DNA of 48,115 nucleotides from Klebsiella pneumoniae (GTDB lineage Bacteria > Desulfobacterota > Binatia > UBA12015). Made by a program: the position numbers and the translations under genes. Under the pieces are notes generated by a model, which saw only the letters and a list, made by a program, of their open reading frames with translations, was not told where the DNA came from and did no database searches. Shown piece by piece: positions 1-48,115 of this stretch; within the stretch, counting starts at the first letter, position 1, and each line of letters begins with the position of its first letter. The stretch lies in contig CAMBZJ010000024.1 of assembly GCA_945872365.1 (NCBI GenBank), positions 1-48,115 on the forward strand, read 5' to 3'.

Positions 1-339
1 TCACCCCCCCGCGAGAGGCGCCAGCAGGTAGACCTCGTCGCCGTCGGCGAGCACCCGGTCGAGGTTCTCGTCCACCGGGCAGCGCTCGCCGTTCAGCATG
101 AGCGTGTGGCGCAGGTGCGGGCTGTCGTCGATCGCGGCGCGCAGCCCGATGCCGCTGCGGTCGGCGGCCGCCAGCAGTTGCCCGAGAGTCGCTCCCTCGG
201 GCAGCGCCAGCGTCTCGTCGACGTCGTGCCAGCCTGAGGCGCTGCGCCCCTTGAGCAGCACGTGCACCCGTATTCCGACGGAGTCCTCGAGACCCAACCA
301 GCGACGCAGCCCGGACCAGGCGTTCGACGCCACGCCCAT
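1..339 (-). CDS. MoaD/ThiS-type sulfur carrier protein
   Basis: A 112-residue ubiquitin-fold protein that ends in Gly-Gly (…LAPLAGG). That C-terminus is the one activated and thiocarboxylated in MoaD/ThiS carriers during molybdopterin or thiamin synthesis. It is slightly longer than a typical MoaD because of about 20 extra N-terminal residues. It begins 12 nt after the stop of the aldehyde ferredoxin oxidoreductase gene, with GGGAGGG directly before the ATG, so it is surely cotranscribed. AOR genes often travel with a private MoaD-like gene. The inferred role is to supply sulfur for the tungsto- or molybdopterin of that enzyme. A different sulfur-transfer role cannot be excluded. Confidence 0.85.
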
Positions 340-351
340 CCCTCCCGCGTC

Positions 352-2385
<2,034 letters not shown>

Positions 2386-2496
2386 GCTGGAACTCCTCGT
2401 CCCCGGCGCGGGGATTTGCTTCGGGTATACCCCGAACTCCGAGGGTGCCCAAGGCTCCTCCCGGGTCGCCTCGGTCCTCGGCGCTCCCGGCGCGGA

Positions 2497-3492
2497 CTAG
2501 GCCGGCGAGCCCACGTGCGGCAGCACCTCGCTCGCGAAGCGTTCGGCGAAGGCCGGCCCCCCGAGGCCCCCGATCGTGTAATGGGTGACGCCCCACTCGC
2601 GCTCGCGCCGGCGGAGTTCCTCGACGCATTCCTGCGGCGTGCCGATCAGCGCGAGCGGCATGCGTAGAACCTCCTCCGCCGGGAGCCCGAAAACCGAGCC
2701 GACCGCGCCGGCGAAACCGAGCGACTGCGCCGGCGAGTCGGTGAGCTGGCAGACGAAGGCGGTCGAGCCCAGCACGATCTGCGCCGGGTCGCGGCCCGCC
2801 GCACGCGCCTCGTCGCGGACGAAGGCGAGCTTCTCGAGGAAGGCCGCCTCGGTCACCTTCGCGACCTCGCTCGGCAGGATCGTGCCGGCCCGGCCGCTGT
2901 CGGCAATGACGTTCACGATGTCGGCCTCGCGCGCGGCGATGCGCAGGAGCCCCTTGCCGCTGCCTCCGAGCAGGATCGGCGGGTGCGGCTTCTGTACCGG
3001 GTGCGGCGACACGAAGGCGTCGGTCAGACGGTAGAACTCGCCCGCGAAGTCGGTGCGCGGCTGCGTCCACAACTGCCTGATGACGCGGATCGACTCGTCG
3101 AGGCGGCGCAGGCGCGGCTTCACGTCGGGAAATTCCGCTCCCATCATCTCGAACTCGGCGCGCGTCCAGCCCGACCCGATGCCGAGGATCGCGCGACCTC
3201 CGCTCACGTGGTCGAGCGTCGTCGTCGCCTGCGCGGTGGAGGCCGGGTGCCGGAAGAGGTTGCACAGCACGAGCGATCCGAGCCGCACGCGCCGGGTCGA
3301 GGCCGCGATCGCGCCGAGTATGGCCATCGCCTCCCAGGAGTTCGCCCGGTCGTCGAGCCCGCCGCCCCCCTGGCGTTCGTAGGCCCAGTGGTCGGGCACG
3401 AACACGTCCGAGAAGCCCCATTCGTCGGCCCGGCGCGCGAGCGCCAGGATCTCCGGGGCCGGCAGGCCCGCGAGTTGGATTCCGATGCGCAT
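2497..3492 (-). CDS. LLM-class (luciferase-like) flavin/F420-dependent oxidoreductase
   Basis: 331 residues forming a bacterial-luciferase-like TIM barrel. The N-terminus (MRIGIQLAG…LARRADEWGF), the FVPDHWAY region, the RVRLGSLVLCNLFRHPA segment and GRAILGIGSGW are typical of LLM-class oxidoreductases. These use F420H2 or FMNH2 for hydride transfer or monooxygenation. The gene lies upstream of the AOR gene on the same strand with a gap of about 110 nt, so cotranscription is possible but not certain. No clear ribosome binding site precedes the ATG. F420 and FMN use cannot be told apart from sequence alone. Confidence 0.88.
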   Translation of the reverse strand: MRIGIQLAGLPAPEILALARRADEWGFSDVFVPDHWAYERQGGGGLDDRANSWEAMAILGAIAASTRRVRLGSLVLCNLFRHPASTAQATTTLDHVSGGRAILGIGSGWTRAEFEMMGAEFPDVKPRLRRLDESIRVIRQLWTQPRTDFAGEFYRLTDAFVSPHPVQKPHPPILLGGSGKGLLRIAAREADIVNVIADSGRAGTILPSEVAKVTEAAFLEKLAFVRDEARAAGRDPAQIVLGSTAFVCQLTDSPAQSLGFAGAVGSVFGLPAEEVLRMPLALIGTPQECVEELRRREREWGVTHYTIGGLGGPAFAERFASEVLPHVGSPA

Positions 3493-3611
3493 GGCCGGGT
3501 CCGCTACGCCGCGGGCGGGCGCGGGTCAACGCTTGCCGCGCAGCCGTCGCCACGCTCGCATGCCGCCGGCAAGGTTGCCGGGGCCCCGCACGCCGACTAG
3601 AGGCCGGGGGC

Positions 3612-4157
3612 GTGTCCGCCTTTCCCGATCGCCTGCTCCGCGCCGCGAAGCTCGACCCCTCGCTCTACGAGGAAGTCGAGAAGGACGAGACGGCGCTCGG
3701 CGAGGCGATGTCGGTCGTCGTCGCGGCGAGCCTCGCCGCCGCGATCGGCAGCGGCGCGGCGGACGGCCTGGGGGCAGCCGTCCTCGGGGTCCTGCTCTCG
3801 GTCGCAAGCTGGGTCGCGTGGTCGGCGGTCTCCTACCTGGTCGGGACGCGCATCCTGCCCGGTCCGGAGACCGAGGCGGACGTGGGGCAGTTGTTGCGAA
3901 CGACCGGCTTCGCCGCGGCTCCCGGGCTCCTGCGCCTCGTCGGCGTAATCCCCGGATTGCGCGAGATCGCCTTCCTCGTCGCCGGGGGCTGGATGCTCGC
4001 GGCGATGGTGGTCGCGGTGCGCCAGGCCCTCGACTACGAGTCCACCGGGCGCGCGGTCGGCGTCTGCATGATCGGTTTCCTGGTCCAGGCGCTCCTGCTC
4101 GGGTTCGTGCTCGCGGCGCTCCACGAGGCTCCGACACCGGCGGGCGAGACGCTCTGA
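3612..4157 (+). CDS. Yip1-domain-like integral membrane protein
   Basis: 181 residues with a GTG start (VSAFPDRLLRAAKL). The short cytoplasmic N-terminus of about 35 residues is followed by about five hydrophobic segments, roughly at 35-52, 55-78, 98-118, 120-138 and 148-168. The order (polar head rich in Asp/Glu, then TM segments with the pattern TGFAAAPGLLRLVGVIPGLR) matches bacterial YIP1-family proteins, whose function is unknown. It is transcribed divergently from the LLM oxidoreductase and convergently with the SGNH hydrolase. The downstream 98 nt hold no feature I can name. Confidence 0.7.
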   Translation: MSAFPDRLLRAAKLDPSLYEEVEKDETALGEAMSVVVAASLAAAIGSGAADGLGAAVLGVLLSVASWVAWSAVSYLVGTRILPGPETEADVGQLLRTTGFAAAPGLLRLVGVIPGLREIAFLVAGGWMLAAMVVAVRQALDYESTGRAVGVCMIGFLVQALLLGFVLAALHEAPTPAGETL

Positions 4158-4255
4158 CGGGCGGGCGGCGACGCGCGCCCATGCCGCGTGCCGTCGTCGC
4201 CGTCCCTCCGGTGCCGCTGAGAGCACCAGCGGCGCCGCAGGCCGGAGGCGAAGCT

Positions 4256-5374
4256 TCAACGATCCGATGACCCAAGGGTCGAGTCACGAGCCGGCGCGGC
4301 CGGCACGGGCGTGGCGAGTCCGTCGGCGAGGATCCGATCCGCGATCGCCTTCGCCCAGCGTCGGTGCCCCTCCACGCCGAGGTGCGAGTTCCAACCGAGT
4401 GAAAACCGGCGGACCATGTCGTCCCAGTCCCAGGTCTCCGGGAAGACGCCGAGGAGTTCCACGACCGGCACCTGCTCCTGCTCGCCGATCGTGCGGAACA
4501 GGAGCCGCCACTTCTGGCTTCCGGCGAAGGTCGCGATGAGCACGCGCGCCCCGGCCTCGCGCGAGAGCGCGATCATCCGCCGCACCGGCTCCATCACCGG
4601 CTCGACCAGTTCCGGTGCGACCGGGCCGTCGACGATCGGTCCCATCCAGCGTTGGCGCCCCAGCCGGGAGGAAGTCGACATGAGGCTATTCCACGACCGC
4701 GTCACCGCCGTCCACAGCCGGCTCAGGTCGCCGGCCGCGTAGGCTTTGCGCCGCCAGGCCGCGAGTTTCGCCGACTGCTCGGGCGTGCGTTCGCCGGGCG
4801 CCACCGGCTGTGACACGAGGAAGTGTTCCGGGTCGGCGTAGGCAGGCTTCTCGTCGTCATTGCTCGAGGGGACGATCACCACCAGATCGGGTCGGAACGG
4901 CAGCGCGAAGTGCTCGAGGACGCCGAGTTCCTGGAGGGAGTTGTAGCCGGTCACCGCGAAGTTCAGCACCTCAACCGGGCGTCCGAGCGACTTTCCCAGG
5001 TCGCGCGCGAGACCCTCGCCGGTTGTCGATTCGAAGGGCACGCCGTAGCCGAAGGCGTGGCTGTCGCCGACGAGTGCGATCCGCAGCACCTCGGATGCCT
5101 TCTCCGTCGTCCACTGCGGGCCGCGGAACCCCAGGTGGTTCGTGCGCAGGTCGGTGTTGAAGGCGGTGCCGTCGAAGTCCGGCAGCAGCGTGTAGTTCAC
5201 GCCCCGTGCGTCGGTTGCCTGGAAGACACCCTCCACGGTGCCGGCCCGGTCGGCGGACACGAACAGGCGCGCCATCCCCTCGGCCAGGAGGAGCGAGACC
5301 ACCACGCTCGCGAGCGCGAGGAGAGCCCGGTGCGCGACTCGGGAATCCGACCTGTCTGGTTCCGTGGAACGCAT
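4256..5374 (-). CDS. Membrane-anchored SGNH/GDSL hydrolase
   Basis: 372 residues. The start at 5374 (MRSTEPDRSD) is chosen because it sits just before a single N-terminal hydrophobic anchor at about 13-35; the open frame continues upstream only as high-GC noise. The block I serine is in VGDSHAFGYG, and the C-terminal block V is NSHLGVEGHRRWA with the catalytic His. SGNH hydrolases of this shape usually deacetylate or deacylate polysaccharides or lipids in the periplasm. A second SGNH fragment occurs about 3 kb away on the other strand and a GH39-like glycosidase lies next door. An exopolysaccharide-trimming role is therefore plausible but inferred. Confidence 0.85.
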   Translation of the reverse strand: MRSTEPDRSDSRVAHRALLALASVVVSLLLAEGMARLFVSADRAGTVEGVFQATDARGVNYTLLPDFDGTAFNTDLRTNHLGFRGPQWTTEKASEVLRIALVGDSHAFGYGVPFESTTGEGLARDLGKSLGRPVEVLNFAVTGYNSLQELGVLEHFALPFRPDLVVIVPSSNDDEKPAYADPEHFLVSQPVAPGERTPEQSAKLAAWRRKAYAAGDLSRLWTAVTRSWNSLMSTSSRLGRQRWMGPIVDGPVAPELVEPVMEPVRRMIALSREAGARVLIATFAGSQKWRLLFRTIGEQEQVPVVELLGVFPETWDWDDMVRRFSLGWNSHLGVEGHRRWAKAIADRILADGLATPVPAAPARDSTLGSSDR

Positions 5375-5543
5375 GCGGGGCTGCCGCGCCCGGGTTCCCC
5401 CAGGTGACAGGCGTGCCACCGACGTCACCACCCGCCGCTCGCCCTTGCAAGCGCGACACCGCGACGCGGGTGCCGAACAACCTGCGGGCGAGACGCTCGT
5501 CAGGTGAAAGTCTGAGAACACTGCGGCGTCGGTTCGACGACGC

Positions 5544-8510
5544 ATGAACCCCACGAGCCGACCCAGAACAGCCCGGTTGCGACACGCCACGCGCCCCCCA
5601 GGCCACCTGCGCCTCCTCGCCGTCTTCGCCCTCGCCACCGTCGGCGCATCGCTCGGCACGCTCGGTGCCTCGCGGGCGCGATCGCCGGGCGTCGAACGCA
5701 AGGCCGTGCGAACGCGGGCCGGGGCGGCGGAGTTCGCATCCGCGACCGACGGATGCCGCACCGCGCTGCTGCGCGAGGAGGCGTCGCGCGCGCGGGCGCA
5801 GGGATTCGGCACCCTCGCGATTCCGTTGCGGATCGAGGACGACGCAATCGACGTCGGCACCGCCCGCCGGACCGCGCCCCCACCCCTGCCCCCGGGGGCG
5901 ATCGCCCGCAGGCTCGCCGCTGCGCGCCCGGCGCTGCGCGCCGAGAAGATGCGCGCCCTCCTGCTGCTCGAACTCCCGCGCGGCGGCGACTGCGGCAGCC
6001 GCGTCGTGCGCCGATTCGTCGACCGCTGGCATGCGGCGCTGCGCGCCGAGGCCGTCGCTGCGACCGATGCCGCGCCGGGCAAGGATCGACCGCGGGATCA
6101 CGGGGCGAGCGACCCTCTCGCCTCCACCGTCCTGTGTCGACGCGACGGCGGCCCGGTGGCGACGTTCGACGCGGGTTCGGGCGCGGGCGTGCCCGACGCG
6201 ATCGTCGACACGACCTCGGACGCATGGCTCGGCAACGGCGACTTCCGGCGCGGTTGGGAGCGCTGGCGGACGAGCGGAGCAGTCGCGCTCGATCCACCGG
6301 CGGAGCCGATTTCCGAGGCCTGCTACCCGCTCGTTGCGCGGATCGATCCGGGCGGCGCGATCGTCCAGGCCCTCGGTGGCGGCTTCGTCGACCAGGCGCG
6401 GGACGTTGGCGACGAGGAACCGGCGGCGGGACCGGAATCCGCAGCGCGTCCGTCGCTCGATCTCGTCATCGAGGTGTTGCCCGATCCGGCGCTGCGCACG
6501 CTGCGGGTGCGCACGGGCGAACGCGAGCAGGAGATCGTGGTCGGCCCGTCGCTCGACCGCGTGACGGTCGTGCTCGCGCCGCCACCCGCCCCGGGTGAAG
6601 ATCTCGGGATCGCCGTGCCGGCCGGCGCGCCACCGGTCGCGCTGACCGCGCTCCGACTGGGCCCACCCGGCTCGGCGCCACCGGTGGTCGCGAAGGTGTC
6701 CGAAGGCGAGGTGGATGTGGAGCCGGCGCCGTGGCAAGTTTTACCGGTCGCCTCGCCGGATCCCGTGCACGCCGTGCCGGGGAGCGACGGCGGAGACTTC
6801 GGGGCCCACGCCTCGATCGACCTCTCGGATGCCCCGGACCTCGGCCCGGTCAGATTCGCGCCCGACGAGATGAACGCGTGGAAGCTCTACGTCTACTTCG
6901 GACCGGATCGCGAGCGACCGGGCCTCGATCGCTCGCCGGGATGGCTGCGCCGGATCCTCCCCTGGGTGAGCCACCTGCGCTTCCCCGCCGCCCTCGGCGG
7001 CAACTTCTGCGGTGCCGCGCCGCGGCCCTGTCGAACCGTCGACCGGACGCACCCCGGGCCGGGCGAGATCGACTGCTTCGACGCGCCGGTGGCGCGGCCG
7101 ATGTCGCACGAGATCCTGCGCGACGACGTCGATCCACCGCGGCTCGACTTCTCGACCTGGGGCCGCACGGTCGACGAGGTCGTCGCGAGCGGCATGCTGC
7201 CGCACCTGAACGTCTCGTCGGCTCCGTGCGCCTTCACCGACGGCTACGAGTACACCGGCTACCGCTGGAACCAGCGCCCGGTGGTCCGCCACGCCGAGTG
7301 GCGCTCCTATGTGCGCGACGTCGCCCGGGAGATCGCGCGACGACCGAGCGCGCCCGGCTGGCGATTCTCGATCGTGAACGAGCCCAACTGCAGGTGGGTT
7401 CTCGGCGAGCGGCTCGCGAACGGGCGCCATCGCATCTCGATGCTCCAGATCGGCTACGCCGGCGACGCGAAACAGTACGCGACCCAGTACGCGGAGACCG
7501 CGGCCGAGATCCTTGGCGTGCTTCCCGACGCCTGGGTGCAGCTCGGCAACTTCACGATCGGCGGCGGCAGCCCGCTCGAGGACAACCTGCCGCAGTTCCT
7601 CGCCGCGGTCGACGGCGCCCTCGGTACGGAGGGAGTCGACCCCGGGCGACTGCGCGCACTCTCGCTCAGTCTCTACGAGACGCCGCAACACGGGCTCGAC
7701 GAGATCCCGGCGCTCAAGTTCGGGAGACTCGCCCGCTGGATCGGCCCCGGGTCCCGCTTCCGCTCGCTGCCGATCAAGCTCGACGAGGTCGGCGTCATGG
7801 ACCTGGTCGCGAACCCCTTCCGCAAGCAGACCGGCGTCGACCTGCAGGCGACGCGCTGGACGGCCGCCTGGCACGCGGAGCTGATCGGCCTCGCGATCGA
7901 CCGCGACATGATCTCCTCAGCACCCTGGCTCACGCAGATGTTCGCCGACCGGGAGATGACCGAGCCGCGGCCTTTTTACTGGACCTATGCGCTCGCCGCG
8001 CTCGCCCTCGGGAGCGTGCGGCCGGCCGACGGCGACCTCGCCGCGAGCCGCCGGCTAGAGCCGGTGGAACCCGGCACGCACCCGGTGCGGCGACTGCGCA
8101 GCGAGCGCCTCGCGTCCTCGGATCCCGACGGCGTCGGGCACGTCGTTCTCGAGGATCCCGCGGACGGTTCGCTCTGGATCCTCGCCTGGCGACACGACGC
8201 GACCCCCGCCACCGACCCCACCGTGGACGCACGCGGCACGACCCGCCTCGACCTGCGCGTCGCGGCACCGGGCGGACCGACCGCCGGGGTCGCGACCGTG
8301 ATCTCACTCGACGGTACCGGGCGCGGCGCGCCTTGGAGCTTCGAGCCATTCCGCAAGGCACCGACGCGGGTATCGTCGCTCGAGGTCCACGACGGCATGC
8401 TCGCGCTCGACGTCGCGGCCGAGAGCGTGCAACTGGTCCATCTCGACGGAACCAAGCCTTCCTGCGCTGGCAGCGCGACGGCATCGGCGTCCGCCCCGAC
8501 GTCGTCGTGA
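5544..8510 (+). CDS. Exported GH39-like glycoside hydrolase with a scrambled C-terminus
   Basis: 988 residues. A basic N-terminus and hydrophobic stretch at about 22-42 suggest export. The first 400 residues look like non-catalytic beta domains (for example a segment around 225-375 resembling a carbohydrate-binding sandwich). The catalytic TIM barrel spans about 425-800: N612-E613-P gives the clan-A Asn-Glu acid/base (FSIVNEPNC), and E748 in IKLDEVGVMD is the likely nucleophile. A GH39-type accessory beta-domain follows. The last 18 or so residues (KPSCAGSATASASAPTSS) are low-complexity and coincide with SGNH-hydrolase coding sequence in another frame, so the natural C-terminus is probably lost. 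Substrate unknown; xylosidase- or iduronidase-like activity is only a family guess. Confidence 0.75.
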   Translation: MNPTSRPRTARLRHATRPPGHLRLLAVFALATVGASLGTLGASRARSPGVERKAVRTRAGAAEFASATDGCRTALLREEASRARAQGFGTLAIPLRIEDDAIDVGTARRTAPPPLPPGAIARRLAAARPALRAEKMRALLLLELPRGGDCGSRVVRRFVDRWHAALRAEAVAATDAAPGKDRPRDHGASDPLASTVLCRRDGGPVATFDAGSGAGVPDAIVDTTSDAWLGNGDFRRGWERWRTSGAVALDPPAEPISEACYPLVARIDPGGAIVQALGGGFVDQARDVGDEEPAAGPESAARPSLDLVIEVLPDPALRTLRVRTGEREQEIVVGPSLDRVTVVLAPPPAPGEDLGIAVPAGAPPVALTALRLGPPGSAPPVVAKVSEGEVDVEPAPWQVLPVASPDPVHAVPGSDGGDFGAHASIDLSDAPDLGPVRFAPDEMNAWKLYVYFGPDRERPGLDRSPGWLRRILPWVSHLRFPAALGGNFCGAAPRPCRTVDRTHPGPGEIDCFDAPVARPMSHEILRDDVDPPRLDFSTWGRTVDEVVASGMLPHLNVSSAPCAFTDGYEYTGYRWNQRPVVRHAEWRSYVRDVAREIARRPSAPGWRFSIVNEPNCRWVLGERLANGRHRISMLQIGYAGDAKQYATQYAETAAEILGVLPDAWVQLGNFTIGGGSPLEDNLPQFLAAVDGALGTEGVDPGRLRALSLSLYETPQHGLDEIPALKFGRLARWIGPGSRFRSLPIKLDEVGVMDLVANPFRKQTGVDLQATRWTAAWHAELIGLAIDRDMISSAPWLTQMFADREMTEPRPFYWTYALAALALGSVRPADGDLAASRRLEPVEPGTHPVRRLRSERLASSDPDGVGHVVLEDPADGSLWILAWRHDATPATDPTVDARGTTRLDLRVAAPGGPTAGVATVISLDGTGRGAPWSFEPFRKAPTRVSSLEVHDGMLALDVAAESVQLVHLDGTKPSCAGSATASASAPTSS

Positions 8511-9106
8511 TCGGCTACATGACCGAGAACCTGCTGCGCACCCAGAACGTGTTCCGCCCGTTCTACGAGAGGGGCTCCGGCTGGCATGCGGTCGCCTTCG
8601 ACTTCCTGCCCTCGGTCCGGTTCGCGATGCTGCTTCCCGCGGCGATCGGCTCCGCGCGCAGGGCGCGCGACCTCTCCTATGCACCCGGGAGCGCCGCCCT
8701 GCTCACCACGCGCGCCATCCTCGAAGCCTTCTGCCGCGACGTGCAGGCGCACGGCGCTCGACCGCTCATCGCCATGTTCCCGAACGAACAGGACATCGAG
8801 AGCCGGCGGCACGGCGGAGCAGCCGCCCCGGCCGAGCTGGTGTCGGACCTGCGCCGTGCCAACTGCCCCACCCTTGAACTGCTCGAGGCCTTCGATCGCG
8901 ACGCACCCGCGACGCCGATCCGCGAGTTGTTCGGACAAATGCACTACTCGGCGCTCGGCAACCGGATCGTGGCCCGCCAGATCGGCGAGGCGATCGAGCG
9001 CCTGCGGTCACCGCCCGGCGCGCTCGGCGACGGCTCCACCAGCGCCCCGGTCGAAGCCGGGTCGATTGTGCCGGGAGGAGCATTCGGTGTAGCCATGCGC
9101 CGATGA
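8453..9106 (+). pseudogene. 5'-truncated SGNH hydrolase fragment fused to the glycosidase 3' end
   Basis: From about 8453 a different frame encodes a coherent protein tail of about 217 residues: QAFLRWQRDGIGVRPDVVVI, then a helical region, then FGQMHYSALGNRIVARQIG. The last block carries the typical C-terminal His region of SGNH hydrolases. The N-terminal half with the GDS serine block is absent; instead the upstream sequence is the glycosidase's final beta domain in another frame. A GTG at 8507 overlaps the glycosidase TGA, so the fragment could still be translated by coupling, but it would lack the catalytic serine. It ends overlapping the ATG of the following SDR gene. A genomic deletion or a misassembly would explain the junction. 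Confidence 0.75.
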
Positions 9107-9873
9107 GCGCTCCGCGCAGCGGCGTCCCGCGCACCGTCGTCGTCACCGGCGCATCGGCCGGCATAGGAGCCGAGATCGCGAGACGGCTCGCAGCCGGGGG
9201 CGACCGGGTGCACCTCGCGGCGCGCCGCGCCGACAAGCTCGACGCACTGGCCGCGACGATCTGCGCCGACGGAGGCGAGGCCGTCGCCCACGCCTGCGAC
9301 ATCGGCGACGCCGCGAGCACCAAGGCGCTATTCGACACGGTGGCGGCGAGCGACGGCCGGATCGACGCCCTGGTCAACTCGGCCGCCGTCCTCTGGCTCG
9401 AGGACTTCGCCTCGCTCGCCGAGGCCGACTGGGAGGCGATGCTCGCGACCAACCTCGGCGGGGCCATCCGCGTCACCCAGCAGGCGCTCGCCCACATGCT
9501 GCCGCGCGACGCGGGCCACATCCTCCACCTGACCTCCACGGCGGCGGATCTCGCCCTGCCGGGACTCGCCGTCTACTCGGCGACCAAGGCGGGGGTGCGC
9601 CAGTTGCTCGCCGCGCTGCGGGGCGAATACGGCAAGACCGGCGTGCGCTTCACCGACCTGCAGATCGGCAACACCGCTGGTACCGAGGGCGGCGGCCAGG
9701 CGCTGCGCCCGATGAACGGCGATGCAGCTCGGCACATCCTGCGCTGGACCGGCGCCCCCGAGATGATGCGGACGCAGGACGTTGCGGACACGGTCGCCTG
9801 GGCGCTGTCGACGCCGACGTCGGTCCGACTCGACCGGATCGTCCTGCGCGAGCGTGCGGAGATCCCGACCTGA
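9103..9873 (+). CDS. Short-chain dehydrogenase/reductase (SDR)
   Basis: 256 residues with the classical SDR layout. The nucleotide-binding motif TGASAGIG is at 15-22, an NSAA variant of the NNAG motif lies near 90, and the catalytic Y158-x3-K162 (VYSATK) is preceded by the expected Ser in LTSTAAD. The family reduces or oxidises alcohols and ketones with NAD(P). The ATG overlaps the stop of the truncated SGNH fragment (ATGA), which suggests these genes were once a single transcription unit. The central part (DASLAEADWEAML-type, ATNLGGAIRVTQQALAHML) resembles YdfG/serine-dehydrogenase-like classical SDRs. Substrate not predictable. Confidence 0.9.
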   Translation: MSAPRSGVPRTVVVTGASAGIGAEIARRLAAGGDRVHLAARRADKLDALAATICADGGEAVAHACDIGDAASTKALFDTVAASDGRIDALVNSAAVLWLEDFASLAEADWEAMLATNLGGAIRVTQQALAHMLPRDAGHILHLTSTAADLALPGLAVYSATKAGVRQLLAALRGEYGKTGVRFTDLQIGNTAGTEGGGQALRPMNGDAARHILRWTGAPEMMRTQDVADTVAWALSTPTSVRLDRIVLRERAEIPT

Positions 9874-9899
9874 CCCGGGACAGCCGGCGGGGAGCATCG

Positions 9900-11135
9900 A
9901 TGATGACGAAGCCCGTGTCCGCGATCCGCGCCCTGCTCCTCCTGTCGCTGCTCGCGCCAGTTTTCGCGCGGACGGGCGCGGCGGGCGAACCGCCGCGCCC
10001 GCATGCCGGGACCGTCCCGCTCGATCTCGCGCAGGTCGCGCGCGCGAGCGGCGCGGACCTGCGGCTCGCCGATCCCGACATGACGCTCGCCGGCAAGCGC
10101 GTGCGTTTCCTCGGCCGCCTCGTCTCGATCGAGGCCGTCGCCGACGGACGCCAACTCGCGACCTTCGCCTCGGGCGGAGCCACCGTGACGCTTCGCTTCC
10201 CGGGCCGTCTCGACGGGGCCGAGCGACTCTCCCCCGACCGGGATTGGGAGGTCATCGCGCGGCTCGACACACCGGTCGCGCTCGAGGGTGGTCGCGCCGC
10301 GATCGCGGTCGCACCCGACGCGCTCGTCAAGACGCCCGGTCCTCCGTCGTTCGTACGACCCGACGACGTCGTCGTGACGGTAGCGGGCGAGACTCTCTTC
10401 CTCGACCCGGCGCTGCCGCCCCACGAGAGCGAGTCCCCACTGTTCCGCACCCGCGTGCTGCACGCGGGCCGGCCCGGCGACTTCACGCGGCCGGGGGCGA
10501 GCGCGCTCGCCTACGTGACCGACGATAAGGGGGCCCGGTTCCTCGAGTACCGCTCGAGTGCGCGCGCCGAGGACGGGCACGGAATCGACGTTCGTTGCCA
10601 GTTCCGTGTCGTCGATGGGCACCTGCGCAGCCTCGCTCTCGGGACGTGGCGCACCGCGCCGGGCGGCGGGGAGCCGGACAAGGACTGGGTCGACTTCGAG
10701 GACGACCGATTTCACGATCGCTGGTCGGCGCGCGAGCGCCCGTTCCCGGCGAACGTCTACGCATCGTCGTGCCTGCTGCCGGCGATCTCGGGATTCCCGC
10801 TCGGGACCGCGCAGGTCGTTCGCTTCTGGATCTGGGGTGGCAGCCAGATGCCGACGCCGCTCTACGCCTACCGCGACGGCGAGGAGACGATCGACGTGCG
10901 CGGTCGCCCGGAGCGTGCCGTGCGCATCCGCACCGGGCTCGACGTGCGCGAGGCGAGTCGCGCGATCGACGTCCCCGAGAAATGGCGCGACGCCGCCGAG
11001 GCCGGAAGCGAGGTCTGGTACGCGGGCGAGTCGACCTGGTGGATCGCGGCCGAGGCGCCGCATGAGGTCCTGCGCTACCGCGGGCTCCTGGGCGCGCCGG
11101 GATCGGCCGAGGTCGAGACCGACCGGAGCCGCTGA
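9900..11135 (+). CDS. Exported protein of unknown function
   Basis: 411 residues, or 410 if the second of two consecutive ATG codons is used. The N-terminus (basic residues, then ALLLLSLLAPVF, then ARTGAAGE) is a convincing signal peptide with cleavage near residue 30. The mature part looks like two beta-rich halves: one around 50-150 with KRVRFLGRLVSIE, resembling an OB-like fold, and a C-terminal half (about 150-400) rich in Trp and aromatic residues (WIWGGSQMP, AGESTWWIA). It has the look of periplasmic DUF3108-like proteins, but I cannot assign it. It follows the SDR gene by 26 nt and may be cotranscribed with it. Confidence 0.65.
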   Translation: MMTKPVSAIRALLLLSLLAPVFARTGAAGEPPRPHAGTVPLDLAQVARASGADLRLADPDMTLAGKRVRFLGRLVSIEAVADGRQLATFASGGATVTLRFPGRLDGAERLSPDRDWEVIARLDTPVALEGGRAAIAVAPDALVKTPGPPSFVRPDDVVVTVAGETLFLDPALPPHESESPLFRTRVLHAGRPGDFTRPGASALAYVTDDKGARFLEYRSSARAEDGHGIDVRCQFRVVDGHLRSLALGTWRTAPGGGEPDKDWVDFEDDRFHDRWSARERPFPANVYASSCLLPAISGFPLGTAQVVRFWIWGGSQMPTPLYAYRDGEETIDVRGRPERAVRIRTGLDVREASRAIDVPEKWRDAAEAGSEVWYAGESTWWIAAEAPHEVLRYRGLLGAPGSAEVETDRSR

Positions 11136-11226
11136 CCGGAGCCGCACACCCGGGGTCGCGCGACGGGGTCCGCGCGACCGGCGCCGCGGGCGTGCGCACT
11201 CGCCGTGCGCGTGCGATGGTCGCCTC

Positions 11227-11643
11227 ATGCTCAGGCTGCTCTTCACGCTCGCCGTGGCCACATGGTTCGGAAGCATCGTCTGCGTGTCGTTCGTCGTCAC
11301 GCCCGCGGCGCACTGGAACTTCGAGTCGGACGAGGCGCGTCGCTTCCTGCGCCCGGTGTTTCCGCGCTACTACCGGCTCGGACTCGTCTGCGCGTTCGCC
11401 GCACTGGGCGCGGTCCTGCTCGGCCGCCAAGGGCTGCCGCAGGAGGAGCTGGTGCGACTCGCCGGGCCGGTCGTCATCGCGTTGATTACGACGCTGGCGG
11501 GCGCGTTCGTCGTGCTGCCGCGACTCCAGGGGCTCGACGGCAAGGATCCGGCCTTCGAGTACTGGCACTTCGCCTCGACGATGCTGAACACGACGACGCT
11601 CGGTGCACTCGCCCTCGCCGTGGCCGGCGCCGTCATGCGCTGA
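11227..11643 (+). CDS. DUF4149/TMEM205-like four-helix membrane protein
   Basis: 138 residues with four predicted membrane helices (about 2-22, 48-68, 78-98, 115-136). The N-terminal helix plus FVVTPAAHWNFE, followed by RRFLRPVFPRYYRLGL, matches the DUF4149 family (TMEM205-like). Members have a conserved pattern of an F-x-V-x-P-A turn and a Phe-Pro-x-Tyr-Tyr segment. The ATG at 11227 is chosen because homologous proteins begin at this hydrophobic helix; the longer frame upstream is not protein-like. Function unknown. The gene converges with the HAD hydrolase at a 9-nt spacing, so the two transcripts must overlap at their 3' ends. Confidence 0.75.
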   Translation: MLRLLFTLAVATWFGSIVCVSFVVTPAAHWNFESDEARRFLRPVFPRYYRLGLVCAFAALGAVLLGRQGLPQEELVRLAGPVVIALITTLAGAFVVLPRLQGLDGKDPAFEYWHFASTMLNTTTLGALALAVAGAVMR

Positions 11644-11652
11644 GACGACGAC

Positions 11653-12381
11653 TCAGCCCCGGCCGTCGAGCAGGTCGAGCAGGTCGGGGATGCCGCGCAC
11701 GACGTGGTGCGGCCGCTCCTCGCCGGCGGGGGGTGGCTTGTCGTCGCGGTGCCAGAGCAGCACCGAGCGCAAGCCGTGGCGGTTCGCGCCGGCGACGTCC
11801 TGGGCCAGCGTGTCGCCGACGAAGAGCGCCTCCGCCGGAGCGCAACCGGCGCGCTCGAGGGCGAGCGCGAAGATCCGCGGGTCGGGCTTGCAGGAGGCCG
11901 CGGCTTCGCTCGAAAGGAGCGAATCGAAGTGCGGGCGCAGGCGGCCGAGGTCGACGAGATGGTGCAGGTCCTCGTCGTCGATGTTGCTCACGATGCCGAG
12001 GTGGAGGCCGCGTGCGCGCAGCGCTTCGAGGGTCGCGACGACGCCTTCGCGCAGCCGGAAGTCGCGTGCGCGATTGCGGAACTGCTCGGCGAAGTAGAAG
12101 GCGAGGTCCTCGTCGGAGAGTTCACGGCCGAGTTCGCGACCGGTCTCGCGCAGGGCGTCCGCGAAGAGGTCCTGGTGCAGGTAGTAGGCGCGCGGCAGGT
12201 AGTCGCGGAAGACGCGCGAGGTCGCTCGCCGCTGCGCCCCGGCGAGTGCCCCGGGGTCGGCGTCGAGCCCGATCCGGCGCGCGAGCGCGACGAGACTCTC
12301 GACCTGCCCCCGCGCGAGGTCGGCATAGTCGAAGAGGGTGCCACCGAAGTCGAAGAGCACAGCGCGCACCGGGACGGCCAT
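11653..12381 (-). CDS. HAD-superfamily hydrolase (phosphatase)
   Basis: 242 residues with all four HAD motifs. Motif I is D11-F-G-G-T15 (LFDFGGTLF); motif II has the Ser in IVSNID; motif III is the Lys of CKPDPRIFALAL; motif IV is VGDTLAQDVAGA. An alpha-helical cap sits between motifs I and II, as in subfamily IA. Motif I has Gly instead of the usual acid/base Asp at the +2 position, a variant common in this subfamily. It lies at the 3' end of the carotenoid cluster, about 100 nt after the second cyclase subunit. It may be cotranscribed with the cluster, but nothing ties its substrate to carotenoids. Confidence 0.88.
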   Translation of the reverse strand: MAVPVRAVLFDFGGTLFDYADLARGQVESLVALARRIGLDADPGALAGAQRRATSRVFRDYLPRAYYLHQDLFADALRETGRELGRELSDEDLAFYFAEQFRNRARDFRLREGVVATLEALRARGLHLGIVSNIDDEDLHHLVDLGRLRPHFDSLLSSEAAASCKPDPRIFALALERAGCAPAEALFVGDTLAQDVAGANRHGLRSVLLWHRDDKPPPAGEERPHHVVRGIPDLLDLLDGRG

Positions 12382-12478
12382 GCGGCGAACGTAGACGCAC
12401 CACCCGGGACGGGCAAACCCCCGCGGCCCGGAGGACTGCAGACGACCGACGAGTTCGGCTGCGCGCCGAAGCCGCCGC

Positions 12479-12886
12479 TCAGCGGCCGCGTCCGAAGGCG
12501 CGCGACCAGCCGACCCACGGCTCGCCCGGCAGGTCGCCGAAGCGCCACAGGAAGAGCACGACGGTCTGGGCGACCATGAGCGTCGTCAACAGGAAGAAGA
12601 GCGCCTCCTCGACCGGGAGGACCCCGGCGAGGCGCAGGCCGAGCGTGAAGCGATCGCTGATGCGCCACACGCCCGAGGCGATGCCGAGCGCGTCGGCGAA
12701 CATGAACCAGGCCGAGAGGCCGAGCGTGAGCGGAAGCCAACGGCCGAGCGTGCGCGCGAGGAGCCCCGGGAACGCGACCCACTGCCCGAGCAGAACCGGC
12801 AGCGCCCAGGCGAGCAGCCACACGAGGTAGCCGGCGTGGCCGAACGAGCGCGCCCACTGCGCGAGATCCGCGACGGCTCCGCTCAA
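12479..12886 (-). CDS. crtYd: Lycopene cyclase subunit, second half of a heterodimeric (CrtYd/CrtYf-type) enzyme
   Basis: 135 residues with three hydrophobic helices and the family motif PVEEALFFLLTTLMVAQ, the Pro-x-Glu-Glu signature of the actinobacterial/archaeal-type lycopene cyclase domain. In this family two such small membrane subunits, or a fused protein, cyclise the psi ends of lycopene or of C45/C50 flavuxanthin-type intermediates. The start is inferred to be TTG at 12886 because it overlaps the stop of the companion subunit as TTGA and leaves the family-typical length. No ATG fits. The ring type formed (beta, epsilon or gamma) cannot be read from sequence by eye. Confidence 0.85.
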   Translation of the reverse strand: MSGAVADLAQWARSFGHAGYLVWLLAWALPVLLGQWVAFPGLLARTLGRWLPLTLGLSAWFMFADALGIASGVWRISDRFTLGLRLAGVLPVEEALFFLLTTLMVAQTVVLFLWRFGDLPGEPWVGWSRAFGRGR

Positions 12887-13194
12887 TTCGCGCCCTCCGC
12901 CCGGCGCAGACGGCGCAACAGGAAGAGGGCTGCGACCCAGGTCTGCAACAGGAAGAACGCGTACTCCTCGATCGGCAGCCAGCCGATCCGGAGTCCGCTC
13001 ACCCGCCCGGGATCGAAGCCCCAGAAGCCCATCGCGACCGCGAGGTTGTCCCAGGGCGACGTCCAGAAGAGGACGACTGCGGTGAGCACGGCGAGCAGAG
13101 CAAAGTGCCGCGGCGCGAGCCGACGCCCCTCGAGTACGATCCCCGCCACGAGCGGTGGCAGGAGGAAGATGGCGAGAAAGCGCGCGTAGGTCAC
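12883..13194 (-). CDS. crtYc: Lycopene cyclase subunit, first half of a heterodimeric (CrtYc/CrtYe-type) enzyme
   Basis: 103 residues starting with GTG (VTYARFLAIFLLPP). It has three helices and the signature PIEEYAFFLLQTWVAALF, preceded by the WTSPWDN and WGFDPGRVSGLRIG stretch that is highly typical of CrtYc/CrtYe subunits. The GTG overlaps the upstream stop (GTGA) and its own stop overlaps the TTG of the next subunit, so all three are probably translationally coupled. With its partner it should form one active carotenoid cyclase. The same architecture serves beta-cyclases (Brevibacterium, Mycobacterium-like) and C50 cyclases (Corynebacterium, Micrococcus, Dietzia). Confidence 0.87.
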   Translation of the reverse strand: MTYARFLAIFLLPPLVAGIVLEGRRLAPRHFALLAVLTAVVLFWTSPWDNLAVAMGFWGFDPGRVSGLRIGWLPIEEYAFFLLQTWVAALFLLRRLRRAEGAN

Positions 13195-14015
13195 GGACGC
13201 GTCCCGGCGGCGGAAGCGGGGGCGAACTCGGCCGCCGCGGCGCGAGCCGCACCGGGAGTGCCGACAGCGTCGAGTGCCGCGCCCAGCGCCGCGAGTTTCG
13301 CCTCGTCGGGCGCACCGGAAAAGCGCGCGCGCTCGCTGCGGTCGCGATCGAGGAGCACGACGATCGCGTCCGAACTCGTGTCGGCTTCGACGGCATGCGC
13401 GACCACTCCCTCCCAATCGAGCAGGAGTGGCGGCCCGACGTGCCCCGCGCGCACCCGGTCGGCCACGACCGCGGCGATGCGCCAGCGCACGAGACCGCGC
13501 AGCACGCCCGGGACCTCGTGCAGGTCGGCGTCCGAGATCACGACGGCGTTGCGCGGCTCGCCGGGGGTCGCCCACAGCGCAAGTCCGCCGGGGTGACTGC
13601 GGTGCAGCCCTTCGCCCCAGGCGACCGCCTGGTCCGAGCCCTTGCGCCCGGCGACGATGAGCAGGACGGGTTGCGACGCGATCTCGCCCAGCGCCCAGGC
13701 CCGCCCGGTCGTGTCCTCGAGCACCGCGCCGGTGAGCGTCGCCGCGAGCGTCGCCGGCGCAGCCGGATTCGTGCCCTTCGCCGCCGCATCGCCCATCCGA
13801 CTCTGGGATGCAGGCACGCCCGGCGGCGCGGCGGGGCCACCCGCCGGCTCGTCCGCCCCGCCGACGATCGCGGGCCGCGCGGCGAGCAGCGAAAGGACGA
13901 CCGTCGTCGCGACGCCCCACGCAAACGCGGTCGACCGGCTGCGCCCCCGGACGCGGCGTGCGCGCAGGGGCACCTCGGGGCGTTCCGGCCACCGTGCGGC
14001 GAGCGGCTTCCGCAT
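13191..14015 (-). CDS. Exported thioredoxin-fold-like protein without CxxC
   Basis: 274 residues. The start at 14015 is chosen because GGGAGG stands 5 nt upstream; an in-frame ATG at 14063 is possible. Residues about 30-50 form a hydrophobic export or anchor segment. Residues about 95-260 follow a redoxin-like order: LEDTTGRAWALGEIASQPVL, then a strand ending VLLIVAGRKG where thioredoxins carry the CxxC, a helix, and a final VVLLDRDRSERARFSGAP segment like the edge strand and turn of AhpC/TSA proteins. The active-site cysteines are missing. It sits between the glycosyltransferase and cyclase genes and overlaps the latter. Role in carotenoid formation unknown. Confidence 0.6.
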   Translation of the reverse strand: MRKPLAARWPERPEVPLRARRVRGRSRSTAFAWGVATTVVLSLLAARPAIVGGADEPAGGPAAPPGVPASQSRMGDAAAKGTNPAAPATLAATLTGAVLEDTTGRAWALGEIASQPVLLIVAGRKGSDQAVAWGEGLHRSHPGGLALWATPGEPRNAVVISDADLHEVPGVLRGLVRWRIAAVVADRVRAGHVGPPLLLDWEGVVAHAVEADTSSDAIVVLLDRDRSERARFSGAPDEAKLAALGAALDAVGTPGAARAAAAEFAPASAAGTRP

Positions 14016-14065
14016 GGGGCCTCCCTTGCATCCCGCGCCGCGCGGCGCGAGCCCCGAGCGCATGC

Positions 14066-15259
14066 TCAACTCGCCCCGGTGCCGCCGACCGCGCGGCCGC
14101 GCCAGTCGATCGAGCGCCCGGAGAGGCCGGCGAGTCCGCCGAAGAGCGAGGTCGCGAGCAGCAGCGCGAGCATCGCCGGCCAGATCGCGAGAGCGGCCCA
14201 GCCCTGCTCGAAGCGCCGCAACAGCAGCGCGAACGTGCCGGAGACTGCGGCGAGGGCGACCGCCGGCAGCCAGCCGAGGAGGTCGGGCGCACCGAAGTCG
14301 AGCCGGATCCACGGCCGGAGTCCGATGAGCACGAGCAGGATGCTCAAGCCGAGCCACTGTCCAGGGTAGCGGCGCGCCGCCGAATGGAAGCTCTTGGCGA
14401 AGCCGCGCAAGAACCCGCGCGTGTCGTCGTACATGGTGCAGTCGAGCCAACGATGGCCGTCGAGCAGGGCCGTCGGAACGCCGGCCGCCTTGGCGGCGAT
14501 CGCGAGGCTCACGTCCTCGATCACGTGATCGCGCACGCCGGCGTGACCGCCGAGGCGTTCGTAGGCATCGCGGTGCACCAGGAGCGCCTGCCCGTTCGCG
14601 ACCGACAGCCGGGGGCTGCGCGTGCTGCGAACCTCGGGCAGCGGCACGAGCGCGGTCAGGAAGTAGTAGAGCCAGGGTACGGCGAAGCGATTCGACCAGT
14701 GTGCGCCGCGGTAACGCGGCAGGAACGAGACGAAATGTGCGTCGACGGAGTCCGCGGCCGCGAGCGCGGCCGCGACCCCGCCGGGTGCGAGCCGGGTGTC
14801 TGCGTCGAGGAACATGAGCCACTCGCCGCGCGCCGCGCGTGCCAACTGGTCGCAGGCGAAGTTCTTGCCACCCCAGCCCGGCGGCAGCGCTGCACCGCGC
14901 AGCAGTCGGCCGCGCCCCGCCGGGTCGGCGCGCAACGCCTGCTCCGCGAGGACCGCGGTCGCATCGGTCGAGCCGTCGTCGAGCAGCAGCACCTCGATCG
15001 GGACGTCGGCCTGGACGAGCAGGCCCGCGACGCAACCCGCGACGTTGCGCTCCTCGTCGCGGGCCGGGACGAGCAGCGACACGAGCGGCGGCGCATCGGC
15101 CAGGCGCGCCGCGCGCGCGACAGTCGCCGCGCGCGCAGCGGTCGTGCCGGGGGCCCCGTCGTGTCGACCGAGCCAGCGGCAGGAATGCCACGCACAGAGC
15201 GCCGCGCCGGAGGCGAGCGTCGCCGCGACGATGTCGAGGGCGGTCGAGACCTCGCTCAC
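14066..15259 (-). CDS. Family-2 glycosyltransferase of the carotenoid cluster (CrtQ-like)
   Basis: 397 residues, GTG start overlapping the upstream desaturase stop (GTGA). There is a hydrophobic anchor at about 5-27, then a GT2 domain: SLLVPARDEERNV, LLLDDGSTDAT, LDADTRL (the DxD metal site) and VIEDVSLA, which resembles the catalytic ED. Three C-terminal membrane helices (about 310-395) follow. This form (GT-A domain plus C-terminal helices) matches CrtQ-type 4,4'-diaponeurosporenoate glycosyltransferases and hopene-associated HpnB-like proteins. Given the operon, it most likely adds a sugar to an oxygenated carotenoid end group. No hydratase or hydroxylase for making that oxygen is recognised in the window. 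Confidence 0.82.
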   Translation of the reverse strand: MSEVSTALDIVAATLASGAALCAWHSCRWLGRHDGAPGTTAARAATVARAARLADAPPLVSLLVPARDEERNVAGCVAGLLVQADVPIEVLLLDDGSTDATAVLAEQALRADPAGRGRLLRGAALPPGWGGKNFACDQLARAARGEWLMFLDADTRLAPGGVAAALAAADSVDAHFVSFLPRYRGAHWSNRFAVPWLYYFLTALVPLPEVRSTRSPRLSVANGQALLVHRDAYERLGGHAGVRDHVIEDVSLAIAAKAAGVPTALLDGHRWLDCTMYDDTRGFLRGFAKSFHSAARRYPGQWLGLSILLVLIGLRPWIRLDFGAPDLLGWLPAVALAAVSGTFALLLRRFEQGWAALAIWPAMLALLLATSLFGGLAGLSGRSIDWRGRAVGGTGAS

Positions 15260-16740
15260 GGCGACACCATCCGGACGACGTCGCGGGCGACGAGCTTGCC
15301 GCCGAGCATGACCATCGGCACGCCGCCACCCGGCTGCGTGCTGCCGCCGACGAGCCACAGCCGTTCGACGTCGCGCGAGCGCGGCGCGGGCCGGCGGAAC
15401 GCGGTCTGGTTGAAACGGGCCGAGAGCCCGAAGATCGAGCCGGCGTGGCAGTGGTAGTCGCGCTCGAAGTCGACCGGCGTGTAGCGATGACGGACGACGA
15501 TCGACTCGCGCAGACCCGGCAGGCAAAGCCGCTCCGCGCGCTCGATGAGCCGCTCGGCGTAGGCGTCGGCGATCTCCTCCCAGCGCACGCCGTGGGCGAG
15601 CGCGGGCGCGGGCGCGAGCAGGTAGAGCGAGGTCGAGCCCTCGGGGGCGAGCGCGGGGTCGGTCACGCTCGGCGCACATATGTAGAACGAGGGCTCGGTG
15701 AGCGGCCGCTTCTCGACGAAGACCTCGCGCAGGTCGCGCGCGAAGTCCGGTCCGAAGCCGATCGTGTGGTGCGGCAGGCCGGGCCAGGTGCGCCGCGCGC
15801 CGAGGTAGAGGATGAAGGCCGAGGACGACGGTTCGAGCCGGGCCAGCCGCGCGTCGTCCATGTGGCGGCGGGGTGCGTCGCCGAGCAGGCGCCCGTAGGT
15901 GTGGTGCAGGTCGGCGTTCGAGACCACGGCGTCCGCGTCGATGCGCGAGCCGTCGGCGAGCACGACGCCGCGCGCGCGACCGTTCTCGACGGCGATCCGC
16001 TCGACCGGGCAAGAGTAGCGCAGCCGCACGCCGAGTTCGCCGCAGAGGCGCGCCGCCGCCTCCGCGATCGCATACATGCCGCCACGCGGGAACCAGACGC
16101 CCTGCGCGGCCTCGAGCCAGGCGATGAGAGCATAGGTCGCCGGCACCTCGTCGGGCGAGGCGCCGACGTAGATCGCCTGGTAGCTCGCGAGTTGGCGGAG
16201 CCGCGGGTCGCGGAACTGGCGGGCGACGCGCTTCGAGAGCGAGGTGAGCGCGTCCATCTGCATCCCCGCGATGAGCATCCGCGGCTCGAGGATGTCGGTC
16301 CAGGAATCGAACAGGCGGTCGAGGAAGTGGCGCTCGACGAGGTGGTAGATGCGCCCGGCGCGGGCGAGCCAGTCGACCCAGCGCGGCTCGTCGTCGGGCG
16401 AGATGCGCCGCACCTGGGCGAGCACCTCGGAGAGCGAGTCCGAGAGTTCGAAGACCAGCCCATCGGGGAAGTGGGCGCGGTAGAAGGGCCGCAGGGGCAG
16501 CAGCTCCAGGTAGTCGCGCGGGTTGCGCCCCGCCGCCGAGAAAAGTTCGTCGATCGCCCACGGCATGGTGAAGATCGTCGGTCCCATGTCGAAGGTGAAG
16601 CCCGCGTCGCGCAGGCGGCGCACCTTGCCCCCGGGCGCATCGCGCCCCTCGACGACCTCGACGTCGAAGCCCGCGAGCCGCAGGTGCACGGCGGCAGACA
16701 GCCCGCCCAGCCCGGCGCCGATGACGACCGCGCGCGGCAC
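15256..16740 (-). CDS. CrtI-family carotenoid desaturase/oxidase, second copy (CrtD/CrtN/CrtP-like)
   Basis: 494 residues, GTG start 4 nt after the prenyltransferase stop. The FAD/NAD-binding beta-alpha-beta motif is at the N-terminus (AVVIGAGLGGLSAAVHLRLA), followed by the family landmark GFTFDMGPTIFTMP. The C-terminal FAD contact reads GGSTQPGGGVPMVMLGG, the variant typical of CrtN, CrtP and CrtD proteins rather than the classic THPGAG of phytoene desaturase seen in the other copy. A later-step desaturation (for example 3,4-desaturation) or terminal methyl oxidation is therefore more likely than phytoene desaturation. The exact reaction is inference. Confidence 0.88.
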   Translation of the reverse strand: MPRAVVIGAGLGGLSAAVHLRLAGFDVEVVEGRDAPGGKVRRLRDAGFTFDMGPTIFTMPWAIDELFSAAGRNPRDYLELLPLRPFYRAHFPDGLVFELSDSLSEVLAQVRRISPDDEPRWVDWLARAGRIYHLVERHFLDRLFDSWTDILEPRMLIAGMQMDALTSLSKRVARQFRDPRLRQLASYQAIYVGASPDEVPATYALIAWLEAAQGVWFPRGGMYAIAEAAARLCGELGVRLRYSCPVERIAVENGRARGVVLADGSRIDADAVVSNADLHHTYGRLLGDAPRRHMDDARLARLEPSSSAFILYLGARRTWPGLPHHTIGFGPDFARDLREVFVEKRPLTEPSFYICAPSVTDPALAPEGSTSLYLLAPAPALAHGVRWEEIADAYAERLIERAERLCLPGLRESIVVRHRYTPVDFERDYHCHAGSIFGLSARFNQTAFRRPAPRSRDVERLWLVGGSTQPGGGVPMVMLGGKLVARDVVRMVSP

Positions 16741-16744
16741 CGGC

Positions 16745-17734
16745 TCAGGCCTCCCCGCTCGCGCCGCGCGCGACCACGAGCGCGGCCGCGACCGTCGCGC
16801 ACAGCGCGAGCATCGCGACCGCCGCCCAGAGCGTCCGCCCGGGATGGGCGAGCGCGATCCAGGTGACGAGCACGAAGCCCGCCGCGAGGTTGAGCGCGAT
16901 GAACGCGCGGTAGGCCGCGCGGGGCGCGTCCGCGCGCGGCGAGAACGCGATCCACGCGGCGATCGCCGCGTGCGCGATCGGCAGCAGGGCGACCAGCGGG
17001 TGGGTCGCCAGTACCAGGGCCGCAACGAGCGCGTCGAGGGCCATCGCGAGCAGCGCCGCGCGGCGGCGTCCGAGCGCGGTCGCGACCGTGGCCACGCCGC
17101 CTGCACGATCGGCCTCGATGTCCTGGATCGAGGTGAGCGCATGCGCGGCGATCGCCCAGAGGGCGAAGGCCCCGATCTCGACCCAGGGCATGGGCTTCAC
17201 GCCGAGGAGGAGCGCCGCGAAGACGAACGGCAGCACGTAGGCGGCGTTGGCGAGGGAATCCCAGCCGGGTCGCGCCTTGAGGCGCAGCGGCGGCGCGCTG
17301 TAGGCCCATGACACGGCGAGCAGCAGGGCGAGAGCCACGCTCGATGCGGCCGTGCCGGTCGCGACGAACAGGACGACGAAGGGGAGGTTCGCCGCGACCG
17401 CGAGCGCCACGAGGGCGCGCAGCGAGGAGCCGTCGATGCGCGCGCCCTCGGCCGATCCCTTGCGCGGGTTGCGGGCGTCGGTGGCCTGGTCGTGCAGGTC
17501 GTTCACGGCGTAGACGAGGAGGTTCAGCGGCCAGGTCGCGAAGAGCGCGGCGAGGGCGGCACGCCAGCCGGGTTCCGGGACGGCGAGGATCGCGGCGACC
17601 ACGCAGAGCGAGGCGCTGTTCAACCAGAAGAGCGGGCGCGACGCGGCAATCGCACGCCGCAGGAGCGCCGTCGGCCGACGTTCGCCGGCGAGGGAGGGTG
17701 TCGCACCGGAAACCGCCTGCACGGTCGCGGACAT
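16745..17734 (-). CDS. UbiA prenyltransferase, lycopene elongase-like (CrtEb/LyeJ type)
   Basis: 329 residues with about eight or nine membrane helices. The first Asp-rich motif is N78-D79-x2-D82-x3-D86, continuing as RNPRKGSAEGA. The second is D205-x3-D209 in SIQDIEADRAGG. The wording SRPLFWLN near the N-terminus, RNPRKG-x2-EGA, YSAPPLRLKARP and QDIEAD resembles actinobacterial CrtEb and haloarchaeal LyeJ, which add C5 units to lycopene. It does not resemble chlorophyll synthase, MenA or UbiA proper. ATG overlaps the upstream stop (ATGA). If correct, the pathway yields C45/C50 carotenoids. Specificity remains inferred from motifs and from neighbours. Confidence 0.8.
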   Translation of the reverse strand: MSATVQAVSGATPSLAGERRPTALLRRAIAASRPLFWLNSASLCVVAAILAVPEPGWRAALAALFATWPLNLLVYAVNDLHDQATDARNPRKGSAEGARIDGSSLRALVALAVAANLPFVVLFVATGTAASSVALALLLAVSWAYSAPPLRLKARPGWDSLANAAYVLPFVFAALLLGVKPMPWVEIGAFALWAIAAHALTSIQDIEADRAGGVATVATALGRRRAALLAMALDALVAALVLATHPLVALLPIAHAAIAAWIAFSPRADAPRAAYRAFIALNLAAGFVLVTWIALAHPGRTLWAAVAMLALCATVAAALVVARGASGEA

Positions 17735-19365
17735 CAGCCGAGCACCCGTTCGAGCACGCCGCGCGGTGGAACGCTCCAGGAAGCGTGGGGCGCGAGTCCG
17801 TGGCGTCGACCGAGGAAATTGGCCGCTTCGATTCCCGCGGTGACCGCACCCTCCATGAGCGTGGCCGGCACCGGCAGGCGAACCCAGTCGCCGGCGAAGG
17901 CGAGACCCGGCACGGGCCCCGGCGTGCGCAGACGGCTAGCCGCACTGCCCGGCGGAAAACTCGGGAAGTCCCAGCGGACCTGCGGGAAGCGGTGGTGTAC
18001 GGACATGCCGCGCAATTCGGGAAAGGCTTCGTAGAGGCGCCGTTCAAGGGTCGCGACGAGTCGTTCCGGCTCGCGCGCGTCCGCGGGATCGGGCGTGTAG
18101 GCGTGGAGTTCGTAGACCGCTCCGCGGTGGACGCGGGCCCACTCGGCCGATTCGCGCTCCATGCGGTGGTAGAGGGTGATCGAGTCGAGAGGGTTGTGGC
18201 CGTGCAGGCTCGTGAACCAGGCCCGGCGCGGGTCACACTCGCGGTCGGCCCAGAGGCGCACGACCGCGTAGGGCTGCGGCGCCGGCACGCGTGCGACGTA
18301 GTCGGCGAGTTCCGGCAGGCCGGGCACCGAGCGCTCGAGCACGCGGCGCAGGCCTGCCGGGTCCGCGGCTAGTACGACGGCGTCGGCGACGAGACGTGCG
18401 GGCTCGCCCGCCGACGCCGCGTGTCCGTCGATACCGGCGGCCGGTCGCGTCTCGACGGCGAACCGGCCGGCGGGGTCGCGGGAAATCGAGACCACCTCGG
18501 TGCCGAGCTCGACCCGTCCCCCGAGTGCTTCGAGGCGCCTGCGGATCGGCGTCCAGACGGCCTGCTCGAAGTCGCTGCGGCAATAGCGGAAGAGCAGTCC
18601 CTCGGGATTCGCGAAGAAGAAGAAGTGGAAGTTCTTCGCGATCTCCGCCGCCGAGACCTGCGCGGACTCCGAGAAGAAGGAGTGGCCGAAGACCTTGAAG
18701 ACCGCGTCGAAGCCGGTGTCGACGAGGCCCATGCGCTCGGAGAGTTCGGCGAAGGAGATGCCGTCCCAGTCGGCGAAGGTGCGCTCGGGGTCGTAGCGCA
18801 GGAAGGCGTCGCGCATGACCGCGAAGCCCTTCATGCGGCGCGCCTCGCGCATGTTCATGAAGGGCGAGCGCCGGGCCATCGCCGCGACGTTGAAGGGTGC
18901 GACGCGCGGGTAGTCGCGCAGGCCCTCCTCGCGCCCATCGGCGGCGAGGATCGCGTAGTCGTCGACGATCGGGAAGTCCGCCGGGTCGACCCCGCAGTCG
19001 AGGAAGAGCCGGTACATGTTGTAGTACTGGAGGAAGAAGCCGTGGAAGCCGTGCTCGACGGTCGCGCGCTCGCCGCCGGGCAAGTCGATGTTCCAGGCGC
19101 CGAGCTTCCCGCCGAGGTACGGGCAGCGCTCGAGCAGCCGCACGCGGAAGCCTCGCTCCGCGAGTCGGATCGCGGCCGACGCACCCGCGAGACCACCGCC
19201 GACGACGACCGCGTCGAGCGGGGCGTCGAGGCGGGGCTTGCCGATGCCGACTCCCTCGGTCACCTGCACCGGCTGGAGGCCGATCGCCCGGCCGAGCCGG
19301 GTGGCGAGGCGGTCGCCGCGGCCTCGGAAGGGGCGGGCGAAGACATGGTCTAGACGGGGGGGCAC
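17734..19365 (-). CDS. CrtU-like carotene desaturase/methyltransferase (aromatic-ring-forming type)
   Basis: 543 residues from a GTG start. An N-terminal extension of about 50 residues precedes the FAD motif AVVVGGGLAGASAAIRLAE, as in CrtU proteins. The block HGFHGFFLQYYNMYRLF and the C-terminal sequence FAGDWVRLPVPATLMEGAVT, followed by ANFLGRRHG and a terminal SWSVPPRGVLERVLG, match the isorenieratene-synthase (CrtU) family. Those enzymes desaturate and shift a methyl group on beta-rings to make aromatic end groups. They differ from CrtI and are closer to plant-type CrtP/CrtQ desaturases. The ring substrate is normally made by a lycopene cyclase, present downstream here. A zeta-carotene desaturase or HpnE-like role is a weaker alternative. 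Confidence 0.78.
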   Translation of the reverse strand: MPPRLDHVFARPFRGRGDRLATRLGRAIGLQPVQVTEGVGIGKPRLDAPLDAVVVGGGLAGASAAIRLAERGFRVRLLERCPYLGGKLGAWNIDLPGGERATVEHGFHGFFLQYYNMYRLFLDCGVDPADFPIVDDYAILAADGREEGLRDYPRVAPFNVAAMARRSPFMNMREARRMKGFAVMRDAFLRYDPERTFADWDGISFAELSERMGLVDTGFDAVFKVFGHSFFSESAQVSAAEIAKNFHFFFFANPEGLLFRYCRSDFEQAVWTPIRRRLEALGGRVELGTEVVSISRDPAGRFAVETRPAAGIDGHAASAGEPARLVADAVVLAADPAGLRRVLERSVPGLPELADYVARVPAPQPYAVVRLWADRECDPRRAWFTSLHGHNPLDSITLYHRMERESAEWARVHRGAVYELHAYTPDPADAREPERLVATLERRLYEAFPELRGMSVHHRFPQVRWDFPSFPPGSAASRLRTPGPVPGLAFAGDWVRLPVPATLMEGAVTAGIEAANFLGRRHGLAPHASWSVPPRGVLERVLG

Positions 19366-19445
19366 AGGGATAGAGTAGCGGAGGAGACGGCCAGGGGAAG
19401 CATTGGCCCCCGGTCGCAGCCACGACCGTGGCGATCAAGCACGGC

Positions 19446-19478
19446 GCCCCCGCCCGCGGCAGGGCCGCGGGCGGGGGC
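19446..19478. terminator. Very strong hairpin downstream of the DUF1566 gene
   Basis: A perfect 15-bp, all-G/C inverted repeat with a 3-nt loop, about 50 nt beyond the stop of the minus-strand DUF1566 gene and about 80 nt before the GTG of the crtU-like gene. There is no clear U-run after it on the minus strand. It may act as an attenuator or an mRNA-stability element dividing the crt transcript in two rather than as a full intrinsic terminator. Confidence 0.5.
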
Positions 19479-19506
19479 ACGAGGATCAGGTCGGGACCGC
19501 GCCGAT

Positions 19507-19532
19507 CACGAGGTCACGAGGTCACGAGGTCA
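19507..19532. repeat. Three tandem copies of an 8-bp unit at a gene end
   Basis: CACGAGGT is repeated at 19507, 19515 and 19523, followed by CA. The array ends on the stop codon of the DUF1566 gene, so copy-number change would alter only untranslated sequence. Probably a slippage repeat without function. Confidence 0.6.
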
Positions 19533-20843
19533 GTTGCTGGTGCGAACGGCGCGCAACCAGCGGTAGTTCGTCTTCTGGCTGGAACTGGTCACGCCGTAGT
19601 AAAAGACCACCGTGTCCGCGTAGGTCGGATCGGAGGACGAGGTGGCGGAGACGTAGGTTCCGGAATAAGTCGGCCCGAAGATCGGGTTGATGCACGGCCC
19701 GGTCCCGAGGCCGGGGTCGCACCCGGGGGCCGACGTGTCGACGATGCCCGAGAGCTCTCCGATGGCCGGCAGGCGCCAGGCGGAGTACCCGAGCCACGGC
19801 GTGCAGCCAGTCGCAAACGCACCCTGGCAGTTCAGCTGGTCGAGGAACACCGTCTTCGCCGTGCCGTTGAAGGAATTGTCGCCCGTGCTCCAGGTGTACT
19901 GGTTGTTCACGCCCTGCGGGTCCGGGCAGGTCGCGCCGTCGACGCAGTTCACGCCGGTCCCGGCCGTCCCGGTCTTCTTCTCCCAAATGAGCCCGGTCGT
20001 GCTGTCGGTCACCGTGCCGTTGCAGTTGTCGGTGTAGGTGCCGCCCTTGCCGTTGCTCACGGCGGACGGAGTGCAACTCGGCGTCGGCGTGGGCGTAGGC
20101 GTCGGGACGGGCGTGGGCGTCGGCGCCGGGTAGCTGAACGACGCGAAGTCGTCGATGAACGCCGTACCGGTCGAGTTCAGACCGAGGCCGCCGAGGAATC
20201 CGAGCTGGATGCCGTCGATCGCGAAGCCGTGGTTCGCGACGCCGTCCGAGACCACTTGCGTGCTCTCGACCTGCAGCGTGAGCGTGCCGTCGGTCGCTCC
20301 GACGGCGGTGGCGCGTCTCCAGTCGACCGACACCGCGACCCAGCTCTTGGGAATCGCGATCGGTGCGGTCTGCGTGCCCTTGCCCGAGTCGTCGCGGACC
20401 ACGCCGTAGATCGACCAGACCCCCGCCGAATAGCGCAGCCGAAGTTCGAACGGCCGCTGCGACGAGTCACCGAGGACGCGCCCGGCCATCAGGCGCAGGA
20501 TGCGCGGGTCGGACGGCACCTCGAGGGTGTCGAGATTCAGCGCGAAGGCGGCCGCGTAGCGCGACTCCGCCGTCGGCGACGTGTCCTTCACCCAGAGCTT
20601 CGCCCGGTTGGCCGGCGGCGGCAGCCCGGCGACGTCGAAGAGCAGGCCGTAGCTACCCGTCAGCTTGGCGGTCGGGCTCACTCTCATGAGCCCGCCCTTG
20701 GTTGAGGTCTGGCTCCACTTCGAGAGGTCGCCCGACTCGAATCCGTCCGCGAAGATCGCGACCTGGGCCTGCGCCCGACCGGCCATGGCGAACGTGGCGC
20801 AAGCCACCAGCGCCCACGCGGACGCCCTTATTCCAAATCTCAT
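19530..20843 (-). CDS. Secreted DUF1566 (Lcl-type) protein with Pro-Thr linker
   Basis: 437 residues. A clear signal peptide (about 1-26, ending AMAGRAQA) is followed by FADGFESGDLSKW, the start of a beta-sandwich common in deltaproteobacterial exported proteins. That domain of about 190 residues leads into a linker of Pro-Thr repeats (about 245-262), then a DUF1566 domain (about 265-437) with GTVTDSTTGLIWEKK and WRLPAIGEL, the usual landmarks. AAGGGA stands upstream of the ATG. The first codons AGA-TTT-GGA-ATA-AGG are rare for this genome, probably keeping the mRNA 5' end unstructured. Its place between crtB and the crtU-like gene is unexpected. Function unknown; surface or secreted. Confidence 0.85.
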   Translation of the reverse strand: MRFGIRASAWALVACATFAMAGRAQAQVAIFADGFESGDLSKWSQTSTKGGLMRVSPTAKLTGSYGLLFDVAGLPPPANRAKLWVKDTSPTAESRYAAAFALNLDTLEVPSDPRILRLMAGRVLGDSSQRPFELRLRYSAGVWSIYGVVRDDSGKGTQTAPIAIPKSWVAVSVDWRRATAVGATDGTLTLQVESTQVVSDGVANHGFAIDGIQLGFLGGLGLNSTGTAFIDDFASFSYPAPTPTPVPTPTPTPTPSCTPSAVSNGKGGTYTDNCNGTVTDSTTGLIWEKKTGTAGTGVNCVDGATCPDPQGVNNQYTWSTGDNSFNGTAKTVFLDQLNCQGAFATGCTPWLGYSAWRLPAIGELSGIVDTSAPGCDPGLGTGPCINPIFGPTYSGTYVSATSSSDPTYADTVVFYYGVTSSSQKTNYRWLRAVRTSN

Positions 20844-21033
20844 GGTCTGTCCCTTTTTCGCCACGCCAGCACCGGGCTCGGGATCGGTTGGCGACTGGAT
20901 GGTCGCGATCCCCGACGATGCCAGCGGGGTTGCTGCTTGTCGAGAGGAAATCGCCGAGGAGCGAGGTTTCGAACCCCGGCCGCAGGAAGGTGCCGCAGGG
21001 CCCTGCTCGGCCCGCTGCTCTCCCGCCCGGCAC

Positions 21034-22044
21034 TCACACCCCGCCGGCCGAGCCCACCCCCATCCCCGCCCGCGCCAGCGCCGCGTGCAGCTCCGCGCGG
21101 TGCGGCTCCCGCACGTCCCCGCGCAGCCCGGGGTCGAAGGCGCACCGGGCGCAGGCGCCGGCCACGAGCGCGAGCTTGCGCGCATCGGGCACGGCGACGC
21201 GCGCGGTGACGCCGTCGCCGCCACGCGCCTGCACGCGGCGGCCGATCTCGCGGTAGGTGAGGGCTGCCGTCAGGATCGCGGGGCGGGAGCGCGCCGGCAG
21301 CAGGCGGATACCGCCGATCCCGCTCTCGTAGTAGCGCTCGGCCAGCGCCAGCACGCGGCGGTTGGTCGCCAGCACGCCCGGCGCCGGTGCGCACCGCAAA
21401 ACCTCTTGGACCGAACTGCCCGCCTCGGCGAGCCAGTCCGCCGGCAGGTACACGCGATCGCGGGCCGCGTCCTCGCCGACGTCGCGCGCGATGTTCGTGA
21501 GTTGCATACCGATGCCGAGGTCGACCGCGCGCCGCAACGCCTCCTCGTCGGAACGCCCCATGATCCGGCTCATCATGCAGCCGACGACGCCGGCCGCACG
21601 CCAGGCGTAGACCAGTAACTCGTCCGCGTTCGCCATGCGCACGACGCCGAGATCTTGGGCCATGCCGTCGAGCAGCGCCTCGGGCTCCGCGCGCGGGATG
21701 CGCGCCGCCGCGACCACCGCCGCGAACGCGCGCCCGACCGGGTCGTCCATCGGCAGGCCGGCGCAGAGCCGGCCGAGGCGCGCGCGCGTCGCGAGGTGGC
21801 GCGCGCGCGCGTCGCCCTCCCCCGACGCGACGTCCACGTCGTCGTCGGCGCCGCGGCAGAAGGCGTAGGTCGCGATCGCGCGCTCGCGGATCGCGCGCGG
21901 CAGGAGCCGCGAGGCGACGTGGAAACTGCGCGAGTGGCGCCGGATCACCTCGTCGCAGAAGGCGAGGTCCGAGGCCGAGGCGAGCGGCGCCGCGGACGCG
22001 GGCCTCGGGTCTCGCGGGCCTCCCGGGCCCCGTGCGCCGGCCAT
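21034..22044 (-). CDS. crtB: Phytoene synthase
   Basis: 336 residues. This trans-isoprenyl-diphosphate head-to-head synthase joins two GGPP to phytoene. The first Asp-rich motif is D67-D68-D69-V-D71 (YAFCRGADDDVD). The second is NIARDVGED with D190 and D194, followed by RVYLP. These are the Mg-diphosphate-binding residues of CrtB and squalene synthase. The start at 22044 (MAGARGPGG) lies 43 nt after the crtI stop; about 20 low-complexity residues precede the conserved SFHVASRLLP region, so a start a little further downstream is possible. Neighbouring crtI favours phytoene over squalene as product. The GGPP synthase is not in the window. Confidence 0.92.
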   Translation of the reverse strand: MAGARGPGGPRDPRPASAAPLASASDLAFCDEVIRRHSRSFHVASRLLPRAIRERAIATYAFCRGADDDVDVASGEGDARARHLATRARLGRLCAGLPMDDPVGRAFAAVVAAARIPRAEPEALLDGMAQDLGVVRMANADELLVYAWRAAGVVGCMMSRIMGRSDEEALRRAVDLGIGMQLTNIARDVGEDAARDRVYLPADWLAEAGSSVQEVLRCAPAPGVLATNRRVLALAERYYESGIGGIRLLPARSRPAILTAALTYREIGRRVQARGGDGVTARVAVPDARKLALVAGACARCAFDPGLRGDVREPHRAELHAALARAGMGVGSAGGV

Positions 22045-22087
22045 GTCCGACGCCTCGGCCGCCGGACCGCGCGGGCCCGTGCCCGCC

Positions 22088-23605
22088 TCAGGCCGCCGGG
22101 CGTCCACCGGGCCCGCCCGCGCCGACGGTGCGCCGGCCGACGGCCGGGATGAGCGAGTCGGTCGCGCGCGCGCTCGACAGCACGCCCGGCAGCCCGGCTC
22201 CCGGGTGCGTGCCCGCACCGACGAAGAACAGGTCGGCGATATCGGGGCAGACGTTGTGCGCGCGGAAGTACGCGCTCTGGGTGAGCCGCGGCTCGAAGCT
22301 GAAGGCGGCGCCGAGGTGGCTCAGGAGTTCGTCGCGGAAGTCGTCGGGCGTGAACAGCCGCTCGGTGACCAGGTTCTCGCGCAGGCCGGGCACGCAGGTC
22401 CGCTCGAGGTAGTCGTAGATCGCGTCGCGGTAGGACTCCTTCGTGCGGCTCCAGTCGGTCGTCCCGGCCAGGTTCGGCACCGGCGAGAGCACGTAGAAGG
22501 CCTCGCAGCCCGGCGGGCCGAGCGAGGGATCCGAGCGCGTCGGAGCATGAAGGTAGAGGCTGAAGTCCTTCGCCAGCCGGTGCTTCGTGAAGATGTCGTC
22601 GAGCAGCCCCTCGAAGCGCGGGCCGAGCAGGATCGTGTGGTGGGCGAGGTCGGGATAGGTGCGCTTCGTCCCGAAGTAGATCAGGAAGAGGCTCATGCTG
22701 TAACGCATGCGCCGCAGCTTCGCGTCGGAGTTGTGCGGCCGGTGCTCGGGTCGCACGAGATTCTGATAGGTCCAGCTCACGTCGGAGTTGCAGACGACGA
22801 TGTCGGAGCGCAGCACCTCGCCACCCGCGAGCCGCACGCCGCGCGCGCGGCCTCCTTCGATCAGGATCTCCTCGACCGGCGACGAGAGCCGCAGCGTGCC
22901 GCCGAGTTCCTCGATGAGCCGCACGAGCGCCTGCACGACCGCCCCGGTGCCGCCGCGGGCGAAGTGCACGCCCCACTGGCGCTCGAGGTAGCAGATGAGC
23001 GCGTAGATCGCGGGAGCGTGCTGCGGGTCGCCGCCGACCAGCAGCGGGTGGAACGAGAACACCTGGCGCAGCTTCTCGCTCCGGATGTGCTTCTTCGCGA
23101 GACCGAGCACGCTGCGATAGCTCTCGAGCCGGACGAGGCTTGGCACCACCTTCACCATCGACCACGGCGTGAGGAACGGGACGTGCGCCAGTTCGACGAA
23201 GCCGCGCTCGAAAATCGCGCGGCTCTTGCGCATGAAGGTCTCGTAGCCCTCGACGTCGCCCGGGCTGAACCGGCGGACCTCCTCGCGCATGCGGGCGGCG
23301 TCGCCGTCGTAGGTGAAGACGTCCCCGTCGTCGAAGCGGATGCGATAGAACGGGTGCACCGGGAACATGTCGACGTAGTCCCGGGTCCGCGTGCCGGCGA
23401 TCTCGAAGAGTTCGTCGATCAGGAAGGGCGCGGTGATGATCGTCGGTCCGGCATCGAAGCTGAAGCCGTCCTGCCGGTAGACGTAGGCGCGACCGCCGGG
23501 CTGGTCGCGCTTCTCCGCGATCGTCACGTCCCAGCCCTTGGCGCCGAGGCGGACGGCGGCGGCGAGCCCGCCGAACCCGCTTCCGATGACGATCGCGCGC
23601 GGCAT
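22088..23605 (-). CDS. crtI: Phytoene desaturase (lycopene-forming)
   Basis: 505 residues. The N-terminal FAD motif is AIVIGSGFGGLAAAVRL, followed by GGRAYVYRQDGFSFDAGPTI, the classic CrtI opening. The C-terminal signature is VGAGTHPGAGLPGV. Bacterial CrtI carries out three or four desaturations of phytoene to neurosporene or lycopene, at the membrane and with FAD. AAGGGGG stands 7 nt before the ATG. It is the first structural gene after the CarH-like regulator (40 nt gap) and crtB follows. About 15 extra Gly/Pro-rich residues at the C-terminus are unremarkable. Confidence 0.95.
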   Translation of the reverse strand: MPRAIVIGSGFGGLAAAVRLGAKGWDVTIAEKRDQPGGRAYVYRQDGFSFDAGPTIITAPFLIDELFEIAGTRTRDYVDMFPVHPFYRIRFDDGDVFTYDGDAARMREEVRRFSPGDVEGYETFMRKSRAIFERGFVELAHVPFLTPWSMVKVVPSLVRLESYRSVLGLAKKHIRSEKLRQVFSFHPLLVGGDPQHAPAIYALICYLERQWGVHFARGGTGAVVQALVRLIEELGGTLRLSSPVEEILIEGGRARGVRLAGGEVLRSDIVVCNSDVSWTYQNLVRPEHRPHNSDAKLRRMRYSMSLFLIYFGTKRTYPDLAHHTILLGPRFEGLLDDIFTKHRLAKDFSLYLHAPTRSDPSLGPPGCEAFYVLSPVPNLAGTTDWSRTKESYRDAIYDYLERTCVPGLRENLVTERLFTPDDFRDELLSHLGAAFSFEPRLTQSAYFRAHNVCPDIADLFFVGAGTHPGAGLPGVLSSARATDSLIPAVGRRTVGAGGPGGRPAA

Positions 23606-23645
23606 CTTCGACCCCCTTACTACCAGACCCGGAGCGGACTTCCGA

Positions 23646-24566
23646 TCAGGCCGACGACGACGACCCGGCGTCGCCCTCGGCCACCAGGCCGGGGAGCGAG
23701 CGGGCGAAGCGCGCGAGATCCGACATCGACGCGAGCGCACGCACCCGCGCATGGATGCTCGCCTGCGGGTCCGGGCACGACTGCCCTCCGACGACGACCC
23801 AACCACCCCACGGGGCGACGCGCTCGGCGAGGGCGAGCAGGTCCTCCTCGACCGCGCGCGCGGGGACGATCCGCGTGACCGAGCGCCACACGATCGCCGG
23901 GCGATAGCGATCGACCGCCGCGAGCATCGCCTCGATCGGCGAATCCGCGCCGAGGTTCATCTCGACGTAACCCGCCTCCGCGAGGACGATCGCGGCGCCC
24001 AGCGAAGGCAAAACGAACGGATCCCCCGACGGCGAACCGCCGACGGCGCAGGGCGCGCCGGCACCCGGCTTGGGGATCGCAGAACGCATCGTGCTGAGCG
24101 CATGTACGGCCGTGTCGACCGCCCGGTGTTCGAGAACGATCCCGGCGGGCTCGTCCTTCCACCGCTCGCCGATCTTCTCGAGGGCCACCCGAAGCGAGCC
24201 GTCGAGGATCGCCGCGATCGAGGAGCCCGACAGGAATTCGCCGAGCAGGAGCCCGCGGGCGGTCTTCTGGTCGTCCCGCTCCAGGGCTTCGAGGAGGGCG
24301 TGGCCGGCGTACCCAGGCTCGAGCCGGGCGTCGAAGCGCACGTCTCCGAATCCCAGGATATCGGGCCGGACGACCGTGCAGCGGGTCTCGCGGATGAAGC
24401 GGACGGCCTCGCTGAGCGAGATCCGGCGGTGCCCCCCGGCGGTCCGGGTGGCCTGGAGAAAACCCTCGTCCGCCCAGCGTTTCAGGGAGGATTCGCTCAC
24501 GCCGATGGCGGTCGCGAGGTCCCGGGGGGTGAGGAAGCTCTCGATCACCAGACGATAGAAGCGCAT
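23646..24566 (-). CDS. MerR/CarH (LitR)-type regulator with degenerate cobalamin-binding domain
   Basis: 306 residues. The MerR-type winged helix is at about 10-60 (LTPRDLATAIGVSESSLKRW, GGHRRISLSEAVRFI). The middle four-helix bundle contains W136-x9-E146-H147, exactly the CarH spacing for the residues that cap adenosylcobalamin. The following Rossmann-like B12 domain (about 172-285) is recognisable (EAGYVEMNLGAD, VVVGG), but the axial-ligand motif normally E/D-x-H-x2-G reads D182-P-F184-V-L-P. The histidine is therefore replaced by Phe. CarH and CarA repress carotenoid genes in the dark. Heading the crt cluster, this protein is its most likely regulator, although cobalamin or light sensing may be altered or lost. 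Confidence 0.88.
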   Translation of the reverse strand: MRFYRLVIESFLTPRDLATAIGVSESSLKRWADEGFLQATRTAGGHRRISLSEAVRFIRETRCTVVRPDILGFGDVRFDARLEPGYAGHALLEALERDDQKTARGLLLGEFLSGSSIAAILDGSLRVALEKIGERWKDEPAGIVLEHRAVDTAVHALSTMRSAIPKPGAGAPCAVGGSPSGDPFVLPSLGAAIVLAEAGYVEMNLGADSPIEAMLAAVDRYRPAIVWRSVTRIVPARAVEEDLLALAERVAPWGGWVVVGGQSCPDPQASIHARVRALASMSDLARFARSLPGLVAEGDAGSSSSA

Positions 24567-24616
24567 CGGTCGGGGCCGTCAACGCGGATGACCTCACATT
24601 AGGTGGCCTGCCAGCC

Positions 24617-24646
24617 TTGACACGGGTGCATAGGCTTGGCTAAAAA
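24617..24646 (+). promoter_or_regulatory. Candidate sigma-70-type promoter in the divergent region
   Basis: TTGACA (24617-24622) and TAAAAA (24641-24646) are separated by 18 nt. The hexamers stand out in an otherwise G/C-dominated genome. Direction fits transcription of the 157-residue protein gene at 24716. The element lies only about 50 nt from the start of the CarH-like gene, so that regulator could act on both sides. Confidence 0.5.
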
Positions 24647-24651
24647 CATCT

Positions 24652-24684
24652 TGAACGATTTGAACGAGTTGGCCGGAATGAACG
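24652..24684 (+). repeat. Three phased TGAACG repeats (possible operator)
   Basis: TGAACG occurs at 24652, 24661 and 24679, that is, at intervals of 9 and 18 nt. The first two lie within TTGAACGA-T-TTGAACGA. They sit just downstream of the candidate -10 and before the ribosome binding site AGGGAGGAAA. Their phasing suggests binding sites for a regulator, possibly the CarH-like protein, but they do not match a CarH operator that I can state with confidence. Confidence 0.4.
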
Positions 24685-24715
24685 TTTGGTCACCGGCCGC
24701 AGGGAGGAAAGTCCC

Positions 24716-25189
24716 ATGGACATGATGCTTCTATTCCCCTCTTCGTCACCGCCCGAGAGGAAGGTCACCCCGCCGGAACTCGAGGAAATGATCGATCGAG
24801 TGCTCGCGGCGCCGTCGGTGGATCCGACCCAAGTGCCGATGCACCACCGGGCGCGGCCCGATTCCGGCGAGGCGAGGCTCGCGCTCGCGATCCTCGACGA
24901 CGCGATCCGCTGCGTGCTGCGGCACGCCGAGTCCCGTCTCGCGCACCAGCGCGCGGAGGCCATCGAGGCACTCGACTGGATCCGCTCGGAGCGCTCCGAT
25001 TACGCGCTGTGTTTCGTGCCGATCTGCCAGCTCTTCGACATCGACCCCGACTGGATCCGCGGCAAGATCGAGAAGGCGCTGCGCGACCCCTCGGCGCTGC
25101 GCGGAACCTGGAATCCCGGACGTCGCGCCGACGAGGCGCTCGCGGAGGCTGCCGGCGAATCGACCGAACTCGCGCGCCAGGTTGCCTGA
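24716..25189 (+). CDS. Small conserved-looking protein upstream of a MoxR/VWA pair, function unknown
   Basis: 157 residues, soluble, with a strong ribosome binding site (AGGGAGGAAA) 5 nt before the ATG. Residues about 50-120 read as helices: ARLALAILDDAIRCVLRH, then RAEAIEALDWIRSERSDYAL, then FVPICQLFDIDPDWIRGKIE. This order (a helix, a Trp-Ile helix, Ser-Asp-Tyr, then a helix-turn-helix-like Leu/Phe-Asp-x-Asp-Pro-x-Trp-Ile-Arg) resembles unnamed proteins in several deltaproteobacterial-type genomes. The start ATG is followed by a second in-frame ATG two codons later. It is first in a probable operon with moxR. No function can be assigned. Confidence 0.75.
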   Translation: MDMMLLFPSSSPPERKVTPPELEEMIDRVLAAPSVDPTQVPMHHRARPDSGEARLALAILDDAIRCVLRHAESRLAHQRAEAIEALDWIRSERSDYALCFVPICQLFDIDPDWIRGKIEKALRDPSALRGTWNPGRRADEALAEAAGESTELARQVA

Positions 25190-25197
25190 AGTTTCGC

Positions 25198-25218
25198 GGG
25201 GGCGCCTCGCCGGCCCCC
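25198..25218. terminator. Weak hairpin after the small unknown gene
   Basis: GGGGGC and GCCCCC form a 6-bp stem with a 9-nt loop directly after the stop at 25189. There is no U-run and moxR continues in the same direction, so at most partial attenuation is likely. Confidence 0.25.
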
Positions 25219-25360
25219 GAACGTGACCACGGCCGCGGTGGTCCGGGTTGCTCCTCGGCGGACCGGCGGCTTGCCACCGCCGGCCGCGGCCGATACCCAC
25301 CGCAGACGCCGCCGGCATCGACCGATGCGACGGCGCAGAGCACCCGAGGAGGCAGCCCCG

Positions 25361-26242
25361 ATGTCCACGCAGACCGGATTCCAGCGCTTCGCCGGCACCG
25401 AAGGCTACATAGCCTCGAGTCCGCTCGTTGATGCCGTCAACTGTGCGATCGCGCTCGAGCGCCCGCTGCTCATCAAGGGCGAGCCCGGTACCGGCAAGAC
25501 CGTGCTCGCGCGCCACGTCGCCGCCGGACTCGGCCTCCCGCTGCTCACCTGGCACATCAAGAGCACCAGCAAGGCGGTCGAAGGACTCTACGTCTACGAC
25601 ACCGTGCAGCGCCTGAACGACAGCCGCTTCGGCGGCGGCGACGTCGCCGAGATCTCGCGCTACATCAAGCTCGGCCCGCTCGGCCGCTCGTTCGCCGCCG
25701 AGAAGCGCGTCGTGCTGCTCATCGACGAGGTCGACAAGGCGGATCTCGAGTTCCCCAACGACCTGCTTCACGAACTCGACGAAATGCGCTTCACGATCAT
25801 GGAGACGGGCGAGGAAGTCGCCGCCCGCGAGCGCCCGGTCGTGCTGATCACCTCGAACAACGAGAAGGAACTGCCCGACGCCTTTCTGCGCCGCTGCATC
25901 TTCCACTTCATCGAGTTCCCGAAGCGGGAGATGATGCAGCAGATCGTCGACGTGCACCACAAGAACCTCGACGCGAAGCTGCTCGACCAAGTGCTCATCA
26001 AGTTCTACTGGCTCCGCGAGCAAAACGATTTGCGCAAGAAGCCGTCGACCTCCGAGCTGGTCGACTGGATCAGTGCGCTCCTGCGCTCGGGCGTGAGCAT
26101 CGACCAGATGGAGTCGCACATCCCGTTCCTCGGAGCACTGCTCAAGAAGGAGCAGGACGTCGAGGCGCTCGAGTCCTACGACAAGCGCGGCGGCCGCTAC
26201 CCGAACAAGTGGAGCGACCTGGGGCCGCGCTTCAACCAGTAG
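25361..26242 (+). CDS. MoxR-family AAA+ ATPase
   Basis: 293 residues. Walker A is GEPGTGKT, Walker B is VVLLIDEVDKAD, and sensor-1-like Asn is in LITSNNEKELPDAF, with Arg residues in DAFLRRC. The protein belongs to the branch of MoxR ATPases that pairs with CoxE-like VWA proteins and helps mature metal or multi-subunit complexes. The start ATG is supported by CGAGGAGG 9 nt upstream; the open frame before it is noise. The VWA partner begins 16 nt downstream, which fits the usual ATPase/VWA operon. The client complex is not identifiable here. Confidence 0.92.
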   Translation: MSTQTGFQRFAGTEGYIASSPLVDAVNCAIALERPLLIKGEPGTGKTVLARHVAAGLGLPLLTWHIKSTSKAVEGLYVYDTVQRLNDSRFGGGDVAEISRYIKLGPLGRSFAAEKRVVLLIDEVDKADLEFPNDLLHELDEMRFTIMETGEEVAARERPVVLITSNNEKELPDAFLRRCIFHFIEFPKREMMQQIVDVHHKNLDAKLLDQVLIKFYWLREQNDLRKKPSTSELVDWISALLRSGVSIDQMESHIPFLGALLKKEQDVEALESYDKRGGRYPNKWSDLGPRFNQ

Positions 26243-26258
26243 GCGCGCGCAAGCGGCG

Positions 26259-27449
26259 ATGTTCCTCGAACTCTTTTACGGCCTGAAGGAGGAAGGCGTC
26301 CCGGTCTCCCTCCAGGAGTGGCGCTCCTTCCTCCAGGCTCTCGAGGAGGGCCTCCACGGCTGCAGCCTGCTGCGCTTCTACCACCTCGGCCGCGCCTGCC
26401 TGATCAAGAGCGAGACCTACTTCGACTCCTACGACAAGGTCTTCGCGCGGGTGTTCAAGGGGGTCGAGGGGGCCCTTGGCGACGATGTCACCGAGCAGAT
26501 CCTGGAGTGGCTGAAGGATCCGAAGAACCTCCCCGAACTCTCGCCCGAGGAGTGGGCACAGCTCGAACAGCTGACCAACGACGAACTCATGCGCCGCTTC
26601 CTCGAGACGCTCGAGAAGCAGGACGGGCGCCACGACGGCGGCAATCGCTGGGTCGGCACCGGCGGCCGATCGCCCTTTGGACACGGCGGCAAGCACCCGA
26701 CCGGGATTCGGGTCGGCGGCCCGGGGCGTTCGCGCTCAGCGATGAAGGTGGCCGAGGAGCGGCGCTTCGCCGACTATCGCACCGACCAGGTGCTCGACAC
26801 CCGCCAGATGCGGGTCGCGCTGCGGCGCCTGCGCCAGTTGACGCGTACCGGCACCCAGAGCGAGCTCGACCTCGACGAGACGATCGACGAGACCTGCAGG
26901 AACGCGGGCGAGATCGAGATGGTCTTCCGCGCCCCGCGGCGCAACGACGTACGCCTGCTGCTGCTCATGGACGTCGGCGGCACGATGGACCCCTACGTCG
27001 ACGGCGTGAGCCAGTTGCTGACGGCGCTGCACGAGGAGCGCGGCTTGCGCGACTTCAAGGCCTACTACTTCCACAACTGCGTCTACGACCACCTCTACAC
27101 GCACGCCCGGATGGGCCGCGACGAAGCGGTGCCGACCGGCGACATCCTGCGCCGCCTCGACTCGCGCTGGAAAGTGGCACTCGTCGGCGACGCGGCCATG
27201 CACCCGGCCGAACTCGCCGACGCCTACGGCGGCATCGACCCGCGCGTGACCACGCCGACACCCGGCATCGAGTGGCTCGGGCGCATCGCCGGCCACTTCG
27301 ATCGCTCGGTGTGGATCAACCCCGAGGACATCGCGCGCTGGGACGACTACCGCACGGTGCGGATCATCCGGAAGGTGTTCCCGATGTACCACCTGAGCGT
27401 CGACGGCTTGTCGCAAGCGGTGTCGGCACTCGTCGGCGCCCGGGCCTGA
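26259..27449 (+). CDS. CoxE-like VWA-domain protein, partner of the preceding MoxR
   Basis: 396 residues. The N-terminal helical part (FLELFYGLKEEGVPVSLQEW, about 1-110) is typical of CoxE-like proteins. A Gly/His-rich linker (about 125-155) follows, then the VWA domain (about 215-390). The metal-ion site reads D-V-G-G-T (LLLLMDVGGTMDPYV), a substitution of the usual DxSxS in which the first Ser is Gly; this variant recurs in the COG3552-like branch. With MoxR it should form an ATP-driven activation pair acting in the cytoplasm. The gene converges with the GT39-like gene through a shared hairpin. Confidence 0.88.
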   Translation: MFLELFYGLKEEGVPVSLQEWRSFLQALEEGLHGCSLLRFYHLGRACLIKSETYFDSYDKVFARVFKGVEGALGDDVTEQILEWLKDPKNLPELSPEEWAQLEQLTNDELMRRFLETLEKQDGRHDGGNRWVGTGGRSPFGHGGKHPTGIRVGGPGRSRSAMKVAEERRFADYRTDQVLDTRQMRVALRRLRQLTRTGTQSELDLDETIDETCRNAGEIEMVFRAPRRNDVRLLLLMDVGGTMDPYVDGVSQLLTALHEERGLRDFKAYYFHNCVYDHLYTHARMGRDEAVPTGDILRRLDSRWKVALVGDAAMHPAELADAYGGIDPRVTTPTPGIEWLGRIAGHFDRSVWINPEDIARWDDYRTVRIIRKVFPMYHLSVDGLSQAVSALVGARA

Positions 27450-27457
27450 AGGGGCAC

Positions 27458-27503
27458 GACCTCGGCCCGCTGCGCTGGGCAGCGAGGCCGCGGGCCGAAG
27501 GTC
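27458..27503. terminator. Bidirectional hairpin between convergent genes
   Basis: GACCTCGGCCCGC pairs with GCGGGCCG-A-AGGTC (13 bp, one bulged A), with a loop that itself contains a small CGCT/AGCG stem. It fills the 64-nt gap between the VWA gene and the oppositely oriented GT39-like gene, as expected for a shared terminator. Confidence 0.65.
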
Positions 27504-27513
27504 TCGTGGCGTC

Positions 27514-29274
27514 CTAGTTCGCCGGCTTGACCCGCGCCGGCGGCCGCAGCACGTCGAGCACCGCACCCTCGAGTGGAAAGCGGGAAAGGCCCGCGCGCGG
27601 CGCCCCGGCGGCTTCCGGGGTCCAGGTCACGACGCCCGCCCGGTCCACCGGCCCCCAGGTCCAGGGTACGCGTGAAAGCCGCATGAACCTGCGCATCGGC
27701 CATTCCTGGTCGAAGGGATCGCCCGCGCCGAGCACCTCGGCGACCTCGGGGCCGAGCGTCTCGGGACAGCCGCCCCGGCAGAGTCCGGCGAAGCGGTCGA
27801 GCGTCGTCGCGGGGTTTCCGGTGCCGAGGAGAATGACCTTGCCACCGAGCCGGTAGGCGTCGAGGTAGTAGGCCAGCACCGGGTTGGCGAGGTGCCCGGC
27901 GCGACGACGCTCGGCGATCAGCAGGAGCCGACCGCCCGGTTCGAGCGAGGCGATGCCCGCGGCCGCGCGCTGCGCGATGCCGCGGAAGTCGCGCGCGGTC
28001 TTGATCGCGCGAAACGACGGGTTCGGGTTGGCGAGGTAGCCGCCGATCCAGGTCGAGGCGACGGCAAGCGCGTAGACCGCGGCGGCCAGGGCGGCTCCGA
28101 AGCGACGCCCTGCGGGGGCGATACCCAGGCTGCGCATGGCGAAGCGAGCCAACTCCGCAGCGACGATGGCCGCCGCGAGCAGCGTCGTCGGCAAAAGGAA
28201 AAGAACGTGGCGCGGGTGGAAGTAGTATTCCTTCCACTGCGCGATGGCGATGATCGGGACGAGGCAGAACGGGGCCGCCGCCGCGACGAACGCGAGCGCC
28301 CGGCGCACCCCTCCCCTGCGCCAGCAGAGCGCCGGCGCGAGCGGAAGCGCGAACGCGAACAGGATCATCGACGCGCGGTTGCCGCCCGCGAAGAGGCTCA
28401 TCGTCTGCGCGAACGCCTTGGCGAAGGTGACGCCCTCGGCGGGCGGACGGCGGTAGGTCGAGCCCACGGCGGCGGAGCCGAGCCACGCGAGCACGACGAG
28501 CGCGATCGCCACTCCGACGCCGAGCGCCGACGCCGCAACCGGCCACGGCCCGCCCGGCCCGCCCGCCGCGCCGGTCACACGGGAGGCGCCGGACGCAAAC
28601 GGCGAGCGCGTTCGCACGAAGGCGCCGCAGGCGAGCGCGACGATCTCGATCCCGATCGGGAACACGCCGTAGAGTGCGCTCAGCACCAGGACGAGACACG
28701 ACGCCGCCCATGCGACCCAGCGCGGGATCCGCGCCGGCGACCGCAGCAACCAGGCGAAGGCGAGTAGGTTGGCGAAGGTCGCGGCGACCGTGAGCGAGTA
28801 GGGCCGCGCTTCGGCGGCGTAGAGCACGTGCGGCGGACAGGCGGCGAGCAACGCGAGCAGTGCCACGCCCGCGACCCGCCCGGCCACGACCCGTCCCAGG
28901 CCCCAGGCGAGCGGCAGCGCCGCGATCGAGAAGACGAGCGCCGGGACGCGATGGTGCCATTCCAGCGTCTCCGGGGTCGCCGCGGGAGCCACCCGGTACC
29001 AGGCATGGAGCGCGAGATAGTCGAGCGGTGCCGCACCCGCGTTGCCGGTGCCGGGGGCCACGCCGTCGCGGACCGCGCGCCAGACCTCGGCCACGCTCGG
29101 TCGATCGGCCGTGCGGATCTCGACCAACTCGTCCCACCAGAGGCTTGGCGCGGCGACGTTTACCTGGCGCAGCCATGCTCCCGCGACGATCAGCGCGGCG
29201 ACCAGCGTCCACTCGGCCATCCGGAGCCCCCTGCGCACGCCGCTGGATAGCACGGTTCGCGGGTGCTCCGACAT
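27514..29274 (-). CDS. GT39/ArnT-like polytopic glycosyltransferase
   Basis: 586 residues with about ten to twelve membrane helices in the first 430 and a soluble C-terminal tail. The first periplasmic loop contains SLWWDELVEI, the Asp-Glu of protein-O-mannosyltransferase/ArnT-type enzymes that use polyprenyl-phosphate sugars. The start ATG at 29274 leaves about 20 residues before the first helix. The C-terminal domain has a possible alpha/beta pattern (GGRLLLIAERRRAG, YYLDAYRLGGKVILLG). It is flanked by unrelated MoxR/VWA operons. The acceptor (lipid, protein or polysaccharide) is unknown. Confidence 0.8.
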   Translation of the reverse strand: MSEHPRTVLSSGVRRGLRMAEWTLVAALIVAGAWLRQVNVAAPSLWWDELVEIRTADRPSVAEVWRAVRDGVAPGTGNAGAAPLDYLALHAWYRVAPAATPETLEWHHRVPALVFSIAALPLAWGLGRVVAGRVAGVALLALLAACPPHVLYAAEARPYSLTVAATFANLLAFAWLLRSPARIPRWVAWAASCLVLVLSALYGVFPIGIEIVALACGAFVRTRSPFASGASRVTGAAGGPGGPWPVAASALGVGVAIALVVLAWLGSAAVGSTYRRPPAEGVTFAKAFAQTMSLFAGGNRASMILFAFALPLAPALCWRRGGVRRALAFVAAAAPFCLVPIIAIAQWKEYYFHPRHVLFLLPTTLLAAAIVAAELARFAMRSLGIAPAGRRFGAALAAAVYALAVASTWIGGYLANPNPSFRAIKTARDFRGIAQRAAAGIASLEPGGRLLLIAERRRAGHLANPVLAYYLDAYRLGGKVILLGTGNPATTLDRFAGLCRGGCPETLGPEVAEVLGAGDPFDQEWPMRRFMRLSRVPWTWGPVDRAGVVTWTPEAAGAPRAGLSRFPLEGAVLDVLRPPARVKPAN

Positions 29275-29389
29275 TGACCGCCCGACGGCGCTGGCGTAGC
29301 GTCCGAGGGCGGCCTGACCCGCCACGGCAAACGGCCATCGAACTTCACCCGGGACGTCCGGGCGGACGGGCTCCGCCCCGAGGGCACTC

Positions 29390-30742
29390 TTGGACACGCG
29401 TTCCTCGCTCGACCTGGTCCGCACCCGCCTGAACCGGCTCGGCCTGCAGCGCGCGACCTGCACGATCGCCGGCTGCGGATTGCTCGCGCTCGCCGCGAGC
29501 GCGGCGGCGGCGAGCCGTCTCGCTCCGGTTCCGTTCCGCGTCGTGTCGGCGGGACTGCTCGCCGGCTGGCTCGCGATCGCAGCGCGGGCGGCGCTCGCAC
29601 TGCGCGAAAAAAGGTCGGACGACCTCGCCGCCGCGCGTTGGATCGAAGGCAAGGTCGACCTGGAGCAACGCCTGCTGACGCTCGCCGCGACGCCCGAGCC
29701 GGGCCGGCGCTCGTCGCTCTGGAGCATGCTCGAGGAGGACAACCGCGCAGCGCTGCCGCGCTGGTCGGGGCAGCCGCTCGGCATACCGAGGGTACCGCGC
29801 CAGGCGGCGCTGCCGGTCGTCGGACTCCTCGCGGCGCTGCTCACGCTCGTCCCGCTCGCACGCGAGCAGCAGCCGCCGCCGGAGTTGGTCGGTCGAGAAT
29901 CGAACGACGGCGGTGCGGGCGCGGACGCCACGGGTGATGACCAGCCCTCGGCCGTCGGCGCGGGCCTGACACGAGCGCTTTCGCCCGCGCCCGGCGATGG
30001 CAAGGGACGAACCGTCGAGGGGTCGACCGGCGGGCGCGGCACCGACGTGCGCGGCATGCTCGCGAGTCGCTTCGAGCGATCGGTCGCGGGACGCGCGCTC
30101 GGCCCGCCGCCACCCGCGGGCGCGCACCCTCCCGACGGCAGCGAGGAGGCGGGCGCGGCCGGCACCGACGCGCGAGCCGGCGGCATCGGCAAGAGCAAGG
30201 ACCAGCCGGGTGGACGTCCGCCCGAGCAGGGCCTCGCGCGGCTCGAGAGCGGCAGCGGTGGGCAGCAGACGGTCGTCGGCAAGAGCGGCGCCCCAGGGGC
30301 CGCGACGCGGCCGCCCGGCGGCGACCCGGACGGCTCGGGGAAGCCGGGAGAGGAAGGCCGACCGCGCGACGGAGGCGGCAAGGGTCGGCCCGACGCGAGC
30401 GGTCGGGGCAAGCCCGACGCCCCGGTCGCCGACGGCGACGCGACCGGGGCCGGTTCGCCGGGCGGCGGCGGCTCGGCCGCGGGACAGGGCAAGGGCGGCG
30501 CGCTGCTCGCGGCCCGATCGCTCACCGAGAACGCGCACCAGCGGGCGCGCTTCGCCCTCACCATCGGCACCGGGCGGCGCGACGCGAAGCCGGGCAGCGA
30601 CTCCGGTGAGCAGGACGATCCGCGTGCGAGCATCGCCGACGTGGCGCGCGGCGAACAGGCCGCCGAACGCCGTGTCCGGCACGAGGAGATCCCCGCGGAG
30701 TACGAGCGGGTGGTCAAACGCATCTTCGCGAGGGAACCATGA
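29390..30742 (+). CDS. DUF4175-like membrane protein with long Gly/Pro/Asp linker, first gene of the second MoxR operon
   Basis: 450 residues, TTG start with GAGG upstream. Two N-terminal helices (about 22-45 and 50-68) are followed by AARWIEGKVDLEQRLLTLAA and a third helix at about 135-155, the order seen in DUF4175-type proteins that accompany MoxR/BatA operons. Residues about 160-370 are low-complexity and rich in Gly, Pro, Asp, Ala and Lys (disordered). A conserved-looking end (ERRVRHEEIPAEYERVVKRI) resembles the C-terminus of many MoxR-operon membrane proteins. Its stop overlaps the ATG of moxR (ATGA). Function unknown; probably envelope-associated. Confidence 0.7.
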   Translation: MDTRSSLDLVRTRLNRLGLQRATCTIAGCGLLALAASAAAASRLAPVPFRVVSAGLLAGWLAIAARAALALREKRSDDLAAARWIEGKVDLEQRLLTLAATPEPGRRSSLWSMLEEDNRAALPRWSGQPLGIPRVPRQAALPVVGLLAALLTLVPLAREQQPPPELVGRESNDGGAGADATGDDQPSAVGAGLTRALSPAPGDGKGRTVEGSTGGRGTDVRGMLASRFERSVAGRALGPPPPAGAHPPDGSEEAGAAGTDARAGGIGKSKDQPGGRPPEQGLARLESGSGGQQTVVGKSGAPGAATRPPGGDPDGSGKPGEEGRPRDGGGKGRPDASGRGKPDAPVADGDATGAGSPGGGGSAAGQGKGGALLAARSLTENAHQRARFALTIGTGRRDAKPGSDSGEQDDPRASIADVARGEQAAERRVRHEEIPAEYERVVKRIFAREP

Positions 30743-31773
30743 ATCCGACGATCGACGCACCGACCCAGGCCGACCCGCCGCTGCCGACGCCGACTCCGCA
30801 GGAGTTCCGCGACGCCTTCGCCGCGCTCGAACGCGAGGTCGGAAAGGCGGTGATCGGGCACCGCGACGCGCTCCGATCCATCCTGGTCGCGTTCTTCGCG
30901 GGCGGCCACGTGCTCATCGAGGGCGTGCCGGGGATCGGCAAGACGCTCATCGTGCGCTCGCTCGGCGAAGCGCTCGACCTCTCGTTCTCGCGCGTGCAGT
31001 TCACCATCGACCTGATGCCCTCGGACATCACCGGCACACGCATCCTCGAGGAGGGGAGCGACGGACGTCGCACGATGAGCTTCGTTCCGGGGCCGCTCTT
31101 CGCGCACATCCTGCTCGCCGACGAGATCAACCGTGCCACGCCCAAGACCCAGTCGGCCCTGCTCGAGGCGATGGCAGAACTCCAGGTGACCGTCGCCGGC
31201 CACACCCACGCGCTGCACACGCCCTTCTTCGTCCTGGCGACGCTCAACCCGATCGAAATGGAGGGCACCTATCCCCTGCCCGAGGCGCAACTCGACCGCT
31301 TCCTGTTCAAGGTCACCCTGCGCTATCCCGAGGTGGAGGATCTCCGCCAGATCCTGCGCGGCACCACCGGCACGCATGTGGCCCGGATCCAGCCCGTCTT
31401 CGGCGCCGAGCCCGCGCGACGGCTGAATGCGCTGCGGCGGCTCGTGCGCGAGGTGATCGTCGCGCCGCCGGTCGAGGACTATGTTGCGCGGCTCGTGCGC
31501 GAGACGATCCCCGAGGTGAGCGGCCAGGAGATCGTGCGCAAGTACGTCGCCATCGGCGCGAGTCCGCGCGGCGCGCAGGCCCTCGTCCTCGGTGCGAAGG
31601 TCGTGGCGCTGCTCAACGGCCGGGTGAACATCGCCTGGGCCGACATCGAGGAAGTCGCGCGCGCGGCCCTCGCACACCGCGTGGTGGTGAACTTCGCCGC
31701 CGAGACCGAGGGCGTGACGCCGCTCGGCGTCGTCGATCGCCTGCTCGAGATGGGCAAACAGTGGCAGCGCTGA
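30739..31773 (+). CDS. MoxR-family AAA+ ATPase (MoxR proper branch)
   Basis: 344 residues. Walker A is GVPGIGKT, Walker B is ILLADEINRATPKTQSALLE, and sensor 1 is ATLNPIEMEGTYPLPEAQLD, a textbook MoxR sequence. Its C-terminal helical domain ends with the family-like VGVVDRLLEMG-type helix. It is encoded 4 nt inside the previous gene and overlaps the DUF58 gene, forming the conserved unit MoxR-DUF58-BatA. It belongs to a different MoxR branch from the ATPase at 25361, so the two systems are not recent duplicates. Confidence 0.95.
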   Translation: MNPTIDAPTQADPPLPTPTPQEFRDAFAALEREVGKAVIGHRDALRSILVAFFAGGHVLIEGVPGIGKTLIVRSLGEALDLSFSRVQFTIDLMPSDITGTRILEEGSDGRRTMSFVPGPLFAHILLADEINRATPKTQSALLEAMAELQVTVAGHTHALHTPFFVLATLNPIEMEGTYPLPEAQLDRFLFKVTLRYPEVEDLRQILRGTTGTHVARIQPVFGAEPARRLNALRRLVREVIVAPPVEDYVARLVRETIPEVSGQEIVRKYVAIGASPRGAQALVLGAKVVALLNGRVNIAWADIEEVARAALAHRVVVNFAAETEGVTPLGVVDRLLEMGKQWQR

Positions 31774-32705
31774 GCCGAGTGCAACCGGCCGGCGGACCGA
31801 GGCTCCTCGACGAGGCGTTCTCCCCGGCGGTGCTGGGCGCCCTTGAACGGGTGCGGATGCGGGCGCGCCACGCCTCGGGCGAGCGCCCCGGCCACACGCC
31901 GGTGCGCGGGCGCAGCGACACGAGCGGCACCGAGGTCGACCGCCACACCGCGTACGCCCCGGGCGACGACCTGCGGCGCATCGACTGGGCCGCTTACGCC
32001 CGGCTGGGCGAATTGCTCACGCGTCGCTACGTCGCCGAGCGCGAGGTCCCGGTCTGGCTGGTCCTCGACTCGAGCGCCTCGATGGGACCGGACGAGCCCG
32101 GCGGCAAGCTCGACATGGCCGCCGCGATCGCGGCCGTGGTCGGAGCGGTGGCGCTCGCCGGCGGCGACCGCGTCCACCTCGCGGCGCTGCCCGGCGAAGG
32201 CGCACCGCGCGAGGCCGGACCGCTGCGCGGTCGCCGCTCCCTGCCGGTGCTGCGCTCGTTCCTCGCCACCCTTGCGCCGCAAGGGGCGGGGACGGATCTC
32301 GCAGACGGCCTGGCAAAGCTGCTGCGCGGCCTGCGGCGCGGACTCGTCTTCCTGGTCTCCGACTTCCTCTTCGAGGAGGACGCGATCGAGCGCGCGCTCG
32401 ACGCGATCGGCCGCGGTCGCTGCGAGGGCAAGGTCGTTCAGGTGCTGTCGCGGGAGGATCGCGACCCGTCGTGGCTGCACGATCGTGACGTCCTGCTCGA
32501 CCGGGAGACCGGGGAGATGCTCCCGTTCGACGGCTCCCCCGCGACGCTGGCGCGCTACGAGGCCGCGTTGAACGCCCACGTGGCCGGGCTCCACGCCGCC
32601 GCCGCGCGGCGCGCGATGATGGCCTCGCTCACCACGACCGACGCGGGATTGCGCGCCTTCCTGCGCGACGAGTTGCCGCGGCTCGGTCTCCGGCTGGTGC
32701 GCTGA
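31761..32705 (+). CDS. DUF58 (VWA-like) protein
   Basis: 314 residues from a GTG overlapping the moxR end by 13 nt; a GTG at 31779 is an alternative. The signature GTEVDRHTAYAPGDDLRRID, then WAAYARLGELLTRRY and a VWA-like site VLDSSASMGPDEPG are diagnostic of DUF58. The second half (about 115-314) is the rest of the VWA-like fold (LVFLVSDFLFEEDAIE). DUF58 proteins always sit with MoxR and BatA-like genes. Here it should be the soluble link of the module. Unlike some DUF58 proteins it has no N-terminal membrane helices. Confidence 0.92.
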   Translation: MAALSRVQPAGGPRLLDEAFSPAVLGALERVRMRARHASGERPGHTPVRGRSDTSGTEVDRHTAYAPGDDLRRIDWAAYARLGELLTRRYVAEREVPVWLVLDSSASMGPDEPGGKLDMAAAIAAVVGAVALAGGDRVHLAALPGEGAPREAGPLRGRRSLPVLRSFLATLAPQGAGTDLADGLAKLLRGLRRGLVFLVSDFLFEEDAIERALDAIGRGRCEGKVVQVLSREDRDPSWLHDRDVLLDRETGEMLPFDGSPATLARYEAALNAHVAGLHAAAARRAMMASLTTTDAGLRAFLRDELPRLGLRLVR

Positions 32706-32717
32706 ACGGCGACGTCG

Positions 32718-34610
32718 ATGCGTTTCGGATGGGAGCACCCGGCGACGCTCGCGGCCCTCGCGCTGCTGGCACCTCTCGCCTGGCTCTGGCTGCGGCGACG
32801 CCGCCGCCCGCCGGCGACGGTGTCGAGCCTCGTACTCTGGCGCCGGATCGCGCGGCCGCAGGGCCCGAGGCGGGAGCGCCGCCTGCCACCGCTCTTCGTC
32901 GCACAGGCCCTGCTGCTCGCGGCCGGGGCGACGGCGCTCGCCGGTCCTTTCCTCGCACGACCGGCCCCGCCCGGGCCGACGCGCGACGCGATCGTGGTTC
33001 TCGACGTCTCGGCGAGCATGCAGGCGAAGTCGGCGGGCGGGTCGCGCTTCGATGCGGCACGCGAGGCGGCGGTGGCCCGGGCGCGCGAACTCGGCGGCGC
33101 CGGCCGGAAGCTCACGGTGGTGGCCGCCGGCAGCGAGCCGCGCGTGCTCGGAGCGGGCCTCGACGGCGAGCGGGCCGCGCGACTGCTGGAGGCCGTGAAG
33201 GTCGACGACGTCGCGGGCAACACCGCGGCCGCGGTCGAGTTCGCCTCGGCACAGGCGGGGCCGGATGGCACCGTCGATCTCTTCACGGATCTCGCCCCTC
33301 CCGATCCGGTGTTGAGCCGCGACGCGCGCGCCGCGACGACCCTGCACCGATTCGGCGCGGGCGGCGCCAACCTCGCGATCGCCGCGGTGCGCGTCGATGC
33401 GAGCCCGTTCGACGCCGCCGCGAGCGGCCGCGTGCTGGTCACGGTGCGCAGCTTCGCCGACGCACCGCGCGCGGTGGAGGTGGAACTCGCGCCGCTCGAT
33501 CCCGGACGGGGACCGACGCTGCGACGGCGCGTATCGGTGCCGCCGCGCACGAGCGAGACCGCGGCCTTCGACGATCTCCCGTGGACCGGTGCCTTCGCGG
33601 CGCGCCTGGTCGGCGGCGACGACCTGCCGCTCGACGACCGCGCCTACGGCTGGTTCCCGCCGCGACGCACCCTGCGGGTCGTGCTCGTCGGCGACGATCC
33701 GGCCCTCGCCGAGGCGATGGAGCGCCTGCTGCGCGAAGTCGAGCACACCGAGTTCCGCACGCTCCCGCCCGCTGAATGGCGGCCCGACGCCGCAGCCGAC
33801 GTGACGATCTTCGACGGGTTCGCCCCGCCTGTGCCGCCGCCGGGGAACGTCGCCTATCTCGCACCTCGCCAGGGCAATCCCGACGTGACCGTCGGGCCGG
33901 CCCCGGTGGAGTCGCGCCTCGCCGAGACGCGCGACCACGCGCTGCTGCGCGGCGTGCAGAACCCGGCGACGCTGCTCGGCGGACGAGCCGTCGGGCTCGC
34001 CGCGTCGCCGGGACTCCAGCCGATCATGGTCGGTCGCGCCGAGGGGCGCGCGACCGTGCTGGCCGCGGCCGGCGGTGAAGCCGGTCGCCGGGTGGTCGCG
34101 ACCGCGTTCCCGCTCCGGCCGCACGACCTGCGCGATCCCGACGCGCTGCCGAGCCTCGTCTTCACGCTGAACCTGGTGCGCTGGCTCTCGCCCGCGGTGG
34201 CCGACGGAGCGCTCGTGCGCACGACGGGCGAGCGGGTGATCAGCTCGGCTGACGAGCCGATCACCCGGATCACGGCTCCCGACGGCAGCAAGTCGGATCT
34301 CACGACCGGCGAGGGATTCCCGCTCGACCGGGCGGGCGTCTACCGGGTGCTCTCCGGCTCGCGCGAGCGCCCGCTGCTGGTCGGCTTCGCCGACCCCGGC
34401 GAGTCCGACGTGCGCCGCCCGCCGATCGACGAGCAGGCGCCCGCCGTCGTCGCTCCCGAGCGGACGGCCCGACCGCCGTCCGACGCGCCCCCCCGCGAGA
34501 CGAGTACCTCCTGGGTCCGGCCGGCCCTGCTCGGACTGCTCGGGCTGATGCTGGCCGAGTGGCTGCTCGTGGTGGCAGAGGCGCGCAGGCGCGGAGACGA
34601 CGTTGGCTGA
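32718..34610 (+). CDS. BatA-like membrane VWA protein
   Basis: 630 residues. The BatA N-terminal region has helix 1 at about 8-26, a basic RRRRR linker, SLVLWRRI, and helix 2 at about 60-82. The VWA domain follows, with the metal site DVSASMQ (about 96-102). A long beta-rich middle, a DUF-like domain with RRTLRVVLVGDDPALAEAME, and a C-terminal helix (about 600-622) complete it. It is thus anchored at both ends with a large extracytoplasmic middle. It starts 12 nt after DUF58 and overlaps the following gene by 8 nt. BatA proteins are part of stress- or envelope-related systems; the specific target is unknown. Confidence 0.87.
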   Translation: MRFGWEHPATLAALALLAPLAWLWLRRRRRPPATVSSLVLWRRIARPQGPRRERRLPPLFVAQALLLAAGATALAGPFLARPAPPGPTRDAIVVLDVSASMQAKSAGGSRFDAAREAAVARARELGGAGRKLTVVAAGSEPRVLGAGLDGERAARLLEAVKVDDVAGNTAAAVEFASAQAGPDGTVDLFTDLAPPDPVLSRDARAATTLHRFGAGGANLAIAAVRVDASPFDAAASGRVLVTVRSFADAPRAVEVELAPLDPGRGPTLRRRVSVPPRTSETAAFDDLPWTGAFAARLVGGDDLPLDDRAYGWFPPRRTLRVVLVGDDPALAEAMERLLREVEHTEFRTLPPAEWRPDAAADVTIFDGFAPPVPPPGNVAYLAPRQGNPDVTVGPAPVESRLAETRDHALLRGVQNPATLLGGRAVGLAASPGLQPIMVGRAEGRATVLAAAGGEAGRRVVATAFPLRPHDLRDPDALPSLVFTLNLVRWLSPAVADGALVRTTGERVISSADEPITRITAPDGSKSDLTTGEGFPLDRAGVYRVLSGSRERPLLVGFADPGESDVRRPPIDEQAPAVVAPERTARPPSDAPPRETSTSWVRPALLGLLGLMLAEWLLVVAEARRRGDDVG

Positions 34611-37314
34611 CGGGCTCGAACCTTGGCTGCGGATCGGCGAGCGCGCGATTGCGTTCACGGACCCGGGGACGCTGCGCTTCGCACTCGCGGCACCGCTCTT
34701 CCTTGCAATCGCCCTCGCGCTCGAATGGTTGCGCCGGCGCGGCGGCGCGCGCGGCGTGCGCGGCGTGCGCGGCGGCTGGCGGCCCGGTCCCTGGTTCTGG
34801 CTCGCGAGCCTGCTGCGCACGCTCGCCTTTCTCGCGGCCGTGGCGGCGGCGAGCGGGGCCACCGTGCTCGACATCCAGCGCGAGGACCGGCTCTCCGTCG
34901 TGGCCCTGCTCGATCGATCGGCGAGCATGGCGCCGGCTGAGAAAGCGTGGGCCGACGAGTGGCTCGCCAGGCTGGTCGCCGCGATGCGGCCCGACGACCG
35001 GTTCGCGGTCGTCGACTTCGGCCGCGACACCCGGCTCGTCGCCGGACCGGGCGCACCGGCCGTCCCCGGGCCGCACGAGCCGGGCGTCGACACGGCGGCG
35101 ACCAACCTGATGGCAGCGATCGACTCGGGCGCGAGCCTGGTCGGCGCCACCGGCGCGGTCGTGCTCCTTTCCGATGCGAACCAGACGACCGGCGATGCGC
35201 GGGCCGCTGCCGAGAGCGCGCACCGCCGCGGCCTCCATGTGTTCCCGGTGCTTCCGCCGCGCGCGCAGGCGACCCTCGACATCGAGAGCGTGACCGCTCC
35301 GGCGGCCGTGCGCGAGGGCCGCGAGGTGCGGCTCGCGGTCGCCGTGGCCAATCGTGGACGCGAGACCCGCGAGGCGACGCTGGTCGCGCGGCAGGGCGAT
35401 CGCGAACTCGGCCGGGTGCCGCTGCACCTCGCGCCGGGTCGCACGGTGGTCGACGCCGACGTCGCCGCCGGCGCTCCCGGCCACTACACGATCTCGGTCG
35501 CGCTCGAATCCCCCGATCGGGCGGTGTCGTCGCGTGCGCGTCGCTCGACGCCGCTCACCGTGCTCTCAGCGCCGCGCGTGCTGCTCGCTTCGCAGGACGC
35601 GGCACTCGAGCCGCTGCTGCGCGAGGCGGGTTTCGAGGTGACGCGCGCCGGTCGACTCGCGGGGCTCGGCGTCGGGCAACTCGCCCGCTACCACGCGATC
35701 GTACTCGGCGACCTGCAGCGTGACGATCTGCCGCCCGAGGCGCAGCACGCACTCGACGAGTACGTGCGCGAGCTGGGCGGAGGCCTTCTCGTCGCGGCCG
35801 GGCGTGGACTTCTCGCCGATCCCAGGCTCGCCGGTTCGACGCTGGAGCGCCTCCTCCCGGTGCGCTTCCGCGAGCAGAAGCAACCGAAGAAGGAGCGCGA
35901 GCCGATCGCCCTCTTCCTCGTGATCGACCGCTCGTCGAGCATGACCTACGGCATCGTGTCGTCGCAGGCCAAGCCCTCGCGCATGGAGTATGCGCGGCAG
36001 GCGGCGCTCGCGCTCGTCGGGCAACTCTCCGACGAGGACCGGGTGGGCGTGGTGGCCTTCGACACCCAGACCTCGATGCTCTCGCCGCTGCGGCCGCTCG
36101 CGGAGGGCCGGGGCGAAGTGACCGACGGGATCTCGCGATTGCAGCCAAGCGGCGGAACCGACTTCAAGGAGGCGCTGGAAATCGCCGCCCGCCAGCTGGT
36201 TGGCAGCGGCCAAGGCACCCGGCACATCATCCTGTTGACCGACGGCGCGAGCATCCGGTCGCCGGGCGAACATGGCGGCCTGATCGACGCGCTCGTCGCC
36301 TCGGGGATCACCGTCACGTCGATCCGGGTCGGCGACGAAGACGAGAGCTTCGAGCTGGTGAAGGAGATCGCCGAGCGCACCGGCGGGAGCTTCCACCTCG
36401 TGACCGACGGCGAATCGCTGCCGAGTCTCCTGATCGACGACACCCGGCGCCGCGCCAGCCGCGACGAGAAGGAACCCGCCCGGGATCAGGCTGCACGGGA
36501 CGCCGAGGCCGCACCCGCCTTCCGGCCGAAGGCGCAGCCCGCGGAAGCGCTCGGCGGACTCGATCGCGAGGAACTGCCGCTGCTGCACGGCATCGCCGCG
36601 GTGCCGCTCAAGCAGGGCGCCGAGAGCTGGCTCTCGACTGAGCGCGGCGGCGAGCGCGTGCCGGTCCTCGCGGGCTGGCAGAACGGTCTCGGACGGGTCG
36701 CCGTCTTCACCGCCGATCCCTCGCCCGAGTGGCAGTCGTGGGGACAGGTGCGACGGTTCTGGGCCCAGCTCGTGCGCTGGGTGGCACGCCCGCAGGCGGG
36801 CGACGAGGTCCGACTCGCCCTGCGGCGCGACGGCGGTCGCCCGGTGCTCTCGATCGACACCTACGACGCCGGCGAAGGCGGCGAACTGACGGTGCGCGTG
36901 ACCGGTCGCGACGGTACGGTGCGCGACCTCGCGCCGGCCACGCTCGGACCGCGCCACCACGAGTTGAGCCTGCCGTCGCTCGATGCGATCGAACCGCGCG
37001 TCGTGGTAACGCTGCGACGCGGCGGCCGGACGATCTTCTCCCACGACGAGTGGCTGCCGCCCGCGGCCGGCGAGGCCGAGGCCAGGACCGAGGACCCGGA
37101 GGCCGAACCCGACCGTGCACTCGCCGCCGAGATCGCCGACATCACCGGGGGTGCGGTCGATGCGCCGAACGAAACCGTGCTCGCACGGGCGCCCGCCGAG
37201 CGGCGCAGCGCGCACCCGCTCGCACGTGCGCTCGCCATGCTCGCGCTGGCCCTCGCCGCGGCCGACGTGCTGGTCCGCTTCCTGCCCGTCGGCAGCCGTG
37301 GAAGCGGGAGGTGA
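34603..37314 (+). CDS. Double-VWA membrane protein with glutamine-amidotransferase-like domain
   Basis: 903 residues, TTG start inside the previous gene. Two helices at the N-terminus (about 20-40 and 60-80) precede a first VWA domain (LLDRSASMAPAE, about 100-230). Next is a beta domain, then an amidotransferase-like Rossmann section (about 320-415: APRVLLASQDAALEPLLREA). A second VWA has a complete metal site in VIDRSSSM and GGTDFKEAL (about 435-610). After this comes AVFTADPSPEWQSWG and a final helix (about 870-890). Such proteins close MoxR/DUF58/BatA operons. The presence of two intact VWA sites in one chain is notable. No catalytic Cys of a real amidotransferase is evident. Confidence 0.85.
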   Translation: MADGLEPWLRIGERAIAFTDPGTLRFALAAPLFLAIALALEWLRRRGGARGVRGVRGGWRPGPWFWLASLLRTLAFLAAVAAASGATVLDIQREDRLSVVALLDRSASMAPAEKAWADEWLARLVAAMRPDDRFAVVDFGRDTRLVAGPGAPAVPGPHEPGVDTAATNLMAAIDSGASLVGATGAVVLLSDANQTTGDARAAAESAHRRGLHVFPVLPPRAQATLDIESVTAPAAVREGREVRLAVAVANRGRETREATLVARQGDRELGRVPLHLAPGRTVVDADVAAGAPGHYTISVALESPDRAVSSRARRSTPLTVLSAPRVLLASQDAALEPLLREAGFEVTRAGRLAGLGVGQLARYHAIVLGDLQRDDLPPEAQHALDEYVRELGGGLLVAAGRGLLADPRLAGSTLERLLPVRFREQKQPKKEREPIALFLVIDRSSSMTYGIVSSQAKPSRMEYARQAALALVGQLSDEDRVGVVAFDTQTSMLSPLRPLAEGRGEVTDGISRLQPSGGTDFKEALEIAARQLVGSGQGTRHIILLTDGASIRSPGEHGGLIDALVASGITVTSIRVGDEDESFELVKEIAERTGGSFHLVTDGESLPSLLIDDTRRRASRDEKEPARDQAARDAEAAPAFRPKAQPAEALGGLDREELPLLHGIAAVPLKQGAESWLSTERGGERVPVLAGWQNGLGRVAVFTADPSPEWQSWGQVRRFWAQLVRWVARPQAGDEVRLALRRDGGRPVLSIDTYDAGEGGELTVRVTGRDGTVRDLAPATLGPRHHELSLPSLDAIEPRVVVTLRRGGRTIFSHDEWLPPAAGEAEARTEDPEAEPDRALAAEIADITGGAVDAPNETVLARAPAERRSAHPLARALAMLALALAAADVLVRFLPVGSRGSGR

Positions 37315-37393
37315 CGGCGGAAATAGCGGGGGCGCTCGGACCCGTCCCGTCGACCGAGCCCGGCGCAGGCGTGCGAGATTGCCCGAGCGGCCG

Positions 37394-37421
37394 TTGCAAT
37401 GGTCCCGACCACGGTTATAAG
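37394..37421 (+). promoter_or_regulatory. Candidate sigma-70-type promoter for the ferredoxin gene
   Basis: TTGCAA (37394-37399) and TATAAG (37416-37421) are 16 nt apart, about 50 nt upstream of the ferredoxin ATG. The A/T-rich hexamers are conspicuous in this genome. With a near-perfect AGGAGGAGAG before the ATG, this predicts strong constitutive expression. Confidence 0.65.
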
Positions 37422-37471
37422 CGCCGGACGAGTCCCCGCCCACCTTGCGGAACGGCTCTTCAGGAGGAGAG

Positions 37472-37822
<351 letters not shown>

Positions 37823-37856
37823 GCCGCACGATCCTCGCGGAGCCGCGCGACGCCGC

Positions 37857-40800
37857 TCAGGCGTCGCGCGTGGCCTCGGAGTAGATCTTCGGAAGCTCGC
37901 GCGGCAACGCCGCGATGTCCTCGATGACCAGGTAGCGCTTCGCGTCGCACATCTCGCGCAGGTAGTCGTGCCCGGCGCGATCGACGGTGATGCAGAACGT
38001 CTGCACCCCCGCGGCGGCTGCCTCGCGCAACGCCATCGTCGTGTCGCGCAGGCCGTAGACGTTCGAGCGGCGGTCTTCGCCGTAGTCGAAGTCCTGCGGG
38101 AACCCGTCGGAGAGCAGGATCAGGTGGCGCGCACGCGACGCGACCGAGCGCAGCTTGCCGATCGCCTGGCGCAGTGCCGCCCCCATGCGCGTCGAGCGCT
38201 GCGGCTCGATCGCACCGATGCGGGCGCGCACGGCCTGGTTCAGCGGTTGGTCGAAGGACTTCACGTCGAAGAACTCGACGCAGTCGCGCCCGTGTCCCGA
38301 GAAGCCGTAGATCGCGTACTGGTCGCCGATCTCCTCGAGCGCCTGCGACATGATGACCAGCGCCTCCTTCTGGATGTCGATGATGCGGCGCGGCCGCGGC
38401 TTCTTCCCGGGAGGACTCGCGGGCAGGTCGTCGGCCAGCGCCGCGGCAACCGGCGGGGCGGGGGCGTCGGGATCGGTCGGCGCGGAGGCGGGCGAGGGTT
38501 CGGTCTCCTCGTCGGTCGAGGCCGACATGTCGAGCAGGAAGAGCGTCGCGACGTCGCGCTCCTCGCGCTGGCGCGCGGTGTAGAGCTTGGCCGAGGGCGT
38601 GCGGCGCGCGCGCAGGTCGCCGCGCGCCATGACGACCGCGTTCAGGTCGAAGTCCTCGCCGTCGAGGAGGCCCCGGATCACCCGGTAGCCCTCGGGCTTC
38701 ACCCGCTGGAACTGGCGGCGCACCTCCGGGAGCATGTCGGCATAGCGCGCGAGCGTACCCGCGAAGAAGCCGCCGTCGTCGCCGTCCACCGCGACCTCGT
38801 GTACGCGACACCACTGGTGGCGATAGTCGTCGATGAGATAGTCCCACTCGTCCTGGAGCGTCACGTCGTTCGTGCGCAGGCCGTGGCGCGCAAGCGCGAT
38901 GCTCCGGTCGGGCGACGGGCCGCCGCGGGGCTTCGTCTCCCAGTCGCCGCCGCCCCCGGTGAGGCCGCTCACGAAGAGCCCGACCGCGTCGATCTCCTCC
39001 TCGGCGCGCGCGACCGAGAGGTCGGGGCGCTGCTCTAGGTAGGCTTCGAGCAGGGCGGCGTCGGCGTTGATGCCGGGCGAGGACTCGTCGCTGCGGTGGC
39101 CGTCGCCGGACTCGTCGACGATCGACTCAGGTCCGTCGCGCGGTGCGACCGGGACGCCGGGGCGCGGCTCGTCCTCCTCCTCGAGCATGTAGGAGAAGGC
39201 GAGATCCTCCTCGAGCCAATCGTCGACCGAGTAGACCGGGATCAACTCGCCCGCGGCTAGCCGCTCGCAGAGCACCTCGGTGGCGGCGGCGCTGTCGTAG
39301 ACGGTCGCCTCGCCGGCCGCCGAGCGCACGGCGAGTCGTTGCACCGCCTCGCCCCATCCGGCGGCGAAGGCGACCCGATCGGCCGCGCCGCCGAGTGCGA
39401 GGAAGAGCACGGCCTCGGCCGCACCGTGCCCCGCGGGCGGACGGTCGTCCGGGAAGACGCGACGGCGGAGAACGGCGACGTCCGAGGCGAGTCCCGGGAA
39501 GCGACGCCGCACGACGGGAGCGGCGCGCACGGCCTCGAGGTGGGCGAACAGGCGTGCTGCGACCTCGGGTTCGGCGAAACGCAGGAACATCTCGCGCAAG
39601 CCTCCCGGCTGATCGGGCTCGCCGAGCCAGTCGGCGACGCTGAACCGACGGGTGCCGATCTCCTCCCAGAGCGAACCGAGCGTCGCCTGAAGTTTCAGGA
39701 GCGTGAAGTTCTCCTCCCAGTTGGGGAACACGTCGGCGCGTGTGGCGACGGGCACCGGGCCGTCGTCGAAGGCGATTTCCGGGAACAGCCCCCGGGAATC
39801 ACGGCCGGCGATCGAGCGGCGCTCCATCGCGATCATCTGCAGGTAGCCGCGCAGCGTGTTCTCGACGTCGTCGAGCAGGGCCGCGCTGTCGTGTCGCTTG
39901 AGGAATTCGCGCGAGCCGCGCGACTCGAGTGCGAAGAAGGCGAGCGCCGCCTGCGGCTGCTCCTCGGCGAGTTCGAGTCCCTTGTCGACGAAGGCGACGA
40001 GCGCCACCTCGAAGCCGAGCGCATCGCCGACGCGCAGCACGGAGCGGAGCCAGCGCGGCGTCGCCGCGGGCAGGCGCCCGGCGATCCGGGCGGCCTGCTC
40101 CAAGACCACCCGGCGAGCCTCGCGCGGCGCGCGGCGCAGGACCGGGGCGACGACCTCGACCGCATCGGCGAGCGCCTCGGGCGATCGAGCGAGCGAGGCG
40201 AGCAGCGCGGTCGCGGCCGGCCGCGCATGGCGCGGCACGCGCGCGAGTTCCTCGGGCAGTCGGGCGAAGAGTCGCAGGCCGCGCTCGCGATCGCGCGCGG
40301 CGACCATGGCGGCGACGTCGATCGCCGCAGCGAGTTCCGCGTCGTCGAGCCCCGCAGCCGCGGGCAGGTGAAGCGTCGCCTCCGGGGCGCGGCGCGCGGC
40401 GAAGGCCGCCGCCTCGCACAGACCGGCCCAGGCCGCGGCAACGCGCCCGCCACGACGTACGATGGCCGCTCCCGCCGCCCCGGCGAAGCGCTGCACGACC
40501 GGATCGCCACCGTGGCGCGCGGCGAGACGCGTGATCGCCGCGGCCGTGTCGCGCAGTCGCGAGGTGCGATCGGCCGGTGCGCCGGGCAGCACCTCGATCG
40601 AGCTTGCCGCGAAGGTCGAGGCGGCGCGCACCGAGTGCACGGCCACCGTCGCGGCGGCATCGCACCAGGCGACCAAGTCGTCGGGCGAGAGGGTCGCGAC
40701 GTCGGCGAGCGGGCGCGCGAGCAGGGCCTGCGCCGCATCGCGCCCCGGCCCCTCGATCACCGCGAGCCGGCGCAGGGACTCGGCGAAGGCTTGGGCCATG

Positions 40801-40946
40801 CCCGGGGAGAGTTCCCCGTCGAGCGAGGGGGCGACCGCGCGCAGGCGAGCGGCGAAGCCGGGGCTCGTTTCCTCGAGGTCGTCCGCGAGGCGCGCCAGCA
40901 CGTGGGTTCGCGCGTCTTCGGCGCCGGGCGGATCGATGGCTGCCAT
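37857..40946 (-). CDS. NorD-like VWA protein (activator partner of CbbQ/NorQ ATPases)
   Basis: 1029 residues. The N-terminal 450 residues are alpha-helical repeats (Ala/Leu-rich), as in large CbbO/NorD variants, then a middle acidic stretch (SYMLEEEDEPRPG, about 600-650). The C-terminal VWA domain (about 795-1025) begins TLFLLDMSASTDEE, contains IYGFSGHGRDCVEF, and ends with LRDTTMALREA and TFCITVDRAGHDYL. A Pro/Ala-rich insert follows the metal site. NorD/CbbO proteins work with CbbQ/NorQ hexamers to remodel nitric oxide reductase or rubisco. The only ATPase of that class here is 5.5 kb away at 46401. No norB, norC or rubisco genes are present. Confidence 0.88.
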   Translation of the reverse strand: MAAIDPPGAEDARTHVLARLADDLEETSPGFAARLRAVAPSLDGELSPGMAQAFAESLRRLAVIEGPGRDAAQALLARPLADVATLSPDDLVAWCDAAATVAVHSVRAASTFAASSIEVLPGAPADRTSRLRDTAAAITRLAARHGGDPVVQRFAGAAGAAIVRRGGRVAAAWAGLCEAAAFAARRAPEATLHLPAAAGLDDAELAAAIDVAAMVAARDRERGLRLFARLPEELARVPRHARPAATALLASLARSPEALADAVEVVAPVLRRAPREARRVVLEQAARIAGRLPAATPRWLRSVLRVGDALGFEVALVAFVDKGLELAEEQPQAALAFFALESRGSREFLKRHDSAALLDDVENTLRGYLQMIAMERRSIAGRDSRGLFPEIAFDDGPVPVATRADVFPNWEENFTLLKLQATLGSLWEEIGTRRFSVADWLGEPDQPGGLREMFLRFAEPEVAARLFAHLEAVRAAPVVRRRFPGLASDVAVLRRRVFPDDRPPAGHGAAEAVLFLALGGAADRVAFAAGWGEAVQRLAVRSAAGEATVYDSAAATEVLCERLAAGELIPVYSVDDWLEEDLAFSYMLEEEDEPRPGVPVAPRDGPESIVDESGDGHRSDESSPGINADAALLEAYLEQRPDLSVARAEEEIDAVGLFVSGLTGGGGDWETKPRGGPSPDRSIALARHGLRTNDVTLQDEWDYLIDDYRHQWCRVHEVAVDGDDGGFFAGTLARYADMLPEVRRQFQRVKPEGYRVIRGLLDGEDFDLNAVVMARGDLRARRTPSAKLYTARQREERDVATLFLLDMSASTDEETEPSPASAPTDPDAPAPPVAAALADDLPASPPGKKPRPRRIIDIQKEALVIMSQALEEIGDQYAIYGFSGHGRDCVEFFDVKSFDQPLNQAVRARIGAIEPQRSTRMGAALRQAIGKLRSVASRARHLILLSDGFPQDFDYGEDRRSNVYGLRDTTMALREAAAAGVQTFCITVDRAGHDYLREMCDAKRYLVIEDIAALPRELPKIYSEATRDA

Positions 40947-41054
40947 GGTGAGTCGCCTGCCGGGGTCCCGGCCCGCCGTGCCACGACCGGGGTGGCGGGC
41001 CTGCGCGGGGCCGAAGCATCGACCGACGCGCCGATTTCACCATAGGATGTGGGG

Positions 41055-42272
41055 ATGGGCGATTCCACGGCGCCGCGCGCGACGGCAGGCGACGCTCGAC
41101 CGGCCCCCTCCGCCCGCACCGACGGCAGCGCCCGCACCGTCTCGACCGCGTTCTTCCTGCTGTTCACCAGCATGGGCGTCTGGGTTCCGTACCTGCCGCT
41201 CTACCTCGCGACCCGCGGCTTCGACGGCGAGCAGATCGGTTTCGTACTGGCGCTCAGCCCGGCGATCCGCTGGTCGGCGGCGATCCCGTGGGCCTACGCG
41301 GCCGACCACCTGCGCATTCGCCACCGGCTCTTCGTGGCGGCCGCCATCGGTTCGACCCTCGCCCTCGGCGTGCTCGCAACCACGGATCACTTCGCGACGA
41401 TCGTCGCCGCGGTGGCGGCGGTGGCGCTCCTCTCGGCGCCGCTCGTGCCGATGATGGACGCGATGTCCTTCGACAACCTGCCGCGCCTCGGCGGCGACTA
41501 CGGGCGGCTGCGCGCCTGGGGCTCGATGGGTTTCATCATCGGATCGGTGGTCGCGGCGTTCGTCATCGCCCGGACCTCGCCGCTCGTCGTCCCCTGGCTG
41601 CTCTTCGCGGCGCAGGCCGGGCTCCCGATCGCGGCCTGGTGGCTGCCGCGCGAGCAGCACGGACACGCCGAGCACTTCCGCGCACCCTGGCGACTGCTCT
41701 CCCCGGCGATGAACGCATTCCTGCTCACCGCGCTGCTCTTCCAGCTCGGCTCGGGCGCCTGGGCGGGCTTCTTCGCCGTCCACACCCGCTCGCTCGGGCT
41801 TCCCGACTGGGTACCCGGGGTGACCTGGGGACTCGGCGTCGTGACCGAGGTGGCGGCCCTGTGGATCGGTCGCAGCCTGTTCGAGCGCCTCGGTCCGCCC
41901 GAGGTGATGATCGCCGTCCTGCTGACGAGCGCCGCACGCTACGTCGCCACGTCGCTCGTGCGCAGCGAGGCGGCGGTGATCCTGGTGCAACTCGTGTACG
42001 GTCCGTGCTTCGCCCTGTCGCACCTCGCCGCGCAGCTGATGCTGGCGCGTCTCGTGCCCAGGCGCAGCAGCACGAACGGGCAGGCGCTCTACGGCTTCGT
42101 CACCTTCGGCATCGGCGGAAGCCTCGGCTTCATCCTCGCCGGATTCCTGGTAGACCGGGTGGGATCGGCGCGCCTGTTTCAGTTCGAAGCGGTGGTGACG
42201 CTGCTCGCGATTATCCCGGCCCTTCGCCTGCGCGCATTGCTGCGCCACGCCGGGCGACCGGCGGAGGCCTGA
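41055..42272 (+). CDS. MFS transporter of the 3-phenylpropionate permease/LacY-like branch
   Basis: 405 residues with twelve predicted helices. The N-terminal helix-1 pattern FFLLFTSMGVWVPYLPLYL and loop DGEQIGFVLALSPAIR, then RLRAWGSMGFIIG and the C-terminal GFVTFGIGGSLGFILAGFLVD match the MFS_1-like (HcaT/nucleoside-type) family. The ATG at 41055 is chosen over the in-frame GTG 6 nt upstream. It is divergent from the NorD-like gene across about 108 nt and leads the GST-like gene by 16 nt. The substrate is unknown; uptake of a small organic acid or sugar is the family's habit. Confidence 0.87.
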   Translation: MGDSTAPRATAGDARPAPSARTDGSARTVSTAFFLLFTSMGVWVPYLPLYLATRGFDGEQIGFVLALSPAIRWSAAIPWAYAADHLRIRHRLFVAAAIGSTLALGVLATTDHFATIVAAVAAVALLSAPLVPMMDAMSFDNLPRLGGDYGRLRAWGSMGFIIGSVVAAFVIARTSPLVVPWLLFAAQAGLPIAAWWLPREQHGHAEHFRAPWRLLSPAMNAFLLTALLFQLGSGAWAGFFAVHTRSLGLPDWVPGVTWGLGVVTEVAALWIGRSLFERLGPPEVMIAVLLTSAARYVATSLVRSEAAVILVQLVYGPCFALSHLAAQLMLARLVPRRSSTNGQALYGFVTFGIGGSLGFILAGFLVDRVGSARLFQFEAVVTLLAIIPALRLRALLRHAGRPAEA

Positions 42273-42288
42273 GGCGACACGGAGGAAG

Positions 42289-43392
42289 ATGGCGATGGCA
42301 AGCGACCGCGGTGCGACGATCGAGGTCTACGGCTCGGCGATCTCGTACTTCACCGGCAAGCTCGAAGGGTACCTGCGCTTCAAGGGAATCCCGTACACGC
42401 GGATCGCGATGACCTCGCGCTTCTTCGGCCGCGTCGTGCCGCGCGTGACGGGGGCCGCCCAGATGCCGGCGGTGCGCCTGCCCGACGGCCGCTGGATGAC
42501 CGACACGACGCCGATGATCGAGTGGTTCGAGTCGCAGCATGCAGCGCCCCGCGTGATCCCCGACGACCCGGTGCAGGCGTTCGCGAGCCATCTCCTCGAG
42601 GACTGCGCCGACGAGTGGCTGTGGCGTCCGGCAATGCACTACCGCTGGAGCCACCCGGCCGACGCGCTGCTGCTCTCCGGGATCATCACCGACGAACTCC
42701 TCTCCGACGTCGCGGTGCCGCGCTGGCTCAAGCAGCGTGCGATCCGGCGTCGCCAGACGACGCGCTTCGTGCTGCGCGACGGCGTGAACCAGCACACCCG
42801 CGAGCACGTCGAGGGGATCTACCTGCGCACGCTCGACTCGCTCGAGGCGATCTTCCGCAAGCGCCCCTTCCTGCTCGGCGAAGCCCCGACGCTCGCCGAC
42901 TTCGGCTTCTTCGGGCCGATGTTCCGCCACTTCGGGATCGACCCGACGCCGGCCGCGATCATGCGGGAGCGCGCGCCGGCGACGTGGGCCTGGGTGGCGC
43001 GACTCTGGAACGCGCGCGGCGAAGTCGCCGCGAATGCGCTCCTGGACGGGGTCCCCGGCGACTGGGGGCCGCTGCTCGACGAGGCCGGTCGGGGCCACCT
43101 CCCCTGGCTCGTACAGAACGCACGTGCGCACGCCGCCGGGCGGCGGCGCTTCGATGCGCGCATCGACGGCGTCGTCTATGAAAATGTCCCCGTGTCGACC
43201 TACCGGGTCTGGTGCCTGGAGCGGCTGCAGGCGCGGCTCGCGGAGTTGCCACCCGCCGAGCGCGAGGTCGTGCATCGGCTCCTCGAACGCCATGGGTGCC
43301 GGGAGTCGCTCGAGCACGTCGTCGAGCGGCCTTCGGGGCACGATCCCGATGCGCGGGCGCCTTTCGGGGCGGGCCTCGCCGTCTTCGCCTGA
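42289..43392 (+). CDS. Glutathione S-transferase-like protein
   Basis: 367 residues. The N-terminal thioredoxin-like domain (about 10-90) has ISYFTGKLEGYLRFKGIPY, QMPAVRLPDGRWMTDTTPMI (cis-Pro and the Ser/Thr-Pro glutathione contact). The alpha-helical C-terminal domain (about 95-255) includes PFLLGEAPTLADFGFFGPM, the N-capping box and hydrophobic staple of GSTs. A further 100 residues at the C-terminus (to 367) are unusual for canonical GSTs. GGAGGAAG precedes the start; a second in-frame ATG at 42295 is equally possible. It probably shares an operon with the MFS permease. Substrate unknown. Confidence 0.87.
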   Translation: MAMASDRGATIEVYGSAISYFTGKLEGYLRFKGIPYTRIAMTSRFFGRVVPRVTGAAQMPAVRLPDGRWMTDTTPMIEWFESQHAAPRVIPDDPVQAFASHLLEDCADEWLWRPAMHYRWSHPADALLLSGIITDELLSDVAVPRWLKQRAIRRRQTTRFVLRDGVNQHTREHVEGIYLRTLDSLEAIFRKRPFLLGEAPTLADFGFFGPMFRHFGIDPTPAAIMRERAPATWAWVARLWNARGEVAANALLDGVPGDWGPLLDEAGRGHLPWLVQNARAHAAGRRRFDARIDGVVYENVPVSTYRVWCLERLQARLAELPPAEREVVHRLLERHGCRESLEHVVERPSGHDPDARAPFGAGLAVFA

Positions 43393-43507
43393 CGCGGTCC
43401 GTCGCACCCCACGGCAGGCGACCCGCCTGACCGCTCGGCTACGCGGCGGGTACCCGGGTGAGCTTTCATCATCGAAGTCGACTTGTTAATGCCAATGCTC
43501 CAAGTGT

Positions 43508-43521
43508 GATCCGTTCGGATC
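43508..43521. promoter_or_regulatory. Inverted repeat in the leader of the small secreted protein gene
   Basis: GATCCG-TT-CGGATC, a perfect 6-bp dyad 25 nt before the ATG. It lies after the AT-richer stretch TTGTTAATGCC (about 43481-43492), which may contain the promoter -10. It could be an operator or a 5' mRNA hairpin. Confidence 0.35.
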
Positions 43522-43546
43522 GCCCAGCCAGCAGGAGAAGCAAGCC

Positions 43547-44182
43547 ATGACTCGAAAGACTCTCGTCGCCGTGCTGACGTGTGCCCTCGTCGCGTTCGCC
43601 ACCCGGGCTCAGGCCCAGCTCGTCGAGCCGGCGCACGCCAAGCGCCTGAACCTCTCGTTCGTCACCGCCTACCAGGACTGCGCCAGCCCGAACGACTCCT
43701 CGACCGGCGCGTTCGTGCTCCCGGCCTGCTCTCCCGCCACGCCGGTCGACTCGACCTGCCAGTTCGGGCCGCACGGCCTCGGCAGCGGCCGTGCCTCGGT
43801 CCTAGAGAAGCAGGTCCCCGCGAACCAGGACGTCCGGCTCTACGGCTACCTGCGTGGCCTCGAAGCCGGCTGCGAGGGCGAGACGCTGTGCCTCGAGGCG
43901 ACCATGTCCGTCACGCTCCCGTCGTCGGGCTGCGTGAGCGGCGACCCGGCGGGCTGCACGATGCAGGAGCTGGTGAACTTCCCGCTCGGCTGCACCACCG
44001 TGAACAACGGCCGCGCGCGCCTCGGCACGACCGTGAATGCGGCCTCCCCCGGGATCCCGATCATCAACGGCCAGATGGCGATCGCGCTCCGCTCGATCAA
44101 CGTGAAGCGCACCTCGTCGGTCAACAGCCCGGCCCCGAGCGGCCCGACCTTCGAGATGGGACTCTTCGTCCCCCGGCAGTGA
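43547..44182 (+). CDS. Small cysteine-containing secreted protein of unknown function
   Basis: 211 residues. The N-terminus MTRKTLVAVLTCALVAFATR followed by AQAQ is a clear signal peptide with cleavage near residue 24. The mature 187 residues are beta-rich with eight Cys, plausibly forming disulfides (YQDCASPNDSS, PACSPATPVDSTC, LEAGCEGETLCLE, SSGCVSGDPAGC, LGCTTVNN). CAGGAGAAG precedes the ATG. It stands alone, flanked by a dyad upstream and a strong terminator downstream, so it is a single-gene transcript. I do not recognise the family, though similar short proteins occur in deltaproteobacterial-type genomes. Confidence 0.8.
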   Translation: MTRKTLVAVLTCALVAFATRAQAQLVEPAHAKRLNLSFVTAYQDCASPNDSSTGAFVLPACSPATPVDSTCQFGPHGLGSGRASVLEKQVPANQDVRLYGYLRGLEAGCEGETLCLEATMSVTLPSSGCVSGDPAGCTMQELVNFPLGCTTVNNGRARLGTTVNAASPGIPIINGQMAIALRSINVKRTSSVNSPAPSGPTFEMGLFVPRQ

Positions 44183-44189
44183 TCCCGGA

Positions 44190-44262
44190 CCGTGGGAGGC
44201 TCGCGAGCTTCCCACGGTGGTGACGACCGGACGGCCCGGCCCGCTTCGCGGGTCCGGGCCGT
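44190..44262. terminator. Double hairpin terminator
   Basis: The first hairpin (44190-44217) has CCGTGGGA pairing with TCCCACGG around a palindromic centre GCTCGCGAGC. The second (44231-44262) has ACGGCCCGG pairing with CCGGGCCGT, an inner CCCGC/GCGGG stem, a single bulged T and a TTC loop; it is followed by CGTCGTTTCGG. It ends the secreted-protein gene and, on the other strand, also the DUF1295 gene. It is the strongest terminator seen in the window. Confidence 0.85.
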
Positions 44263-44290
44263 CGTCGTTTCGGATTGCCTTCTCCCGGGG

Positions 44291-45079
44291 TCAGATTCGC
44301 GGCGGCCTGGGCAGGAACGGGCTCGTCCGGCGCACATACTCCTCGTAGCCGGGCCGACGCTTCGCCAGCCCGCGCTCGAGCATCGGCACGCCGGACACCC
44401 TTCGCAGGAGCCAGGTCATCAGGACGGGGCTGAAGACCGTGGCCCAGCCGCCCGGGACCGCGCACGCGACCAGCCAGAGCCCCCACCAGGCGCAGGCGTC
44501 GCCGAAGTAGTTGGGGTGGCGCGTGTAGCGCCAGAGTCCGCGGTCCATGACGCGGGCGGCGTTCGCGGGGTCGGCGCGGAAGCGGGCGAGTTGCGCGTCG
44601 CCGACCGCCTCGAAGAAGAGGCCGATCGCCCAGACTGCGATTCCCGCCGCGTCCCATGCACCGAGCGTCGCCGGCACGGCGGATCGCTGTGCCGCCTGCA
44701 CGGGCGCGGAGACGATCCAGAGAATGACCGCCTGGAAGGCGAAGACCGTGACGAGGCTCGCGAGCGGGAAGCGATCACCCCACCGGCGCCGCATCGCCTG
44801 GTAGCGCGCGTCCTCGGGCTGGCCTGCGTTGCGCAGGAAGATGTGCGCGCCGAGTCGCAGCCCCCACGTCGCAGTGAGTGCGAGCACCAGGAGGCGGCGC
44901 GGACGGGCACCGCCGGGGGTGAGCAGGAACGAGACCAGCGCGACCAGCGCGAAGCCGGGACCCCACCAGGAGTCGACGATGCTCGCGTCGCGCAGCCGCA
45001 GCGACACGAGCCACAGGAGGAAGAAGACCGCCGCCGTGACGGCGAGGCTGAGGGCGGCGTGCTCGTTCCAGGGGATCAT
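44291..45079 (-). CDS. DUF1295 (steroid 5-alpha-reductase-like) membrane protein
   Basis: 262 residues with about six or seven helices. The family signature is in the C-terminal half: DRGLWRYTRHPNYFGDACAW followed by WGLWL, plus EEYVRRTSPFLPRPPR at the end, with the DSWWGPGF segment near residue 36. DUF1295 proteins belong to the steroid 5-alpha-reductase/isoprenylcysteine-methyltransferase fold and probably act on lipids or sterol-like molecules. It follows the MAPEG gene by 57 nt on the same strand. Activity is not established for the family in bacteria. Confidence 0.9.
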   Translation of the reverse strand: MIPWNEHAALSLAVTAAVFFLLWLVSLRLRDASIVDSWWGPGFALVALVSFLLTPGGARPRRLLVLALTATWGLRLGAHIFLRNAGQPEDARYQAMRRRWGDRFPLASLVTVFAFQAVILWIVSAPVQAAQRSAVPATLGAWDAAGIAVWAIGLFFEAVGDAQLARFRADPANAARVMDRGLWRYTRHPNYFGDACAWWGLWLVACAVPGGWATVFSPVLMTWLLRRVSGVPMLERGLAKRRPGYEEYVRRTSPFLPRPPRI

Positions 45080-45136
45080 GCCGCGACATTCGGCCGGCCG
45101 GAGCCGCGATGCAAGCGGCGCCGGGCGGCCGCCCGC

Positions 45137-45574
45137 TCAGAAGAGGATCAGTTGCACCGCCATGCCGAGGATGCACGCGTATCCGAGCCCGTAGCAGAGC
45201 GCTCGCCACGGCTGGAGGTGGTTCAGGTAGGCGACCCAGTGCAGCAGGCGCGCGATCGTGAACGTCCAGCAGTACCACCACGCGGCCGAGGCCGACGCTC
45301 CCTTCAGGACGAAGGCGAGCCCGATCGCGAAGAAGAGAGGGATGTTCTCGAGGTCGTTGCGCTGGATGCGCAGCGCGTGCGCGACCGCCGGATGCTCGAT
45401 CTCGCTCGCCTGTCCGCCGAAGTTCTTCGCGTCCTCCGGGTTGACGAAGGCCTTGTTCTTCATGCGGGCCATCGCGGTGTGGTTGCCGGTGAGCAGCATC
45501 TTGATCGCCAGGATGCCCGCACAGGTGGCGTAGGTGCGGAAGGCGGGGTCGTTCGCGATGTCGGTAAGGGCCAT
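45137..45574 (-). CDS. MAPEG-family membrane protein (MGST1-like)
   Basis: 145 residues with four helices. The motif RIQRNDLENIPLFFAIG is a near-match to the conserved RAHLNDLENI of microsomal glutathione S-transferase 1, and KNKAFVNPEDAKNFGG fits the preceding loop. MAPEG proteins conjugate or isomerise lipophilic substrates with glutathione in membranes. GGAGGAGG precedes the ATG. It lies between the SDR and DUF1295 genes, suggesting a small lipid- or xenobiotic-modifying operon. A soluble GST-like protein is encoded about 2 kb away on the other strand. Confidence 0.92.
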   Translation of the reverse strand: MALTDIANDPAFRTYATCAGILAIKMLLTGNHTAMARMKNKAFVNPEDAKNFGGQASEIEHPAVAHALRIQRNDLENIPLFFAIGLAFVLKGASASAAWWYCWTFTIARLLHWVAYLNHLQPWRALCYGLGYACILGMAVQLILF

Positions 45575-45627
45575 GGGTGTCCTCCTCCTGCGGGGCCATG
45601 CCCACGACGGGCCCGGCGAGTCAAACC

Positions 45628-46404
45628 TCAGAGCGCCTTCGCGTTGAGCGCCGTCATCCCGCCGTCCACGACGAGCGTCGTGCCGGTCACGAAGGAGGCC
45701 GCGGGCAGCACGAGCGACAGGATCATGTGCGCCAGCTCCTCGGGTTCGCCGTAGCGCTTCATCGGCACCTTGCGGCGCGCGAACTTGTCCTTCGCATCCT
45801 CGGGGATGATCGCCGTCATGCCGGTGCGGACCGGCCCCGGGCAGACCGCGTTGACGGTGATGCCGCGCGCCGCGACCTCGACAGCGAGCGACTTCGTGAG
45901 GCCGATCACGCCGTGCTTGGAGGCCGTGTAGGCGCTGATGAGCGGGGTCGCGCCGAGCCCCTCGGTGGACGCGGTGTTGACGATCCGGCCGGCCCCCGAC
46001 TTCGACAGGTGCGGCAGGGCGGCCGCGCAAACGCGCATCGTGCCGGTCAGGTTGATCGCGAGAGTGCGCTGCCAGGCGTCCTCGTCACCGAAGGCGGCGG
46101 GCAGGCTCGTACCGGCGCAGTTCACCACGATGTCGAGTCCGCCGAACGCCGTCGCGACCGCGTCCACCACGCGCCCGACGGCCGCGCCGTCGGCGACGTC
46201 GAGCGGCCAGGCGCGCATCGCGCCGCCGGCCGCGGTCGCCTCGGCGACGACGGCATCGAGCGGTGCGGCCGCGAGGTCGAGGGCCGCGACCTGCGCACCC
46301 TCGGCCGCGAGCAGGAGCGCGGTCGCACGGCCGATGCCGCTCGCCGCGCCGGTCACGAGCGCGCGCTTGCCGGCGACGGAGCGCAGGGGATGCGGTCCGC
46401 TCAT
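45628..46404 (-). CDS. Short-chain dehydrogenase/reductase (SDR), FabG-like
   Basis: 258 residues, classical [11 protein letters not shown] at 19-26, NCAG at 95-98, and catalytic S146, Y159 and K163 ([18 protein letters not shown]). The C-terminal [13 protein letters not shown] is the usual FabG-type end. It uses NAD(P); an Asp (ALDLAA, about 42-44) after the second strand suggests NAD preference. The ATG overlaps the stop of the CbbQ-like ATPase gene (ATGA), tying a dehydrogenase to the ATPase transcript. Substrate unknown. Confidence 0.93.
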
Positions 46405-47282
46405 CGCGCGGTGCCGCCGGTACCGAGACCGCCACCCTCGCCGGAGTCGCCGGCGAAGAGCGCGCTCACGAGTTCGCCGACCGAGCGCAGCATCTCCGGG
46501 TCGTCGGTCAGCGAGTTGGTGACCGCGACCGTGCAGGCGCGCCGCGGCGCGAGCCCGCGGGCGACGAGTTGCCCGGCGTAGACGAGGAGGCGGGTGCTCA
46601 CACCCTCGCCGAGTCCCGAGCCGCGCAAAGTGCGGACCTTCTCGCCGAGGGTCGCGAGAGAGAGCGCGGTGTCGGCGTCGACGCCGCTCTCGTGGCGGAT
46701 GATCTCGGCCTCGCGGTCGCGCGGCGGGTAGTCGAACTCGAGCGAGACGAAGCGCTGGCGGGTCGAGTGCTTCAGGTCCTTCAGGACGCTCTGGTAGCCG
46801 GGGTTGTAGGAGATCACGAGCAGGAAGTCGGGGTGCGCCTCGAGGATCTCGCCGCGCTTGTCGATCGGCAGGATGCGGCGGTGGTCGGTGAGCGGGTGGA
46901 TCAGGACGATCGTGTCCTTACGCGCCTCGACGACCTCGTCGAGGTAGCAGATCGAGCCGCGTCGGACGGACTGCGTGAGCGGGCCGTCGATCCAGATCGT
47001 CTCGTCGCCCTGGATCAGATAGCGGCCCACGAGGTCGGAGCCGGTCAGATCCTCGTGGCAGGCGACGGTGACGAGCGGCGGCGTCTCGCCGCGCACGCGC
47101 TGCACCTCGCCGTCGTGGCCCGAGCCGGGCCCGAGCAGGCGGTGCGCCATGTACTCGACGAAGCGGGTCTTGCCGCAACCGGTCGGGCCCTTCAGCAGGA
47201 CCGGCAGGCGACAGGCGAATGCGGCGGTGAAGACGTCCACCTCGTCGCGGACGGGGAGGTACCACGGTGCGGCTTCCGACAT
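46401..47282 (-). CDS. CbbQ/NorQ/GpvN-family AAA+ ATPase
   Basis: 293 residues. Walker A is KGPTGCGKT; Walker B is [15 protein letters not shown]; the sensor region reads [19 protein letters not shown], followed by the [14 protein letters not shown] stretch, highly typical of CbbQ/NorQ. It forms hexamers with a NorD/CbbO VWA partner and remodels metal enzymes. The start ATG at 47282 is preceded by no strong ribosome binding site. The likely partner is the 1029-residue NorD-like protein at 37857-40946 on the same strand but 5.5 kb downstream of this gene's transcript. It leads an operon with SDR, MAPEG and DUF1295 genes. Confidence 0.92.
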
Positions 47283-47485
47283 GGGGGGATCTTCGCGCGT
47301 TTCGCGGGGCTTCGCACGCGTCCGGGAAGGGTCAAGGTGGACACCCCAGCCCCCGGGACCACGTTGCCGTTTCAGCCGGCGCCTGGAACCCCTGCGAAGG
47401 GTACCGTCACCGGAGCGCCGGTTGGCACCCACTCGGGAACCTGCACGACGACAAAGAGCAGGTCATCACCGTCGATGGCGACGAG
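47283..47485. other. Intergenic stretch with no recognisable gene
   Basis: Between the CbbQ-like start and the putative end of the IS21 remnant. Open frames exist on both strands but none has a protein-like composition, ribosome binding site or recognised motif. It should contain the promoter for the CbbQ operon on the minus strand; I see no convincing -10/-35 pair. Confidence 0.5.
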
Positions 47486-48033
47486 TGTCATTTCCCACGA
47501 CCATGACCCACCCCTGAGGGGGGCTGTCGGGAGGGTCCGAACTCCAACATCGAGGCCGATCTCGGCCATTCTGGGCACCAAGGAGGTGCCGGGATGGCGT
47601 ATCTGGAGGTCGGCATGTGGGAGATTCTCGATGCGCTACGGCGCGTGCACCGCGGCGGGGCGTACGCCGCGACCGAGCGGGCGACGGGGTCGCGGCACGC
47701 CTCGTCCTCGACAACCTCAAGGCCGCCGTCATCAAGGCCGACCGCTACGACCCCGTCTTCCAGCGCACCTTCGACGAGTAAGCTCGCTACCGCGGCTTCG
47801 TCATCGATGCGGCCGTCGTCCGGCATGCCACCGGCAAGCCCCACGTCGAGTGCAACGTCCAGTACGTCCGCGAGAGCTTTTTCCGCGGCGAGACCTGGAT
47901 CGACGTCGCTCACGTCGAGCGCGCGGCGGTGCGCTGGTGCATGGAGGTGGCGGGGACGCGCATCCACGGCACGACGCGCCAGAGACCGCTCGCCGTCTTC
48001 GAAGATGTCGAGCGGGCGGCGCTCATCGAGGGT
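47486..48033 (+). mobile_element. Decayed IS21-family insertion sequence (internal deletion)
   Basis: A candidate left end starts TGTCATTTCCCACGACC at 47486 (IS21 ends begin with TG). A leader of about 108 nt precedes the istA start at 47594. Only the two extremities of istA survive, joined by a deletion; istB and the right end are not seen. The homologous sequence stops near 48033, after which base composition changes. No target-site duplication could be identified. The right boundary is approximate. Confidence 0.7.
47594..48033 (+). pseudogene. istA: IstA transposase remnant (IS21 family)
   Basis: The first 33 or so codons (MAYLEVGMWEILDALRRVHR, then AYAATERATG) match the IstA N-terminus. 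After about 47692 the frame changes and the sequence continues with RLVLDNLKAAVIKADRYDP, the second Asp region of the DDE core. A TAA at 47779-47781 interrupts TFDE-stop-ARYRGF where Tyr is expected (a single base change from TAC). The next part KPHVECNVQYVRESFF has the DDE glutamate, then RWCMEVAGTRIHGTTRQRPL. Some 250 codons between the two parts are missing. The gene is dead through deletion, frame change and a nonsense codon. A full-length relative elsewhere in the genome is likely. Confidence 0.88.
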
Positions 48034-48115
48034 GATGCAGTAATCTTGAAATTCCGCATCGTCGCAGCGAATGTCCCGGTCGTGGAGGATTTCGAGGGAA
48101 CCTTCGTCAATCTGT
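48034..48115. other. Window-edge sequence of different composition
   Basis: The last 82 nt are markedly less GC-rich than the rest. On the plus strand they extend the istA-like frame with residues that do not look like IstA. On the minus strand an uninterrupted frame reads IDEGSLEILHDRDIRCDD, which is protein-like. It may be the edge of a gene or of another element outside the window; I cannot decide. Confidence 0.35.

Follow-up and report, generated by a model that had tools for sequence, protein, structure and literature searches.

A CrtU-clade flavoenzyme joined to an elongase-group UbiA prenyltransferase in a carotenoid cluster: a predicted asymmetric aromatic C45 pigment

Aromatic and C5-elongated carotenoid end groups are viewed as mutually replacing chemistries, and in Brevibacterium CrtU presumably displaced the elongase and the C50 cyclase (PMC2889829). 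A 48,115-nt stretch of DNA (the window), in which a gene for a CrtU-clade flavoenzyme overlaps one for an elongase-group UbiA prenyltransferase, raises the question of what pigment a cluster encoding both would make. The preliminary description of this locus had called the two chemistries alternatives in known organisms, a view supported both by PMC2889829 and by our survey of 248 genomes from one actinobacterial order: an elongase was found in 88, CrtU in 22 and both in one (G441), with up to nine elongase and five CrtU candidates scored per genome and with counts that ignore relatedness. In G441 the two genes are unlinked, lying on different contigs, each adjoining its own cyclase pair. Across the phylum (297 genomes, four candidates scored per genome), UbiA matched at E ≤ 1e-8 in two genomes and CrtU at E ≤ 1e-50 in one; the window's own genome accounts for the CrtU match and one of the UbiA matches, and the second UbiA (G132, 31% identity) had no match to any other cluster query nearby. 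The sister-genus genomes G004 and G008, described below, were evidently absent from this draw. An elongase search with alignment A2 over 24 genomes or records, mostly CrtU-bearing, gave six matches at E ≤ 1e-5. Of these, the Arthrobacter plasmid (449 bits) contributes a row to A2, having been included as a positive that lacks CrtU; the match next after it, Amorphoplanes (76 bits; PRK12875, 64.5 bits; PRK13595, 34 bits), was not counted as an elongase.

Both ORFs of the pair are present where the preliminary description placed them; their coordinates and those of the rest of the cluster are collected in Table 1. That the two genes share bases had been noted before, as ATGA at 17732-17735; the overlap stands, with a small error in its letters and coordinates. 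On the minus strand the junction is 5'-TGATG-3' (17736 to 17732), with the TGA stop at 17736-17734 and the ATG start at 17734-17732. Both proteins score above the Pfam cut-offs for their families (Amino_oxidase, 111 bits; UbiA, 66 bits).

Table 1. Genes of the carotenoid cluster and the junction of the pair (window positions).
Feature	Position	Strand	Remarks
CarH-like MerR regulator	23646..24566	minus	aligned with Thermus CarH motif GERHEI, but without its histidine
CrtI-1, phytoene desaturase family	22088..23605	minus	
CrtB phytoene synthase	21034..22090	minus	Pfam SQS_PSY, 230 bits; start approximate, ORF to 22218
CrtU-clade FAD enzyme	17734..19365	minus	GTG start, 543 aa; predicted beta-ring desaturase with methyl shift (aromatase)
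TGATG stop/start overlap, CrtU-clade gene/UbiA	17732..17736	minus	1 base in common (17734)
UbiA prenyltransferase	16745..17734	minus	ATG start, 329 aa; CrtEb/LyeJ-type elongase group
CrtI-2, CrtI-family desaturase (CrtI/CrtD-like)	15256..16740	minus	starts 4 bases past UbiA stop; relative in G008
Family-2 glycosyltransferase, HpnB/CruG-like	14066..15259	minus	overlaps stop of CrtI-2
Protein between glycosyltransferase and CrtYc	13190..14064	minus	no Pfam match; redoxin-like by eye; relative in G002
CrtYc, first half of Thermus-type lycopene cyclase	12883..13194	minus	
CrtYd, second cyclase half	12479..12886	minus	TTG start; 4-base overlap with CrtYc

Parts of the cluster are present in five genomes of this family. 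In G004 and G008, CrtU and UbiA form a single-ORF fusion, 82% identical between the two over 830 amino acids. Both genes are assembled together in three genomes (the window's own, G000, and these two), and in all three they overlap or are fused. The G001 contig breaks off within the flavoenzyme gene, and the rest of that genome gave no UbiA match; the G002 contig breaks off within the UbiA gene, and the flavoenzyme matches are weak (best E 5e-5). The flavoenzyme matched at 283 bits or more in 5 of 58 genomes (G000, G001, G004, G008 and G039), the next match being at 63 bits. G039, a more distant relative in which CrtE (by Pfam) and CrtB are both present, carries a CrtYc-CrtYd-CrtU triple fusion, which ties the CrtU-type family to cyclised ends. 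Given that one open frame encodes both proteins in the two sister-genus genomes, we conclude that the pairing of the CrtU-clade enzyme with UbiA exceeds chance.

Is the flavoenzyme indeed of the CrtU type? In a 44-row tree it nests within a CrtU/CruE clade of 28 (support 100/99), with HpnE and CrtP/CrtQ on the opposite side (99/96); its own clade (100/100) is a deep branch, of length 0.72, inside the CrtU clade. The tree holds 35 loci of 57 candidates, 20 having been omitted by choice and two (L021, L022) having given no match, together with nine further rows; labels were model-checked for four of eight HpnE rows and five of six CrtP/CrtQ rows and otherwise assigned by similarity, and two Chlorobiaceae rows (L137, L140) are under both equivalog cut-offs. 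The flavoenzyme matches 22 of 25 CrtU signature positions, departing at protein positions 149, 215 and 249, and matches 1 of 16 for HpnE and 1 of 31 for CrtP/Q. Tree and signature together bear out the CrtU-like identity given in the preliminary description, which had named grouping with zeta-carotene desaturases or HpnE as its refutation; the tree places the enzyme with CrtU/CruE instead.

The predicted fold is nearest to rice phytoene desaturase (5mog; Z 36.9, rmsd 2.3, 444 residues aligned; next Z 27.9), in an unspecific comparison in which all 1000 chains compared had Z of at least 8. Pfam found no Rieske domain in the flavoenzyme, which places it outside the CruE-type, Rieske-bearing subgroup, unlike six rows from cyanobacteria, Chlorobiaceae and Thiodictyon that form a separate branch (98/92). 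At 18 columns diagnostic of phi or chi rings, nine residues are chi-like, five phi-like and four neither, a mixed signal confounded by ancestry because all 12 phi rows are actinobacterial, and we gave up calling the ring type from them. The enzyme has clade, fold type and signature residues in common with the CrtU/CruE desaturase-methyltransferases of Streptomyces (isorenieratene), Thiodictyon (okenone) and cyanobacteria (synechoxanthin), and a lycopene cyclase accompanies many of its relatives, as in the window cluster. It differs from them in being 30-43% identical to the aligned named members, in its deep branch and in being joined to UbiA. On sequence grounds, the family placement of the cluster enzymes is well supported.

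The UbiA protein, which has the motifs NDLHDQATD and DIEAD, scores 187, 174 and 147 bits on the elongase-group models PRK13105, PRK13595 and PRK12875, and at most 44 bits on any other model listed. All three scores are under the equivalog cut-offs (217, 248 and 205 bits, respectively). For comparison, the elongase part of an Arthrobacter cyclase-elongase fusion, 36% identical to the window protein, scores 470 bits on PRK13105. PRK13595 matches 5 of 14 control genomes (Deinobacterium, Corynebacterium, Haloferax, Sulfolobus and Methanosarcina) and PRK12875 matches 10 of 14, each above its cut-off in one; these two models are unclean elongase markers. By profile score the window UbiA falls in the same group as the C50 elongases CrtEb/LbtC/CrtE2 and LyeJ, and differs from them in missing the cut-offs and in having CrtU rather than a C50 cyclase as partner. 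Its earlier description as elongase-like holds at the level of the group, and does not extend to a proven CrtEb equivalog. Membership of the CrtEb/LyeJ elongase group in the wide sense is supported at that level, and C5 transfer is the predicted activity.

The cyclase bears on the kind of ring that the flavoenzyme would meet. In a cyclase tree, from which six loci duplicating others were omitted, the cluster's cyclase groups with those of Thermus and Deinococcus deserti (100/99), and 14 cyclase pairs adjoining elongases stand apart from it (99/96, to be read with caution because of long branches); these pairs were chosen by neighbourhood (CrtYe/Yf and kin), not by e/f, g/h or Lbt type. The Thermus and D. 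deserti clusters that encode these related cyclases also encode glycosyltransferases related to that of the window: among plasmid matches, that of the D. deserti carotenoid cluster is best (108 bits), with Azospirillum/Indioceanicola at 106 and Thermus at up to 102. The Thermus pTT27 carotenoid cluster encodes CarH, CrtB, photolyase, P450, cyclase, acyltransferase and glycosyltransferase. The window resembles it in its related cyclase and glycosyltransferase with a CarH-like gene alongside, and differs from it in having CrtU and UbiA and in its CarH-like protein lacking the aligned histidine; no P450 or acyltransferase was seen from 12479 to 24566 of the window. In D. deserti, a cyclase of the cluster's type is fused to the psi-end enzyme CruF, which sets a precedent for a fusion across opposite ends. 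The genes, their family placement, the fusion and the kinship of the cyclase are established here.

We propose, at a rough probability of 0.53, that the pair acts on different ends of one carotenoid, yielding an asymmetric glycosylated C45 pigment with one end aromatic and the other C5-elongated. All the reactions, their order and the product are predictions, as are the ring type (phi or chi) and the site of the hydroxyl. CrtB and CrtI would provide lycopene. The Thermus-type CrtYc/CrtYd would cyclise it at one psi end, and the CrtU-clade enzyme would make the resulting beta ring aromatic by desaturating it and shifting its C1 methyl to C2. UbiA would attach a C5 unit at C2' of the psi end that stays open, probably with a hydroxyl left behind, as happens with LyeJ or CrtEb. 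CrtI-2 may desaturate the elongated end in the manner of CrtD, and the family-2 glycosyltransferase would glycosylate its hydroxyl. The overlap here and the fusion in the sister genus may serve to give equal amounts of the two end-modifying enzymes or a joint membrane location. That this is a natural bifunctional CrtU-UbiA enzyme, split here and fused in the sister genus, which builds both ends of an aromatic C45 glycosylated carotenoid, we rate at slightly short of an even chance.

The chemistry of the two families is consistent with work on separate ends. CrtU-type enzymes shift a methyl group from C1 to C2 (PMC10604819) and elongases add C5 at C2 (PMC6393565), so their use on the same end would be chemically awkward. 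One-ended elongation is possible, since CrtEb is reported to use a C30 carotenoid at its psi end (Kim et al., cited in PMC6393565). In Dietzia, LbtBC unites an elongase and a subunit of a C50 cyclase in one protein (PMC6393565), and the Arthrobacter elongase likewise carries a fused cyclase domain. LbtBC is like the CrtU-UbiA fusion of the window's relatives in linking an elongase to another end-group enzyme; however, both its parts act on the same end, whereas the window UbiA has as its partner a member of the beta-ring aromatases. The predicted plan, an aromatic ring at one end and a modified acyclic end at the other, glycosylated, is that of the chlorobactene and okenone pathways (hydroxy-chlorobactene glucoside ester is named in PMC8262859, okenone in PMC10604819), except that the psi end is here predicted to be elongated by C5, to a C45 skeleton. 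In the literature searched, we found no report of a CrtU-UbiA fusion or of an aromatic C5-elongated (C45) pigment class; what is new is that known enzyme families are combined and fused in this way.

An unlikely alternative, which nevertheless carries some weight, is that one operon feeds two product lines, CrtYcd and CrtU making a C40 aromatic pigment and UbiA an acyclic C45 or C50 one from lycopene, with overlap and fusion merely matching expression or membrane placing. Lycopene is usable by both enzyme types, and G441, with its separate clusters, indicates that both chemistries can coexist in this way, which counts against our preferred reading. Thermus produces zeaxanthin glucosides, which have two rings. 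If the Thermus-type cyclase likewise closes both ends, CrtU would yield isorenieratene and no psi end would be left, to the gain of the two-line explanation. However, a single route is favoured by the fused protein of G004 and G008 and by the cluster's having only one cyclase pair, and elongase and CrtU occurred together just once in 248 genomes.

We consider it quite improbable that UbiA is not an elongase and prenylates or hydrates something else (for example, as a psi-end hydratase only, or on a quinone), with CrtU leading to ordinary aromatic C40 glycosides. The three missed cut-offs, the matches of PRK13595 and PRK12875 in varied control genomes and the identity of 36% to the Arthrobacter elongase all point that way, and the scores and control matches count against the asymmetric C45 reading. 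A CruF-like protein (PF04240, 54.6-55.6 bits) encoded elsewhere in the genome, and also in G001, could supply the hydroxyl without UbiA, which likewise speaks against that reading; no such protein was found in G004, G008 or G039. Nevertheless, the three group models exceed any other model listed by more than 100 bits, the gene is surrounded by other carotenoid genes, with a CrtI/CrtD-like one adjoining it, and relatives have it fused to CrtU. Quinone or haem synthesis could be the task of the genome's three other UbiA genes.

The preliminary description had offered two proposals, an asymmetric carotenoid, which is the better fit, and a new role for the CrtU-like enzyme on C50 rings, which our data disfavour. 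In the latter, to which we give very little credence, the enzyme would desaturate or aromatise a C2-prenylated ring already bearing its C5 unit. The deep branch and the three departures from the signature would suit such a role. However, the cluster's cyclase groups with those of Thermus and Deinococcus, outside the 14 elongase-side pairs, and both chemistries require the same ring carbon: with C2 already substituted, the known methyl shift could presumably not aromatise the ring. An HpnE-like or zeta-carotene-desaturase-like flavoenzyme is already contradicted, with hardly any probability left to it, by the tree and the signature residues: HpnE (TIGR03467), its best NCBIfam model, gives 123 bits against a cut-off of 283 and is simply the nearest one, no CrtU model being among the best 25 listed, a Streptomyces CrtU (from a cluster with cyclase, methyltransferase, CrtB, CrtI and polyprenyl synthase) reaches a similarly low 143 bits on it, and the CrtP/CrtQ models TIGR02731 and TIGR02732 give 35 and 59 bits against cut-offs of 569 and 622.

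C5-elongated carotenoids are thought to brace membranes. Aromatic carotenoids serve as biomarkers in geology (PMC9560492). If the asymmetric C45 reading is true, the joining of both chemistries in one cluster, and of the two enzymes in one protein in relatives, would extend the range of pigment skeletons by one; this lineage would become one further member of the possible sources of aromatic carotenoids, and pathway engineering would have at hand, in the fused protein, an enzyme that serves both ends.

Two overlapping genes on the minus strand encode a CrtU-like flavoenzyme and a UbiA protein. The preliminary description had delimited both open reading frames correctly but misread their junction as ATGA; the minus strand reads TGATG (17736-17732), with 1 base in common. 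The pair belongs to a minus-strand carotenoid gene cluster in the window; the genome totals 3.1 Mb in 57 contigs, of which the window is number 24. Given that the CrtI-2/GT and CrtYc/CrtYd genes also overlap within this cluster, the CrtU-like/UbiA overlap is ordinary by itself; gene overlaps in carotenoid operons are described as common in a passage of PMC6393565.

Carotenoid cluster and VWA-domain genes of the window (GT, family-2 glycosyltransferase)
Feature	Position	Strand	Length (aa)	Remark
CrtYd	12479-12886	minus		
CrtYc	12883-13194	minus		
Protein, no Pfam match	13190-14064	minus		between GT and CrtYc
GT	14066-15259	minus		
CrtI-2	15256-16740	minus		CrtI/CrtD-like; after UbiA, before GT
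UbiA	16745-17734	minus	329	
CrtU-like flavoenzyme	17734-19365	minus	543	
Lcl_C-domain protein	19530 to about 21030	minus		between CrtB and CrtU-like gene
CrtB	21034 to about 22090	minus		
CrtI-1	22088-23605	minus		
CarH-like regulator	23646-24566	minus		
VWA-domain protein	26259-27449	plus		
VWA-domain protein	32718-34610	plus		
VWA-domain protein	37857-40946	minus		

In two species of a sister genus within the same family (G004 and G008), the flavoenzyme and UbiA form a single open frame, which spans 849 aa in G008 and reaches the contig end in G004. Sequencing error is an unlikely cause of this fusion, since the G004 and G008 fusions share 82% identity along 830 residues, and their junction is without stop and without the N-terminal extension present in the window. 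The G008 fusion is followed by CrtI-2, GT, CrtYc and CrtYd, and the G004 fusion is preceded by CrtB and CrtI-1, in both cases as in the window. G002, from the window's own genus, retains the last part of UbiA and, after it, CrtI-2, GT, CrtYc and CrtYd. The contigs of G002 and of another genome compared, G001, end at the junction, which is thus out of view, and G001 gave no match to UbiA. Among the genomes searched, linked or fused copies were seen only in the window's family. We consider the gene-level finding, the CrtU-like/UbiA combination and its fusion, to be well supported.

Other genes of the window also drew attention. The Lcl_C-domain protein looks inserted, as CrtB directly precedes the fused gene in G004. 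The protein encoded between GT and CrtYc is redoxin-like by eye, and a relative (53% over 127 residues) occupies the same place in G002. Pfam detects only the DNA-binding part of the CarH-like regulator, which aligns GDPFVL with the GERHEI of Thermus CarH; the histidine of the latter is the cobalamin ligand, and the regulator may be a related protein that acts independently of light or of B12. The window's second half encodes three VWA-domain proteins, one CoxE-like and one BatA-like.

Of the NCBIfam models, HpnE fits the flavoenzyme best, but its 123 bits fall short of the 283 cut-off. This is uninformative, since HpnE also gives just 143 bits with a Streptomyces CrtU, whose cluster comprises cyclase, methyltransferase and CrtU opposite DUF5914, CrtB, CrtI and polyprenyl synthase. 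A tblastn search of plasmids matched 16 records at 33-38% identity (Streptomyces, 11; Streptantibioticus, 2; Kitasatospora, Candidatus Thiodictyon syntrophicum and a Calothrix, 1 each). A tree (44 rows, 495 columns) joins the window flavoenzyme, its G001 relative and the two fused relatives in one clade (branch supports 100/100) nested within a 28-row CrtU/CruE clade (100/99). The 8 HpnE and 6 CrtP/CrtQ rows fall opposite (99/96). Inside the CrtU clade, the branch uniting the window group with Rieske-less rows reaches only 91/84. Of 25 residues diagnostic of the other 24 CrtU/CruE rows, the window flavoenzyme carries 22, but it has 1 of 16 for HpnE and 1 of 31 for CrtP/CrtQ. A structure model from 18 sequences (mean pLDDT 85.2, pTM 0.89) has rice phytoene desaturase as its nearest match, at Z 36.9, ahead of a runner-up at 27.9. 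On the tree, signature residues and model, the flavoenzyme does not group with zeta-carotene desaturase or HpnE, both of which we reject as its identity, and its earlier designation as CrtU-like stands. Two cyanobacterial FAD proteins, from Okeania and Cylindrospermum, adjoin the CrtU/CruE clade (99/96); for the Okeania protein, the one of the two tried, no NCBIfam model matched at E<=1e-40.

The UbiA protein scores 187 bits on PRK13105, 174 on PRK13595 and 147 on PRK12875; none of the other models listed gives it more than 44. An Arthrobacter plasmid protein has the same kind of UbiA domain after a cyclase domain, and its gene is adjoined by another cyclase gene, CrtI and CrtB. Since this cyclase-linked domain scores 470 on PRK13105, that model can be taken to represent CrtEb; PRK12875 is presumably the haloarchaeal LyeJ model. 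The assignment is less than clean, however: PRK12875 matched in 10 and PRK13595 in 5 of 14 control genomes, each over its cut-off in one. The suggestion that the window UbiA is elongase-like is borne out by score, but the protein falls below all three cut-offs; it belongs to the elongase group and is no established representative of a single equivalog.

Aromatisation and elongation had been described as alternatives in known organisms. In Brevibacterium, CrtU presumably took the place of elongase and C50 cyclase, according to a passage of PMC2889829, and Brevibacterium linens is likewise described as having no gene of elongase type in part of PMC5401885; its Figure 1 legend, which alone does not tell the genomes apart, has both crtEb/ubiA and crtU among the genes drawn. 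Among 248 genomes from the order of a Microbacterium, 88 had an elongase match (E<=1e-40) and 22 a CrtU match (E<=1e-60). Only one (G441) holds both, whereas about 8 would be expected if the two were independent (Fisher p = 0.0008, uncorrected for relatedness). The Brevibacterium papers and this depletion favour the description, although G441 carries both, on different contigs and each adjoining its own cyclase pair.

G039, which belongs to a different family within the window's class, encodes CrtYc, CrtYd and CrtU as a single protein of some 750 aa (locus L033, 9800-12049), with polyprenyl synthase, CrtB and CrtI upstream; no UbiA of the elongase group was found in this genome. This fusion ties the CrtU-like family to cyclised ends. 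A second tree, of concatenated CrtYc/CrtYd-type domains (38 rows, 187 columns), for which the program warns of long branches, groups the window and G008 cyclases with those of Thermus thermophilus and Deinococcus deserti (100/99); the 14 pairs that neighbour elongases (99/96) and the 19 pairs at CrtU loci (83/93) fall elsewhere. A direct plasmid search nevertheless agrees with the tree: every record matched by the cyclase halves (33 and 34 at E<=0.05) came from Thermus or Deinococcus. Because Thermus pigments are C40, the window cyclase would be of C40 type by kinship. The GT matched 55 plasmid records, the best of those listed being D. deserti (108 bits), Azospirillum/Indioceanicola (106) and Thermus (up to 102). 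In D. deserti and Thermus, the GT gene lies in one cluster with the related cyclase. The Thermus-type cyclase on the D. deserti plasmid (L178, 6464-7912) shares one protein with a CruF (PF04240) domain, so that here, independently, enzymes for opposite carotenoid ends are united.

Thermus makes zeaxanthin, so its cyclase must close both ends, and by analogy the window cyclase may do likewise, which is a weak point of an asymmetric plan. CrtU/CruE enzymes are described as catalysing beta-ring desaturation and a methyl shift from C1 to C2 (PMC10604819), and elongases as attaching a C5 unit at C2 of the lycopene psi end (PMC6393565). Since both reactions need C2 of the end group, one end could hardly be both aromatised and elongated by known steps. 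Given a C40-type cyclase, the simplest plan is that one end would be cyclised by it and then aromatised by the CrtU-like enzyme, and the other elongated by UbiA. Haloarcula LyeJ, reported as a bifunctional elongase and 1,2-hydratase, is encoded between a CrtI/CrtD-type gene and cruF (PMC11946383); similarly, the gene after UbiA in the window is CrtI/CrtD-like, and the next is GT.

Published CrtU/CruE annotations for Myxococcota (PMC10576062) and predicted isorenieratene and chlorobactene routes for Binatota (PMC8262859) deal with aromatic carotenoids; 'elongase' and 'C50' are absent from the main text of the latter. In a literature search that took in few subscription journals, none of the titles and abstract openings listed describes the pairing of aromatisation (CrtU, isorenieratene) with elongation (lycopene elongase, CrtEb, UbiA, C45/C50 carotenoids). 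The sequences show the genes, their families, the fusion and the kinship of the cyclase, and from these we infer all reactions, their order and their product; the cluster would yield a C45 carotenoid, glycosylated and asymmetric with an aromatic end, whose plan resembles that of chlorobactene glycosides and okenone, and the asymmetric aromatic C45 structure is a specific prediction from known enzyme families.
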